Shown here piece after piece: positions 1-49,598 of a stretch of DNA of 49,598 nucleotides. Source of the stretch: Bacteroidales bacterium (GTDB taxonomy: Bacteria > Bacteroidota > Bacteroidia > Bacteroidales > ML635J-15); contig JAFGVU010000098.1 in the NCBI GenBank assembly GCA_016937855.1, positions 1 to 49,598 on the forward strand. The letters are read 5' to 3'. Each line of letters begins with the position of its first letter. Within the stretch, counting starts at the first letter, position 1. The position numbers and the translations under genes are program-made. Below the pieces are notes generated by a model. That model had not been told where the DNA came from. It worked only from the letters and a program-made list of their open reading frames with translations, and made no database searches.

Positions 1-443
1 ATTGCATGAGGACGTAATATTATTTCTACAGTGGTAAATGCCGATTGAAATTATTTTTAGTATAAACAAGCGCAGCGTCGTTTAGACGCTTTGCAACTAC
101 ATAAAGCTAATGTTATGAACGGCGAATTACGGAGTAATCAGAGAAGCTAACCCCTCACAGCTTGCCCCGACACTGCGGGGAAGTAATAATGCGGGCTAAC
201 TCTGTGCAAAATTAGCAAATAGTGTTTAACTTTGTCGAAGTCTTGTAATGATGGTCACAGAGCAGCTCACAGCGATAGAGAAACGCAAAATATTTATCAA
301 TATATAATGTCAAAACACAAGATATAAATTGTTTTTTATGCATTTACATTAGGGCATTTTGAAATAAAATCGGTAATACAAAATATAAAAAACTTGTTTG
401 ATGAGAATATTTTGACTAAATTTGTCAAAACAATATTGTCAAA
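1..443. other. Non-coding left edge with two short hairpins
   Basis: No credible coding frame is visible. The first 250 bases look richer in G and C than the surrounding DNA. They contain a 6-bp hairpin at 74-90 (AGCGTC / GACGCT, 5-base loop) and a 5-bp hairpin at 165-180 (CCCCG / CGGGG, 6-base loop). From about 290 on the sequence is AT-rich and leads into the promoter/operator zone of the toxin-antitoxin pair. I do not recognise a named RNA or mobile element here. Confidence 0.5.
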
Positions 444-444
444 A
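410..444 (+). promoter_or_regulatory. Putative autoregulatory operator of the mntA-hepT pair
   Basis: TTTTGAC (410-416) and GTCAAAA (424-430) form a 7-bp inverted repeat with a 7-base spacer. A further GTCAAAA (438-444) follows with another 7-base gap and runs into the ATG at 444. One more copy lies at 309-315. Regularly spaced half-sites touching the start codon suit an operator bound by the XRE domain of the first gene product. That link is inference. Confidence 0.5.
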
Positions 445-1031
445 TGCAAAACTTTGGTGAACTAATACGGACTTTAAGAGAAAAAGAGGGCTTTCCTTTA
501 CGGAAGCTTGCTGCTTTTTTGGATATAGATCAAGCAGTTTTAAGTAAAATTGAGCGAGGACAGCGAAAATTTTCAAGAGAGCAGGTAATAAAGCTTTCTC
601 AATTCTTTAATTATGACCAAAAAGAAATGTTGATAGCTTTTTTAAGCGACCGGATAATAAGTGAGATAGGCGATGAAGAGTTTGCCAAAGAAGCCTTAAT
701 CGTTGCTGAAGAAAAAATTGAGTATCAAGTTTTTAAAACGCTTGACAGGGAAAAAATTTTATTAGCAATCAAGAATACCTTAAAACAATTTTCAAAAATA
801 AGAAAAGCATGGATTTTTGGTTCCTTCTCACGTGAGGATGATAATCAGAAAAGTGATATTGATATTGCTATTAGTGCAGATGAAGGGTTTAGTTATTTTG
901 ACCTTGCTGAAATTCAGTATCAAATTGAAAAAGAAATCAAACGAAAGGTAGATATTGGCTTTATAGGTGCTTTTAAAACTCATATTATTAAAAACATTGA
1001 AAACGATTTGAAACTAATTTATGAGAGATAG
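444..1031 (+). CDS. mntA: XRE-family HTH fused to MNT nucleotidyltransferase (MntA-type antitoxin)
   Basis: This 195-residue protein has an N-terminal XRE helix-turn-helix (about residues 5-60) and a C-terminal minimal nucleotidyltransferase domain (about 100-190). The nucleotidyltransferase signature GS-x10-DxD is visible with G126, S127, D138 and D140, and D170 is a likely third carboxylate. In characterised type VII systems the MntA enzyme AMPylates the HEPN partner and neutralises it. Here the HTH suggests that the same protein also represses its own operon. The next gene overlaps by 11 bp and encodes the HEPN partner, which supports the pairing. The ATG at 444 is chosen because it lies directly after the operator-like repeats. 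Confidence 0.85.
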   Translation: MQNFGELIRTLREKEGFPLRKLAAFLDIDQAVLSKIERGQRKFSREQVIKLSQFFNYDQKEMLIAFLSDRIISEIGDEEFAKEALIVAEEKIEYQVFKTLDREKILLAIKNTLKQFSKIRKAWIFGSFSREDDNQKSDIDIAISADEGFSYFDLAEIQYQIEKEIKRKVDIGFIGAFKTHIIKNIENDLKLIYER

Positions 1032-1377
1032 AAAAAGAGACAGTTACGAGAGGTTAATTCACATCAGCAAAGCAATAGTGGATATTGAAGCATTTACCAT
1101 CGGCAAAAATAAGCTTGACTTTCTGAATGATAACCTTCTTTCAAGTGCAGTTCTATTTCAGTTTAGTGTAATGGGAGAGGCAGTAATATTTATTGATCAA
1201 GTTTTGTTGGATAAATATCCGTATCACTGGTATAAAGTTAGGGCGTTTAGAAATTTAATATCACATGAATACTTCAATATTGAATTAGCAGCAGTTTGGG
1301 AGATTATTAAGAAAGACCTTCCTGAATTAAAGCTTATGATAAACACGATCTTGGATAAGGAATTTTTAAGAATGTAA
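1021..1377 (+). CDS. hepT: HepT-like HEPN ribonuclease toxin
   Basis: This small helical protein of 118 residues carries the HEPN catalytic motif R-x4-H-x-Y as R77, H82 and Y84. HepT toxins with this motif cleave RNA (tRNA in the best studied case) and are silenced by AMPylation of the motif tyrosine by MntA. The ATG overlaps the 3' end of the antitoxin gene by 11 bp, so the two are probably translationally coupled. Length and motif position near residue 80 are typical of the family. Target and activity are inferred from the family only. Confidence 0.85.
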   Translation: MRDRKRDSYERLIHISKAIVDIEAFTIGKNKLDFLNDNLLSSAVLFQFSVMGEAVIFIDQVLLDKYPYHWYKVRAFRNLISHEYFNIELAAVWEIIKKDLPELKLMINTILDKEFLRM

Positions 1378-1431
1378 TTATAACCATTCAATATTTGGTT
1401 CAGTAAATGATGATTTGTTTAGGAATAAAAA

Positions 1432-2073
1432 CTATATTTGAATCACCCCATTTCTTATCGCCCATTTTATCAAATCGGCCAAAGTTTTTAAGTCGAGTTT
1501 GGACATAATGCTGTTCTTGTGGGTTTCTACTGTGCGCGGACTGATAAAAAGTTTTTCGCCAATTTCTTTATAAGTTAAGCCATCAGAAAAATGCTTTAAT
1601 ACTTCTGTTTCACGCTCCGATAATGAGTTTTGATGTGTCGGATTTTCGCTGTTTAACTTCGAGAAAGTTTTAAATAATAGTTTAGATATTTTTCCGCCGA
1701 AATATTCTTCGTTATTATAAACAGCAGTAATGGCTTCAATCAGCTCATCTGTTCCTGCATCTTTCGAAACATAAGCTTTTGCTCCGGCTTTTACCGCTCT
1801 AAGAAGACTAGTTTCATCAACTTGTCCCGATAAAATCAATATTTTTGCATCAGGGTTTTCTTCAATTAGCTTCTTGCAAAGTTCATCGCCTTCGATGTCG
1901 GGCAAATTCATGTCTAAAACAAATACATCAGGATTGTAATTTTTGTAGTTCTCTAATAATACCATGGCATTTGCAGCTTCAAAAACTAAAGCTATGGTAG
2001 TATTACCAATTAAACTGAGTTTTATCCCGTCGCGCAGAATCTTGTGGTCGTCAACTAAAGCTATTTTTATCAT
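1432..2073 (-). CDS. NarL/FixJ-type response regulator
   Basis: A 213-residue two-component regulator. The receiver domain (1-120) shows the acidic pair D8/D9, the phosphoacceptor D54, S82 and K104. A LuxR-type helix-turn-helix fills about residues 148-205. The ATG overlaps the stop of the upstream kinase gene by 4 bp (ATGA), the usual sign of a translationally coupled kinase-regulator pair. Its targets are not visible. The palindromic ATCCG sites at 3983-4025, between the kinase gene and the exported-protein cluster, are candidates. Family assignment is firm; function is not specified. Confidence 0.93.
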   Translation of the reverse strand: MIKIALVDDHKILRDGIKLSLIGNTTIALVFEAANAMVLLENYKNYNPDVFVLDMNLPDIEGDELCKKLIEENPDAKILILSGQVDETSLLRAVKAGAKAYVSKDAGTDELIEAITAVYNNEEYFGGKISKLLFKTFSKLNSENPTHQNSLSERETEVLKHFSDGLTYKEIGEKLFISPRTVETHKNSIMSKLDLKTLADLIKWAIRNGVIQI

Positions 2074-3953
2074 TTTGTATCCTTATCAAATTCAATAATT
2101 ATCCGCAATCCGCCATTTTTGTTAATTCTGGCCGAAATTTGTCCACCATTTCGCACAACAAATTCATAAGCTAAAATCAAACCCAAACCAGTTCCTTTTT
2201 TTTCTTTTTGTCGCCCTATTTTAGAAATGTCCTCACCATATTTAAACAGTTTTGATAATTCATTTTCATCTATTCCCGGACCCGTATCGTCAAAAATGAT
2301 TTGAATAGAATTGATCTTATGTGAAATATTTATTTCAACTGTCGAGTTTTCTGGAGAAAATTTAATAGCATTTGATAAAATATTCCTAAACACAGTCGAA
2401 ATCATTTTTTCGTCAATCGAAATGTTCGGAATGTTATTCTCGCTAGATATTTGAAGTTTTATTTGTTTTTCATCTGCTACAATTTTAATTGTTTCAACAG
2501 TTTTGTTGATAAGTTGAATAATATCTGTTTTAACAGGATTTGGGATAAAATGTCCCGATTGATTAACAGACCATTGCAGTAAATTTGATAGTAAAGATTG
2601 TAATCGTACTGATGAAGAATTTAATTCCGAAACATATTCTTTTAGTTGCTCAGCACTTAGTTTGTCAATGGCTTTAAGCATAGCGTCGGTTAGTCGCGAA
2701 TATGACGAAATTGGTGAAGATAAGTCGTGCGAGATAATTGAAAACAGCTTGTCTTTAGCGGCATTTATACTTTCTAACTCTGCATTCTTTTTATCCAAAA
2801 TCTTTGCATATTTTTTCTTTTCTTTAAATCTGTAATAGCCAAAAATAAAGGCAATTACAAACAAAATCGCTATTATTATGAGTAAATTTCGTTGTTGATT
2901 TGATTTTGAAATTTGAATGTTTTTTAAATCAATTTCAGATTGTTTTTCAATTATTTCACGTTCTTTTTTTTCAGTTTCGTACAATATGTTTAGCTCCTGA
3001 AAACTTGCAGCTTTTTCGATGTTAAAAATAGAGTCTTTATAAGTTATATATGTCAAATGATTGATATATGCATTTTGGTAGTCGCCCATATATGCATAGG
3101 TTTCACTTAAATTTCGATACCCCTGACGTAATTGAGAAAGCAAACCCATACTGTCGGCAATTTCCAACCCCGCATAAAGATACTCAAGTGCTTGTCGATG
3201 ATTATTTTGCATGTTTACAAGAGAGGCCAAATTCATATACATAAAACTCACCAACTCCAAATTACCACAATCAAAATACTTATCCATTGCTTTGAGTGCA
3301 AAATATTCGGTACTATCTGGCATTTGTAGTTTATAGTATAGTGCAGCTAATCCATTGTAAACATCTGCTTCGGCAACACAATCCGGCTCTGAACCTAAAT
3401 ATGAAATTGCTTGCTGAAAATACTCTTTGGCTTTGTCAGACCTTCCTGTGTCGTCATAAACCATAGCAAGCTTGTAGTATGAATCGGCGATCGCGCCAAA
3501 ATCTTCGGTTTTTAATCTAAAATTTAAGCCTCTTTCAAAATACTTTTCCGCGTTGGTAAAATCATCGTTTCTGTAATAATTAATTCCAATACTGTTGTTT
3601 GCACTACCCAATAGACCATTATCTGCGATTGATTCGGCAGTTTCTAGTGCTTTTAAGTCATAATCCAATGCATTTGGAAAATCTGCCTTTAATCGATATA
3701 AAGATGCAATGTCCGAATAAATGTCAAATTGTAAATGTTTTTCGCTAGCGTCTATGCTTTCTAAAAGTGAAACATAATAAACTATTGCCGAATCGGTAGA
3801 GTAGTTGGCTGTTAGGTCTCTTACACTCTCTATATCAACTTTCTGATTAACAGAAAAACATGTTATAGGTTGAGTTAGCAGAAATACTATTGAGCTTAGT
3901 ACAAATATTTTAATTAGTTGTCTTGTTGTCAAAGTCAGTATATTTACTTGCAA
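2070..3953 (-). CDS. Membrane-bound histidine kinase with N-terminal TPR sensor
   Basis: This 627-residue protein has a signal-like hydrophobic start, several TPR-like helical repeats (about 50-320) predicted outside the cytoplasm, a coiled segment, and one membrane helix (about 357-376). The kinase core follows. The H-box phosphoacceptor is H409 (SHDLSSP), the N-box ends at N528, and the G-boxes are DTGPGID and GTGLGL. This TPR-TM-kinase layout is common in Bacteroidota. The start is uncertain because no ATG exists near the N-terminus. A TTG at 3953 or, giving a cleaner signal peptide, a TTG at 3932 is required. The TATTTTTG on the minus strand at 3951-3958 could be a -7 box, which would favour 3932. 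Confidence 0.9.
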   Translation of the reverse strand: MQVNILTLTTRQLIKIFVLSSIVFLLTQPITCFSVNQKVDIESVRDLTANYSTDSAIVYYVSLLESIDASEKHLQFDIYSDIASLYRLKADFPNALDYDLKALETAESIADNGLLGSANNSIGINYYRNDDFTNAEKYFERGLNFRLKTEDFGAIADSYYKLAMVYDDTGRSDKAKEYFQQAISYLGSEPDCVAEADVYNGLAALYYKLQMPDSTEYFALKAMDKYFDCGNLELVSFMYMNLASLVNMQNNHRQALEYLYAGLEIADSMGLLSQLRQGYRNLSETYAYMGDYQNAYINHLTYITYKDSIFNIEKAASFQELNILYETEKKEREIIEKQSEIDLKNIQISKSNQQRNLLIIIAILFVIAFIFGYYRFKEKKKYAKILDKKNAELESINAAKDKLFSIISHDLSSPISSYSRLTDAMLKAIDKLSAEQLKEYVSELNSSSVRLQSLLSNLLQWSVNQSGHFIPNPVKTDIIQLINKTVETIKIVADEKQIKLQISSENNIPNISIDEKMISTVFRNILSNAIKFSPENSTVEINISHKINSIQIIFDDTGPGIDENELSKLFKYGEDISKIGRQKEKKGTGLGLILAYEFVVRNGGQISARINKNGGLRIIIEFDKDTK

Positions 3954-3982
3954 AAATACTCAAAATTTATTTTGAAAAACTT

Positions 3983-4025
3983 TTTTTATCCGGAAAATTA
4001 CGGATAAAAATTCAGTACTTATCCG
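3983..4025. promoter_or_regulatory. ATCCG palindrome between divergent genes
   Basis: A perfect 10-bp inverted repeat, TTTTTATCCG (3983-3992) and CGGATAAAAA (4001-4010) with an 8-base spacer, is followed by a third half-site TTATCCG at 4019-4025. It lies between the kinase gene (minus) and the exported-protein gene at 4105 (plus). The adjacent LuxR-type regulator is the obvious candidate binder. This is inference from position. Confidence 0.45.
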
Positions 4026-4072
4026 CAGGTTAAATCTGTAATATCTCACCCATTCTATAAATAATAGAGGCG

Positions 4073-4080
4073 TACATTTG
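4073..4080 (+). promoter_or_regulatory. Bacteroidota -7 promoter box for the gene at 4105
   Basis: TACATTTG matches the Bacteroidota -7 consensus TAnnTTTG and ends 24 bp before the ATG. No TTG is found at the usual -33 position, so activation by an upstream factor is plausible. Confidence 0.5.
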
Positions 4081-4104
4081 CAGTGAACAATAAATGAAAA
4101 CGTT

Positions 4105-4590
4105 ATGAAAAAAAGTATTATGGTATTTCTCCTGATATTTTGTTTAGCTGGTGCTATTCAAAATGTCTCAGCTCAAGAGAGTTTGAACTCTTCTGGGGCA
4201 GATATTAGTAATGTCGATGGGAGCATTAGTTATAGTGTTGGCCAGGCTTTTTGCCAAGAGTATTCAGGTGCAGGCAGCACAATATCTGAAGGCGTACAGC
4301 ATGCATTCGAGATTTTTATTCTCACCGAATCGATTAGTGTGAAAAATGATGATCTTGTAATCTCAATTTTTCCAAACCCAACAAGTGAATATTTAATAAT
4401 TGAATTTAATGAGGCTGTTGAGCAAATGAGTGCAAATCTGCTGGACGAGAATGGGAGAGTCATTCAAGTTATTAGTCTCACTGATTCCATTACGAAAATA
4501 GATATGAGCGGATTGGCAGCTGCTGTTTATTTTATAAGTGTCTTTGATTCCAATTCGAGTGTAGCAAATTATAAAGTTATTAAAAAATGA
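4105..4590 (+). CDS. Small exported protein with T9SS C-terminal sorting domain
   Basis: This 161-residue protein has a clear signal peptide (about residues 1-24, ending SAQ). A short segment follows (about 25-75), and its C-terminal third is the T9SS type A sorting domain, beginning near IFPNPTSEYL and ending in a Lys-rich tail. It should be exported by Sec, carried across the outer membrane by the type IX system, and anchored or released after tail removal. The mature part is short and has no catalytic motif that I recognise. The gene at 48099 encodes a protein of the same size and plan (SxGxxxSxxNxxISxxxG start, then the tail), so they are paralogues. It heads the exported-protein cluster. 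Confidence 0.85.
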   Translation: MKKSIMVFLLIFCLAGAIQNVSAQESLNSSGADISNVDGSISYSVGQAFCQEYSGAGSTISEGVQHAFEIFILTESISVKNDDLVISIFPNPTSEYLIIEFNEAVEQMSANLLDENGRVIQVISLTDSITKIDMSGLAAAVYFISVFDSNSSVANYKVIKK

Positions 4591-4648
4591 ATTAGGTACT
4601 TTTTCGAGAAACTAGAAAATTTATAAAAACAAATAAAACGAAAACGTC

Positions 4649-5866
4649 ATGAAAAAAAGAACATTATTATTAGTTGCAATGATTATTACTACTGGAGTAA
4701 TTGTTGCTCAGGCACCTCAATCTTTTAGTTATCAGGCTGTTGTGCGAAATTCATCGAGTGATTTAGTTGTAAATACCGAAATTGGTTTGAGAGTAAGTAT
4801 TTTGGATGGTTTTACTGAAATTTATGCTGAAGAACTAACACCAACAACAAATCAAAATGGATTATTTTCCGTCTCTATTGGCTCTGCTCCGGGTTTTGAT
4901 TTAATCGATTGGTCGTCAGGCAATTTTTTTATTAAAACTGAAGTTGATCTCGATGGAGGTGAAGATTATACAATTGTTGGGACTAGCTCCATTCTAAGTG
5001 TGCCATTCGCATTGTACGCTCAAAAAGCAAACGAAACCGATCCTGTTTTTAGCGCATCTGATGCCGCTGGTATCACATCAGGGGACATTACAAGTTGGAA
5101 CAATAAATTAGATGCAGAAACTCAAAGCCTAGAGGATGTTTTAACCATTAATAATTCTGCTAATAATCAGATTAAAGATATTATGGATCCTGCTGATGCT
5201 CAAGATGCTGCAACCAAGGCTTATGTCGATAATTTAGTAAATAATTTAATGTTGGATATCTACTCAGAGATTGGAGTTACTGATATTGATGGTAATCACT
5301 ATGGTGCTGTTCGTATAGGCGACCAGGTTTGGATGAGTGAGAATCTTAAAACAACAAAACTTAATTCAGGTGTAGAAATCGATGTAGTTGAGGATTGGTC
5401 TGATTGGACAAATTATCTTGATGCCGGGGTGTGTTGGTTTTATAATGATGCCTCAACTTATAAAGATAGTTATGGAGCGCTTTATAATTTTTATGCAGTA
5501 AATTCCGGTGCTTTGTGCCCAACAGGTTGGCATGTGCCATCGCAGACCGAATGGCAAACTCTGATAGATTACCTTGGAGGAGAGTCACTGGCAGGAGGCG
5601 AACTTAAAGAAACTGGTTTTACTTTTTGGGCAAATCCAAATACAGGAGCATCTAACTCCGTTGGTTTTAATGCCAGAGGAACAGGGCGCCGAAATTATTC
5701 GAATGGCGATTATGATTTTGACCAGGAAGAAGCACACTATTGGACATCAACAAATGTAACCGGACAAATTGCTAAAACTGTCACAATGTCATATATCTCA
5801 ACTGAAGCAAACTCGGCAAATGGATACATGAAACAAGGTTCTTCTGTAAGATGTGTTAAAGACTAA
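4649..5866 (+). CDS. Exported FISUMP-domain protein
   Basis: A 405-residue protein with a signal peptide (1-20, ending VAQA). The N-terminal module (about 24-125) begins SFSYQAVVRN, as does the partial protein at 48605. A phage-tail-like linker contains DAATKAYVD (about 187-195). The C-terminal FISUMP domain (about 212-405, Fibrobacter succinogenes major paralogous domain) includes GDQVWMSENL, CPTGWHVPS and a final SVRCVKD. The domain is common on Bacteroidota surface proteins; its function is unknown. There is no T9SS tail. The gene follows the 4105 gene by 58 bp, so the two may be cotranscribed. Confidence 0.85.
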   Translation: MKKRTLLLVAMIITTGVIVAQAPQSFSYQAVVRNSSSDLVVNTEIGLRVSILDGFTEIYAEELTPTTNQNGLFSVSIGSAPGFDLIDWSSGNFFIKTEVDLDGGEDYTIVGTSSILSVPFALYAQKANETDPVFSASDAAGITSGDITSWNNKLDAETQSLEDVLTINNSANNQIKDIMDPADAQDAATKAYVDNLVNNLMLDIYSEIGVTDIDGNHYGAVRIGDQVWMSENLKTTKLNSGVEIDVVEDWSDWTNYLDAGVCWFYNDASTYKDSYGALYNFYAVNSGALCPTGWHVPSQTEWQTLIDYLGGESLAGGELKETGFTFWANPNTGASNSVGFNARGTGRRNYSNGDYDFDQEEAHYWTSTNVTGQIAKTVTMSYISTEANSANGYMKQGSSVRCVKD

Positions 5867-5887
5867 TTATTAGAATAAATAAGTTTT

Positions 5888-5923
5888 TGGGAATGATTTT
5901 ATTGTTCCCATTTACTATTTTTT
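5888..5923 (+). terminator. Rho-independent terminator
   Basis: A 10-bp stem with two G-T wobbles (5888-5897 with 5901-5910, 3-base loop) is followed by a T-rich run (5911-5923). It sits 21 bp after the stop of the FISUMP gene and ends the first transcription unit of the cluster. Confidence 0.6.
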
Positions 5924-5954
5924 AGTGAATTTAATCATAAAAATAAATAGGATT

Positions 5955-7370
5955 ATGAAAAAGACAAAAACCTCGATATTAGTTATAGTATTATTGTTTA
6001 GTATTGTATGTTTTAGTGCAAATGCTCAATTTAGCAAACTAAAAGAAACAGGATCTAAAGTAACATCAAAAATTGATAATAAAGAAGAGCAATCAAGCAA
6101 TAAGCAAGCTTCAACTACTGAAAATACAACTAGTTCTACAAATTCTGTAGCAACAGGTAAAATTATTCACGTTGCTAATTCTGGTAGCAACAAGAATGAT
6201 GGGAGCAAAGCCTCTCCAATGAAAAATATCGACAAAGCAATAGAAAAAGCAGTTGCAGGCGATAAAATTTATATTGCCGGAGGTGTATATATGGGAACTT
6301 TCAATTGCGGTTACTTGCAATCCGACAAAGCTATTCAACTTTATGGTAGCTGGGACGAGAACTTTACTAAGCAGGACATAAAGGTTCATCCTACATTGTT
6401 TCAACCTGACAATGCAAGTGCAGCCGCTGGTCGGAAGGCTCTTTTACTAATGGAAAAAGAAGTTGGTGGAACTGTTATTGACAACATTGTTTGGGATATG
6501 GGTGAAAGAAATTTGTACGATCCCGAAGATGGATTTGTTGAAGGAATTGGTGGAAGACTTAGGTTGCCCACAGAACCACTTCAGGGATTTAACTCGACTG
6601 TTGGAGAGCCTTGTATTGCAATTAGAGCAGGAAGTATGGGTGGTGATGTAACAATTCAAAACTGTGTTTTTGTAAATGGTGCAAGTTTCGGTATTCAAAT
6701 CGGACAACGTAGCGGTAAAGTAACTATAAAAAACAATGTTTTTGTTGCAAATAAAATGGCAGCAATCGAAGTTTTTGGAACATGTGCCGGTAGCAATCAG
6801 AAAAAAGATATGGTTAGCTGTTGCGATGTTGAGATTGCAAATAACACAATTCTGTTTTCGTGGAGTCGTCTAAAAGACATGATGGATATGGGATACGGAA
6901 TAAGAATAATGACAAAATGTAATTATAACATTCATCACAATATTGTTGGACTAAGTGTAATGTCGGGAATTGATAATAGCCGATTTTGCAAAGACGATTA
7001 TGTGCAACTTGATAATAATATCCTTTTCGGAAACAAAAAAGGTGATTTGGAATATTTTCCGGCAAGTAATGTTGAATTACACTTAACTGTTGATCAATTT
7101 GAGGATTTGGAATTTGCAAGTGTATCCGGCAATAAATCAGAAGCAATTGCTTTGCCTGTGAATAGTATTTATTTAAACGCTTTTATTAGTGCAAGTTATA
7201 GCGAAGAAACAAACTGGGATCCAAATTCAGCTCAAAATCAATGGGCAAGAGCAATGGGAATGAACCAACAAGGAACAATGTCATCAAGTGCAAGCATGTT
7301 TATGAATAAGTATCCGTGGAAAGAAACCCTCGATTTGTTTGGAGCATATTCTGGATATGGAGCACAGTAA
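5955..7370 (+). CDS. Exported right-handed beta-helix protein
   Basis: A 471-residue protein whose signal peptide starts MKKTKTSILV and ends ANAQ. The ATG at 5955 is preferred over an in-frame ATG at 5925 because it places the signal peptide at the very N-terminus. After a low-complexity Ser/Thr/Asn linker comes a parallel beta-helix. It has the common entry motif IHVANSGSNKNDGSKASP-M, and later rungs such as VTIQNCVFVNG, VTIKNNVFVANK and IANNTILF. Such folds occur in pectinases, other polysaccharide lyases and adhesins; no catalytic set is evident. It has no T9SS tail. Confidence 0.75.
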   Translation: MKKTKTSILVIVLLFSIVCFSANAQFSKLKETGSKVTSKIDNKEEQSSNKQASTTENTTSSTNSVATGKIIHVANSGSNKNDGSKASPMKNIDKAIEKAVAGDKIYIAGGVYMGTFNCGYLQSDKAIQLYGSWDENFTKQDIKVHPTLFQPDNASAAAGRKALLLMEKEVGGTVIDNIVWDMGERNLYDPEDGFVEGIGGRLRLPTEPLQGFNSTVGEPCIAIRAGSMGGDVTIQNCVFVNGASFGIQIGQRSGKVTIKNNVFVANKMAAIEVFGTCAGSNQKKDMVSCCDVEIANNTILFSWSRLKDMMDMGYGIRIMTKCNYNIHHNIVGLSVMSGIDNSRFCKDDYVQLDNNILFGNKKGDLEYFPASNVELHLTVDQFEDLEFASVSGNKSEAIALPVNSIYLNAFISASYSEETNWDPNSAQNQWARAMGMNQQGTMSSSASMFMNKYPWKETLDLFGAYSGYGAQ

Positions 7371-7390
7371 TTAATAAACCAAAAAAACGT

Positions 7391-10300
7391 ATGAAAATGA
7401 AAACAATAATTAAATTATCGGTAATATTTTTTGTAATATTTTCAATCAGTTACAAAGGATATTCACAAATTACCCCAACCGACGGAATCGTTTATGTTAC
7501 AATAACTGGTATGGGAAATGGTTCCTCTTGGGAAAACGCTACAAATGATTTACAAGGAGCAATTGATGCCGATGGGGTTACACATGTATATGTAGGTTCT
7601 GGGTATTATTATCCAAGCTGGCATTATGATACTGAAGATCCTCGTGCATATTCTTTTCGATTAAAAAATAACGTGGTCATTATTGGTAGTTTTCCATTAG
7701 AGGGAGGTAGTCTTATAGAAATTGATATTGACGCTCATCCAACTATGCTATCGGGAGACATAGGTGTTATGTATGATAATTCTGATAATGCGTATCATGT
7801 TGTATATTGTCCGCCGGAGTTGGAACTAGATAGCACTGCGCGATTGGTTTACACAAAAATTCAGGATGGAAATGCTGATGTTGACGATGACCATTATAAG
7901 CGTGGTGGAGGTATTTATTTGGATGAGAGTTCACCTAAATTTTTAAATTGTATTATTGCTAATAATAACGCTATTAGAGGAGCAGGCATATATGCTCGCG
8001 AATCACATTCTCAAATATTGCAATGCAAGGTCTATACAAATTCAGCATCCGAAACAGGTGGTGGAATAATGTTTTCGGTAAATGATAGCACTTATTTATA
8101 TAAGAGTTTGTTAGAAAGTAATTCGGCCTCAGAAGGTGGGGGTATAGCTGTCGTGGATACGGCTTCTCCATTTATTGTGGATTGTGAGATTTATTTTAAT
8201 ACTGCTACAGTTTATGCTGGCGGATGTTTGAACTCTGATTTGGCATCGCCGAGATTTTATAATTGTATTATTGGCAATAATTCTTCAGCAAATGGTGGTG
8301 GCGTTTTAAATAACGAAGCTTATCCAGTTTTTGGAAATTGTATTATTGTCGGAAATAGTGCTTCAAGTGCTGGTGGAGCTATTGTTAATAATAATTATGG
8401 CGCTCCGAAATTTATTAATTGTTTTATTATGCTAAATACTGCTACTATGGGTGGTGGTATTGCTAATAATCACTCAACTTCGTTGATTTCTAATTCAATT
8501 ATCCGACAAAACGGAACTAATATTCTTGATGTTGCCGATGGAGAATCCATAGTAACACACTCTTGTATCGAAGGTGGATATAGTGGTACTAGTGTTATTG
8601 ATGTTGATCCAATGTTAGAAACTCTAACATATCCTAACCTCATTCCAAAACCAAACTCTCCTTTAGTTAATGCAGGGATAAACGATTCTATTCCGGATTG
8701 GATGATGTATGATGTGCTTGGAAACCAAAGGATTCTTCAAGGAACTGTAGATATCGGTGTAGCCGAATTTGGTGGAATAATTTATGTCGATGCTGATGCT
8801 AACGGAATTTATTCAGGTACTTCATGGGCTAATGCATTTGACTCATTTAATGAAGCTTTGAACGCTGCCGGAAGTGGGAGTCAGATTTGGGTTGCTCAAG
8901 GAACATATAAACCCGAGAGTGAAAACGGTACAGGTACTGGTTCACGTTTTTTTACTTTTAAACTAAAGCCTGATGTTGAAATATATGGTGGTTTTGCAGG
9001 AGGAGAAAACAATTTAGAGCAACGAGATTTTATTGCAAATAGAGTGTATCTTGACGGAAATATTGGTACAGAACGTGTTTACCACGTCGTAACCTGTGCT
9101 TCTGATTGTAGTGACCAAACATTGTTGGATGGATTTACAATCCGAAATGGTCAGGCAAATGGTTCTTCTTCATTTAGTAATGGTGCTAACTTGTTTGTAA
9201 CACAAAGTAGTCCTAAGTTTAAAAACCTTAATATTTATAGTGGTTCATGTTCAAATTATGGGGCAAATGTTTATCTCGAAAACAGTAGTGCCGAGTTTGA
9301 ATACTCGTATGTGAGTAGTGGTGAATCCAATAATCAAGGGGGAGGTGTCGCATTATCCGATTGCTCAGCAAAATTCTCCTATTGTAGTATATCAGATAAT
9401 TATGCCTATGGATTGGCTGGTGGCGTAAATGTTGAAGGAACCGGAGTTAATATTTTTAATTCTTGTAGTTTTACAGAAAATCGTGCTAATACATCAGGCT
9501 CAGGAGGTGCAGTTTTTGTCGAATCAAATGTCGATGACTTTATCTTTGTAAATAGTTATTTTGCCGAAAATATTGCTGCTGTTAGTGGTGGTGCAATCGA
9601 TTTAATGGGAACTGCAAAAATTATAAATTGTACTTTCGGAACAAATTATGCCGAAAATACCGGAGCATCAGGAGGGCATGTTTTTGTGCGAACATCGGGT
9701 GAACTTGAAATTTATAATTCTGTTTTTACTGATGGATTTGCAGATCAAGGTAATAATATTTACATTGTTGCTGGAGCGCAAGTTTCGGTCGCAAACTCAA
9801 TTATTGACGGATGTGGTGACAGTGGTGCTTCCTGGAATGCCGATTTTGGTAATGATTTAGGAGGAAATATTGATTTTGACTCGTATTGGTCAACTTATCA
9901 AACAGCAATTGATGATGAGTGGCCCGGAATTGATGCAGGAAATAATGAGGTGTTTACCAATATATCTTTAATTCAGGATATTGATCTCGATGCTGACGAA
10001 TTACCACGATTTAGAGGTGAAACGGTTGATATCGGTCATCTGGAGATACCTTATGCTAAACTGTCAATTATTATTACACCTGCCGAAGTAGAAACAATTG
10101 CTGTATGGTCGATTGATAGTTGGACAACACAGGTTGCTGGCAGTGGAGTTGTTATTAAGGGCGAAGAAACTGTGAATGTCGATTTCGCTGATATTGATGG
10201 ATATTTAACACCCGAATCTGTTAGCTTAAATGTGGAGTGGGGACAAGATTATGAGGTTTATGGAGATTATATTATTAATTCAAGCATAAGTGATGAGGTT

Positions 10301-10525
10301 GTAAATAATGTTTTTTCGATATATCCAAATCCGGCAACTACTATCATTTTCTTTGATTTTGACAATCGAATTGATGGAATGCCTGTTCAAATCTTTTCCG
10401 CAGATGGTAAATTAATCAAACAGTTTTTACCAACAGAGAATTCACAAGTTGATTTATCTGGTCTTTCCGCAGGGATTTATTATGTGCAATATCAAAATCA
10501 AACAATAAAACTTGTAATTCAGTAG
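7391..10525 (+). CDS. Large exported double beta-helix protein with T9SS tail
   Basis: This protein has 1044 residues. The start is taken at 7391 (MKMKTIIKLS), which gives a signal peptide ending YSQ. The longer frame from 7316 would overlap the previous gene and bury the signal. Two homologous modules follow, each opening with a YV...G.GSSW.NA or YVDADANG..SGTSWANA motif. Each contains Gly/Asn-rich beta-helix rungs (SASETGGGI, NSSANGGGV) and closes with a choice-of-anchor-like DIGVAEF or DIGHLEI segment. The T9SS tail starts near IYPNPATTI. The internal duplication suggests an extended surface fibre or polysaccharide-binding protein; no enzyme motif was recognised. Confidence 0.8.
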   Translation: MKMKTIIKLSVIFFVIFSISYKGYSQITPTDGIVYVTITGMGNGSSWENATNDLQGAIDADGVTHVYVGSGYYYPSWHYDTEDPRAYSFRLKNNVVIIGSFPLEGGSLIEIDIDAHPTMLSGDIGVMYDNSDNAYHVVYCPPELELDSTARLVYTKIQDGNADVDDDHYKRGGGIYLDESSPKFLNCIIANNNAIRGAGIYARESHSQILQCKVYTNSASETGGGIMFSVNDSTYLYKSLLESNSASEGGGIAVVDTASPFIVDCEIYFNTATVYAGGCLNSDLASPRFYNCIIGNNSSANGGGVLNNEAYPVFGNCIIVGNSASSAGGAIVNNNYGAPKFINCFIMLNTATMGGGIANNHSTSLISNSIIRQNGTNILDVADGESIVTHSCIEGGYSGTSVIDVDPMLETLTYPNLIPKPNSPLVNAGINDSIPDWMMYDVLGNQRILQGTVDIGVAEFGGIIYVDADANGIYSGTSWANAFDSFNEALNAAGSGSQIWVAQGTYKPESENGTGTGSRFFTFKLKPDVEIYGGFAGGENNLEQRDFIANRVYLDGNIGTERVYHVVTCASDCSDQTLLDGFTIRNGQANGSSSFSNGANLFVTQSSPKFKNLNIYSGSCSNYGANVYLENSSAEFEYSYVSSGESNNQGGGVALSDCSAKFSYCSISDNYAYGLAGGVNVEGTGVNIFNSCSFTENRANTSGSGGAVFVESNVDDFIFVNSYFAENIAAVSGGAIDLMGTAKIINCTFGTNYAENTGASGGHVFVRTSGELEIYNSVFTDGFADQGNNIYIVAGAQVSVANSIIDGCGDSGASWNADFGNDLGGNIDFDSYWSTYQTAIDDEWPGIDAGNNEVFTNISLIQDIDLDADELPRFRGETVDIGHLEIPYAKLSIIITPAEVETIAVWSIDSWTTQVAGSGVVIKGEETVNVDFADIDGYLTPESVSLNVEWGQDYEVYGDYIINSSISDEVVNNVFSIYPNPATTIIFFDFDNRIDGMPVQIFSADGKLIKQFLPTENSQVDLSGLSAGIYYVQYQNQTIKLVIQ

Positions 10526-10586
10526 TGTTAGGTGTCGTCGTATATAAATTTTCGATGATGATTTTTGAAATTTAAAATTGAATAAA

Positions 10587-12644
10587 ATGAAAACAACAAT
10601 AATAATTTTATGCTTGATAATCTCTTTGAGTGGATTCTCACAATGGCAGGCATTAAATCCTACTCCTCAAACTGATGGATACACCGATATGTTTGTGTTA
10701 AATGAAAACGAAATGTTTGCCATTTCAACAATTGGGAATTTAGTAAAGAGCACTGATGGTGGTTCTAATTGGGAGCTAGTTGGAAATATACAAGATGCAG
10801 GTATTTCTTTAAACGAAATTTATTTTATAGATGATATGCTCGCTTGGACATGCGGTAATGATGGCGCTTTGTTTAAAACCGAAGATGGTGGTGAAACATG
10901 GATAGCTCAGACTTCTCCTTTTGGAACAGATGAACTCACTGATGTTTATTTTCTCGACAATCAAAAAGGATTTTTAACAGCCAACTACGGACAAATTGCT
11001 ATGACTACCAACGGAGGTGTAACATGGTCAACAGTTTACGAAGGTGATGATGATGTAACTTCTATTCATTTTCCTACAGCAAATGTAGGCTATGCGTCGT
11101 GTACAAATGGCTACTGCTATAAAACTATTGATGGCGGACTTACGTGGAATGAAATAAACATGATTGTCGCCGACGATTTTAACTGTATCTGGTTTGCTGA
11201 TGAAAATATCGGCTATCTTGGAGGCGACTGGGGTGCAATTGCTAAAACAACGGATGGCGGACTAAATTGGCAAATGCTTTCAACTCCTGACAATATGTAT
11301 TACTATTCTTGCAGTTTTATTGATCAAAATACCGGATACTTTAGTACTTATGAAGGTAAAATTCTCTACACCGAGAATGGCGGTAATACATGGACTGTAA
11401 TTGAACCTGGAACAGAATATTCAATCCAATCTGTAATCGCTGTAAATAATCAAAAAATTGTTTGTGCAACAGAAGATGCAAGTATTTTTGTTAGCGAAAA
11501 TGCCGGCACAAACTGGTCTAAAACAGCAGGAAACCATATCGGCAATTACACATTAAAAGCTATTTGTGCTTTTGATAATGCTAATCTTATTGTTGGTGGT
11601 AGTGATGGATCGGTTTTTAAATCTAGCGATAATGGTAATAATTGGTCAGAGGCAGAAAATGAAAGTATGACTTCAATAAATTGTGCACTAACTATTAATA
11701 ATAGCTCTGCAATAGCATGCGGAATAAGTGGAAGTATCTATAAAACTACTGATAAAGGTGACAACTGGGCAAGTATTTCAGATGGTCAAACTGCGCATTT
11801 TTATGATATTGCTATAGTTGACGATAATACTTATTTCGTTGCAGGTCAGGAAGGAGCAATTTATAAAACTATTGATGGCGGAACAAATTGGGTGGACCAA
11901 ACAATTGCAACAGACGCATGGTTTTATGGAATCGATTTTCATGATGAAAACCTAGGGTTGGCAGTAAGTCATAATGGCACCATCGCGAAAACGACTAATG
12001 GTGGTGCAGATTGGACAAATCTGGGAATCTTAATTAACAATAATATTTCTGACGTTAAATTCTATAATTCTGATACAGTTTTTGTTTGTGCCTCTTTAGG
12101 TAAAGTATATTTTAGTAATGATGCAGGAGAAAACTGGACACTTAGAAATACTGGAGTTACTGCTTCTCTGACAAAAATTCTTTTAGTTGAAGATACTGTT
12201 TATGTTTCCGGGGAATTTGGAACGATTTTAAAATCTGTTGATTTTGGTGAGACCTGGATTGTCGAGGATGTTTATACGTTTAGATCATTTTATGACATTA
12301 TCAGAAATGTCGATGGTAACTTATTTGCTTGTGGTAGTAATGCTACTATTTTTAGATACGGTGATGATATTAGCACTGAAATATCTGAATTTATCAGTAG
12401 TAGTACGTCTTATTCTATCTTTCCTAATCCTGCCAATTCTTATGTAAATATTGAGAAGAGTAATTTGGCTTTTGAATCATGCTTAGTAGAAATCTACAAT
12501 ATTCAAGGCAAAAAAGTATTCAATAGTCTTTTTCAGGATTCAGATTACTTCACAATTGATGTAAGTAACTTGTCGAAAGGCGTTTACTTTTTGCAACTTG
12601 TAACCGGCAACGAAACAGTAACCCAAAAACTTATTATTCAATAA
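10587..12644 (+). CDS. Exported Ycf48/Asp-box repeat protein with T9SS tail
   Basis: A 685-residue protein with a signal peptide (MKTTIIILCL... to FSQ). It contains at least ten repeats of about 40-45 residues centred on Asp-box motifs such as KTEDGGETW, KTTDGGLNW and KTIDGGTNW, each preceded by an [F/V]xxxxxG[Y/W] strand. This is the pattern of Ycf48-like or sialidase-type beta-propellers. The T9SS tail begins at SIFPNPANSY. ATG 10587 is preferred over an in-frame TTG at 10578 because the signal peptide starts there. It is a paralogue of the next gene (18 bp away) and they are probably cotranscribed. The role is likely surface binding; no catalytic residues were identified. Confidence 0.85.
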   Translation: MKTTIIILCLIISLSGFSQWQALNPTPQTDGYTDMFVLNENEMFAISTIGNLVKSTDGGSNWELVGNIQDAGISLNEIYFIDDMLAWTCGNDGALFKTEDGGETWIAQTSPFGTDELTDVYFLDNQKGFLTANYGQIAMTTNGGVTWSTVYEGDDDVTSIHFPTANVGYASCTNGYCYKTIDGGLTWNEINMIVADDFNCIWFADENIGYLGGDWGAIAKTTDGGLNWQMLSTPDNMYYYSCSFIDQNTGYFSTYEGKILYTENGGNTWTVIEPGTEYSIQSVIAVNNQKIVCATEDASIFVSENAGTNWSKTAGNHIGNYTLKAICAFDNANLIVGGSDGSVFKSSDNGNNWSEAENESMTSINCALTINNSSAIACGISGSIYKTTDKGDNWASISDGQTAHFYDIAIVDDNTYFVAGQEGAIYKTIDGGTNWVDQTIATDAWFYGIDFHDENLGLAVSHNGTIAKTTNGGADWTNLGILINNNISDVKFYNSDTVFVCASLGKVYFSNDAGENWTLRNTGVTASLTKILLVEDTVYVSGEFGTILKSVDFGETWIVEDVYTFRSFYDIIRNVDGNLFACGSNATIFRYGDDISTEISEFISSSTSYSIFPNPANSYVNIEKSNLAFESCLVEIYNIQGKKVFNSLFQDSDYFTIDVSNLSKGVYFLQLVTGNETVTQKLIIQ

Positions 12645-12662
12645 AACTAAACTCAAATAATT

Positions 12663-13859
12663 ATGAAAAAAATCTTTTTTTATGTAGTAGTAATGTTTTT
12701 CTCAGTATCAGTTTATCCGCAATGGGTGCAGCAAAACAGTGGAACAACAAATATGTTAATAGATGTACATTTTTTGAACGAGAATGTCGGTTTTGCAGTA
12801 GGGCATTCGGGAACTTTTTTAAAAACAACTGATGGTGGAGAGACTTGGACATCTCAGAATGTTGGTTTTACTGGTTCTATTTGGTCAATTCATTTTCCAT
12901 CAGAAAATGTAGGTTATTTTTGCGGAGCAGACGGCACAGTTTTTAGAACCCCAAATGGTGGAGATTCTTGGTTTAACATAACGCCCGATCCTCAATATAC
13001 AAATGGAGGTTCTGTTTTACGATCGATATATTTTACAAGTGAAGATGAGGGCTTTGCAGTTGGTGAAAATGGAACAATTATAAAAGGTGAGGATGGAGGC
13101 CAGTTTTGGTCTAACATTTCTTCAGGGACAACTCAGGCTTTGAATAGAATAGTTTTTGGCGCAGGAATTCATAACGGATATATTGCCGGAAATACAGGGA
13201 CGATTTTACGCACTTCAAACTATGGCGAAAATTGGACAGCACAAACTAGTGGAGTGGGAGTAAACTTGTTCTCAATCGGTTTTGCAAATTCTGCAATCAT
13301 TGCCTATACGGTTGGAGTTGATGGAACTATTCGCCAAACAACTGATGGCGGCGAAAATTGGAGTGGACAAACCAGTAATACTATCACTTCAATTTATGAT
13401 ATTGTATTTGTTACCCAGAATATTGGATATGCTTGTACCTTTGAAGGCAAGGTTCTTAAAACTACTAACGGAACAACATGGGAGGTGTTGGAAACCGATA
13501 ATACATCTGCACTAATAGCAATCTTCCCCGTTGATGAAGATATTATATATGCAGTTGGTGCAAATGGTACTATTTTAAAATCAACAAACGGAGGAATTGC
13601 TACATCTGTTAATAATGTATCCAATTCTAAAATTGCTGTTTATCCAAATCCAGCAATCAACATAATTTGCTTAAATACTAACGGCGAATCTCCTGAGCTG
13701 ATACATATTGTTGATGTAACAGGAAAAGTCATAGATAATATTAGCATGTATGATTATAATAAAATTGATATTTCCAGCTTGTCGGATGGAATCTATTTTT
13801 TGAAGTGTAAAATAAATAATGAGTTGATTACAACGAAATTTATAAAATCAAATCAGTAA
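12663..13859 (+). CDS. Exported Ycf48/Asp-box repeat protein with T9SS tail (shorter paralogue)
   Basis: A 398-residue protein with a signal peptide (MKKIFFYVVV... to YPQ). It has about six Asp-box repeats (KTTDGGETW, RTPNGGDSW, QTTDGGENW and relatives) and a T9SS tail starting at AVYPNPAINI. It has the same architecture as the preceding gene with fewer propeller repeats, so the pair looks like a tandem duplication followed by change in repeat number. It is the last gene of the first exported-protein cluster, and a strong terminator follows at 13921. Confidence 0.85.
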   Translation: MKKIFFYVVVMFFSVSVYPQWVQQNSGTTNMLIDVHFLNENVGFAVGHSGTFLKTTDGGETWTSQNVGFTGSIWSIHFPSENVGYFCGADGTVFRTPNGGDSWFNITPDPQYTNGGSVLRSIYFTSEDEGFAVGENGTIIKGEDGGQFWSNISSGTTQALNRIVFGAGIHNGYIAGNTGTILRTSNYGENWTAQTSGVGVNLFSIGFANSAIIAYTVGVDGTIRQTTDGGENWSGQTSNTITSIYDIVFVTQNIGYACTFEGKVLKTTNGTTWEVLETDNTSALIAIFPVDEDIIYAVGANGTILKSTNGGIATSVNNVSNSKIAVYPNPAINIICLNTNGESPELIHIVDVTGKVIDNISMYDYNKIDISSLSDGIYFLKCKINNELITTKFIKSNQ

Positions 13860-13920
13860 TGAAAGAGAGGAATAACCAATTTTTATAGTTTTTTCATACG
13901 TTTTCGTAAATCTTGGTTGT

Positions 13921-13961
13921 GGGGCAATGTTTATCGAAAGATAAAGATTGTCCCTTTTTTT
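13921..13961 (+). terminator. Strong rho-independent terminator
   Basis: A 15-position stem (13921-13935 with 13940-13954, one G-G mismatch and one G-T wobble) is capped by a GAAA tetraloop and followed by seven T (13955-13961). It closes the exported-protein cluster 62 bp after the last stop codon. Confidence 0.85.
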
Positions 13962-14094
13962 AAAGCCAAGTTTTCAAGTTTCTCGAAGATTTTGGCTGCG
14001 CCGAGCTAAAGGTTCAGTAGTCCCTACTTATGTAGCAATAATAATTTTATACTTGTGTTTTGATTATAATCGAAAAAATGATAAAAAGTAAAAT

Positions 14095-14155
14095 AAATTT
14101 GGATATAATCGAATATATTACTATATTTGTAAAAAAATAGATTATATTCAAATTT
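14095..14155 (+). promoter_or_regulatory. 16-bp inverted repeat abutting the ATPase start codon
   Basis: The arms 14095-14110 and 14140-14155 are complementary at 15 of 16 positions (AAATTTGG/AATATAATC type), separated by 29 bases. The right arm ends at the base before the ATG at 14156. It may be an operator or a leader hairpin masking the ribosome binding site. No factor can be named. Confidence 0.5.
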
Positions 14156-15433
14156 ATGGAAGCTAAACTTGAAGCGTTAAAAACGATAAATTATTGGGAT
14201 TCGGATCCTGAGTTCGATTTAGGTTTTGTGCGAGAAAGATACAATGCTTTTTTTCGCAATGCTATGAATAACAAGTTGATCAAAGTCCTTGTTGGTCAGA
14301 GACGTGCTGGAAAAAGCTTTGTAATTCGTCAGCTTATGCATAAGCTAATTTTTGATAAGAAAGTAAATAAGAAAAATCTTTTTTATCTAAACAAAGAGCT
14401 TTTCGAGTTCGATGAAATTAGAACAGCAACTGAATTATCCGAACTTATTAAACTATACGAAAAGACTTACAAGCCCAAAGGCAAAATTTATCTTTTCTTT
14501 GACGAAATTCAAGATGTTTTACAGTGGGAGAGGCTAATTGTTTCACTTTCGCAACATCCTGTAAAAGATTATGAAATTGTAATTACCGGCTCAAATTCGA
14601 GTTTACTATCCGGCGAATTGGCAAGTTTATTGTCTGGCAGATATTTGTTGCTTGAGATCTTTCCATTTTCGTATCGCGAATATCTTATTGCAAATAATCT
14701 CGAAAATTGCAAAGCCTCTTTTGTCGAATATATTTCAAATACCGGCTTGCCTGAGCGACAAAATCTTACTTCAAACGATACTGTTTATCATTATTTTCAA
14801 GCTTTAAAAAACACGATTCTTCTTAAGGATATCATGTATCGTCATAAAATTAGGGATTATGTGCTTCTTGAGGATATTTTTCTTTTTCTGTTACACAATG
14901 TCGGTAAGATAACTTCTGTACCAGCAATAATTAAGTACTTTAAAAATAAAAACCGCAAGTCGGATTACACTACAATTTCGCAGTATATATCATATATGCA
15001 GGATGCATTTTTGATTCATGAAGCTGCAAGATATTCGGTCAAAACTAGAGAGTTTTTATCGGGTGAAAAGAAATATTATGTAAACGATTTGGGATTTAGA
15101 AATTTTCTATTTCCAAGTTTACTTAACGATTTTGGTTCAATGCTCGAAAATGTAGTTTACCTCCACTTGCGTATGGCCGGATATAAGACAAATGTTGTAA
15201 GCGCAACAAATTTCGAAGTCGATTTTATTGCCGAAAAGAGCATGGAGAAGAGGTATATTCAGGTTTCTTACATCATGGAGCTACCCGAAACAGTAGAGCG
15301 CGAATTTGGAGCACTCGAAAAAATACGCGACAGTAACCCAAAGTTGGTTGTAAGCATGGACGATATGCTAATACAAAATCCTAATGGCATCAAGCACGAG
15401 CACATTTGGGATTTTGTTTATAATCTTGAATAA
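14156..15433 (+). CDS. AAA ATPase with DUF4143 domain
   Basis: A 425-residue protein with Walker A GQRRAGKS (47-54, K53) and Walker B YLFFDEIQD (D116, E117). An LSGRY-type motif follows, and a C-terminal DUF4143 region (about 225-400) ends in a nuclease-like EVDF...YIQV segment. Proteins of this AAA_14/DUF4143 family are abundant in Bacteroidota and archaea. Their role is unknown, although the C-terminal fold resembles PD-(D/E)xK-type domains. The gene stands alone behind a terminator and a 16-bp inverted repeat. A second family member is encoded at 25150-26286. They are only distantly similar. Confidence 0.85.
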   Translation: MEAKLEALKTINYWDSDPEFDLGFVRERYNAFFRNAMNNKLIKVLVGQRRAGKSFVIRQLMHKLIFDKKVNKKNLFYLNKELFEFDEIRTATELSELIKLYEKTYKPKGKIYLFFDEIQDVLQWERLIVSLSQHPVKDYEIVITGSNSSLLSGELASLLSGRYLLLEIFPFSYREYLIANNLENCKASFVEYISNTGLPERQNLTSNDTVYHYFQALKNTILLKDIMYRHKIRDYVLLEDIFLFLLHNVGKITSVPAIIKYFKNKNRKSDYTTISQYISYMQDAFLIHEAARYSVKTREFLSGEKKYYVNDLGFRNFLFPSLLNDFGSMLENVVYLHLRMAGYKTNVVSATNFEVDFIAEKSMEKRYIQVSYIMELPETVEREFGALEKIRDSNPKLVVSMDDMLIQNPNGIKHEHIWDFVYNLE

Positions 15434-15518
15434 AATCGAATCACTAATCAACGAGAGGAATACCAATTTTTATTTTTATCTGATTTTTATTACTTTTGGC
15501 AATTATAATATTTGCAAA

Positions 15519-16160
15519 ATGATTGTAAAACCATTTCGATTAGTAAAAATCAGCAAGTACCTAAAAGCAAATAAAATTGCTATCCTTGATGCAGGGGCAG
15601 GAAGTCATTCTGCATCTATTACAAAGCAATGGTTTCCTGATTGTGTTTATCATGGTATTGATATCGATAATTACAAAAATGATGATAAGGATTTTGAATT
15701 GATGGATAAATTCTATAAAATGGATTTAACAAAATTTGAATATTCAGATATTCCTGATGGCTTTTTTGATGTTATTGTAATGTCACACGTAATTGAGCAT
15801 TTGTATAATGGCGATAAAGTTATTGAAAGTATTCTAGCCAAGTTAAAGCCGGATGGGATAATCTATATTGAGTATCCATCCTTTAAAAGTACGCGATTGC
15901 CGTCAATGAAAGAAACTTTGAATTTCTATGATGATCCAACTCACTGTCGCATATATACTTTGCCGGAAATATATAATCTTTTGATGCGAAATAAAATGAC
16001 AATTCTTGAAGGTGGCACTCGTCGTCAATGGATTAATATTTTTATTATTCCAATCAAAATAGTACATAATTTAATAAAAAAGGGTTATGTAAGTGCTGGT
16101 GTTTTTTGGGATATTACCGGTTTTGCTGAGTATGCTATTGCTCAAAAAACTACTAAATAG
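15519..16160 (+). CDS. Class I SAM-dependent methyltransferase
   Basis: A 213-residue protein with a Rossmann methyltransferase core. Motif I is AILDAGAGSHSASI, the acidic SAM-ribose site is in YHGIDIDN, and motif IV lies around FDVIVMSHVIEHL. The frame is open upstream to 15384, but that part overlaps the ATPase gene and encodes a low-quality sequence. The ATG at 15519 (MIVKPFRLVK) is therefore taken as the start. The radical SAM gene follows after 19 bp and is probably cotranscribed. The substrate is unknown; the HVIEHL-type motif is common in methyltransferases near glycan or lipid biosynthesis genes. Confidence 0.8.
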   Translation: MIVKPFRLVKISKYLKANKIAILDAGAGSHSASITKQWFPDCVYHGIDIDNYKNDDKDFELMDKFYKMDLTKFEYSDIPDGFFDVIVMSHVIEHLYNGDKVIESILAKLKPDGIIYIEYPSFKSTRLPSMKETLNFYDDPTHCRIYTLPEIYNLLMRNKMTILEGGTRRQWINIFIIPIKIVHNLIKKGYVSAGVFWDITGFAEYAIAQKTTK

Positions 16161-16179
16161 CAAAAAAACAGATTTTTAA

Positions 16180-17184
16180 ATGAACTATTACAAAATTCTG
16201 CGACTAAATAGACTTGTTAAAAGCGAGCGACTCAAGATTTTTGGAGTTGGGATTTTGTATCTTTTTCGAAAGCGATACCTTAACATTTTTTTTGATCCAA
16301 ATCTAACTTGCAACTTTAAATGTAAAATGTGCTATTTTTCAGATCCTGATTATAAGCCTGAAAAATCTCGTATGGATTCAGATTTCATTAATAAAATTGC
16401 AGATAATTTTTTTAAATACGCGCTTAAACTTCAGATTGGTTGTGGTGCAGAGCCGGGTTTGTTTTTGCATAACGACCAAATAATAAAATCTGCAAAAAAA
16501 CATGGTGTCCCGCATATTTCCTTTACAACCAACGCATCATTGTTAAGCTATGGAAAAATCAGAGAGTTAGCCGAAGCAGGTTTAGACGAGATTATTATCT
16601 CGATGCACGGAACAAGCAAAGATGTTTACGAATCAATGATGCCCGGAGCTAAATTTGAAAAACTTCATGAGGTGCTAAAATCTGTAACAGAGATAAAAAC
16701 AGAATTCAAACAGTTTAAATTGAGAATTAATTATACTGTAAATCCAGATAATATTGACGATTTAAATTCTTTTGGCGACTATATCGAAAGATATAGCATC
16801 GATATTTTGCAAATTAGACCAATACGTAAACTCGGAAATACCGAATATTCAGATTTTGATTTAAAAAGAAAACAAGAACAATACTCAGAGGTAGTTAATC
16901 TTTTAGAAGAAAAGTGCAAAAAATACTCGGTTGTAAGTTTAATAACACATAAATTGCCTGAGTTGAAGCTGTATCGACAAACATTAGATATTGCCAAATA
17001 TACATATTGTTACATTTCACCAAAGTATTTTGGTGTGGATAATTACAATCCCAATACGGCCACATTTAGACAACATTTAAAGAAAAACAATTTTTTGCTA
17101 CACATATTAAACGATGTCTTTTTAACAAGAAATAGGAGAGTAGAAGCCTCTCAAAACTTTGGGAATTATGATGTCGAGATATAA
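16180..17184 (+). CDS. Radical SAM protein
   Basis: A 334-residue protein with the radical SAM cluster motif C-x3-C-x2-C at C44, C48 and C51 (CNFKCKMC). The barrel follows, with the GCGAEPGL segment (SAM binding) and FTTNASLL. The C-terminal third has no obvious set of SPASM cysteines. It resembles the MoaA/PqqE-like superfamily in general fold, but no specific reaction can be assigned. It is paired with the upstream methyltransferase, suggesting a two-step modification of an unknown substrate. The stop codon merges with the terminator at 17184. Confidence 0.8.
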   Translation: MNYYKILRLNRLVKSERLKIFGVGILYLFRKRYLNIFFDPNLTCNFKCKMCYFSDPDYKPEKSRMDSDFINKIADNFFKYALKLQIGCGAEPGLFLHNDQIIKSAKKHGVPHISFTTNASLLSYGKIRELAEAGLDEIIISMHGTSKDVYESMMPGAKFEKLHEVLKSVTEIKTEFKQFKLRINYTVNPDNIDDLNSFGDYIERYSIDILQIRPIRKLGNTEYSDFDLKRKQEQYSEVVNLLEEKCKKYSVVSLITHKLPELKLYRQTLDIAKYTYCYISPKYFGVDNYNPNTATFRQHLKKNNFLLHILNDVFLTRNRRVEASQNFGNYDVEI

Positions 17185-17213
17185 AAAAAGCTGCCAAAAT
17201 TGACAGCTTTTTT
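17184..17213. terminator. Bidirectional terminator between convergent genes
   Basis: AAAAAAGCTG-type left arm (17184-17195) and its complement (17202-17213) form a 12-position stem with one mismatch and a 6-base loop. It has A and T runs on both sides, so it can act on either strand. It separates the radical SAM gene from the 2-oxoacid oxidoreductase operon. Confidence 0.85.
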
Positions 17214-17228
17214 ATAGCGATTCTTTTA

Positions 17229-17771
17229 TTAAGCTTTTTCTAAAGCATTCATTCCTTTTCCAATTGCTTCTTCGTTAAGAGGAAGAAGTTTGTGGTTGCG
17301 AGCAGGAATAGATTTTTTAAGCCCTTTTACAACATTTTCCATTTTAACAATAGGTTTAATTTTGAGGTATGCACCTAAAACAACCATGTTAAAAACCTTT
17401 GCATTTCCCATTTCGGTTGCGATTTTGGTTGCTTCAACTTTGTAAATGTTGATGTCGGTACGCTCAGGGTGTCTGGTAATACCGTTTGGGTCATAAAGCA
17501 AAGTGCCACCTTTCTTAACCATAGATTCAAACTTATCCATTGATTGTTGGTTTAGGATAATTGCTGTATCATATTGGGTTAAAATAGGAGAGCTGATTCT
17601 TTCGTCACTGATAATTGCAGTAACGTTTGAGGTTCCACCTCTCATTTCCGGTCCGTATGATGGCATCCATGATACTTCTTGTCCTTGCATTAGACCTGAG
17701 TATGTAAGAATTTTACCCATTGAAAGAACACCTTGTCCACCAAATCCGGCAATAATTATTTCTTCAGTCAT
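17229..17771 (-). CDS. 2-oxoacid:ferredoxin oxidoreductase, gamma subunit
   Basis: This 180-residue protein is of the pyruvate/ketoisovalerate oxidoreductase catalytic (gamma) domain family. It has the hallmark FGGQGVLSMG near the start and PSYGPEMRGGTSN further on. It is the last gene of a four-gene operon, 15 bp after the beta subunit gene. In this enzyme class the gamma domain contributes to coenzyme A binding during oxidative decarboxylation of a 2-oxoacid to its acyl-CoA with reduction of ferredoxin. The substrate (2-oxoisovalerate or 2-oxoglutarate) cannot be fixed from sequence by eye. Confidence 0.9.
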   Translation of the reverse strand: MTEEIIIAGFGGQGVLSMGKILTYSGLMQGQEVSWMPSYGPEMRGGTSNVTAIISDERISSPILTQYDTAIILNQQSMDKFESMVKKGGTLLYDPNGITRHPERTDINIYKVEATKIATEMGNAKVFNMVVLGAYLKIKPIVKMENVVKGLKKSIPARNHKLLPLNEEAIGKGMNALEKA

Positions 17772-17786
17772 AATTTTAAATTTTAA

Positions 17787-18575
17787 TTATTTACTAACAA
17801 TTTCACCGTCCACTTTAATGTCACCAAGTGGATAAAACGGGAACATATTATCTTCCATCCATTCGTTTGCTTTAACAGGATTAAGTTTCCATCCTGAGTT
17901 ACAGTTTGAAACTATTTCGACGAATGAAACACCTCTTTTTAGCTTTTGATTTTCGAAAGCCATTTTAATTGCTTTTTTCGCTTTGCGTACGTTTCTTGGC
18001 GAATGTACACTCTGACGAGTAACGAAATATGTTCCGGCTAATTGAGATACAAGTTCTGTCATTTTTAGAGGATTTCCCATAATCTCGACATCACGACCAA
18101 ACGGACATGTTGAAGCAGGCATTCCTGGAAGAGTTGTTGGAGCCATTTGACCACCTGTCATACCATAAATACCATTGTTGACGAAAATGATAGTGATGTT
18201 TTCACCACGATTACATGCATGGATAGTCTCAGCAGTCCCAATAGCAGCCAAATCGCCATCACCCTGATATGTGAAAACATACTTTTCGGGCATTACTCTT
18301 TTAATGGCAGTAGCAACTGCCGGAGCGCGTCCGTGAGCAGCTTGTTGAAAATCAACATCTAAAAAATTATACATTAAAACAGAACATCCAACTGGTGATA
18401 CACCTATTGTTTCGGCTTGGATGCCCATTTCTTCTATTACCTCTGCGATAAGACGGTGAGCAGTACCATGACCGCATCCCGGACAGTAACTTAAAGTTGT
18501 ATCTGTCATTACCTTGCTCTTTTTATAGACAAGGTTTTCTTCTTTTATTATGTCTTGTATTGTGATTTCAGCCAT
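17787..18575 (-). CDS. 2-oxoacid:ferredoxin oxidoreductase, TPP-binding beta subunit
   Basis: A 262-residue thiamine-pyrophosphate-binding subunit. The TPP/Mg motif is GDGDLAAIG followed by the distal Asn in VNNGIYGMTGGQ. The early CPGCGHG and the later Cys (GVSPVGCSV, FVEIVSNC) are the candidate ligands of the subunit's [4Fe-4S] cluster. It lies 3 bp after the alpha subunit gene and 15 bp before gamma. In such enzymes this subunit carries out decarboxylation and passes electrons to ferredoxin. The length fits the short beta subunits of Vor/Kor enzymes, rather than the longer single-chain pyruvate enzymes. Confidence 0.92.
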   Translation of the reverse strand: MAEITIQDIIKEENLVYKKSKVMTDTTLSYCPGCGHGTAHRLIAEVIEEMGIQAETIGVSPVGCSVLMYNFLDVDFQQAAHGRAPAVATAIKRVMPEKYVFTYQGDGDLAAIGTAETIHACNRGENITIIFVNNGIYGMTGGQMAPTTLPGMPASTCPFGRDVEIMGNPLKMTELVSQLAGTYFVTRQSVHSPRNVRKAKKAIKMAFENQKLKRGVSFVEIVSNCNSGWKLNPVKANEWMEDNMFPFYPLGDIKVDGEIVSK

Positions 18576-18578
18576 GAT

Positions 18579-19664
18579 TTAACCTCCTATTATTTTTTGT
18601 TCTAAAGCTTCTACGATTTCTTCCGGAGAAGGGATAACACCACCCAAACGTCCAAAGTGCTCAACAGGTTTTTTGAATTGTACAGCAAGTCGCACGTCTT
18701 CAACCATTTGTCCTGCACTCATTTCAACTGCTAAAAATCCTTTAACTCTTTCAGTTAATTCAGCAATAATTTTTGTTGGGAAAGGGAAAAGAGTAATTAG
18801 ACGTAAAATACCTACTTTTATTCCTTTTGCTCTGAGAATATCCATAGCTTTCATACTTAATCGTGACGAAGATCCATAAGCAACGATAATATATTCAGCA
18901 TCATCACAATTAATTAATTCGTATCTAACTTCTTTTTCTTTTACTTCTTCGTATTTTTTTATCAATTTAAGATTAAATTCCTCTTGTTTTGCAGCAACTA
19001 AATCTAAGGAAGTAATAATGTTTCTTTCTCTACTTTCAGGTTTACCGGTTGTTGCCCATGGACACTGTTTGATGATTTCTTCTGGACTTCTTCTTTGTTT
19101 TTGTTCACCAATCTCAACTTTTTCCATCATCTGTCCAATAATACCATCCGACTGAATCATAACAGGATTACGATATTTGAAAGCTAAATCAAAACCTAAC
19201 TCAACAAAATCGTACATTTCCTGTACAGAGGCCGGTGCAAGTACAATTAATCTATAATCGCCATGACCGCCACCTTTAGTTGATTGGAAGTAGTCTGATT
19301 GTGAAGGCTGAATGGTACCTAAACCTGGCCCCCCCCTAACTACGTTTAATATTAAACATGGGAGCTCTGCTCCTGCAATATATGAAATTCCTTCTTGTTT
19401 TAAGCTTATACCTGGGCTTGATGATGATGTCATTGACATTCTACCACAAGCAGCAGCTCCATAAATCATATTGATTGCTGCAACTTCGCTTTCGGCCTGC
19501 AAAACAACCATTCCTGTTCTCTCATAGGGTTTTTCTGACATCAGATATTCAATTACCTCCGATTGCGGAGTAATAGGATAGCCAAAATATGCATCAGCCC
19601 CAACGCGAATAGCAGCTTCTGCTATCGCCTCATTACCTTTCATTAACCTTAGTTCTTTTTCCAT
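18579..19664 (-). CDS. vorB: 2-oxoacid:ferredoxin oxidoreductase, alpha subunit (VorB-like)
   Basis: A 361-residue alpha subunit with the conserved N-terminal GYPITPQSEVIEYL, the SSSSPGISL segment and a transketolase C-terminal-like domain (about 250-350). In Bacteroidota closely similar proteins are annotated as 3-methyl-2-oxobutanoate dehydrogenase subunit VorB. The related 2-oxoglutarate (Kor) enzyme is the main alternative, so the symbol is tentative. It is cotranscribed with the ferredoxin upstream and beta/gamma downstream. A run of eight G on the coding strand (19329-19336) lies within the frame but encodes a normal RGGPGLG segment. Confidence 0.88.
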   Translation of the reverse strand: MEKELRLMKGNEAIAEAAIRVGADAYFGYPITPQSEVIEYLMSEKPYERTGMVVLQAESEVAAINMIYGAAACGRMSMTSSSSPGISLKQEGISYIAGAELPCLILNVVRGGPGLGTIQPSQSDYFQSTKGGGHGDYRLIVLAPASVQEMYDFVELGFDLAFKYRNPVMIQSDGIIGQMMEKVEIGEQKQRRSPEEIIKQCPWATTGKPESRERNIITSLDLVAAKQEEFNLKLIKKYEEVKEKEVRYELINCDDAEYIIVAYGSSSRLSMKAMDILRAKGIKVGILRLITLFPFPTKIIAELTERVKGFLAVEMSAGQMVEDVRLAVQFKKPVEHFGRLGGVIPSPEEIVEALEQKIIGG

Positions 19665-19690
19665 TTTGTCTAAATTTTTATGTGATTAAA

Positions 19691-19918
19691 TCAGGCCACT
19701 TTAACCTTGTAAACCGATATAACTCCGTCCGGACAAACAATTGCACAATTTGCACATCCAATGCATGCTTCCGGATTTTTCATGTAAGAATAATTGTAAC
19801 CCTTACCATTAACTTCTTTTGCTAAGTCGAGAACGTCCTGAGGACAGGCAGGTACGCATACACCACAGCCTTTACACCCTTCGACATCAACTAGAATAGC
19901 TCCTCTGATTTTTGCCAT
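19691..19918 (-). CDS. 2x[4Fe-4S] ferredoxin subunit of the 2-oxoacid oxidoreductase
   Basis: A 75-residue ferredoxin with two CxxCxxCxxxCP motifs (CKGCGVCVPACP and CIGCANCAIVCP). As the first gene of the operon it is the delta (VorD/KorD-like) subunit, the exit point for electrons from the oxidoreductase. The start at 19918 (MAKIRGAI) is preferred over an upstream in-frame ATG at 19957. The latter would sit on top of the -7 box at 19955-19962 and add a Lys/Asn-rich leader. Confidence 0.9.
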   Translation of the reverse strand: MAKIRGAILVDVEGCKGCGVCVPACPQDVLDLAKEVNGKGYNYSYMKNPEACIGCANCAIVCPDGVISVYKVKVA

Positions 19919-19954
19919 AATTATTTTATTTAAAAAATTGTTATTATTTCTCCC

Positions 19955-19962
19955 CAAAAGTA
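19955..19962 (-). promoter_or_regulatory. -7 promoter box of the 2-oxoacid oxidoreductase operon
   Basis: On the minus strand the sequence reads TACTTTTG, matching TAnnTTTG, 36 bp before the ATG at 19918. No clear TTG is found at the -33 position. The 334-bp divergent gap 19919-20252 holds this box and the one at 20221; I see nothing else in it except A/T runs. Confidence 0.5.
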
Positions 19963-20220
19963 AAAAAAAAAATTAAATCTGAAAATGTTTCTTGACAGGT
20001 TTACACTTTGTTACTTATTTTATTTGTAAGAATTTATAAAGTCTAATTGTTGGAAGGTATGATATTACTATGAGGGTTTGAATTATGCTTGCTTAAATTT
20101 TATTTTATTATGTTAGACTAACCTATTTGAAAATTTCTGATATGCTTAAGTTTTGAGAAAAGTGCTTCAACATTATTATGTTAAAATCTGTTTTATTAAA
20201 ACTTTTTATGAAATATTTAC

Positions 20221-20228
20221 TAATTTTG
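20221..20228 (+). promoter_or_regulatory. -7 promoter box of the nitroreductase gene
   Basis: TAATTTTG matches the TAnnTTTG consensus and ends 24 bp before the ATG at 20253. No matching -33 TTG is seen. Confidence 0.45.
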
Positions 20229-20252
20229 AAAAATAAATAAATCAGTTTTATT

Positions 20253-20813
20253 ATGGAAATGCTAGAATTAATAAAATCACGTCGTAGCCCCAGAGGCTTT
20301 TTTGATAAGTCGGTTAGTGAAGAAGATTTAATGAAAATGTTTGATGCCGCACGCTGGGCTGCTTCTTCGTATAACGGACAACCATGGCGGTTTATATATG
20401 CCGATAAAGAAAAAAATCCTGAGTTATATGAAACATTATTAAATATTATGGTAGAATTTAATCAGGCTTGGGCTAAAGCAGCGCCAATTTTAATGTTAAC
20501 ATTGGCTAGAGTTAAATACGAACATAATGAAGAAGATTATAAACATGCATGGCACGATTTAGGGCTTGCCATGGGTAATATGGCAATTATGGGTGAATCG
20601 CTAGGAATATCTATGCATATTATGGGGGGATTTGATGCTGATAAAGCAAAAAAAGATCTTAATATCCCTGAAAAGCTTGAACCTGTAACTATGGTTGCTG
20701 TTGGTTATGGCGGAATGCCAGGCAATTTACCTTTAGATATTTATAAAATGGAACAAGTTCCAAGAGTTAGAAAAGAAATAGAAGAAATTGCTTTTAATAA
20801 AGCTTTTGAGTAA
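20253..20813 (+). CDS. Nitroreductase-family flavoprotein
   Basis: A 186-residue protein of the FMN-dependent nitroreductase family. The N-terminal IKSRRSPRGF...S and the ARWAASSYNGQPWRF segment supply the usual FMN phosphate and ring contacts. VAVGYGGMP near residue 150 is the family's C-terminal FMN motif. It is cytoplasmic, since it has no signal peptide, unlike the second nitroreductase at 41492. It is transcribed alone, divergently from the 2-oxoacid oxidoreductase operon. Likely an NAD(P)H-dependent reductase of quinones or nitro compounds; the physiological substrate is unknown. Confidence 0.88.
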   Translation: MEMLELIKSRRSPRGFFDKSVSEEDLMKMFDAARWAASSYNGQPWRFIYADKEKNPELYETLLNIMVEFNQAWAKAAPILMLTLARVKYEHNEEDYKHAWHDLGLAMGNMAIMGESLGISMHIMGGFDADKAKKDLNIPEKLEPVTMVAVGYGGMPGNLPLDIYKMEQVPRVRKEIEEIAFNKAFE

Positions 20814-20867
20814 GTGCAACCAATTTTTTAAAACTATCGTTCTCTGTTAAACTAAAACTAATATTTT

Positions 20868-22940
20868 ATGAAAAAACTACTATTGTGGAACCTGTTTGCG
20901 ATTTTATTTTTCACAAGTGCAATTGCTCAGGATATTGTGACAACACGTCCTCAGAAAAAAGCTGTTGTACTCGAAGAATATACCGGTATAAATTGCCCAT
21001 TTTGTCCTCAGGGACATGCTGCTGCAGAAGCTATTGCAACATCAAATCCTAACAAAACTTTTATTGTTAATGTGCATACTGGTTATTATTCTACACCAAG
21101 TGCCGGACAACCTGATTTTAGAACTAGTTTTGGTTCCGCTCTTGAAGGCCAAATAAGTCTTGAAGGCTACCCCTCAGGGACAGTAAATCGTCACTATTTT
21201 TCTGATTTGTCAACTGGTGGAGGAACTGCTTTAAGTCGGGATGTGTGGGCAAATGCTGCACAACAAATATTCGAGGAATCATCTCCGGTTAATGTAGGAG
21301 TATCTACTGTTTATAATCCCGGAACTCGTGAGATTGTTATTACTGTCGAAGCATATTTTGTTGAAGGATTGCCATTTGGATTAAATTCTAACTTCATTCA
21401 AGTTGCAATTTTAGAATCAAATGTTATCGGATATCAGGCAGGAGCAAGCTCATCTTATAATCATAAGCATATATTGAGAGATCTTGTAACTGGTCAATGG
21501 GGCGAGGAAATTGAGAATATAGAACAAGGTACAGTAGTTACAAAAACGTATAATTATACTCTTGACGAAGAATTTGTTGCCGAAAATTGCACTGTGCTGG
21601 CTTTTATTACTGAAACTCGTCAAGAGATTATTACAGGAGCTGAAGCACCTGTGATTGATGGCTGGAATAATGGCGAAATTGAACCTGATTATGCTCGTTT
21701 GTTTGCTGATACTAACCTCGACGCTGGACAAGTTGATCAGGAATCACAGTTTAATGTTACATTAATTAATGGTCTCGCAGATGCTCAAAATGCAACATTG
21801 ACTCTTGTACATGATGCTCCCGAAGATTGGACAGTAACTTTCACTGTTGATGGTAATGATTATACCGAGTCGGCTTCAATTAGCCTTTTAGGTGATGAAG
21901 TTAAAGACGTTACAATAAATGTTACTCCTGGCGAAACTGTTGGAGTTGCAAATTGTGTTCTTAGTCTTTCAAGTGAAACATATCCTGCAGAAGATGAAAA
22001 AGTAGCAGAAGTTTTTGTTGTTTCCGGAGTTGATAACCTAATTATAAATGGCTCGGGACAGAATAATAATATATCAAGTGATGATTTTACTTCTGTATAT
22101 AAAAACGGATTATCAGAGGCTGGTTGCGAAAGTTATGGTGCTATTCCTGGTTCAACATTGGTGCAGGCAGCTGATTTTGGCTTACTCGAAGACGTGAAAA
22201 ATATTTATATGAATGTTGGTGGAACTATCCCAGTATTAACCGTGGATCAAACAAATGTATTGACTGATTTTATTGATAATGGCGGTAATCTATTAATCGC
22301 TGGTCAAGATGTGGGATTTGATATTTTTGGTTCTGGTGCTTCCTCTGGTAGCATAACTCAAAAACTTTTCTTCCAAAATTACCTGTCAGTAAGTCTGTTG
22401 AATGATGGTGATGCACAAAACAACTCTATAAGTTCTACAGTAGATTCGGTTTATAGTGGGATTTCAGGTGTAGCTCTTTATAATGCATATTCGGGAGCCT
22501 TTGATCCTGATGCTGTTAAAAAATATGGTAACGCTCAAGAAGTGCTTTTTTATCCAAGTGGTAAAGCTGCCGCTGTTAAAAACTATAAAGGTGACGCACG
22601 AATTGTTTATTTCGCTTTTGGTTTAGAACAAGTGCAAAACGCAGATGCAAGAAACGATTTATTAGATCGTACCTACAGATGGTTTCAAGGCTGGGAGGGA
22701 AGCAATGTTGAATCGAATCGTTTAGTTGATTTGAGCATGTATCCAAATCCTGTTACTAATATTTTAACTGTCGATAGTCAGGGCGAGTTTGAATACTCTA
22801 TTATTAATGTCTCGGGGCAAGTAGTTTTACAAGGAATATCAAATGGACAAATTACTACCTCAGAGCTTCCTTCTGGGTTGTACATGATTAAAGTAAAAAG
22901 CGATATTGGTGAGTCAATAAATAAATTTACCAAAGACTAA
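20868..22940 (+). CDS. Omp28-like exported protein with thioredoxin-type CxxC and T9SS tail
   Basis: A 690-residue protein with a signal peptide (1-20, ending AIAQ). The Omp28-like thioredoxin fold has the sequence VLEEYTGINCPFCPQGH with C43-x2-C46, and a middle beta-rich region follows (about 270-390). A segment resembling a putative GATase-like or Ig-linked domain (about 390-610) comes next, and the T9SS tail begins at SMYPNPVTNI (about 621). Omp28 relatives are outer-membrane or secreted proteins of Bacteroidota. The CxxC suggests a redox or metal-binding role outside the cell. The gene is monocistronic, ending in the terminator at 22999. Confidence 0.85.
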   Translation: MKKLLLWNLFAILFFTSAIAQDIVTTRPQKKAVVLEEYTGINCPFCPQGHAAAEAIATSNPNKTFIVNVHTGYYSTPSAGQPDFRTSFGSALEGQISLEGYPSGTVNRHYFSDLSTGGGTALSRDVWANAAQQIFEESSPVNVGVSTVYNPGTREIVITVEAYFVEGLPFGLNSNFIQVAILESNVIGYQAGASSSYNHKHILRDLVTGQWGEEIENIEQGTVVTKTYNYTLDEEFVAENCTVLAFITETRQEIITGAEAPVIDGWNNGEIEPDYARLFADTNLDAGQVDQESQFNVTLINGLADAQNATLTLVHDAPEDWTVTFTVDGNDYTESASISLLGDEVKDVTINVTPGETVGVANCVLSLSSETYPAEDEKVAEVFVVSGVDNLIINGSGQNNNISSDDFTSVYKNGLSEAGCESYGAIPGSTLVQAADFGLLEDVKNIYMNVGGTIPVLTVDQTNVLTDFIDNGGNLLIAGQDVGFDIFGSGASSGSITQKLFFQNYLSVSLLNDGDAQNNSISSTVDSVYSGISGVALYNAYSGAFDPDAVKKYGNAQEVLFYPSGKAAAVKNYKGDARIVYFAFGLEQVQNADARNDLLDRTYRWFQGWEGSNVESNRLVDLSMYPNPVTNILTVDSQGEFEYSIINVSGQVVLQGISNGQITTSELPSGLYMIKVKSDIGESINKFTKD

Positions 22941-22998
22941 AAACTTTATTAACACAGGTGCTACTATGTGTTTTTAAGTAGCTCTTTATTATAAATGG

Positions 22999-23026
22999 AG
23001 TGCCGGACTAACCGGCACTTTTTTTT
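22999..23026. terminator. Bidirectional rho-independent terminator
   Basis: A perfect 8-bp stem AGTGCCGG (22999-23006) / CCGGCACT (23012-23019) with a 5-base loop is followed by a run of eight T. It lies between the Omp28-like gene (plus) and the K+ channel gene (minus). Confidence 0.9.
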
Positions 23027-23057
23027 ATCTTCTCCAAAATGATAGCTGAGTAAATTT

Positions 23058-24125
23058 TCAACCTCTTCCTTCTTTCTGCTTAAAGATTTTCTCTAATTCC
23101 TGTTTCGATTTTCCATCAACAAGTATTATTAAATAATCGTCCATAATAATTGTTAAATCATTTTTTGGATTTTTAAAAATCTTGTAATGCCCGTTTTCTT
23201 TTCTGCTTATACCCATTAAGATTGCATTATATTCTTTTTTTAATCCTATAAAGCTATCCATGTAGTTTTGATTTAAATACGGATTATGTTCATTTACTTT
23301 AAATTCAACCAAATCGTGATCGTTTTCATCTTTTGCAGAGGACATTATATCTTCGGTAAAGTAGGCTACATCTGGTTCAAAATTATAACTGGCAACAAGT
23401 TTTGATGCAACTTCCTGATTTGAAATGGAAAATGTTACCCCGGCTGTTTCGAAAGTGTCCTTTAATTCGGCATTATTCAATGATACAATATAATTTAAAT
23501 TAGGGTATATTTTTTTTATGTTTAGAAGTCTTACTAATGTCTCGGAATCGTCATGAAAGTTGATAAATACGCTTGATGAATTTGTGATGTTTAATAACTC
23601 ATAGCTTTCAGTATTTGAATAATCAGAGAAAAGAACAAAAATATCTTTTTCTCCAAATTTATTGTAAATAAGATCAATATCTTCTTTTCTATTTGTAACA
23701 ACTGCGACTTTCTTGCCGCTTTCCAAAATCCACTTTGTTACATTCATTGCAAAAATGTCCCAACCAATTATTACACAGTGATTCTTCATTTTAGTGCCCA
23801 TATATCCTAATTTTTTTGTTTCCATTACTTGTCGTATTTTATTTGTAAATTGGCTAATGAGTGCTCCCATTAATGCAATACTGCCTAAAACTAAAACGCT
23901 TCCAAGTATTTTTCCTAATACTGTAACAGGAACCATGTCGCCATATCCTACAGCTGCGATTGTTACAATCCCATACCAAAGGGCATCGGCAAAACTATTA
24001 ATTGCAGTGTCGGGATTTTGGGATTCAACATTATAAACAGCAAATTGAAATGCCAGAAAAAACACGATTATAATTGTACCCCAAATAACCCAACTTTTAA
24101 ATAATCTTGTTTTGTGGTTTTTCAT
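23058..24125 (-). CDS. Two-helix potassium channel with RCK/TrkA-N domain
   Basis: A 355-residue protein. TM1 is about residues 11-32. The pore carries the K+ selectivity filter AAVGYGD (57-63), and TM2 is about 68-90. A TrkA-N-type Rossmann domain follows (HCVIIGWDIFAMNV, about 112-230), then a TrkA-C-like tail (about 265-350). The filter has Ala where many channels have Thr before VGYG, a change seen in other prokaryotic channels. The architecture is that of MthK-like ligand-gated K+ channels. The minus-strand promoter at 24183-24213 is one of the best matches in the window. Confidence 0.9.
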   Translation of the reverse strand: MKNHKTRLFKSWVIWGTIIIVFFLAFQFAVYNVESQNPDTAINSFADALWYGIVTIAAVGYGDMVPVTVLGKILGSVLVLGSIALMGALISQFTNKIRQVMETKKLGYMGTKMKNHCVIIGWDIFAMNVTKWILESGKKVAVVTNRKEDIDLIYNKFGEKDIFVLFSDYSNTESYELLNITNSSSVFINFHDDSETLVRLLNIKKIYPNLNYIVSLNNAELKDTFETAGVTFSISNQEVASKLVASYNFEPDVAYFTEDIMSSAKDENDHDLVEFKVNEHNPYLNQNYMDSFIGLKKEYNAILMGISRKENGHYKIFKNPKNDLTIIMDDYLIILVDGKSKQELEKIFKQKEGRG

Positions 24126-24182
24126 TTTTGTTTTTGAGTATTACGTTTTAACTCTTTTTTGATACATGATTTTTCTCAGCAT

Positions 24183-24213
24183 CAAAATTACTAACAAATA
24201 TTATAAATTGCAA
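24183..24213 (-). promoter_or_regulatory. Bacteroidota promoter of the K+ channel gene
   Basis: On the minus strand a -33 TTG (24213-24211) and a -7 TAATTTTG (24190-24183) are separated by exactly 20 bp, matching the -33/-7 architecture known for Bacteroides sigma-ABfr promoters. Confidence 0.6.
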
Positions 24214-24252
24214 TATGTTTTATTTTTATTCAATTTATTCTTTAAACTTATT

Positions 24253-24260
24253 TATCTTTG
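24253..24260 (+). promoter_or_regulatory. -7 promoter box of the methyltransferase gene
   Basis: TATCTTTG matches TAnnTTTG and ends 20 bp before the ATG at 24281. Its position inside the longer reading frame supports 24281 as the true start. Confidence 0.5.
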
Positions 24261-24280
24261 GCAACTTAAAAAAATATAAT

Positions 24281-25045
24281 ATGGCTTTTAGAGATTTATT
24301 ATTTAGAGGGTGGTATTGGTACGTTAATAAAGCGGACAAAAATGCAGAAGTTCTTTTTATGAATTACGGTTATCATGATAAAAATGAACATATTGAATTT
24401 GATCAGGATGATGAACCTAATAGATACTCTATACAGTTGTATCATCGTCTTGCAAAATCTGTTGATCTGACTGATAAGGATATTCTTGAAGTTGGTTGCG
24501 GTAGAGGCGGTGGACTGGCTTATATAAATAAAACATTTAAGCCAAAATCAGCTTTGGGTATCGACTTGGATGCTAGAGCAGCAAAATTTGGCAACTCGTT
24601 TTACAAGTCATCAAGTTTGCGATTTGAGCAAGGAAATGCGCAGGAATTATATCTTGAAGATAACAGCAAGGATGTAGTGTTTAATGTTGAATCTTCTCAT
24701 CGTTATCCTCAAATGGAAAAGTTTCTTGAAGAGGTTTATCGTGTACTTCGTCCCGGAGGATATTTTCTCATTACAGATTTTCGTTATCCAAACGAAATGG
24801 AAGAGTATCACAATCTTATCAAGAAATTTGATTTTAAACAGTTTGACGAGCAAATTATAAATCCAAATGTGGTCGCAGCCTTGGAATGTGATTCTCCACG
24901 AAGAGAGGATCTGGTTAAACGTTTATCTCCCAAATTTTTGCATAAAACTGCCTTGAACTTTGCTGGCACTATTGGCTCTCCAACTTTTGAACAAATAAAA
25001 AATGGTGATTATACATACTTTGTATATTGCTATCAAAAGAAATAG
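24281..25045 (+). CDS. Class I SAM-dependent methyltransferase
   Basis: A 254-residue protein. Motif I is DILEVGCGRGGGLAYI, the acidic residue is in LGIDLDARA, and motif IV lies near VVFNVESSHRYP, with VLRPGGYFLITD as post-motif. The N-terminal WYWYVNKADKN..VLFMNYGY region resembles methyltransferases acting on hydrophobic polyketide or phthiotriol-type substrates, but the true substrate is unknown. The frame extends upstream to 24215. The start at 24281 (MAFRDLLFRG) is preferred because of the -7 box at 24253 and the hydrophobic, uncharacteristic leader otherwise produced. It is monocistronic. Confidence 0.85.
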   Translation: MAFRDLLFRGWYWYVNKADKNAEVLFMNYGYHDKNEHIEFDQDDEPNRYSIQLYHRLAKSVDLTDKDILEVGCGRGGGLAYINKTFKPKSALGIDLDARAAKFGNSFYKSSSLRFEQGNAQELYLEDNSKDVVFNVESSHRYPQMEKFLEEVYRVLRPGGYFLITDFRYPNEMEEYHNLIKKFDFKQFDEQIINPNVVAALECDSPRREDLVKRLSPKFLHKTALNFAGTIGSPTFEQIKNGDYTYFVYCYQKK

Positions 25046-25118
25046 TTCGTAAATTTTGTCTGGTTTGATTATTCCATTCTTTATAAATTTTCCATAAAAG
25101 ATGGTAGTCTCAATAAAA

Positions 25119-25161
25119 ATAACCTTGTAATTATTTTAAATTTTAAATATTACAAGGTTAT
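25119..25161 (-). terminator. 13-bp inverted repeat acting as terminator of the ATPase gene
   Basis: Perfect 13-bp arms (25119-25131 and 25149-25161) with a 17-base AT-rich loop. The right arm contains the last codons and stop of the minus-strand ATPase gene. On that strand the hairpin is followed by ATTTTTATTG, so it can serve as a terminator for it. Confidence 0.6.
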
Positions 25162-26286
25162 GTCCCAAAAATTGTCTGGTGTTATGCATTTAAATTCTGA
25201 ATTTGGGTACGCTTCTTTGAATGCATTTGGTGCCTTACATTTTTTATGAGAATTCCATTTAAATTCGTATCCGTATAATATTCCATTCCTGTCTTCAACT
25301 AAATCGATCTCTTGCCTGTCGTATGTTCTCCAAAAATAATTGTTAGAGAATATACTATGGTAGTGTTGTTTTTTTAGTCTTTCGATAAAGCAAAAGTTTT
25401 CCCATAACATTCCTGCATCCATTCGTTGATCAATTGGATTAAAATTGTTTATAATGGCATTTCGCACACCGTTGTCATAAAAATAATATCGATGACTTTT
25501 GGAGATTTCTTTCCGTAAATTATTCGAATATGCTCTTACTTTTACAATTATGAATGATTTCTCAAGTAAATCCAGATAGTGCTCAACTGTTTGTTTTGCA
25601 ATGCCCAATGATCTGGAAAGCTCATTTAATGAAACTTCTTTTCCTATCTGAAATGCTATCAGTTGTAAAAGATCACTGAGTTTGTCATGATTTTTAATGT
25701 TTTCCAGTTCCAGAATGTCTTTGAATAGATATGAGTTTCGCAATGTAATTAAGTATCTTTGCTTAGAATTGTAATTTAATGCATTGATGGTTTCTGGATA
25801 TGTCCCGTAAATTAGATAGTTATTTAAATTTAATTGAACAGTCATTCGTCCATAAGTGTCAACTAATTCCGATATTGATACCGGAAACATAGTGTAGGTA
25901 TTACATCTCCCGGTTAAAGGTTCGCCTGTGTCATTTGATAATTTAAACGAAGACGACCCGCTGGCTATAATCTTTAGCTGAGGGTTGTGATCAACTAGTA
26001 GCTTTAAGCCCCAACCGATGTTTGGTATTCTTTGTGCTTCGTCAATAAAAATGCCTGTATAGCCTCGAAAAGAATTTGTTATTTGGATTAAATCTTCGGA
26101 TGATAAAATTTTGCGTACTTGCAAGTCGTCTCCTGTCCCGATAAAAAAATTGCGGAAATTTGCTTGTACATATTTATGTGATATAGATGACTTTCCAACT
26201 CGTCGTGGACCATAAATAAGACAAACTTTGCCGGGGATAACATAGTCATCTAGCTGTTTTTCGATATGTCTGCTAATCCAATCCAT
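25150..26286 (-). CDS. AAA ATPase with DUF4143 domain (second copy)
   Basis: A 378-residue protein with Walker A YGPRRVGKS (K32) and a Walker B-like GIFIDEAQRI. Sensor-like SGSSSF and LTGR motifs follow, and a C-terminal DUF4143 region (about 190-375) ends with RQEIDLVED and YGYEFKW, the nuclease-like strand pattern. Family role is unknown. It lies downstream of the Mbx-like gene set in the same direction but is separated by 189 bp containing operator-like repeats, so it is probably independent. Confidence 0.85.
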   Translation of the reverse strand: MDWISRHIEKQLDDYVIPGKVCLIYGPRRVGKSSISHKYVQANFRNFFIGTGDDLQVRKILSSEDLIQITNSFRGYTGIFIDEAQRIPNIGWGLKLLVDHNPQLKIIASGSSSFKLSNDTGEPLTGRCNTYTMFPVSISELVDTYGRMTVQLNLNNYLIYGTYPETINALNYNSKQRYLITLRNSYLFKDILELENIKNHDKLSDLLQLIAFQIGKEVSLNELSRSLGIAKQTVEHYLDLLEKSFIIVKVRAYSNNLRKEISKSHRYYFYDNGVRNAIINNFNPIDQRMDAGMLWENFCFIERLKKQHYHSIFSNNYFWRTYDRQEIDLVEDRNGILYGYEFKWNSHKKCKAPNAFKEAYPNSEFKCITPDNFWDITL

Positions 26287-26321
26287 AGTATTATAATTTC
26301 ACAAAATTACAATATATTTAT

Positions 26322-26446
26322 TAAATTAGCAAGTTTTATTTCCAAAATTAGCCAAAAAAAGTAAATTAAATTACAAAAAATACATAAATATAGTAATTCA
26401 ACTTGCCAAATTTACGTAAAAAAGGTAAGTTGACTTGCCAAATTTA
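26322..26446 (-). promoter_or_regulatory. Operator-like repeats upstream of the DUF4143 ATPase
   Basis: ACTTGCCAAATTTA occurs at 26401-26414 and 26433-26446 (period 32), each followed by a similar GTAAAAAA-like stretch. A close inverted copy, TAAATTAGCAAGT, is at 26322-26334. The set fills the gap between the DHOD-like gene and the ATPase gene and is best read as a regulatory region of the latter. The factor is unknown. Confidence 0.45.
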
Positions 26447-26475
26447 GTTAAAAAAATGTTAAAATTGTTGAATGA

Positions 26476-27465
26476 TTATTTTCCGCTATCCGAAAAATAC
26501 TTCATAAATTGAGCTCGCTGATAAGCTTGAGGATTAGCAATAGTTTCTTTATTTGCAATGCCAATTATATCACTAATGGACTTAAAATTGTTGTCGTTTA
26601 AATGTTTTTCGACCTCCTGAAGCATAATTGTAATATCACCAATTCCGTTTAAATAAAGTGCAGATACAATTTGAACTGCGTTTGCACCTGCCATTAGGTT
26701 TTTAATAATTGATTTGCCATCATGTATGCCTGTTGTAGCAGCAATGTCGCAGTTTAATTTGTTCGCCAGTATTCCGGTCCATCTTAAAACCATTGCATTT
26801 TCTTCGGGCGTGCTGTAAATATAGGCTGATTCAACTTTTTGAGTTCGGATATTGATGTCGGGAGAAAAGAAACGATTAAAAAATACCATTGCGTCTATTC
26901 CGGTCTCTGATAATTTTTTCGCGAAATTTGCAAATCCGGAGAAGTAATAACTCATTTTTATGGCAATTGGAATACTTGATACCGATTTTACCGATTTAAT
27001 GATGTCAAAATATGTCTGTTCTATTTCTTGTCCTGTCTTTTCTGTATCAGAAGGGAGGATAAAGATATTTAATTCCAGTCCGTCTGCGCCTGCATTTTCA
27101 ATTTTTTTTGCAAAATCAATCCATTCTCCGTCAGAATCACAGTTTATGCTTGCAATTATTGGTATGCTTGTGTTTTCTTTGGCGTCTTTAATTAGCTTGA
27201 GATAATTGTTAATTTTATTTTGCTTGGTGTAAAAACCGATGTAATTTTCAACGTCCGAATAAGAATCAAAAATGTTATTCATTCTTTGACTGTCGATATC
27301 CATTAAGATTTGCTCTTCGAAAAGGGATTTGAGAACAACAGCAGCAGCTCCGTGCTTTTCAAGTTTTACAATATTTTCGACATCTTCGCTTAATCCGCAA
27401 GCTCCAACTATTATTGGATTTTTTAGTTTTAATCCCATATAGGACGTTGACAAATCTATACTCAT
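26476..27465 (-). CDS. Dihydroorotate dehydrogenase-like flavoprotein (atypical active site)
   Basis: A 329-residue TIM-barrel protein of the DHO_dh superfamily (MGLKLKNPIIVGACGLS start, IASINCD, GADGLELN, ATTGIHDGKS, GANAVQIVSALY). The usual LNxSCPN active-site loop, which carries the catalytic Cys/Ser, is replaced here by LELNIFILPSD, and the barrel strand normally ending in KLSPN reads IKMSYYF. A role in pyrimidine synthesis is therefore unlikely. It begins 4 bp after the ferredoxin-GltD-like gene. The pairing recalls PreT/PreA, where a GltD-like subunit feeds electrons to a DHOD-like subunit, but this protein lacks PreA's ferredoxin domain. The start at 27465 (MSIDLS) avoids overlap. Confidence 0.8.
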   Translation of the reverse strand: MSIDLSTSYMGLKLKNPIIVGACGLSEDVENIVKLEKHGAAAVVLKSLFEEQILMDIDSQRMNNIFDSYSDVENYIGFYTKQNKINNYLKLIKDAKENTSIPIIASINCDSDGEWIDFAKKIENAGADGLELNIFILPSDTEKTGQEIEQTYFDIIKSVKSVSSIPIAIKMSYYFSGFANFAKKLSETGIDAMVFFNRFFSPDINIRTQKVESAYIYSTPEENAMVLRWTGILANKLNCDIAATTGIHDGKSIIKNLMAGANAVQIVSALYLNGIGDITIMLQEVEKHLNDNNFKSISDIIGIANKETIANPQAYQRAQFMKYFSDSGK

Positions 27466-27469
27466 ATTT

Positions 27470-29263
27470 TTACTTTTTGCTGTTAATATAATTATCAATA
27501 CCAATTGCTGCTTTATGTCCGTTTGCAATACCGTGAATTACATCAGGTCCCTGTATAATATCTCCACCAACAAATAGCCACTCTAAACTTGACTGGAAGT
27601 TATTATCAACGATTATTCTACCACGGTTGTCCATTTTTAGATTTTCTTTAATTTCATCAGTCAGATAAGATAAATCCATTCCCTGACCAATTGATTCTAT
27701 TACCATCTCGGCTTCAAAGAAATCTTTTATGTTCTCATCAAATTTTGGATTAAACCTTCCTTCCTCGTCAAATACTGAAAGGCATTTGATAACATGTAAG
27801 CCAGTTATTTTGTCGTTTTTGATTTCAATTGACTGAGGGCCCCAACCCGGAATAATTTGAGCATTTTCTTCTCTTGCTTCAACAATTTCTTCGCGGTCGG
27901 CAGGCATAATGTCTTCAGATTCAAGTGAGGTAGCGATAACATTTACTTTGCCAAATTTCTGGTTCTGTAAACGAGCCATCGAGCGTGTGATGTCCATTGC
28001 TACATTACCTCCACCAATTACCACCACTTTTTCTGCAACAGGAATTTCGTTCCCTAATGATATTTCTCGTAACAAATCGGTGGCAAAGTGAACATCTTTA
28101 TGTTCGGTTCCCGGTATTCTTGTACTTCGTCCTAAGTGAAGCCCTGTCCCGGTAAATACTGCATCAAAATCTTTGTGAAGTTGATCAAGAGTATTATCTT
28201 TTCCAATTGTTACATTGTATTTTATTTCTACTCCGAGAGATAATATATAGTTAATGTCTTTGTCAATTTGGTCGTAAGGCAGGCGATACTCCGGAATACC
28301 ATAACGCATCATACCACCGGCAAGAGGAAGTTTTTCAAAAATTGTACAAGAATAACCCATCAGAGCTAAATAGTGAGCAGCAGATAATCCTGAAGGTCCG
28401 GAACCGATAATTGCTATTTTTTTACCATTTTGTTCAATTGTATCAGTACCCAGAATTTCTTTAAATCTTTCTGATGGATTTTGATCGGCAATATATCTCT
28501 TTAACCAACGAATTGAAAGAGGATCACCGGTATGTCCAACAGAACAAACTGTTTCACATTTGTGAGTGCAAATTCTGCCGCAAATTTCAGGTAAAGGGTT
28601 AGTGTCATAAAGAATACGAAGACCTTCTTCTAAATCATCGTTTCGAATTGCTCTGATATATTCCGGAATACCCATGTGAGCCGGACAAGTGGCAGTACAT
28701 ATTCCGCATTCAACACAACGATCGGCTTCTTTTAATGCTTGCTCTTTAGAGTATCCCTGAACAATTTCTATAAATGACTTGTCGCGATCTTCTGGATGCA
28801 ATTCTTGCATATCAACTCGATTAGGATCGTAAAGGTTATAATCCGGTTTTTTCCAACCTTTTTCAGAATTGTTCCACGGTTTATCGTCCGCACCCGGTAT
28901 AAATAGAAAATTGTCGGCATCTTCGTCAATCCACTTAAACTCGTTCGACATAGAAAGTGAGTTTGTTGTGCAAATATCTACACATAGAGCGCACCAACAA
29001 CATCTGCCGTAATCAATTTTTGGGCGTAATCCACTATCTCCATCTTTGGTTTCGATTCCTTCAACCGGCACCAAGTCAATTGCAGCATTTTGGCAAATGT
29101 CTTCGCAAGTTCCACAACCTATACATTTATCAATTTCATTTTTATGAAAGCCTCGATATCTGTCTGCACCTTCGCGTTCGAGAGGTTTTTTTACGGTTAG
29201 CGGCTCATTTACTAAATGTTTCCAAGCAGTAAAAGGTGATAATATGTCGTTAATTTTTCCCAT
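27470..29263 (-). CDS. Ferredoxin (NuoI/MbxN-like) fused to GltD/NfnB-like flavoprotein
   Basis: A 597-residue protein. The N-terminal 8Fe ferredoxin has C47/50/53/57 and C88/91/94/98. The GltD-type iron-sulphur domain has C183/186/189/193 and C228/232/236/240. The FAD Rossmann motif is IAIIGSGPSGLSAA (about 284-297), and the NAD(P) motif is GGGNVAMD (417-424). In the operon it takes the place of the NuoI/MbxN ferredoxin subunit and adds an NfnB/GltD module. It would link ferredoxin-level electrons to NAD(P)H, the signature of Mbx-Nfn-type complexes. It sits 50 bp after the NuoD-like gene. The direction of electron flow and cofactor specificity are not determinable here. Confidence 0.85.
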   Translation of the reverse strand: MGKINDILSPFTAWKHLVNEPLTVKKPLEREGADRYRGFHKNEIDKCIGCGTCEDICQNAAIDLVPVEGIETKDGDSGLRPKIDYGRCCWCALCVDICTTNSLSMSNEFKWIDEDADNFLFIPGADDKPWNNSEKGWKKPDYNLYDPNRVDMQELHPEDRDKSFIEIVQGYSKEQALKEADRCVECGICTATCPAHMGIPEYIRAIRNDDLEEGLRILYDTNPLPEICGRICTHKCETVCSVGHTGDPLSIRWLKRYIADQNPSERFKEILGTDTIEQNGKKIAIIGSGPSGLSAAHYLALMGYSCTIFEKLPLAGGMMRYGIPEYRLPYDQIDKDINYILSLGVEIKYNVTIGKDNTLDQLHKDFDAVFTGTGLHLGRSTRIPGTEHKDVHFATDLLREISLGNEIPVAEKVVVIGGGNVAMDITRSMARLQNQKFGKVNVIATSLESEDIMPADREEIVEAREENAQIIPGWGPQSIEIKNDKITGLHVIKCLSVFDEEGRFNPKFDENIKDFFEAEMVIESIGQGMDLSYLTDEIKENLKMDNRGRIIVDNNFQSSLEWLFVGGDIIQGPDVIHGIANGHKAAIGIDNYINSKK

Positions 29264-29313
29264 AGTAAATTTATTAAGTGCCTAAAGTTCAAAGTGAACT
29301 AGAGTGCCTAAAG

Positions 29314-30501
29314 TTATCTTTCAATTTCCGGTGGATATGTGTGCAGCGAAACCATCAGACCTGCAATATCTGCCAAATTACAGTTAATAATCATTTTTTC
29401 TAACAGCGAAACAGCATGTGTATAACTTGGACCTCTTACATTTATTCTTCTTGGATATTCCGATCCGTCAGAAACCATATAATAGCCATATTCTCCACGT
29501 GTACATTCGGCTTTAGAGTATGTTTCTCCTGCGGGAACTTTCCAATGTAAAACGTTTGGTGTTTCTGCACGAATTTCGCCTTTTTGAGGCATTTTTGCCA
29601 TGATTTGACGAATCAGATCAACACTCATAAGCAAATCTCTTCTTCTTACATCGGCTCTGTTGTATATGTCCGAGTGTGTTGCTGTAACAGCTTCGAAATC
29701 TAGTTGAGGATAAACAAGATATGGATTGTCTTTTCTGACATCTAATGGTACTCCTGCTGCTCTTGCATTTGGTCCTGTGATTCCAAATTTGTATATCCAA
29801 TCTTTTTCAATTATACCCATATCCACCGAACGTTTCTTGAAAACCGCATTGTTGAACATTACTCTTTCAACGTCTTTCATCATTTGCTCGATGAACTTGA
29901 GGTTTTCTTCCATTCTTTGTTTGAATCCTGAAGGTAATAAACCTCTTACTCCACCGGGAATAATATACATGTGATATACACGACCTCCGGTAAGTTCTTC
30001 AAATCTGTCAAGCATTGAATCTCGAAGGTAGTTTGTCCATTGTCCGATTATCCCTTGTCCAAATGCTCCGGCTTGTCCGCCAATCCACATTAAGTAGCTT
30101 GCTAAACGTGCCATTTCGAGAACCAATGTTCTAAGCCATTTTGCCGATTCGGGTATTTCGATTCCTGCAAGCTCTTCCATCGCGGATGCAAAGCAATACT
30201 CGTTAAAATCGGGTTCAGGAACAGCCACACGACAGACGATTGGGAAACATTGGATATATTTTCTTCGTTCCATTAATTTCTCGAATCCTCTGTGAAGATA
30301 ACCAACATGTGTTTCGCAGTCCATTACCTCGTCTCCAAGAAGAGTAATTTCTAGCGACATGTTTCCAGTAATACCCGGGTGCTGAGGTCCGTGCCACAGT
30401 TTTAGGTATTTATGCGAGCTTAAATCGATATCAATTTTTCCTTGTTCATTCTTTTCCGGGAATAAACTTCTGTCTTCTTTAATGTTAAATAGTTTACTCA
30501 T
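29314..30501 (-). CDS. NuoD/MbxL-like large subunit without [NiFe] ligands
   Basis: A 395-residue homologue of complex I 49-kDa (NuoD) and [NiFe]-hydrogenase large subunits. Conserved family segments are HGPQHPG (37-43), HVGYLHRGFEKLMERRKY and FGITGPNARAAG. Neither hydrogenase cysteine pair is present: the N-terminal site reads QCFPIVCR (C85, C90, spacing four), and the C-terminus ends HTYPPEIER with no DPCxxC. The MDY segment that carries the quinone tyrosine in complex I is also missing, replaced by VAVPEPD. This points to the Mbx (MBS)-type, neither hydrogen- nor quinone-reactive. It overlaps the NuoC-like gene by 8 bp. Confidence 0.88.
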   Translation of the reverse strand: MSKLFNIKEDRSLFPEKNEQGKIDIDLSSHKYLKLWHGPQHPGITGNMSLEITLLGDEVMDCETHVGYLHRGFEKLMERRKYIQCFPIVCRVAVPEPDFNEYCFASAMEELAGIEIPESAKWLRTLVLEMARLASYLMWIGGQAGAFGQGIIGQWTNYLRDSMLDRFEELTGGRVYHMYIIPGGVRGLLPSGFKQRMEENLKFIEQMMKDVERVMFNNAVFKKRSVDMGIIEKDWIYKFGITGPNARAAGVPLDVRKDNPYLVYPQLDFEAVTATHSDIYNRADVRRRDLLMSVDLIRQIMAKMPQKGEIRAETPNVLHWKVPAGETYSKAECTRGEYGYYMVSDGSEYPRRINVRGPSYTHAVSLLEKMIINCNLADIAGLMVSLHTYPPEIER

Positions 30502-31021
30502 CTGGATATAATTTTTGTTTCATGTACTCTGCCGGAACATTTTTAGTTCTGCCTTCGCGAGGGAAATATGTTTCTTCGGAATAATTTTTTGTGTCAAAAT
30601 CACGTCTGTATGGTGGAATCTCGTGCCAGCCTTCTAAAATAAATGGTTTGTCAACACCCGGACTACCGGGAAAATCGATTCCAAACATCTCTTTAAGCTC
30701 TCGTTGATATGTAGCCGCTTGTTCCCACAAATGATGTATCGAGAACATTTCGGCATTTTCTCTATCTATCATTACTCTAACCACAAAACTGTTTTTTGTT
30801 GTAGGATTATTAATTAGATAGGATAGCTGAAATTTGTTTTTTTCTAACCAATCAACTGCGGTAATAATGGATAAGTGTAAAAAACCTTCTTCATTTTTTA
30901 GCCTAGTGATGAAGTCAACAGCTTTATCTTTATCAACTGTGATTAAAGCCAAACTCTTATTCTGCTGCTTAAAATCACCTATTGGATATAATTCTTGTAA
31001 TCTGTCAATAATTTCTTTCAT
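30494..31021 (-). CDS. NuoC/MbxK-like 30-kDa subunit
   Basis: A 175-residue protein of the complex I 30-kDa family. It has HLSIITAVDW, the helix EQAATYQRELKEMFGIDF and the family signature GWHEIPPYRRDFD near residue 130. It is a structural partner of the NuoD-like subunit in the peripheral arm. It lies 11 bp after the NuoB-like gene and overlaps the NuoD-like gene by 8 bp. The length fits separate NuoC/MbxK subunits and not the fused NuoCD forms. Confidence 0.88.
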   Translation of the reverse strand: MKEIIDRLQELYPIGDFKQQNKSLALITVDKDKAVDFITRLKNEEGFLHLSIITAVDWLEKNKFQLSYLINNPTTKNSFVVRVMIDRENAEMFSIHHLWEQAATYQRELKEMFGIDFPGSPGVDKPFILEGWHEIPPYRRDFDTKNYSEETYFPREGRTKNVPAEYMKQKLYPDE

Positions 31022-31032
31022 TTGCTCAGATT

Positions 31033-31677
31033 TTACCAGTTATAATCGGGCATATCCCAATCTTTAATAATTTTTTTCTGATTTGCTTTGTACCATGCAA
31101 ATTCTTCGGCATATTTATTATAGCCTTCGCCTCTGCCTTCACGAATGATTTTCTTTAATTGATCAAATCCTGCCAAGAGAGCTTCGGGACGTGGCATACA
31201 GCCGGCAACATAAACATCTACCGGGAGATAGTAGTCTAATCTGTTTATTGTATTATAACTATCCCAGTACATACCTCCGTTGATAGTGCAACTTCCCAAT
31301 GCCATAACATATTTAGGACCTTGCATTTGCTCGTATGTTCGGATAACTCTTTTCAGAGTTTTTACTGATAGGTACCCGGACACAACAAATACATCGGCTT
31401 GTCGTGGAGTAGGTCGCCATTGAATTCCGTAGCGGTATGCATCAAATTTTGGTGTCATCAGTGGACGCATTTCTATTGCACCGCAACCTGTCCCAAAACC
31501 TAAAACCCATAAAGATCTACTACGCGCCCAATTTCTGAAGTTTTCTAGAATAGCAATTGAGGAGGCTTTGTGAACTTCGGGCAAATCTTCACAAAAATAA
31601 TCCTGCAATGGATTTACTTCAATCGGATCTCCCTCGGGAGAATATACAATTCTTTTTTCTGTATGCTCTTTACTCAT
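31033..31677 (-). CDS. NuoB/MbxJ-like small subunit with altered cluster ligands
   Basis: A 214-residue homologue of complex I subunit NuoB and hydrogenase small subunits. It binds the terminal [4Fe-4S] cluster next to the NuoD-like subunit. Two ligand sites are normal (GSCTINGG and GCMPRPEAL). At the first site, where complex I has a Cys-Cys pair before AIEM and hydrogenases have CxxC, the sequence is GTGCGAIEM with a single Cys. One cluster ligand may be substituted. It follows the NuoH-like gene by 11 bp. The overall assignment is firm; the cluster geometry is uncertain. Confidence 0.88.
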   Translation of the reverse strand: MSKEHTEKRIVYSPEGDPIEVNPLQDYFCEDLPEVHKASSIAILENFRNWARSRSLWVLGFGTGCGAIEMRPLMTPKFDAYRYGIQWRPTPRQADVFVVSGYLSVKTLKRVIRTYEQMQGPKYVMALGSCTINGGMYWDSYNTINRLDYYLPVDVYVAGCMPRPEALLAGFDQLKKIIREGRGEGYNKYAEEFAWYKANQKKIIKDWDMPDYNW

Positions 31678-31688
31678 ATTATTATCTC

Positions 31689-32603
31689 TTAAAAGAATTT
31701 AGAAACTACTACTGCTGCTACACCAATTATAAGAGGTACTCCCAAATACCATCTTACCGATTGATCAACTCTGAATCTTGGGAATGCAACTCCGACAAAA
31801 ACCGACCACATATATATAAAGAAAGTCTTTATTATGAGTTCGCCCCAATTGGTTGCACCACCAAATAGTAAATTCATAAATAATATCAATTTCGCTATCG
31901 GGAATATTGCACGATTTAGTTGTAATACTCCAAGAAATCCTGAATGAAACTCTGTTGGAGGTCCAATTGGAATTTCTTGTGGTGCTAAAACAACATCAAA
32001 AGGACTACGCCCCATTGCTGCTAAAAATGCAAGAAGTAAAGCTATGCTGGCAAGTGGATTTGTAAAAAACGACCAGTTTAGTATTCCTCCTTGTTGTGCA
32101 GCAACTATTTCTGATACGTTTAAGGTATTATACTGTACAGCTAATGACAGTACCCCTAAAGTTAAGGGGAGCTCGTATGCTGTTACTTGGCTTAATCCTC
32201 TTGATACTCCAATTGCTGAATTTGGGTGCCCACTTTCTGCAGCTCCTAGTGCCATACCTAAGACTCCAAAAAATTGGAAATATAGGATTAGTAGCAAATC
32301 ACCGCTAAAGGAAAAGTTTTGAAACATATTATTCCCAAAAATTACTGGAATAAACAATAACAATCCAATACCTCCTGTTAGCCTAAATACCGGTGCAATG
32401 TAATACATTATACCATGACTTATACGTGTGCGTTTTGAATAATTCTTAATGATGTCTATGTAAGGTTGATAGAAAGGAATACCGTATCTTCGACCTACTC
32501 GTGCACCAATTTTCCTGACGATTCCTTGCACTATTAGTCCATAGTTTAAAACTATAAATATTGTGAGAAGTGCAAATAATATCTGTTTAATTAATGGGTC
32601 CAT
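31689..32603 (-). CDS. NuoH/MbxM-like membrane subunit
   Basis: A 304-residue polytopic protein of the NuoH/HyfC family with about eight membrane helices. GLIVQGIVRKIGARVGRRYG near the N-terminus and the conserved loops ESGHPNSAIGVSRGLSQV and PQEIPIGPPTEFHSGF are visible. In complex I-like enzymes this subunit connects the redox arm to the ion-pumping arm. The start codon overlaps the stop of the double MrpD gene by one base. It is located where mbxM lies in archaeal operons, between the antiporter genes and the NuoB-like gene. Confidence 0.9.
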   Translation of the reverse strand: MDPLIKQILFALLTIFIVLNYGLIVQGIVRKIGARVGRRYGIPFYQPYIDIIKNYSKRTRISHGIMYYIAPVFRLTGGIGLLLFIPVIFGNNMFQNFSFSGDLLLILYFQFFGVLGMALGAAESGHPNSAIGVSRGLSQVTAYELPLTLGVLSLAVQYNTLNVSEIVAAQQGGILNWSFFTNPLASIALLLAFLAAMGRSPFDVVLAPQEIPIGPPTEFHSGFLGVLQLNRAIFPIAKLILFMNLLFGGATNWGELIIKTFFIYMWSVFVGVAFPRFRVDQSVRWYLGVPLIIGVAAVVVSKFF

Positions 32604-35600
32604 TAAAATCCTCCAAATGATATTAAGTAAATAACTAAAATGAATGCCACTATATGTATTAGGTAAGACTGAGCATTACCATTGTAGATTTTGGTGAATT
32701 TGTCAGATACTGAATGTGCTCCTTCGTCAACTCTATGCCAGAAGTTTGTAATTCCAGGAGCAACTAAAAAACCTATAGCTTTTTTATATGGAGCAAAAAA
32801 GTTAAATGCATAATGTGTTGTTTCTGGTAGGAAAGGTCTTTCTGCTGCATAACCGATGTTAAATTGCTTAACTTTTTTGGCATTACGATTCATAAACACC
32901 AACCATCCAAAAACTATTGCAAAAACTCCGACAACAATAAACATTACAGTTTTACCATTCCAGTATCCAAGAGCAGTTGTTGCCATTTGTCCATCCCATG
33001 TTATTGCTCCATCAGGGAAATATGGCATAAGCATATCTCCAATAGGTTTTAAAAGTGAATTTGGTAACATCGAGAATAACATGATAACCATTAAAATTGC
33101 ATATTGTGGAACTAAAATCCAGAAAGGAGCTTCTTTAACATTTCTATGTTCATCTTTTGGTTGGCCAAGGAAAATGCTGTGAATTAGTCTAAAGCAATAT
33201 AAGAAAGCAATTATTCCAGAAAAGAATAGAACTGCACCTTGTAAAAACCATTGTTTTTCTACTACTGCCTGAAAAAACAACCATTTGCCGGCAAAACCTG
33301 TTAATGGAGGAACGCCTGCCAAAACAATAATTCCAATTAAAACCGATATGAAAGAAAATGGCATTTTCTTGATTAACCCGCCCATTTTGTACATGTCTTT
33401 TGTCTTTAATCTCCAGACAACACCCCCAATTGCTAAGAAAAGTAGCGCTTTAAACATAAAGTGAGTTACTGAGAACGAAATTGCCGTTAACCAACCAAGG
33501 TGTGACATTAATGAAAGCCCAAAGAGAACATATCCCAAAGCACCAATACTTGAGTATGCAAGTAGTCGTTTTGCATCTTCTTGAAAAGCAGCCATCATAT
33601 TTCCCATTAAAGCTGTAATAACACCAACCCAGCTAAGAATATATGCAAAACTGATATTACCAATAAATTGTTCTCCCATTGCAAGGAATAGCATTATCAA
33701 ACCAAATACTCCGGCTTTTAATAATATTGCGGACACCATTGGAGACACATCGGCTTCTGCTTCGGCATGAGCACCGGGCAACCAAATATGAAGACCGATT
33801 GATGCTGTCTTTGTCATAAACCCGATTGCTAATAATCCAAATATCCATGGGGCATATAACTCTATGTTCGATAAAATGCCAATCGAAATATCCGGTTTGC
33901 CAATGGCCGCAAGACCAAATCCTGCAAGAATCAGATAAGCACCACCAATTGAGAATAAAATGTAACTTAATGCGTGTTTAATCGATTTTTTGCCCCTGAG
34001 AATCAGAAAGTAAGAACCAATAGTCATTAGTTCCCAGGCAAAAAAGAATTCTAAAGTAGTTGTAGCTTCAACTAAACCAATTAGTCCGGCAAACATCATT
34101 AACGCAAACGGATAAAAACCCTGACGCTTGCCCTTATATGCATAACCAGCTATTAGTGTCAATATACCACCAATAATAAAGATGGCAGCAAAGATGACTT
34201 GAAGCTCGTTGTAGGATTCGTAGTTGAAGTAAAAGTAAGCTGCCATTGCTGCAATTGCAAGTGTATTCTTGATAAATACGGGTAGAAATTCGATAAATGC
34301 AAATCCTAATGCTACAGCCAAAGGTAGATAATTGATTAAACTTGCATAAGGATGCTCGCTACTTACGTAATAACCTGCACCAAAGGCTGCTGCTGCAAAT
34401 AATAATAATGGTATGATTTGATGAATTTTTGCTTTCAGTTTTGTTTCAATTATAATATCATTCTTTACTGCATATCCCAGCCATCTAAACATGTAAACAA
34501 CCTCAAAAAATGATCCTATCAAAACGGCAAATATCCATATAAAGTTTTTTGTTTCTGCCAGATGCATAACTAATTCCCATTTGCCAAAGAATCCCGGAAA
34601 CGGAGGAAGGCCGGTTAAAGCAAAAATAAAAACTCCGAAAAGCACAAGCAACAACTTGTTGCTTCTTAATACTGACCAATTTTTGATGGACTCTTGTTTG
34701 ACAATTCCTGCAATCCAGAATAATCCTGATTTTGCTAGGAAATGACTTATTAGTATTGAAATAACAATAAAATATGTGTATTCTCCAATTACAGAAGAAA
34801 TACCGATAACTGCTGCCAATAAACCAATTTGAGAAATAGACGAATAGCCTAACATCCTGTTTGGATTATCTTGACGCATTCCCATTAAATTTGAGAATAC
34901 AAAAGTAATAATACCGATTGCAGCAATTAAAAATTGTAAATTCTCAGGGGCAAAAGGCAATAATTTCATTAAAACAAAAACTGTAGCTGTTGCATAAGCA
35001 GAAGATAGGAGTGAACTAACTCCACTCTCGGCTGATGAGTAAACATCTAATCCCCAACCATTTGCCGGAAAAGGTTTCATCTCAAGTACAATTGCAATCA
35101 TTAAAAAGAAAATCGCTATCGAAAGACCTTTTGCTGCTTCTAGATTTTGGGTTAAAATATGATCGATGTTTAGTGATCCTGCATAGTTGTAAATAAATGC
35201 AATTCCTAATAAAAGCAATCCGGAGATAATCCCTGTTGCTATCATAAACTTAAACCCTGCCGATATACTTTTTGTATTTTGTGTTAAGACTATTAAACCT
35301 GCAACAGCAATACTGCTTATCTCGAGGAAAACAAAGAGGTTAAACAAATCGCGCGTCATTACTACTACGTTTAATCCCATTATAAGCATTAGTAAAGCAA
35401 TAAATGAATTTTTACCTGCAGCTTTTAGTCGGTCAAACATATATAATCCACCAAATAAGCCAATAGCATTTATCATCATAGTGAAAAGAGCTTCTTCTTT
35501 ACCCATCATAAGGTTAATAGAGAAAGGTGGCTTAAATGCTGTTGTAAATATGTGGTAAGTTTCGATATCAGCAGTAACGAAATTATAAAACCATTGTGCA

Positions 35601-35731
35601 GAAACCAGAGTAGTAAAACCGAGCGCTAAAAGACTCAGAATTCCGGCGATATTTTCTGACTTTTTCCCAATAAAACCGAGTGAGAATGAAATTCCCAACA
35701 ATACGGCTACAATATAAATCGGATCTACCAT
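32603..35731 (-). CDS. Fused double MrpD/NuoN-type antiporter subunit
   Basis: An unusually long (1042-residue) membrane protein made of two tandem proton/Na+ antiporter domains (each about 450-500 residues, ordinarily separate proteins). The second copy (about 545-900) is canonical: FFFAWELMTIG with the TM5 Glu, IWLPGAHAEAEADVSPMVSA and the LLKAG lysine. The first copy (about 1-440) keeps the TM5 Glu (FLEISSIAV). However, its WLPxAH loop is altered to WGLDVYSSAESG, and the TM8-type Lys position reads SSAYAT. Archaeal Mbx operons carry two separate genes of this type (mbxH and mbxH'), so this looks like their fusion. Starts 7 bp inside the MrpC-like gene. Confidence 0.88.
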   Translation of the reverse strand: MVDPIYIVAVLLGISFSLGFIGKKSENIAGILSLLALGFTTLVSAQWFYNFVTADIETYHIFTTAFKPPFSINLMMGKEEALFTMMINAIGLFGGLYMFDRLKAAGKNSFIALLMLIMGLNVVVMTRDLFNLFVFLEISSIAVAGLIVLTQNTKSISAGFKFMIATGIISGLLLLGIAFIYNYAGSLNIDHILTQNLEAAKGLSIAIFFLMIAIVLEMKPFPANGWGLDVYSSAESGVSSLLSSAYATATVFVLMKLLPFAPENLQFLIAAIGIITFVFSNLMGMRQDNPNRMLGYSSISQIGLLAAVIGISSVIGEYTYFIVISILISHFLAKSGLFWIAGIVKQESIKNWSVLRSNKLLLVLFGVFIFALTGLPPFPGFFGKWELVMHLAETKNFIWIFAVLIGSFFEVVYMFRWLGYAVKNDIIIETKLKAKIHQIIPLLLFAAAAFGAGYYVSSEHPYASLINYLPLAVALGFAFIEFLPVFIKNTLAIAAMAAYFYFNYESYNELQVIFAAIFIIGGILTLIAGYAYKGKRQGFYPFALMMFAGLIGLVEATTTLEFFFAWELMTIGSYFLILRGKKSIKHALSYILFSIGGAYLILAGFGLAAIGKPDISIGILSNIELYAPWIFGLLAIGFMTKTASIGLHIWLPGAHAEAEADVSPMVSAILLKAGVFGLIMLFLAMGEQFIGNISFAYILSWVGVITALMGNMMAAFQEDAKRLLAYSSIGALGYVLFGLSLMSHLGWLTAISFSVTHFMFKALLFLAIGGVVWRLKTKDMYKMGGLIKKMPFSFISVLIGIIVLAGVPPLTGFAGKWLFFQAVVEKQWFLQGAVLFFSGIIAFLYCFRLIHSIFLGQPKDEHRNVKEAPFWILVPQYAILMVIMLFSMLPNSLLKPIGDMLMPYFPDGAITWDGQMATTALGYWNGKTVMFIVVGVFAIVFGWLVFMNRNAKKVKQFNIGYAAERPFLPETTHYAFNFFAPYKKAIGFLVAPGITNFWHRVDEGAHSVSDKFTKIYNGNAQSYLIHIVAFILVIYLISFGGF

Positions 35732-36096
35732 TTTGTGTCTTTATAATCGTTAATAAGTAATGATTTTTTTTCTTTGTGCATTTTTAAGGCATAAACCAAT
35801 AGTAATGCAGTAACTCCCAAACCAATAACAATTGACGTAAGTACAAGTGCTTGTGGTATAGGGTCAACTATCTTTTCTGCAGTGTTAGTCTGTAGTTCTG
35901 TGGTGTCAAGAATAGGAGCAGTTTTATTTCTAATGTATCCAATAACTACCAGAATTACATTTAATCCTGTCTCAAATATTGTAAATGATACAATGATTTT
36001 GAGGATGTTTTTTTGGGAAAGCATACCCCAAATTCCTATTAAAAGCAGGATAAATCCAACTGCAAGACTGATTTGTTCAATTCCAATGTTTTGCAT
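35725..36096 (-). CDS. MrpC/NuoK-like subunit
   Basis: A 123-residue protein with three predicted membrane helices, of the MrpC/NuoK family (GFILLLIGIWGMLSQKN, FTIFETGLNVILV, IPQALVLTSIVIGLGVTALL). The conserved Glu of NuoK-type helices is present in FETGLN. The start overlaps the stop of the MrpB-like gene by one base. It overlaps the double MrpD gene by 7 bp. Corresponds to mbxG/mbhG in the archaeal arrangement. Confidence 0.88.
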   Translation of the reverse strand: MQNIGIEQISLAVGFILLLIGIWGMLSQKNILKIIVSFTIFETGLNVILVVIGYIRNKTAPILDTTELQTNTAEKIVDPIPQALVLTSIVIGLGVTALLLVYALKMHKEKKSLLINDYKDTKW

Positions 36097-36797
36097 TATT
36101 CTTCGTTTTGAATTTCTTTTAAATTTCCAATAATTCCAGTTAGTTCGGTTCCAACTTTAAGTCCTATAAGTATGTATATAACAGGTACGGCTCCTGCACT
36201 AAGTATTGTCCCAAAAGTACCGAGACTCATAATTTGATTGTCAAGGAATCCTGCTGCCAGAAAAACTCCAAGTAAGCCAATAATAACATAACTTAAACCG
36301 GAAAATGATTCGATAATTGACAATACTCTGTGATTAAGAGCCGGACGTGGCAATGCAATAAGCATCAAAACAAATGCTGAGGCAATTATTGCTCCTCCCT
36401 GAAATCCTCCACCCGGAGTTAGATGCCCGTTAATAAAAACATAAGCTCCCAGCAAAATAATAATAGGGACTAGTATTTTTGCACCTGTTCCGAGTATCTC
36501 GCTGTAACGAATTACTATTTGATTTTTACTGTGTTCCTCGTTTCTGATTTTTAGGAAAAAACCAATTATGGCTGCAGAAAGAAAAAGTATCGAGACTTCT
36601 CCAAGGGTATCTAAACCCCTGTAAGTAACAACAACCGCTGTTACAAGATTGGCTGCACCAACTTCTTCTTTGCCATTATTTGCATAATGCTCTGCAACTG
36701 GTCCAAGTTTCTCTTTTGGAGTATAATCCACAAAAATGCTCAGCATTATTGCAGCTAATCCAAGTATTAAAATTAGTATAAGACTATTCCTCAACAT
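36096..36797 (-). CDS. MrpB-like subunit
   Basis: A 233-residue membrane protein combining an N-terminal helix segment (EVGAANLVTAVVVTYRGLDT-type motif, including the conserved RGLDTLGE) with the MnhB domain (about 100-225: GHLTPGGGFQGGAI, FLDNQIMSLGTFGTIL). Mrp antiporters have it as MrpB, and Mbh/Mbx complexes split it as subunits E and F; here both parts are one protein. It overlaps the preceding small gene by 14 bp. Confidence 0.88.
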   Translation of the reverse strand: MLRNSLILILILGLAAIMLSIFVDYTPKEKLGPVAEHYANNGKEEVGAANLVTAVVVTYRGLDTLGEVSILFLSAAIIGFFLKIRNEEHSKNQIVIRYSEILGTGAKILVPIIILLGAYVFINGHLTPGGGFQGGAIIASAFVLMLIALPRPALNHRVLSIIESFSGLSYVIIGLLGVFLAAGFLDNQIMSLGTFGTILSAGAVPVIYILIGLKVGTELTGIIGNLKEIQNEE

Positions 36798-37038
36798 GTT
36801 TGTGTTTTTTTATTTTATTAAGAACATAAAAGAAAATAAAAGTTGTCAAACCACTTCCGATTGCTGCTTCGGTTAATGCAACATCAGGTGCTGCTAAAAG
36901 CAAATACAAAATAGAAGCAATAAGACTTACACCACCGGCAGAAAGTATCGCAATGGTTATCTTTTTATGATGTATGGCAACAACTGACATTGTTATCATA
37001 ACTACACCAAGAACTGCCGAAATTATTATCCATATCAT
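36784..37038 (-). CDS. MbhD/DUF4040-like small membrane subunit
   Basis: An 84-residue protein with three hydrophobic segments. The motif APDVALTEAAIGSGLTTFIF is the hallmark of the DUF4040/MbhD piece, equivalent to the C-terminal part of MrpA. Its presence as a free subunit, with no full-length MrpA in the operon, is the Mbh/Mbx arrangement. It lies 4 bp after the MrpG-like gene. Confidence 0.85.
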   Translation of the reverse strand: MIWIIISAVLGVVMITMSVVAIHHKKITIAILSAGGVSLIASILYLLLAAPDVALTEAAIGSGLTTFIFFYVLNKIKKHKHVEE

Positions 37039-37042
37039 AAGC

Positions 37043-37402
37043 TTATTCTTTGCTGTTGTTTATATCATCTTTTTCTTCCACTCCATCATCGGCAAGTTGG
37101 TCGATAATGGTTTTGTCGGAAAGTTTTATTTTGCGAAAATGTGCTGCTCGTGCTAAAACATGAGAGGAAATCGGATTTGTAATCAATACAAATAATATTA
37201 ATATCACCAATTTTCCTGTCCAATCAGGATTTAATAAGATGATTCCCAATAGTGTTAGCATTGTTCCAAGAGTTGAAGCCTTTGTGCCTGCCTGTATTCT
37301 GTTAAATAGGTCGGGCATTCTTACTAATCCTAAGGCTCCAAGAAATAAAAATATGGATCCTAATAGCACTATTATCGCACCTATAAGTTTTAATGTTTCC
37401 AT
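37043..37402 (-). CDS. MrpG-like subunit
   Basis: A 119-residue protein with three membrane helices and the MrpG/MnhG signature GLVRMPDLFNRIQAGTKAST followed by SHVLARAA. The C-terminal 25 residues are strongly acidic and cytoplasmic. It immediately follows the MrpF-like gene with no spacing. Equivalent to mbxC/mbhC. Confidence 0.9.
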   Translation of the reverse strand: METLKLIGAIIVLLGSIFLFLGALGLVRMPDLFNRIQAGTKASTLGTMLTLLGIILLNPDWTGKLVILILFVLITNPISSHVLARAAHFRKIKLSDKTIIDQLADDGVEEKDDINNSKE

Positions 37403-37663
37403 TTATAACGATTTTTCCTTGTATTTTGAAATAATTATTACTCCCAAAAAGCTTAACAGCCCATAAACTATAGCAACGTCAATGTAAATCATGCGTTCGG
37501 TTAAATACGTGATTATCCCGATTAAACCAATCATTGAAATTGTCATCGTGTCAAATGACGCAATCCTATCAAATGTTGTAGGGCCTTTTAAAAACCTATA
37601 CATAGATAACAATACTGCTAAAAGTATTATTATTGCCGAAATATTTAATAACTGATCAACCAT
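37403..37663 (-). CDS. MrpF-like subunit
   Basis: An 86-residue protein with three membrane helices and the MrpF motif RFLKGPTTFDRIASFDTMTI. It overlaps the MrpE-like gene by 8 bp. Equivalent to mbxB/mbhB. Confidence 0.9.
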   Translation of the reverse strand: MVDQLLNISAIIILLAVLLSMYRFLKGPTTFDRIASFDTMTISMIGLIGIITYLTERMIYIDVAIVYGLLSFLGVIIISKYKEKSL

Positions 37664-38150
37664 ATATCTCTTTTAAATATTTTTCAAATTTTTTAACTAT
37701 CGAATTCGTAGCCGTCTCAATATCTTTACCCTCTACATTGATCCAATGAACATATATATACTCATCTCGTATATCAACACTCAGTGTGCCGGGTGTTAAG
37801 GTTATCGAGTTAGCCAATATCATCCGACCAAGCTCCGTGTTTAAAACTGTTTTTACTTTAACAATGCCCGGATTTATTGGTAACTTTGGACTAATTACAC
37901 GTATCGCAACATCTAAGTTCGATTTAATCAACTCAATCATAAATACAAAAAGATAAGCAATCGAATAAAATAGTGATTTAGGACTTAATTTTATCTGACT
38001 AAATACTGAACACTTGGTGCAAAATATTAGAGCTATCAAAATCGAAACTGCTGCACCTATAATTAATAATACAGGCTCATAGGAATTGTTTAATAATACC
38101 CAAACGGAAAACAAAACAATGGTAATTATAAAAAACGATTTAATTTTCAT
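37656..38150 (-). CDS. MrpE-like subunit (first gene of the complex)
   Basis: A 164-residue protein with two N-terminal hydrophobic helices and the MrpE region (FVFMIELIKSNLDVA, then LANSITLTPGTLSVDI). It is the first gene of the set running from 38150 down to 26476. The promoter region is shared with the divergently read FNR-like regulator gene (196-bp gap). A -7 box lies at 38189-38196 on the minus strand. Equivalent to mbxA/mbhA. Confidence 0.9.
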   Translation of the reverse strand: MKIKSFFIITIVLFSVWVLLNNSYEPVLLIIGAAVSILIALIFCTKCSVFSQIKLSPKSLFYSIAYLFVFMIELIKSNLDVAIRVISPKLPINPGIVKVKTVLNTELGRMILANSITLTPGTLSVDIRDEYIYVHWINVEGKDIETATNSIVKKFEKYLKEIYG

Positions 38151-38188
38151 TGAAGTAAATTTTAAATCTTGTTATTAATTTAACAATG

Positions 38189-38196
38189 CAAAAATA
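38189..38196 (-). promoter_or_regulatory. -7 promoter box of the Mbx-like operon
   Basis: On the minus strand the sequence reads TATTTTTG, matching TAnnTTTG, 38 bp before the ATG of the MrpE-like gene. No TTG is found 20 bp further upstream, so an activator may be needed. Confidence 0.45.
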
Positions 38197-38278
38197 CAGA
38201 AATCATGCTTAATTATCCGTAAAGATAAGCAAAACAATGATTTAGATTATAAAGAACATTGATTTAATTTTAAAAATC

Positions 38279-38332
38279 TTTGTTTTATTTGAAAAATAGA
38301 TATACTTTTATTTTTTTATTAACATAAGTTAA
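38279..38332 (+). promoter_or_regulatory. Promoter and palindromic operator of the FNR-like gene
   Basis: A -33 TTTG (38279-38282) and a near-consensus -7 TACTTTTA (38303-38310) are spaced 20 bp apart. Directly downstream lies a perfect dyad TTAAC-ATAA-GTTAA (38319-38332), the size and 4-base spacing of CRP/FNR-family sites. It would sit at the expected transcription start, 14 bp before the ATG, fitting negative autoregulation. Confidence 0.55.
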
Positions 38333-38346
38333 TGTAAATAGTAACT

Positions 38347-39042
38347 ATGGATAGCGATTTTAATAACAAAAACTGTGTTGAATGCAATGAAAAGTCGTTG
38401 TGTTTTAATAAGTTGACAGAAGAAGAATTGTTGGCAATAGATAAAGATAAGGTTGTCCTAAAATACAAAAAAGGTGAAATTATTGCCAAGCAAGGCGCGT
38501 ATATCCCTCAAATTTTGTTCCTTCAAAAAGGGCTTGTTAAAGTTTATAAAGAAGTAAACGATAACGAGAATTTAGTGCTTACAATTTTCCCAAGTGGTAG
38601 TTTAATTGGGTTGCCATCGTTGTACAGCGTATCGAAAATGGAATACACAGTTTCTGCTTTGATTGAATCTGTTATTTGTGCTATGGATAAACAATTGTTT
38701 GAAAAGTTTATTAAGCAAAATGGCGAATTTGCAGCTTCTGTAATCAGTAATATGAATAATTGCTTGTTATATAATTTTGATAAAATTATTTCGCTTACTC
38801 ATAAGCAAATGAACGGACGACTTGCAGAGGCAATTCTGTTTTTGTCTGATGTAATATATAAATCAGACGAATTTGAAATGGTTTTGTCAAGAAAAGACCT
38901 GGCAGAGTTTACCGGAATGTCTGTGATGAGCGTTGTTAGAGGAATTAAGGACTTTAAAGAAAGTATGATTATTTCTGATGAACATGGAACTATCAAGATA
39001 CTAAATCGTGAAAAATTAATGAAAATTTCTGTAACTGGATAA
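38347..39042 (+). CDS. CRP/FNR-family regulator with all four FNR-type cluster cysteines
   Basis: A 231-residue regulator with an N-terminal cysteine motif, a cNMP-like beta-barrel (about 25-125) and a C-terminal winged helix (about 150-225, recognition around TGMSVMSVVRGI). The cysteines C10-x2-C13-x5-C19 have exactly the spacing of E. coli FNR C20, C23 and C29. C111 (ALIESVICAM) aligns with FNR C122 (92 versus 93 residues after the third Cys). It therefore probably binds an oxygen-labile [4Fe-4S] cluster. It is divergent from the Mbx-like operon, a probable target. Its target box cannot be proven from this window. Confidence 0.88.
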   Translation: MDSDFNNKNCVECNEKSLCFNKLTEEELLAIDKDKVVLKYKKGEIIAKQGAYIPQILFLQKGLVKVYKEVNDNENLVLTIFPSGSLIGLPSLYSVSKMEYTVSALIESVICAMDKQLFEKFIKQNGEFAASVISNMNNCLLYNFDKIISLTHKQMNGRLAEAILFLSDVIYKSDEFEMVLSRKDLAEFTGMSVMSVVRGIKDFKESMIISDEHGTIKILNREKLMKISVTG

Positions 39043-39233
39043 AACTCTTATTTTTTGCAATTATTGAGCTGGAATTTATGGTGATAAAATATTGAATGGT
39101 GCAACATACCCTATGCTATGATAATGTTTATCTCGCAATAAGCTTATTTCTCGAAAAATACTTGAAAAATTACACAAAAAAATCTTATTCGCTTTTTTTT
39201 ACGTTTGCATGTCCTAAAAACCGGACGATGGAA

Positions 39234-39299
39234 AGTTAACCCCAAATTATGAATTAGGAGTTTAGTTTAAACGAACTAATGATTTAGTTGGGGTTAACT
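39234..39299. repeat. 66-bp imperfect palindrome
   Basis: The ends AGTTAACCCCAA (39234-39245) and TTGGGGTTAACT (39288-39299) are perfect 12-bp inverted repeats. The interior has a further partial match, and GTTTAAAC (39265-39272) lies near the centre. The terminal symmetry is beyond what AT-rich background usually gives. Confidence 0.6.
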
Positions 39300-39330
39300 C
39301 TCGACTACGTCCAAAAACAGTTGAAAGATT

Positions 39331-39350
39331 CGCATTTACATTGTAATGCG
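39331..39350. repeat. Short hairpin
   Basis: CGCATT (39331-39336) and AATGCG (39345-39350) form a 6-bp stem around an 8-base loop, containing the TTACATTG string found again in the next repeat. Confidence 0.35.
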
Positions 39351-39383
39351 TAATCGGAGAAAAAAAACGATCTGAATGTTGAC

Positions 39384-39439
39384 TTTACATTGCCGACAAA
39401 AACATTTATCGTGAAATAAAATTAATCAGGCAATGTAAA
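39384..39439. repeat. 11-bp inverted repeat
   Basis: TTTACATTGCC (39384-39394) and GGCAATGTAAA (39429-39439) are perfect inverted copies separated by 34 bases. Flanking GAC and GTC extend the symmetry imperfectly. Confidence 0.5.
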
Positions 39440-39587
39440 CGTCTATTAAAAGAATTCAATCCCTTTTAACTCCATTGCCTGCAAATTCTATCATTATGCA
39501 ATTATTCATTAAATTTTATTTGGCAAAAATGGTTTTATTTGTTTATTTTTCTAATTTTACATTAATTACTAAAAGAATGATTGTTTT

Positions 39588-41489
39588 ATGAAAGAAAAAC
39601 CATGTTTAAAGGAAAAACTTCGTTATAGATTCGATAATCTAATGAGCAAAGGTCCGGGGGCTATGATAGGTTTGTTGGGTGTTTTGTCATTAATAGTTGT
39701 TGTTATTGCCGGAAGTGTTTATTGGGGTTTTAAACTAAGTGATCAGGGCAGTGAGCCAATGGGTATTTTCGAAGGGCTTTGGCAAGGACTGATGCGTGCG
39801 ATGGATCCAGGAACAGTTGCCGGTGACGTGGATTGGGTTTTTAGGATATTTGGACTTGTAATTACCTTAGGCGGTATATTTATTTTATCAACTTTGATTG
39901 GTGTTTTAGGTTCGGGAATTGAAAGTAAGTTAGATGAGTTGCGCAAAGGGAAAAGCAAGGTGCTTGAAACAAATCATACATTAATATTAGGATGGAGTAG
40001 TAAAATATTTACAATAATTTCGGAGCTTTCAATTGCCGGAGAAAATCAAAAAAGACCTCGAATTGTCGTGCTATCCGAGATGGATAAAGTTGAAATGGAA
40101 GATGCAATCAGAGAGAAAGTTCCTGATATTAAAAACATGAAAGTTGTTTGTCGTAGTGGTTGTCCAAACGATTTAGATAATCTTGCAATTGTCAATCCTC
40201 ACGATGCAAAATCAATAATAATTTTATCTCCCGAAGATGGAGACGCCGATTCTCAGGCAATTAAAACAATTCTTGCAATTACAAACAATCCAAATCGCAA
40301 AAAGGAGCCATATCATATTGTAGCTGAGATTAAAGACGAGAAGAATCTTGAGGTTGCAAAAATGGTTGGAAAAGATGAGGTGGAACTTATCCTTACCGAC
40401 GATATTTTTGCTCGTATTATGGTGCAGACATCGCGTCAAAGTGGATTAAGCCTTGTCTATCAGGAACTTATGGATTATGATGGTGACGAAATGTATTTCG
40501 GTTATGAAAAATCCCTCGTCGGTAAAACATTTGCAGATGCAATTTTTGCTTATGACTCTTCGTCGGTTATGGGCTTACAATATAAAGATGGGAAAGTAGA
40601 AATGAATCCTCCAATGGATTATGTTATAAAAGAAGGCGATCAAATTATTGCAGTAACCGAAGATGATGATGCAATGGTATTGTCGAATCGTACAAATTTT
40701 AATATTAGTGTCGATGCTATCGTTGATAGAGAAGAAGAAAAAGCAGGTGCAGAGCGAACACTTATCCTTGGATGGAATCTAAGAGGTCCAATTCTGGTTC
40801 GAGAACTTGATGAGTATGTTGCTCCCGGGTCATATATTAAAATTGTATCAAATTATGATTTCGACAACCTAGCAATGTCTGAGATGCTTGAAGGATTAAA
40901 AAATACAAAAGTAGAATACTCTGTTGGTGAAACTACTGCACGTGAAGTGATTGATGGTCTTGATGTTACCTCTTTTGATAATGTGCAGGTGCTATGTTAT
41001 GATGATAAACTCGATATTCAGGAGGCAGACTCACTTACATTGATAACGCTACTGCATTTGCGTCGTATATCTTCTGAGAAAAACAAGGACATAAAAATTG
41101 TTAGCGAAATGCTCGATATTAAGAATCGTGATTTGGCAGCTGTTACTAAAGTGGACGATTTTATTGTGAGCGATAAACTGATTAGTTTGTTGATGAGTCA
41201 AATATCTGAAAATAAGCATCTAATGCGCGCATTCGAAGATTTGTTGCAATCAGAGGGAAGTGAAATATACCTAAAACCTGCCGAGAATTACGTCAAACTT
41301 AACACGAAAGTAAACTTCTTTACTTTAGTCGAATCTGCAAGGCGAAAATCACAAGTAGCAATAGGATATAAGATTGCAGCAGATGCTCATGATGTTGATA
41401 AAGGATTTGGTGTGGTGGTCAATCCTGATAAAAATAAAATTGTTGAGTTTTCTGAAGATGATAAAATAATTGTCTTAGCTGAAGATTAA
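39588..41489 (+). CDS. CASTOR/POLLUX-like ion channel with paired RCK domains
   Basis: A 633-residue protein. Two membrane helices (about 24-47 and 86-108) flank a pore region (GLMRAMDPGTVAGD, about 68-82). The CASTOR/POLLUX/SYM8 signature NHTLILGWSSKIFTIISEL starts the first RCK domain (about 128-380), and ERTLILGWNLRGPILVREL a second (about 390-630). Plant relatives are nuclear-envelope cation channels; prokaryotic ones have no settled role. The filter lacks GYGD, so K+ selectivity should not be assumed. It is the first gene of a five-gene run, 2 bp before the next. Confidence 0.88.
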   Translation: MKEKPCLKEKLRYRFDNLMSKGPGAMIGLLGVLSLIVVVIAGSVYWGFKLSDQGSEPMGIFEGLWQGLMRAMDPGTVAGDVDWVFRIFGLVITLGGIFILSTLIGVLGSGIESKLDELRKGKSKVLETNHTLILGWSSKIFTIISELSIAGENQKRPRIVVLSEMDKVEMEDAIREKVPDIKNMKVVCRSGCPNDLDNLAIVNPHDAKSIIILSPEDGDADSQAIKTILAITNNPNRKKEPYHIVAEIKDEKNLEVAKMVGKDEVELILTDDIFARIMVQTSRQSGLSLVYQELMDYDGDEMYFGYEKSLVGKTFADAIFAYDSSSVMGLQYKDGKVEMNPPMDYVIKEGDQIIAVTEDDDAMVLSNRTNFNISVDAIVDREEEKAGAERTLILGWNLRGPILVRELDEYVAPGSYIKIVSNYDFDNLAMSEMLEGLKNTKVEYSVGETTAREVIDGLDVTSFDNVQVLCYDDKLDIQEADSLTLITLLHLRRISSEKNKDIKIVSEMLDIKNRDLAAVTKVDDFIVSDKLISLLMSQISENKHLMRAFEDLLQSEGSEIYLKPAENYVKLNTKVNFFTLVESARRKSQVAIGYKIAADAHDVDKGFGVVVNPDKNKIVEFSEDDKIIVLAED

Positions 41490-41491
41490 TT

Positions 41492-42082
41492 ATGAATAAA
41501 TTATTTGTCATTGTCTTGTTTGTTTCATTTGGAATTTTTGCTTTTGCTCAAAGCGATACACTGCCAGATATATTGACTGTTATTCACTCACGCAAAAGTG
41601 TTCGCAATTACACTGAAGAGCTAGTTAGCAGAACTCAACTAAAAGTATTAGTGAAGGCAGGAATGGCTGCCCCAACTGCAATGAATAAGCAACCATGGTT
41701 TTTTGTAGTGATTGATGACAAGGAAATCCTTAGCACACTGGCAAATAAAATGATGTTTGGAAATATGCTTAATTATGCTTCGGCTGCAATTGTTGTTTGT
41801 GGTGATATGAGAAATGTCACTGATGCACTACCAAAGTTTTGGGTCCAGGACTGTTCTGCTGCTACTCAAAACATTTTACTTGCTGCCGAAGGAACCGGTT
41901 TGGGAGCTGTTTGGATTGGAGTTTATCCAAATAAAGTTGCCGTAAAAAAAGTGAGAAAACTATTGAATCTTCCAAAATATATCGTACCTTTAAACATAAT
42001 TTCGATTGGTTATCCTGATGGTACTGATAAGCCTAAGGATAAATGGAATGAAAACAAAGTGATTTGGAATAAATGGGAGTAA
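41492..42082 (+). CDS. Nitroreductase-family protein with signal peptide
   Basis: A 196-residue protein whose first 20 residues (MNKLFVIVLFVSFGIFAFAQ) form a clear Sec signal peptide, followed by a complete nitroreductase domain (HSRKSVRNYTEE, AGMAAPTAMNKQPWFF, AAEGTGLGAVWIGVYP). Members of this FMN family are usually cytoplasmic, so an exported form is notable; FMN would have to be loaded in the periplasm. The gene starts 2 bp after the channel gene, so the two are cotranscribed. The substrate is unknown. Confidence 0.88.
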   Translation: MNKLFVIVLFVSFGIFAFAQSDTLPDILTVIHSRKSVRNYTEELVSRTQLKVLVKAGMAAPTAMNKQPWFFVVIDDKEILSTLANKMMFGNMLNYASAAIVVCGDMRNVTDALPKFWVQDCSAATQNILLAAEGTGLGAVWIGVYPNKVAVKKVRKLLNLPKYIVPLNIISIGYPDGTDKPKDKWNENKVIWNKWE

Positions 42083-42106
42083 TTTTAATTGTAAAAAAAT
42101 ATTTAT

Positions 42107-43507
42107 ATGAAAATTAGATTTATAGGAGCAACTAGAGAAGTAACAGGAAGTAAACACTTAATAACTACAGAATCCGGAAAGAAGATTTTATTTGATTGCG
42201 GAATGTTTCAAGGTAAAGGTAAGGAAACTGACTCTTCGAACAGAGACCTAGGGTTTGAGCCGCGTGAAATAGATCATATAATACTAACGCATGCTCATAT
42301 CGATCATTCAGGCTTAATACCTTATTTATATACTCTTGGGTTCGAAGGTTCGGTTATATGTACAGATGCAACACGAAATTTGTGTTCGTTAATGTTGCCC
42401 GACTCCGGATTTATTCAAGAACACGATATTAAATGGTATAACAAAAAGCTTATTAAAAAAGGTCTCGCTCCGGTAAAGCCAATTTATACTCACGAGGATG
42501 CAGTAAAAGCTATGAAACTATTCATTGGAGTAGCTTTAGATCGAAAATTTAAAATAGATGATAATATTAGTGTTAAATTTACAAACTCGGGTCACATGCT
42601 CGGAAGTGCTGTTGCAAATCTAAGTGTTTTTGAAAACGGAAAAGTTACTAATATTGCATATACAGGAGATATTGGCAGACCTACAAATCGTATTGTTAAA
42701 TCACCGGCTCCATTTCCTCAGGCAGATATCCTGATTACCGAATCTACCTACGGAGATAGAATTCATGATCCACATCACGAATCTGAAGATGCACTATTGC
42801 AAGTAGTTGTTGATACTTGTGTTAAAAAAGGCGGGAAACTTATTATTCCTTCTTTTAGCGTTGGACGGACTCAGGAAATTGTGCTTTCGCTTAATAATTG
42901 GTTTAATGAAGGGCGTTTGCCACATATCGATATTTATGTGGATAGTCCATTGTCTGTTAATGTTACCGAAGTCTTTCGAATGCACCCCGAGTGCTATAAT
43001 AAAGACTTGCGCGAAGTAATGGAGACCGACCCCGATCCGTTTGGATTTGAAAAATTGCATTATATCAAGCATGTTAACGACTCAAAAAGATTAAACAAAA
43101 CTAAAAAACCTTGTGTAATTATTTCAGCTAGTGGTATGGCTGAAGCTGGTCGTGTAAAACATCATATTGCTAATAGTATCGATGACCATAGAAACACTAT
43201 TTTAATGGTGGGATATTGTGCACCTACGACTTTAGGGGCAAGATTGCAAAAGGGTGACGCAAAGATATCTATTTTCGGACAAGAACATTACATAAATGCT
43301 GAGATTAAAAGACTCGAATCATTCTCCGGACATGGCGATTATACCGAAATGGCTGAATTTTTAGAGTGTCAGAATAAAGATGAATTGCAGAAAATATTTC
43401 TTGTTCATGGCGATTATGATGCAGCAGAACACTATCGGAATTACTTGTTAAAGAAGGGGTTTGAAAATATTGAAATTCCTCAGCGTGACGATGAAATAGA
43501 GATTTGA
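42107..43507 (+). CDS. Beta-CASP metallo-beta-lactamase (CPSF/Ysh1-like RNase)
   Basis: A 466-residue protein with the zinc motif HAHIDH (H62, H64, D66, H67), a later ESTYGDR motif and the beta-CASP domain (PSFSVGRTQEIV, YVDSPLSV). The RMMBL-type C-terminus has SGHGDYTEM and LVHGDYDAAEHY. The family includes bacterial and archaeal RNA-processing nucleases related to CPSF73. Substrate here is probably RNA. It is 24 bp after the nitroreductase gene and 36 bp before the ATP-grasp gene. Confidence 0.88.
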   Translation: MKIRFIGATREVTGSKHLITTESGKKILFDCGMFQGKGKETDSSNRDLGFEPREIDHIILTHAHIDHSGLIPYLYTLGFEGSVICTDATRNLCSLMLPDSGFIQEHDIKWYNKKLIKKGLAPVKPIYTHEDAVKAMKLFIGVALDRKFKIDDNISVKFTNSGHMLGSAVANLSVFENGKVTNIAYTGDIGRPTNRIVKSPAPFPQADILITESTYGDRIHDPHHESEDALLQVVVDTCVKKGGKLIIPSFSVGRTQEIVLSLNNWFNEGRLPHIDIYVDSPLSVNVTEVFRMHPECYNKDLREVMETDPDPFGFEKLHYIKHVNDSKRLNKTKKPCVIISASGMAEAGRVKHHIANSIDDHRNTILMVGYCAPTTLGARLQKGDAKISIFGQEHYINAEIKRLESFSGHGDYTEMAEFLECQNKDELQKIFLVHGDYDAAEHYRNYLLKKGFENIEIPQRDDEIEI

Positions 43508-43543
43508 GACTAAGCATTTTCACAATTAAATGTTAACTTTTTT

Positions 43544-45019
43544 ATGCAAAAAGTATTAATTCTGCTCGATGACGTAAATGAGTGGAAACCGTTTTATCAG
43601 ACCAAAAGCATTCTTAGTGTCTCTGACTATTTGCAGCTTAAGACTGTTGGCGATGATACAAAAATTGTAATTAATCTTAGTAATAGTCTTAAGTACAATG
43701 AACAAGGTTATTATTGCTCATTGCTTGCTCAGGCTCGCGGACATAGAGTTATTCCCGGAGTTGAGGTGCTAAATCGAATAGACTCTGGATCAGGCATGCG
43801 ACTCGATAGAAATTTACAAAAATTATTTTATCATTGGATGCAAAAAAATGCTCCCGATTCCGACAAGTATAATTTAAAAGTTTACTTTGGAAACTGTGTG
43901 GAAAAAGGTCTTGAGAAAATTGCCAGATATGTTTTTGAGAACTATCCTGCACCAATTCTGGAGGTTTTGTTGAGTAATCGATCATCAAATCCAATTGATA
44001 GTATAAATATTATTAAACTAAATGATTTGTCGGATGGCGAGCAAGATGCTTTTGCAGAAACACTCGATTATTTTAATAAAAAAGTTTGGAGAAACCCTAA
44101 ACTCCCTAAATCCACAAGATACAGTCTTGCCATATTTCATGATCCGAACGAAGTGCTGCCCCCAAGTGATGGTCGGTCACTTAAAAAGTTTGTGCAGATT
44201 GCAAAAAAAATGAATATTTACGCTGAGCTAATAACCGAAGAAGATATCAATAGGCTGATGGAATTTGATGCATTGTTTATTCGCTCTACAACATCGCTTA
44301 ATCATATCACTTACAATTTGGCTTTAAAAGCGAAACTGGCCGATATGGTTGTCATTGATGATCCACTGTCGATAATTCGTTGTACTAATAAAGTTTATTT
44401 GAATGAACTTTTAAATAAAGCTAAAATTCCTGCACCAAAATCAAAACTAATTTTTAAATCCAGTTTAGCTGATTATAATGAGGTTGTAGAGTTTTTAGGA
44501 TCGCCTTTTGTCGTAAAAATACCCGATGGCTCATTTTCTCATGGAATTAAAAAGGTTAAGAATCAAATCGATTATGAAACTGTGCTAAATGAACTCTTTA
44601 GTGCATCATCAATTGTTCTTGCTCAGGAGTTTATTCCAACTGATTACGATTGGCGGATTGGAGTGCTGAATGGTGAACCTCTTTATGCATGCAAATATTT
44701 TATGGCGCGTGGCCATTGGCAAATTTACTATCATTCAAAATCCGGAAAAAGTCGTTGTGGCAATGTTGAGACTGTCCCAATTTACAAAGTGCCACAAACA
44801 ATTATTAAAACTGCTGTTAAAGCAAGTTCGTTAATTGGTAAGGGCTTGTATGGTGTCGATTTAAAAATGATAAATAATAAGGCTGTAGTTATCGAAATAA
44901 ACGATAATCCAAGTATTGATTATGAAATAGAGGATGCTATTCTGGGAGATGAATTATACTACAGAATTATAAACCATTTTGTCAGAGTCCTCGAAAAAAA
45001 ACATAATCATTATGAATAA
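43544..45019 (+). CDS. RimK-family ATP-grasp ligase with N-terminal RLAN-type domain
   Basis: A 491-residue protein. The N-terminal third (about 1-160) resembles the RLAN domain found ahead of RimK-like ATP-grasp modules. The C-terminal part (about 200-490) is ATP-grasp, with IPAPKSKLIFK, SPFVVKIPDGSFSHG, AQEFIPTDYDWRIGVL and the metal-binding VVIEINDNPSIDYEIED. These enzymes ligate an amino acid to a carboxylate using ATP. The partner GNAT gene overlaps by 8 bp, a known neighbour combination thought to make small modified peptides. The product is unknown. Confidence 0.87.
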   Translation: MQKVLILLDDVNEWKPFYQTKSILSVSDYLQLKTVGDDTKIVINLSNSLKYNEQGYYCSLLAQARGHRVIPGVEVLNRIDSGSGMRLDRNLQKLFYHWMQKNAPDSDKYNLKVYFGNCVEKGLEKIARYVFENYPAPILEVLLSNRSSNPIDSINIIKLNDLSDGEQDAFAETLDYFNKKVWRNPKLPKSTRYSLAIFHDPNEVLPPSDGRSLKKFVQIAKKMNIYAELITEEDINRLMEFDALFIRSTTSLNHITYNLALKAKLADMVVIDDPLSIIRCTNKVYLNELLNKAKIPAPKSKLIFKSSLADYNEVVEFLGSPFVVKIPDGSFSHGIKKVKNQIDYETVLNELFSASSIVLAQEFIPTDYDWRIGVLNGEPLYACKYFMARGHWQIYYHSKSGKSRCGNVETVPIYKVPQTIIKTAVKASSLIGKGLYGVDLKMINNKAVVIEINDNPSIDYEIEDAILGDELYYRIINHFVRVLEKKHNHYE

Positions 45020-45479
45020 GTTGATTTTGCGCAAGGCCAAACCACAGGATTTAGGCTCAATGTTAAAAATTGAACAGGAGAGTTTTGGAATAGATGCGTT
45101 TAATAAATCTCAGATTCGATATTTAGTCAATCGTGCAAATTCGGAATGTTTAGTATGTGAAATAGAAAATAAGATTGTTGCTTCAATGATTTTACTACGA
45201 AGAAAAAACTCAAGTGTCTTAAGACTATATTCGTTAGTTGTTAGCCCTGGTTTTAGAGGCTTGGGTATAGCTAGAATTTTGTTAGATAATGCTACAAAAA
45301 TTGCGATTGATAATAATATGAATGCTATTGTGTTGGAGGTTCGAATAGATAATATCCCTGCAATAAAACTATACGAGAAAAAAGGCTATTCAAAAATTAA
45401 AATACTTCCAAATTATTACAAAGACGGTAGTGATGGATTGAGGATGGTATTACATAACCTCAGGAACTTCGATTCCTAA
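45012..45479 (+). CDS. GNAT-family N-acetyltransferase
   Basis: A 155-residue acetyltransferase with the acetyl-CoA motif SPGFRGLGIARILLDNA (R/Q-x-x-G-x-G/A type) and the C-terminal AIKLYEKKGY segment, as in RimI-like members. The ATG at 45012 overlaps the ligase gene's stop by 8 bp and is preferred over the in-frame ATG at 44979. It probably acetylates the product or substrate of the neighbouring ligase. It is the last gene of this run. Confidence 0.85.
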   Translation: MNKLILRKAKPQDLGSMLKIEQESFGIDAFNKSQIRYLVNRANSECLVCEIENKIVASMILLRRKNSSVLRLYSLVVSPGFRGLGIARILLDNATKIAIDNNMNAIVLEVRIDNIPAIKLYEKKGYSKIKILPNYYKDGSDGLRMVLHNLRNFDS

Positions 45480-45559
45480 TAAATTCATGCTGAATTAATA
45501 GCTTTTACAATTTGCTCAAAGAGGTTAAGAAAGGTATTATAAATATTTTATTATAAAAA

Positions 45560-45607
45560 ATCACCTTTTTGGGTGATACTCTTACTTTAGCTTAAGAAAT
45601 ATTTTTG
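45560..45607 (+). promoter_or_regulatory. Palindrome plus -7 box upstream of the secreted-protein genes (copy 1)
   Basis: ATCACC-TTTTTG-GGTGAT (45560-45577) is a perfect 6-bp palindrome with a 6-base spacer. TATTTTTG (45600-45607, TAnnTTTG) follows; the distance from TCACC to the -7 box is 39 bp. No -33 TTG is present. The same motif and spacing recur at 48032-48078. Confidence 0.65.
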
Positions 45608-45639
45608 CAATGGATGTTTATCATTAAAAACCATTGTAT

Positions 45640-46866
45640 ATGAGTAAATATTTCTTTATAGAATTAATAATTTTAATATTCTGTCAATCAGTCTTTTCTC
45701 AAGCAAAGATCACGATTGACTCAAGTTATATTGTGTACAATGGGGGAACAACTTTTGATCCGATATATATCAATGTAAGTAATGGTAATTCGGATGCTAT
45801 CAGCAAGTTGTCGACAGGGTTCATCATTTCATCAAATGAATATCAGTATTTAAACTGGCATATTGGAACAAATACAGGAACATATGAGTTCCCTTTTGGA
45901 GCGAATGGAATTTATACACCTGTTGAGCTTAATGTTTCTACATCTGGTGTAGGACCAGGAGTTCTGTCTGTCTCTACATGGTATTCAGCAGGAAATACAG
46001 ACTTGCCTGACGGTGGCTATTCTTTATGTATTGATGAAAGCAATGTAGTTGATAGATTCTGGACCATTGACTTTAAAGACTATCTCACTAATCCTATAAT
46101 GGATGTGAAACTACACTATAATGTCAATGAGCTTGATGGGAATTTGGAATCAGATTTACTTGCTCAATCAGGAGACCTCTCATTATCTTGTACATGGAAT
46201 GCTGGGAGAGGTTATATAAATGAAAATGATAATTACATTGAATTAAAAGGTATTTCAAAAGATGGACCATGGATAATTTCATCAGAGATTAATACATTAC
46301 CAATAGAAATGCTTTCGTTTGATGCTTTTTGGAGCACAGAAGAAGCAAATGTCGTAAATATCGAGTGGCTTACAAGTACAGAGACAAATAATGAATATTT
46401 TCTAATTGAAAGAAGCCTAGACGGTCAAACTTTCTTGCCAATTGGAGTACAAGAATCTCAAGGCAATTCTAAAAATGGCTCTTTTTACACGTTTCAAGAT
46501 TTAAACCCACCACAAGAGGGTATAATATACTATCGTTTAAAGCAATTTGATTTCGATGGGACATCAAGTGAAAGTGAAATAATTTCATTGGAATCATCCA
46601 CAAAAAGTGTTGAATTTACAGTATATCCAAATCCTTCAAATAAATATTTTAACATAAATATTCAATCAAATCAAGAAGATATCTTTCAATTATTACTTTT
46701 CGATTTAACGGGTCGAATTATTTATTCTAATAGCATTAGTGTGTCTGGTTTTGAAACATCACATACCATAGATGCATCAGAAATACCTTCAGGGACATAT
46801 GTCCTTCAAATAACATCACAGAAAAGGACTGAAATTATAAATGAGATTTTAATCAAAACAGATTAG
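45640..46866 (+). CDS. Exported protein with T9SS C-terminal sorting domain
   Basis: A 408-residue protein with a signal peptide (MSKYFFIELI... to VFSQ). Its middle part is a common Bacteroidota extracellular module that ends in LPIEMLSFDAFW and WLTSTETNNEYFLIERS (about 220-300), and its T9SS tail starts at VYPNPSNKYF. The start at 45640 is chosen over an in-frame TTG at 45634. The -7 box ends 32 bp upstream. No enzymatic motif is recognised. The next gene follows by 4 bp, so they form an operon. Confidence 0.82.
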   Translation: MSKYFFIELIILIFCQSVFSQAKITIDSSYIVYNGGTTFDPIYINVSNGNSDAISKLSTGFIISSNEYQYLNWHIGTNTGTYEFPFGANGIYTPVELNVSTSGVGPGVLSVSTWYSAGNTDLPDGGYSLCIDESNVVDRFWTIDFKDYLTNPIMDVKLHYNVNELDGNLESDLLAQSGDLSLSCTWNAGRGYINENDNYIELKGISKDGPWIISSEINTLPIEMLSFDAFWSTEEANVVNIEWLTSTETNNEYFLIERSLDGQTFLPIGVQESQGNSKNGSFYTFQDLNPPQEGIIYYRLKQFDFDGTSSESEIISLESSTKSVEFTVYPNPSNKYFNINIQSNQEDIFQLLLFDLTGRIIYSNSISVSGFETSHTIDASEIPSGTYVLQITSQKRTEIINEILIKTD

Positions 46867-46870
46867 TATT

Positions 46871-48001
46871 ATGAAAAGAATTGTTTTTTTTATTGCATTT
46901 TTCTTAGCAGCAATAAGTGTAGCTTACACACAGGGAGTAGGAATAAATTCTACTGGATTAACAGGTGACAGCTCAGCAGGGCTAGATATTGATTTTAATA
47001 ATAAAGGTATATTGATACCAAGGGTTTCTTTAGTGGATATCTATGATAATTTCACTATAAATACACCTGCAAATAGTTTATTGGTTTATAATACCTCAAC
47101 TTCCGGCTTTGCACCGGACAATGTAGTTCCGGGCTTTTATTTCTGGAATGGAATGAATTGGGAAAAGTTGCTTTCTGGGGATGATAAGAAAGTTACTGAA
47201 AGCGATTTGACTAATCATCAGGGAGCAATTGAAATAACAGAGAGTCAAATTATAGATTTAGGTAGTTACCTTGAAGTGGAAAGCGATCCAAGAGTGCCTG
47301 GAGGCTCTCAGCCGGGCGAAATGCAATACTATGATGGTTCCGAATGGATTACTGTTGCTCCGGGTAAAAATGGTCAGACTCTTACAATAGTAAATGGAGT
47401 TCCAACATGGGCTAGTCAGCACTCAGTTAACGAAGTATACAATTCTGTTACCGGAAGAACATGGATGGACAGAAACCTTGGTGCAACACAAGTTGCAACA
47501 TCAAGTACAGATCAAGCTGCTTATGGATATTATTACCAATGGGGTAGAGCAAACGATGGACATCAATTATATTTTTCAGATACAACAAGGACATTAAGCC
47601 AGACTGATGAACCGGTACATAGTGATTTTATTATTGCTGCTAATATGGTGGGTGATTGGTATTCAACAGGCAATGATAACCTTTGGCAAGGAGTCAATGG
47701 GAAAAATAATCCTTGCCCAAGTGGTTATAGAATACCAACTATAACAGAATGGGAAGCAGAGCGCCAAACTTGGACAAGCGATAATTCTAACGGAGCTTTT
47801 GCTTCTCCTTTAAAATTGTCATTGCCTGGTTATAGGAGCTATTACGATGCCTCTTACAGTAATATTGGATCTTTAGGTTATTATTGGGCCAGTACACCCG
47901 ATGGAACATCTGCCTTTAATATTGTAATATATAGTGGTGGTGTAGTTGTTAGCCCATCATTGAGGGCAGAAGGTTATTCTGTTAGGTGTATTAAAAACTA
48001 A
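46871..48001 (+). CDS. Exported FISUMP-domain protein
   Basis: A 376-residue protein with a signal peptide (MKRIVFFIAF... to YTQ). A short tail-fibre-like N-terminal segment (GVGINSTGLTGDSSAGLDI) is followed by a linker with LTNHQGAIEITESQI and a C-terminal FISUMP domain (about 192-376) with GRTWMDRNLGA, CPSGYRIPT and SVRCIKN. Its N-terminus differs from the FISUMP protein at 4649. It has no T9SS tail, so it relies on another route or stays anchored. Confidence 0.85.
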   Translation: MKRIVFFIAFFLAAISVAYTQGVGINSTGLTGDSSAGLDIDFNNKGILIPRVSLVDIYDNFTINTPANSLLVYNTSTSGFAPDNVVPGFYFWNGMNWEKLLSGDDKKVTESDLTNHQGAIEITESQIIDLGSYLEVESDPRVPGGSQPGEMQYYDGSEWITVAPGKNGQTLTIVNGVPTWASQHSVNEVYNSVTGRTWMDRNLGATQVATSSTDQAAYGYYYQWGRANDGHQLYFSDTTRTLSQTDEPVHSDFIIAANMVGDWYSTGNDNLWQGVNGKNNPCPSGYRIPTITEWEAERQTWTSDNSNGAFASPLKLSLPGYRSYYDASYSNIGSLGYYWASTPDGTSAFNIVIYSGGVVVSPSLRAEGYSVRCIKN

Positions 48002-48031
48002 ATTCTCTAACCTCATTTATTTTAATCAAAA

Positions 48032-48078
48032 TCACCATTTTAGGTGAGGGTTAAAGCCAGTTGCCCCAAGTATCTTTG
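48032..48078 (+). promoter_or_regulatory. Palindrome plus -7 box upstream of the secreted-protein genes (copy 2)
   Basis: TCACC-ATTTTA-GGTGA (48032-48047... arms 48032-48036 and 48043-48047) precedes TATCTTTG (48071-48078) by the same 39 bp as copy 1. No -33 TTG is present. It drives the gene at 48099. Confidence 0.65.
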
Positions 48079-48098
48079 TATGTATAAAAAAAATAATT

Positions 48099-48593
48099 AT
48101 GAAAAAATTAGTAATTGCATCAGCTTTCTCAACACTTGCAATTTTTGGAATTGCACAAGAAGCATCACCTCGGGTTATTGCCAACTCGGGCGATAGTTTC
48201 TCACAATCTAATGCTCAAATATCTTTTACAATGGGAGAACCAATAATAGAAACACAAAATAGTGGAACATCAATACTTACACAAGGATTTCATCAGACTC
48301 AATTACAGGTCACAATTTTTGACCAGTTTGGTGTTAATATAGATAATATTGAACTGTTTCCAAATCCCACTCAAGACCAGGTTAATATTACTTTTCAGAA
48401 CGATGCTCCAATATCTGTAAATTATACTTTGTACGACGATATTGGTAGAGTACTTCATAGTGATGAGACATTCGTTTCTTCGTATGAAAAGATGGAATAC
48501 GACTTAAGAGACTATGTTCCTGGAGTTTATTATATCCAGCTAATAACGGATAATGGAAAAACTAATAAAACTTATCAAATTATTAAACATTAA
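48099..48593 (+). CDS. Small exported protein with T9SS C-terminal sorting domain
   Basis: A 164-residue protein with a signal peptide (MKKLVIASAF... to GIAQ), a short N-terminal part with SGDSFSQSNAQISFTMGE, and a T9SS tail that starts at LFPNPTQDQV. Its plan is the same as that of the protein at 4105, and its size is almost the same; they are likely paralogues. The role of these short tail-bearing proteins is unknown. The next gene follows by 11 bp. Confidence 0.85.
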   Translation: MKKLVIASAFSTLAIFGIAQEASPRVIANSGDSFSQSNAQISFTMGEPIIETQNSGTSILTQGFHQTQLQVTIFDQFGVNIDNIELFPNPTQDQVNITFQNDAPISVNYTLYDDIGRVLHSDETFVSSYEKMEYDLRDYVPGVYYIQLITDNGKTNKTYQIIKH

Positions 48594-48604
48594 AACAATT
48601 AATT

Positions 48605-49598
48605 ATGAAAAGAACTTTTGCTTTTATTTTTTGCACAGTATTGTTTTTCTCTGCTTTTGCACAGAGCCCTGAGAGTATGACATATCAAGCTGTGGTGCGT
48701 GATGCTGTAGGTAATATACTGCCAAATCAGCCTGTTGCCTTTAAATTTAGTATTCTCAATTTAGGAATTGTAGAGTATTTGGAGGTACATTATACCTCAA
48801 CTAATAATTTTGGTCTGGTAAATATTACTATTGGACAAGGCAATGTGCTAAATGGAAATTTTTCTTTATTGGATTGGAAAAACAATCAATATGATTTAAA
48901 AATAGAATTAGACGAAAATGGAGGGGCTACTTATACTGATATGGGAACAGTCCCTTTTCATAGTGTCCCATATGCTTTGCATGCAAAAACAGCAGATAAT
49001 GTGGATGATGCAGATGCTGATCCAACTAACGAGCTTCAGGATATATCTTTGTTAGGTAATGATTTGAGTATATCTAATGGCTCAACTATTGATTTGACAA
49101 CCCTAAATACCGATAATCAAACTCTTTCCGTTTCTGGTAATGAGCTAAGTATTTCAGATGGTAATACTGTGATTTTATCAGATAACGTAGATGATGCAGA
49201 TTCTGATCCAACCAATGAAATAGAATTGCCGGCTACAGCAGTTGTTGGTCAGATAATTACTTGGGATGGGTCATCGTGGGTAGCTCAAAACTCAGGCTCT
49301 GGCTCCGATAATTGGGGAACTCAGGTCGCACAAACCAATTTTACTATTTCGGGAGACGGAACTTCCTCAAGCCCACTTGGTCTTGCAAGTCAAGGGGCTA
49401 GTAGCGGTGAATCACTAAAATGGGATGGTTTAGCATGGGTGCCTTCAACCGATAATGTTGATGATGCCGATAATGACCCAACCAATGAAATAGAATTGCC
49501 TGCTTCTGCGATTGTTGGGCAGGTAATTACTTGGGATGGTTCATCGTGGGTAGCACAAAACTCAGGCTCTGGATCAGATAATTGGGGAACTCAGGTTG
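48605..49598 (+). CDS. Exported repeat protein, incomplete at the right edge
   Basis: The frame opens at ATG 48605 and stays open for 331 codons to the end of the window. The signal peptide (MKRTFAFIFC... to AFAQ) is followed by a module starting SMTYQAVVRD, homologous to the N-terminus of the FISUMP protein at 4649. Repeats with DNVDDADxDPTNE and ITWDGSSWVAQN follow. The C-terminus (perhaps FISUMP or tail-fibre-like) is outside the window. The DxDxD-type motifs could bind calcium. It continues the exported-protein cluster. Confidence 0.8.
   Translation, partial: MKRTFAFIFCTVLFFSAFAQSPESMTYQAVVRDAVGNILPNQPVAFKFSILNLGIVEYLEVHYTSTNNFGLVNITIGQGNVLNGNFSLLDWKNNQYDLKIELDENGGATYTDMGTVPFHSVPYALHAKTADNVDDADADPTNELQDISLLGNDLSISNGSTIDLTTLNTDNQTLSVSGNELSISDGNTVILSDNVDDADSDPTNEIELPATAVVGQIITWDGSSWVAQNSGSGSDNWGTQVAQTNFTISGDGTSSSPLGLASQGASSGESLKWDGLAWVPSTDNVDDADNDPTNEIELPASAIVGQVITWDGSSWVAQNSGSGSDNWGTQV
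49181..49328 (+). repeat. Coding direct repeat, copy 1
   Basis: This 148-bp unit matches 49451-49598 at about 130 of 148 positions by hand count. The period is 270 bp (90 codons). A shorter related start (DNVDDADADPTNE) occurs at 48995. Copy 2 is cut by the window edge. Confidence 0.75.
49451..49598 (+). repeat. Coding direct repeat, copy 2 (runs to the window edge)
   Basis: The second copy of the 148-bp unit of 49181-49328. It is likely to continue past the edge, so the number of copies is unknown. Confidence 0.75.

Follow-up and report, generated by a model that had tools for sequence, protein, structure and literature searches.

An MBS-type membrane complex with a predicted NAD-linked module in a Bacteroidales bacterium

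What does a membrane complex that joins Mrp antiporter subunits, complex I-like subunits and a flavoprotein do in a Bacteroidales bacterium? The genes lie on the minus strand at positions 26476-38150 of the 49,598-nucleotide stretch of DNA that was analysed as a whole, here called the window (contig JAFGVU010000098.1 of GCA_016937855.1, positions 1-49,598). An earlier note on this DNA had expected ion-coupled exchange of electrons between ferredoxin and NAD(P), perhaps as an alternative to Rnf. Judging from sequence patterns and genome comparisons, the complex may rather pass electrons between NADH and sulfur compounds and transport ions as it does so.

Operon content and conservation

The operon holds 13 open reading frames, neighbours overlapping or lying at most 50 bases apart (Table 1). 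Gene identities come from Pfam and NCBIfam profile matches, which bore out the description of packed minus-strand genes for Mrp and NuoH/B/C/D subunits. The flavoprotein is of the NfnL/GltD type, as had been noted, but ferredoxin and flavoprotein need correcting to one polypeptide, in which a NuoI-like ferredoxin is joined to NfnL/GltD. Mbx-like order and content also held up. Compared with the reference MBS/MBX plan A-B-C-D-E-G-H-H'-M-J-K-L-N (subunit table in PMC8415708; gene order as quoted in PMC3608648), every subunit was found in the same order, with H-H' and N-GltD fused. The operon encodes a complete complex collinear with archaeal MBS/MBX, plus a DHOD-like flavoprotein.

Table 1. Genes of the operon and its divergent regulator in the window.
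Gene product	Position	Strand	Profile or structure match
MrpE / MbsA-like membrane subunit, 164 aa	37656..38150	-	PF01899 1.7e-41
MrpF / MbsB-like, 86 aa	37403..37663	-	PF04066
MrpG / MbsC-like, 119 aa	37043..37402	-	PF03334
MbhD / MbsD-like, 84 aa	36784..37038	-	PF13244
MbhE+MnhB fusion (MbsE-like), 233 aa	36096..36797	-	PF20501 + PF04039
MrpC / MbsG (NuoK-like; Pfam/NCBIfam MnhC), 123 aa	35725..36096	-	PF00420
Fused double pump MbsH-MbsH' (double Proton_antipo_M), 1042 aa	32603..35731	-	6u8y_H, 6u8y_X
MbsM / NuoH-like membrane anchor, 304 aa	31689..32603	-	PF00146
MbsJ / NuoB-like, 214 aa	31033..31677	-	6u8y_J (best PDB match)
MbsK / NuoC-like, 175 aa	30494..31021	-	PF00329
MbsL / NuoD-like large subunit, 395 aa	29314..30501	-	6u8y_L (best by sequence and predicted fold)
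MbsN/NuoI-like 2x[4Fe-4S] + NfnL/GltD FAD-NAD(P) fusion, 597 aa	27470..29263	-	NF010590; 6u8y_N and NfnL (sequence)
DHOD-like flavoprotein (PRK07565 family)	26476..27465	-	NF005741 408 bits, over cut-off
FNR-like Crp-family regulator, divergent	38347..39042	+	PF00027, PF13545

To see how far this arrangement extends, we examined 80 of 165 matching loci. All 12 core genes were present in 48 of the 80, with identical order and strand in 48/48, so the cassette is not a chance assembly. The other 32 loci lacked at least one core gene in the stretch covered, and many of these are short contigs. Residue counts below refer to rows of suitable length from the 80 loci (68 J, 78 L, 61 fusions and 51 fused pumps).

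Catalytic pocket, nucleotide site and pump

Subunit J has 6u8y_J as its best PDB match (217 bits, against 134 for the top complex I-type chain). Its cysteines C65, C130 and C160 correspond to MbsJ C28, C93 and C123, which ligate the catalytic cluster in the MBS description from which our criteria are taken (PMC7684303), while MbsJ C25 is replaced by Gly. This three-cysteine pattern for the proximal cluster is found in the window and in 68/68 aligned relatives, and the three residues presumably ligate the window's cluster as well. A further cysteine at position 29 of J (C in 60/69 rows) is a candidate that might serve as fourth ligand.

Subunit L points the same way, with MBS as the best PDB match (318 bits, complex I 208, MBH 143). 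The predicted fold also matches MBS best, by a narrow margin and with the active-site loops (40-46, 67-95 and 389-395) at pLDDT below 50. Phylogeny, which the earlier note had proposed as a check, agreed with an MBX-type assignment: the window's L groups with P. furiosus MBS (support 100/100, 35/70 rows, with a long-branch warning), outside the complex I and [NiFe] hydrogenase clades. T45 and I88 stand where the quinone-binding His and Tyr would (Nqo4 H38, Y87); 90/90 L rows have T at the quinone-His/MBH-Glu (E21) position, and none has Tyr at the quinone-Tyr position. None of the four NiFe cysteines is present, A93/E96 and Y389 replacing ligand Cys. We classed an L subunit as MBS-type if it was without Nqo4 H38, Y87 and MBH E21 and had at most two NiFe cysteines, and the window's L falls in this class. 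Canonical complex I was rejected on the missing quinone residues and the position of L in the tree, and a [NiFe] group 4 hydrogenase (MBH, Hyc) on the loss of both CxxC NiFe pairs from L. Both the tree and the residues of the active site thus mark the core complex as MBS-type.

The pocket is not simply that of MBS, however. L carries C103, C333 and Y389, and neither C103 nor C333 exists in MBS L. The three residues occur together in 80/90 L rows; both cysteines are missing in 9/90, those with the MBS Cys at position 389, and a single row has Tyr389 with C333 only. This co-variation indicates that the pocket changed as a set, and since C103 and C333 are absent from MBS, it may act on another substrate. 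The J/L pocket could have shifted from sulfane sulfur, the substrate we propose below, to an organic disulfide, an atypically bound quinone or a small molecule held by C103/C333. We find such a shift improbable, as the three-cysteine cluster and the remaining MBS features are unchanged, and the nine exceptions are most likely the nine rows from genomes of the order, which form one clade in the L tree, so the swap may have been a single event.

The NuoI-NfnL/GltD fusion matches NF010590 over its full length with 888 bits, slightly under the curated cut-off of 946. NfnL is the top fold match of the fusion model, but residues 1-144 are mostly of low confidence, so the fold matches bear on the NfnL part only. 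In the flavin domain, SLE replaces the NADP-binding YRR. YRR is also missing in 61/61 aligned relatives and 11/11 genomes of the order, and present in the paralogue of the host genome and in 11 further P-type proteins (see below). In L079, one of the 61 aligned fusions, the site is TRK. Among DsrL enzymes, the one assayed with YRR used NADP(H) only, while the two that lack it favoured or required NAD(H) (PMC7596348). By analogy, YRR loss suggests that the window complex uses NAD(H), and we place it in a widespread bacterial subtype, a variant of MBS with predicted NAD linkage.

The fusion departs from the plain ferredoxin-type N subunit of MBS. An Nfn transhydrogenase would have NfnS beside NfnL, but Pfam and NCBIfam found no NfnS-like partner among the 13 operon products. 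That gap also counts against a ferredoxin-reducing role, which we hold improbable: the NfnL-type flavin would work by confurcation, bifurcation or the like, NADH being oxidised while the ion gradient and a sulfur couple at J/L push electrons to ferredoxin at the NuoI clusters, and CO2 fixation would be one use for the product. Such a role would agree with the NfnL fold of the flavin domain, and a putative Mrp-Mbx of Endoriftia, of unassigned subtype, has co-expression neighbours in common with the reductive TCA cycle (PMC11636981).

The 1042-aa pump protein consists of an MbsH-like N-half and an MbsH'-like C-half (best PDB matches 6u8y_H and 6u8y_X). The C-half retains E567, K641, K672 and K816, while T248 of the N-half stands at the place of the central MbsH lysine K250, which is lost in 51/51 aligned relatives as well. 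Two intact proton-pump subunits, an MBS trait, are therefore not found here. The central histidines H330/H336 gave no clean alignment. The MBS paper raises in its Discussion the question of inactivating one pump (PMC7684303); in this subtype that has apparently taken place. The subtype is a natural experiment on how the number of pumps is matched to redox energy in complex I-like enzymes.

Host genome, gene neighbourhood and dsrA

The host genome has a full rnfBCDGEA operon on another contig and a second MBX locus (P-type, contig C88); its only two PF00346 proteins are both MBX-type. In an order draw of 149 genomes, rnfC was found in 18/21 fusion carriers (either subtype) and in 108/128 genomes without the fusion, with no anticorrelation (Fisher p = 1.0). 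The search for rnf and nuo elsewhere in the genome, suggested in the earlier note, thus speaks against its view of the complex as an alternative to Rnf, and we rejected replacement of Rnf.

The same data bear on ion-coupled ferredoxin:NAD(P)+ oxidoreduction, in which electrons would run from ferredoxin through the NuoI clusters and the GltD flavin to NAD(P)+ while the Mrp arm pumps. Such a role had been suggested before, both for the Mbx of P. furiosus (as recounted in PMC6349859) and for mbx in Thermoanaerobacter, some clades of which have mbx and others rnf (PMC3608648). In MBS, MbsN receives electrons from ferredoxin (PMC7684303), and the NuoI-part cysteines are retained in 62/62 sequences counted here. 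We nevertheless consider it unlikely, given the distribution of rnf, a path that bypasses the J/L chamber with its conserved MBS-type cluster, and the link to dsrA in Pseudomonadota that it leaves unexplained. In this superfamily the J/L chamber is regarded as the place where coupling begins, and a ferredoxin-flavin path alone would seem to miss it.

The neighbourhood adds little for ferredoxin. The Kor-like genes regarded in the earlier note as a source of reduced ferredoxin lie 6.6 kb from the operon, and KorA, KorB and KorC occur at 0/80 loci within the stretches covered (up to 10 kb beyond the match); they are thus no evidence of ferredoxin supply, and functional linkage was rejected. Recurring neighbours in the annotated clusters are a rubrerythrin-like gene, the DHOD-like gene, CBS proteins and sensor proteins, and no sulfur-metabolism gene was seen recurring beside the cassette in this subset of clusters. 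For the DHOD-like gene, probably the last of the operon, the ATG at 27465 is a likelier start than the TTG at 27528. The gene is found at 6/8 Bacteroidota loci and upstream of one P-type locus (L159), and we regard it as a Bacteroidota accessory. The regulator carries CxxCx5C plus an internal Cys (C10, C13, C19, C111); a homologue occurs at 5/8 Bacteroidota loci, four of these five keeping the N-terminal CxxCx5C. The intergenic stretch between regulator and operon (38151-38346) contains the palindrome TTGTTA-N6-TAACAA, which is not repeated at five relatives.

A link to sulfur comes from dsrA, searched in the genomes of 50 of the 80 loci, with phylum taken from record titles. It was present in 28/28 Pseudomonadota hosts of the subtype (27 over the model's cut-off) and absent in all 22 hosts not titled Pseudomonadota. 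Three of these dsrA-negative hosts (L018, L023, L028) are titled just 'bacterium', and the count would be 28/31 if they were Pseudomonadota. Newly drawn Pseudomonadota hosts had dsrA in 3/3 cases, against a background of 53/398, bringing the total to 31/31; two of the three were confirmed as the subtype and one (G502) was assigned by score. Another genome with dsrA (G782) matched residues 127-602 of the fusion family only, in a 656-aa frame, and was excluded from the fusion-positive count. Fisher values were 3.5e-5 for five and 0.002 for the three new hosts, but these overstate the evidence because the hosts are related by descent and not independent. The Pseudomonadota dsrA is presumably of the reverse, sulfur-oxidising type. 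In the order, dsrA occurs in 0/21 fusion-carrying genomes, the window's included, so the link does not extend to Bacteroidota, where a sulfur substrate is suggested by the pocket. Among the literature matches listed, only the Endoriftia paper (PMC11636981) brings Mbx and rDsr together.

Proposed function and known systems

We propose that the complex is an ion-coupled, reversible NADH:sulfane-sulfur oxidoreductase, a NAD-linked bacterial variant of MBS, and hold the chances of this to be about even. The FAD of the NfnL/GltD domain would handle NAD(H), and electrons would travel to or from the J/L chamber over five predicted [4Fe-4S] clusters, of which GltD and the NuoI part hold two each and J one. 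There, the three-cysteine proximal cluster would react with polysulfide, persulfide or a related disulfide. This reaction would power a membrane arm of one competent H+ pump half (MbsH'-like), the other half without its central lysine, and a Mrp-type Na+/H+ module. A host that is probably an anaerobic fermenter could thereby oxidise NADH with sulfur compounds, conserving little energy, whereas Dsr-type sulfur oxidisers would more likely run the complex backwards, making NADH from sulfide-level electrons and the ion gradient. Electron transfer from NADH to polysulfide has little driving force, which counts against this proposal.

More tentatively, this could be a distinct bacterial respiratory complex, a NADH-specific 'sulfur complex I', whose single working pump half suits the small NADH/sulfane gap. 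It would run backwards in Dsr-type Proteobacteria without involving the quinone pool, and forwards as NADH-dependent sulfur respiration in Bacteroidota, Marinimicrobiota and Spirochaetota; we see this as possible but doubtful. The NADH that sulfur oxidisers need for CO2 fixation is usually explained by reverse flow via quinones and complex I. Linking NADH directly to sulfane sulfur would, if true, be a cheaper route, testable in dsrA-bearing Pseudomonadota by gene removal.

The closest known system is P. furiosus MBS (formerly MBX), a membrane-bound sulfane reductase that acts on polysulfide; its structure (PDB 6u8y) is the one that L, J, H and H' match best. MBS shares subunits, order, the three-cysteine cluster and the loss of quinone and NiFe residues; in the window, N is fused to NfnL/GltD, H and H' are fused, K250 is lost from the H half, and Ala and Tyr stand in for the MBS L cysteines 85 and 385. 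The host's P-type MBX has the subunit plan and the NuoI-GltD fusion family in common with the window's complex (44% identity in the fusion, 49% in L), but its pumps are unfused and it keeps K250, the MBS-like cysteines 85/385 and YRR, so that NADPH is predicted. Rnf likewise couples ion movement to electron exchange with NAD, using a different protein set.

Among bacteria, the parallel drawn earlier with Thermotoga stands, as the T. maritima genome has a fusion-family member over the curated cut-off. Its MBX is described as a 13-subunit unit, with mbxA transcript up with sulfur, alongside Rnf (PMC9431562); going by that description, 13 subunits suggest unfused pumps, unlike those of the window's complex. 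Thirteen-gene clusters are also described for the deep-branching strain 3DAC, where elemental sulfur raises the expression of most MBS genes (PMC10356935), and for Thermoanaerobacter mbx (PMC3608648). The passages describing these two mention no NuoI-GltD fusion or fused pump, which may set them apart. Identity with a cluster in more than 300 bacteria judged uninvolved in sulfur reduction (PMC4053972) was set aside, as the passage describing it gives six Hyf-like genes and does not name Mrp. DsrL belongs, like the window's fusion, to the NfnL/GltD family, with the same YRR/no-YRR split between NADP and NAD (PMC7596348), and is the NAD(P)H:acceptor partner of reverse DsrAB, whose pathway co-occurs with the subtype in Pseudomonadota. 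DsrL is soluble and has its extra ferredoxin domain at the C-terminus, however, whereas that of the window's fusion is N-terminal and NuoI-like, and the protein is part of a membrane complex.

Operon content and family assignment

The operon comprises 13 open reading frames on one strand, each overlapping its neighbour or separated from it by no more than 50 bases. By Pfam and NCBIfam names, they encode MnhE, MrpF, MrpG, MbhD, MbhE+MnhB, MnhC, a double antiporter, NuoH, NuoB, NuoC, NuoD, a NuoI+GltD fusion and a DHOD-like protein. Lettered after the P. furiosus MBS subunits (PDB 6u8y), it reads A, B, C, D, E, G, H-H', M, J, K, L, N-GltD. Apart from the two fusions (H-H' and N-GltD), this is the MBS/mbx gene order found in the available parts of two papers (PMC8415708; PMC3608648). 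The N-terminal half of the 1042-aa fused pump matches MbsH and the C-terminal half MbsH'. Reading frames, domain names and letter order bear out the earlier note, which had described a thirteen-gene cluster with the content and order of an Mbx operon. The DHOD-like protein adjoins the GltD-type flavoprotein, an arrangement reminiscent of the PreT/PreA pair of dihydropyrimidine dehydrogenase; the PyrD-type active-site cysteine segment seems to be absent from it.

Features of the window, of its own genome and of related loci
Feature	Location	Strand	Basis
Overlapping HTH-nucleotidyltransferase (MNT) and HEPN pair, likely toxin-antitoxin	444-1377		by eye
Large ATPase resembling the gene at 25150-26286	14156-15433		by eye only
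KorDABC-type 2-oxoacid:ferredoxin oxidoreductase-like, four genes	17229-19918	-	by eye
Two genes for ion channels (regulatory domains TrkA-type or Castor/Pollux-type), flanking the MBX region	23058-24125 and 39588-41489		
Large ATPase, AAA_14+DUF4143	25150-26286		domain search
MBX/MBS-type operon	26476-38150	-	Pfam, NCBIfam
DHOD-like gene	26476-27465		
J (NuoB-like) gene	31033-31677		
Second full MBX locus, own genome	C88:12836-24111 (= L091:4836-16111)		
rnfBCDGEA operon, own genome	contig C90 (L092:3945-9030)		RnfC by model, other genes by reading ORFs
NuoF-like frame, own genome	G000:C53:105489-106664		
Rubrerythrin-like gene, example from a related locus	L077:13079-13582		

In a 70-row tree, which carries a long-branch warning from the tool, the large subunit L groups with P. 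furiosus MBS and other bacterial MBX proteins (100/100), and complex I, NuoCD, MBH and HycE stand apart. L scores 318 bits against 6u8y_L, compared with 208 for the best complex I chain and 143 for MBH. The predicted L model (pLDDT 75.8, but below 50 in the active-site loops 40-46, 67-95 and 389-395) has 6u8y_L as its top fold match, only narrowly ahead of complex I chains (E 2e-27 and 8e-27). The MBX/MBS family assignment made earlier was right.

We compared the catalytic residues with criteria from the available part of the MBS structure paper (PMC7684303). In J, the three cluster cysteines are kept in 68/68 aligned relatives, and the position of MbsJ C25 holds Gly or Ala. In L, the residue equivalent to complex I H38 and MBH E21 is Thr in all 90 rows, and the Y87 position never holds Tyr. 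By these residue patterns, the polysulfide-reducing MBS site pattern is conserved, unlike the quinone and NiFe sites. Tyr at the MBS C385 position occurs together with Cys103 and Cys333 in 80 of the 90 L rows; one further row has Tyr with C333 only, and the nine rows with Cys at the C385 position lack both C103 and C333. J also carries a cysteine, C29, on an N-terminal extension outside the part aligning with P. furiosus MbsJ. It is conserved in 60/69 rows and is possibly a fourth ligand or a redox thiol.

The NuoI-GltD fusion and two subtypes in one genome

Residues 6-109 of the 597-aa fusion match MbsN, and 149-594 or 149-596 match NfnL. NfnL structures are also the top fold matches for the NfnL part of the predicted model, in which residues 1-144 are mostly of low confidence. 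Against NF010590 the protein scores 888 bits, the curated cut-off being 946. Seventeen cysteines are invariant across the 62 sequences counted, their number and spacing being as expected for four [4Fe-4S] clusters, which we assign by motif.

The site of the NADP-binding motif YRR reads S-L-E in the window and A/S/C-L/M-E in 60 of 61 aligned loci, the remaining one (L079) having TRK; YRR is also absent in 11/11 further genomes of the order. The fusion's GltD part belongs to the same flavoprotein family as DsrL. According to the available part of one study, the one YRR-bearing DsrL assayed is strictly NADP(H)-dependent, while among those lacking YRR, one had a strong preference for NAD(H) and another showed no activity with NADP(H) (PMC7596348).

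The own genome (4.44 Mb, 95.4% complete) holds a further complete MBX locus. Its pumps are unfused, as in three other loci of this subtype (P-type) that we read, and its NuoI-GltD fusion bears YRR and would be NADPH-type. Three differences separate the window's subtype (W-type) from P-type: YRR is replaced, the MbsH K250 equivalent is lost (T, A, S or G in 51/51) and L has the Cys/Tyr set. YRR, the lysine of the pump and the two residual cysteines are all present in the second locus, and YRR occurs in 12/12 P-type proteins.

The same genome has a complete rnf operon, so the idea that the window operon is an alternative to Rnf is not borne out. No PF00346 (49-kDa) protein was found in it besides the two MBX-type ones, hence no canonical complex I was found. 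The presence of five NuoF-like genes without a further 49-kDa subunit suggests NADH-linked enzymes that are soluble, hydrogenases for example, rather than complex I. One NuoF-like frame, on contig C53, holds an internal TAA, reflecting a frameshift, a pseudogene or an assembly error.

Distribution, neighbours and a possible link to sulfur oxidation

A contig scan with the large subunit gave 165 relatives, of which we analysed the best 80 loci. These come from Bacteroidota, Marinimicrobiota, Spirochaetota, Cloacimonadota, records titled Deltaproteobacteria and many Pseudomonadota. Forty-eight have all 12 core genes, with identical order and strand in 48/48 and a fused-pump frame of 1035-1179 aa; the other 32 miss one or more core genes in the stretch covered. 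The cassette is widespread. One W-type locus (L007) lies in the genome record of Prolixibacter bellariivorans. Among evenly drawn genomes, members of the fusion family, of either subtype, occur in 2/296 of the phylum and 21/149 of the order, the own genome included in both, and in 6/398 Pseudomonadota, one a partial match.

The DHOD-like gene is found in 6/8 Bacteroidota loci and 0/72 others. A rubrerythrin-like gene accompanies 51/80 loci: in 48 it sits at the fusion gene's end and in three it precedes the cassette, and eight of these matches reach no more than 25-30% identity. It was not found in the six Bacteroidota loci with more than 700 bases downstream, and perhaps serves oxygen or peroxide protection. 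The gene divergent from the window operon encodes a Crp-family protein with CxxCx5C plus one internal Cys, the pattern of the oxygen sensor FNR. Five of eight Bacteroidota loci have a homologue next to the cassette, four of these five sharing the N-terminal motif, and anaerobic expression of the operon is a fair guess. The Kor-like neighbour, proposed earlier as a ferredoxin source, is not linked to MBX in the stretches covered at the 80 related loci.

Fifty hosts of the 80 loci were tested for dsrA. It is present in every one of the 28 placed in Pseudomonadota by record title (27 over the model cut-off), whereas the remaining 22 all lack it. The background is 53/398 Pseudomonadota in an even draw, within which dsrA occurs in 5/5 genomes with a full-length fusion. 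Two of these were already among the 28 and three are new (G498, G502 and G518), with G498 and G518 checked as W-type and G502 assigned by score only. Shared descent weakens these counts, although by record title Alpha-, Beta- and Gammaproteobacteria and Magnetococcales are all represented among the hosts. The Pseudomonadota dsrA is presumably of the reverse, sulfur-oxidising type. At E 1e-30, dsrA was found in 0/21 fusion-carrying genomes of the window's order, own genome included. No control genome scored positive here, but the model did detect dsrA in the two other host sets, so the search works. A sulfur role in Bacteroidota would thus be suggested solely by the active-site pattern.

Proposed reaction and comparison with known systems

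Our preferred reading is a reversible NADH:sulfane-sulfur oxidoreductase whose turnover is linked to movement of H+ or Na+. Judging by motifs, electrons would enter at the GltD flavin and follow a five-cluster wire; the acceptor is suggested by the MBS pattern, and the coupling ion by the Mrp-type subunits (Na+ in P. furiosus, in the accessible part of PMC8415708). The earlier note had instead expected exchange between ferredoxin and NAD(P). This is probably not the main reaction, since its path would bypass the coupling chamber and leave the conserved J site idle. The accessible part of PMC7684303 gives 41 kJ/mol per two electrons for MBS, with two pumps, and 12 for MBH, with one. With NADH in place of ferredoxin as donor, roughly 10 kJ/mol would be left, by our estimate from standard potentials. 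So small a yield is consistent with a single working pump half in the NADH subtype. The sulfur and single-pump predictions are directly testable and should be of solid interest to specialists.

Related systems are described in the available parts of several papers. MBX occurs alongside Rnf in T. maritima, where mbxA rises with sulfur (PMC9431562), MBS is induced by sulfur in bacterium 3DAC (PMC10356935), Thermoanaerobacter has mbx, with rnf as an alternative (PMC3608648), and the Riftia symbiont has a putative Mrp-Mbx (PMC11636981). In the parts of the literature available outside subscription journals, we found no description of bacterial MBX subtypes that pair an NADH with an NADPH form, of a lost pump lysine or of a dsrA link. 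The window operon is a variant of MBS/MBX.
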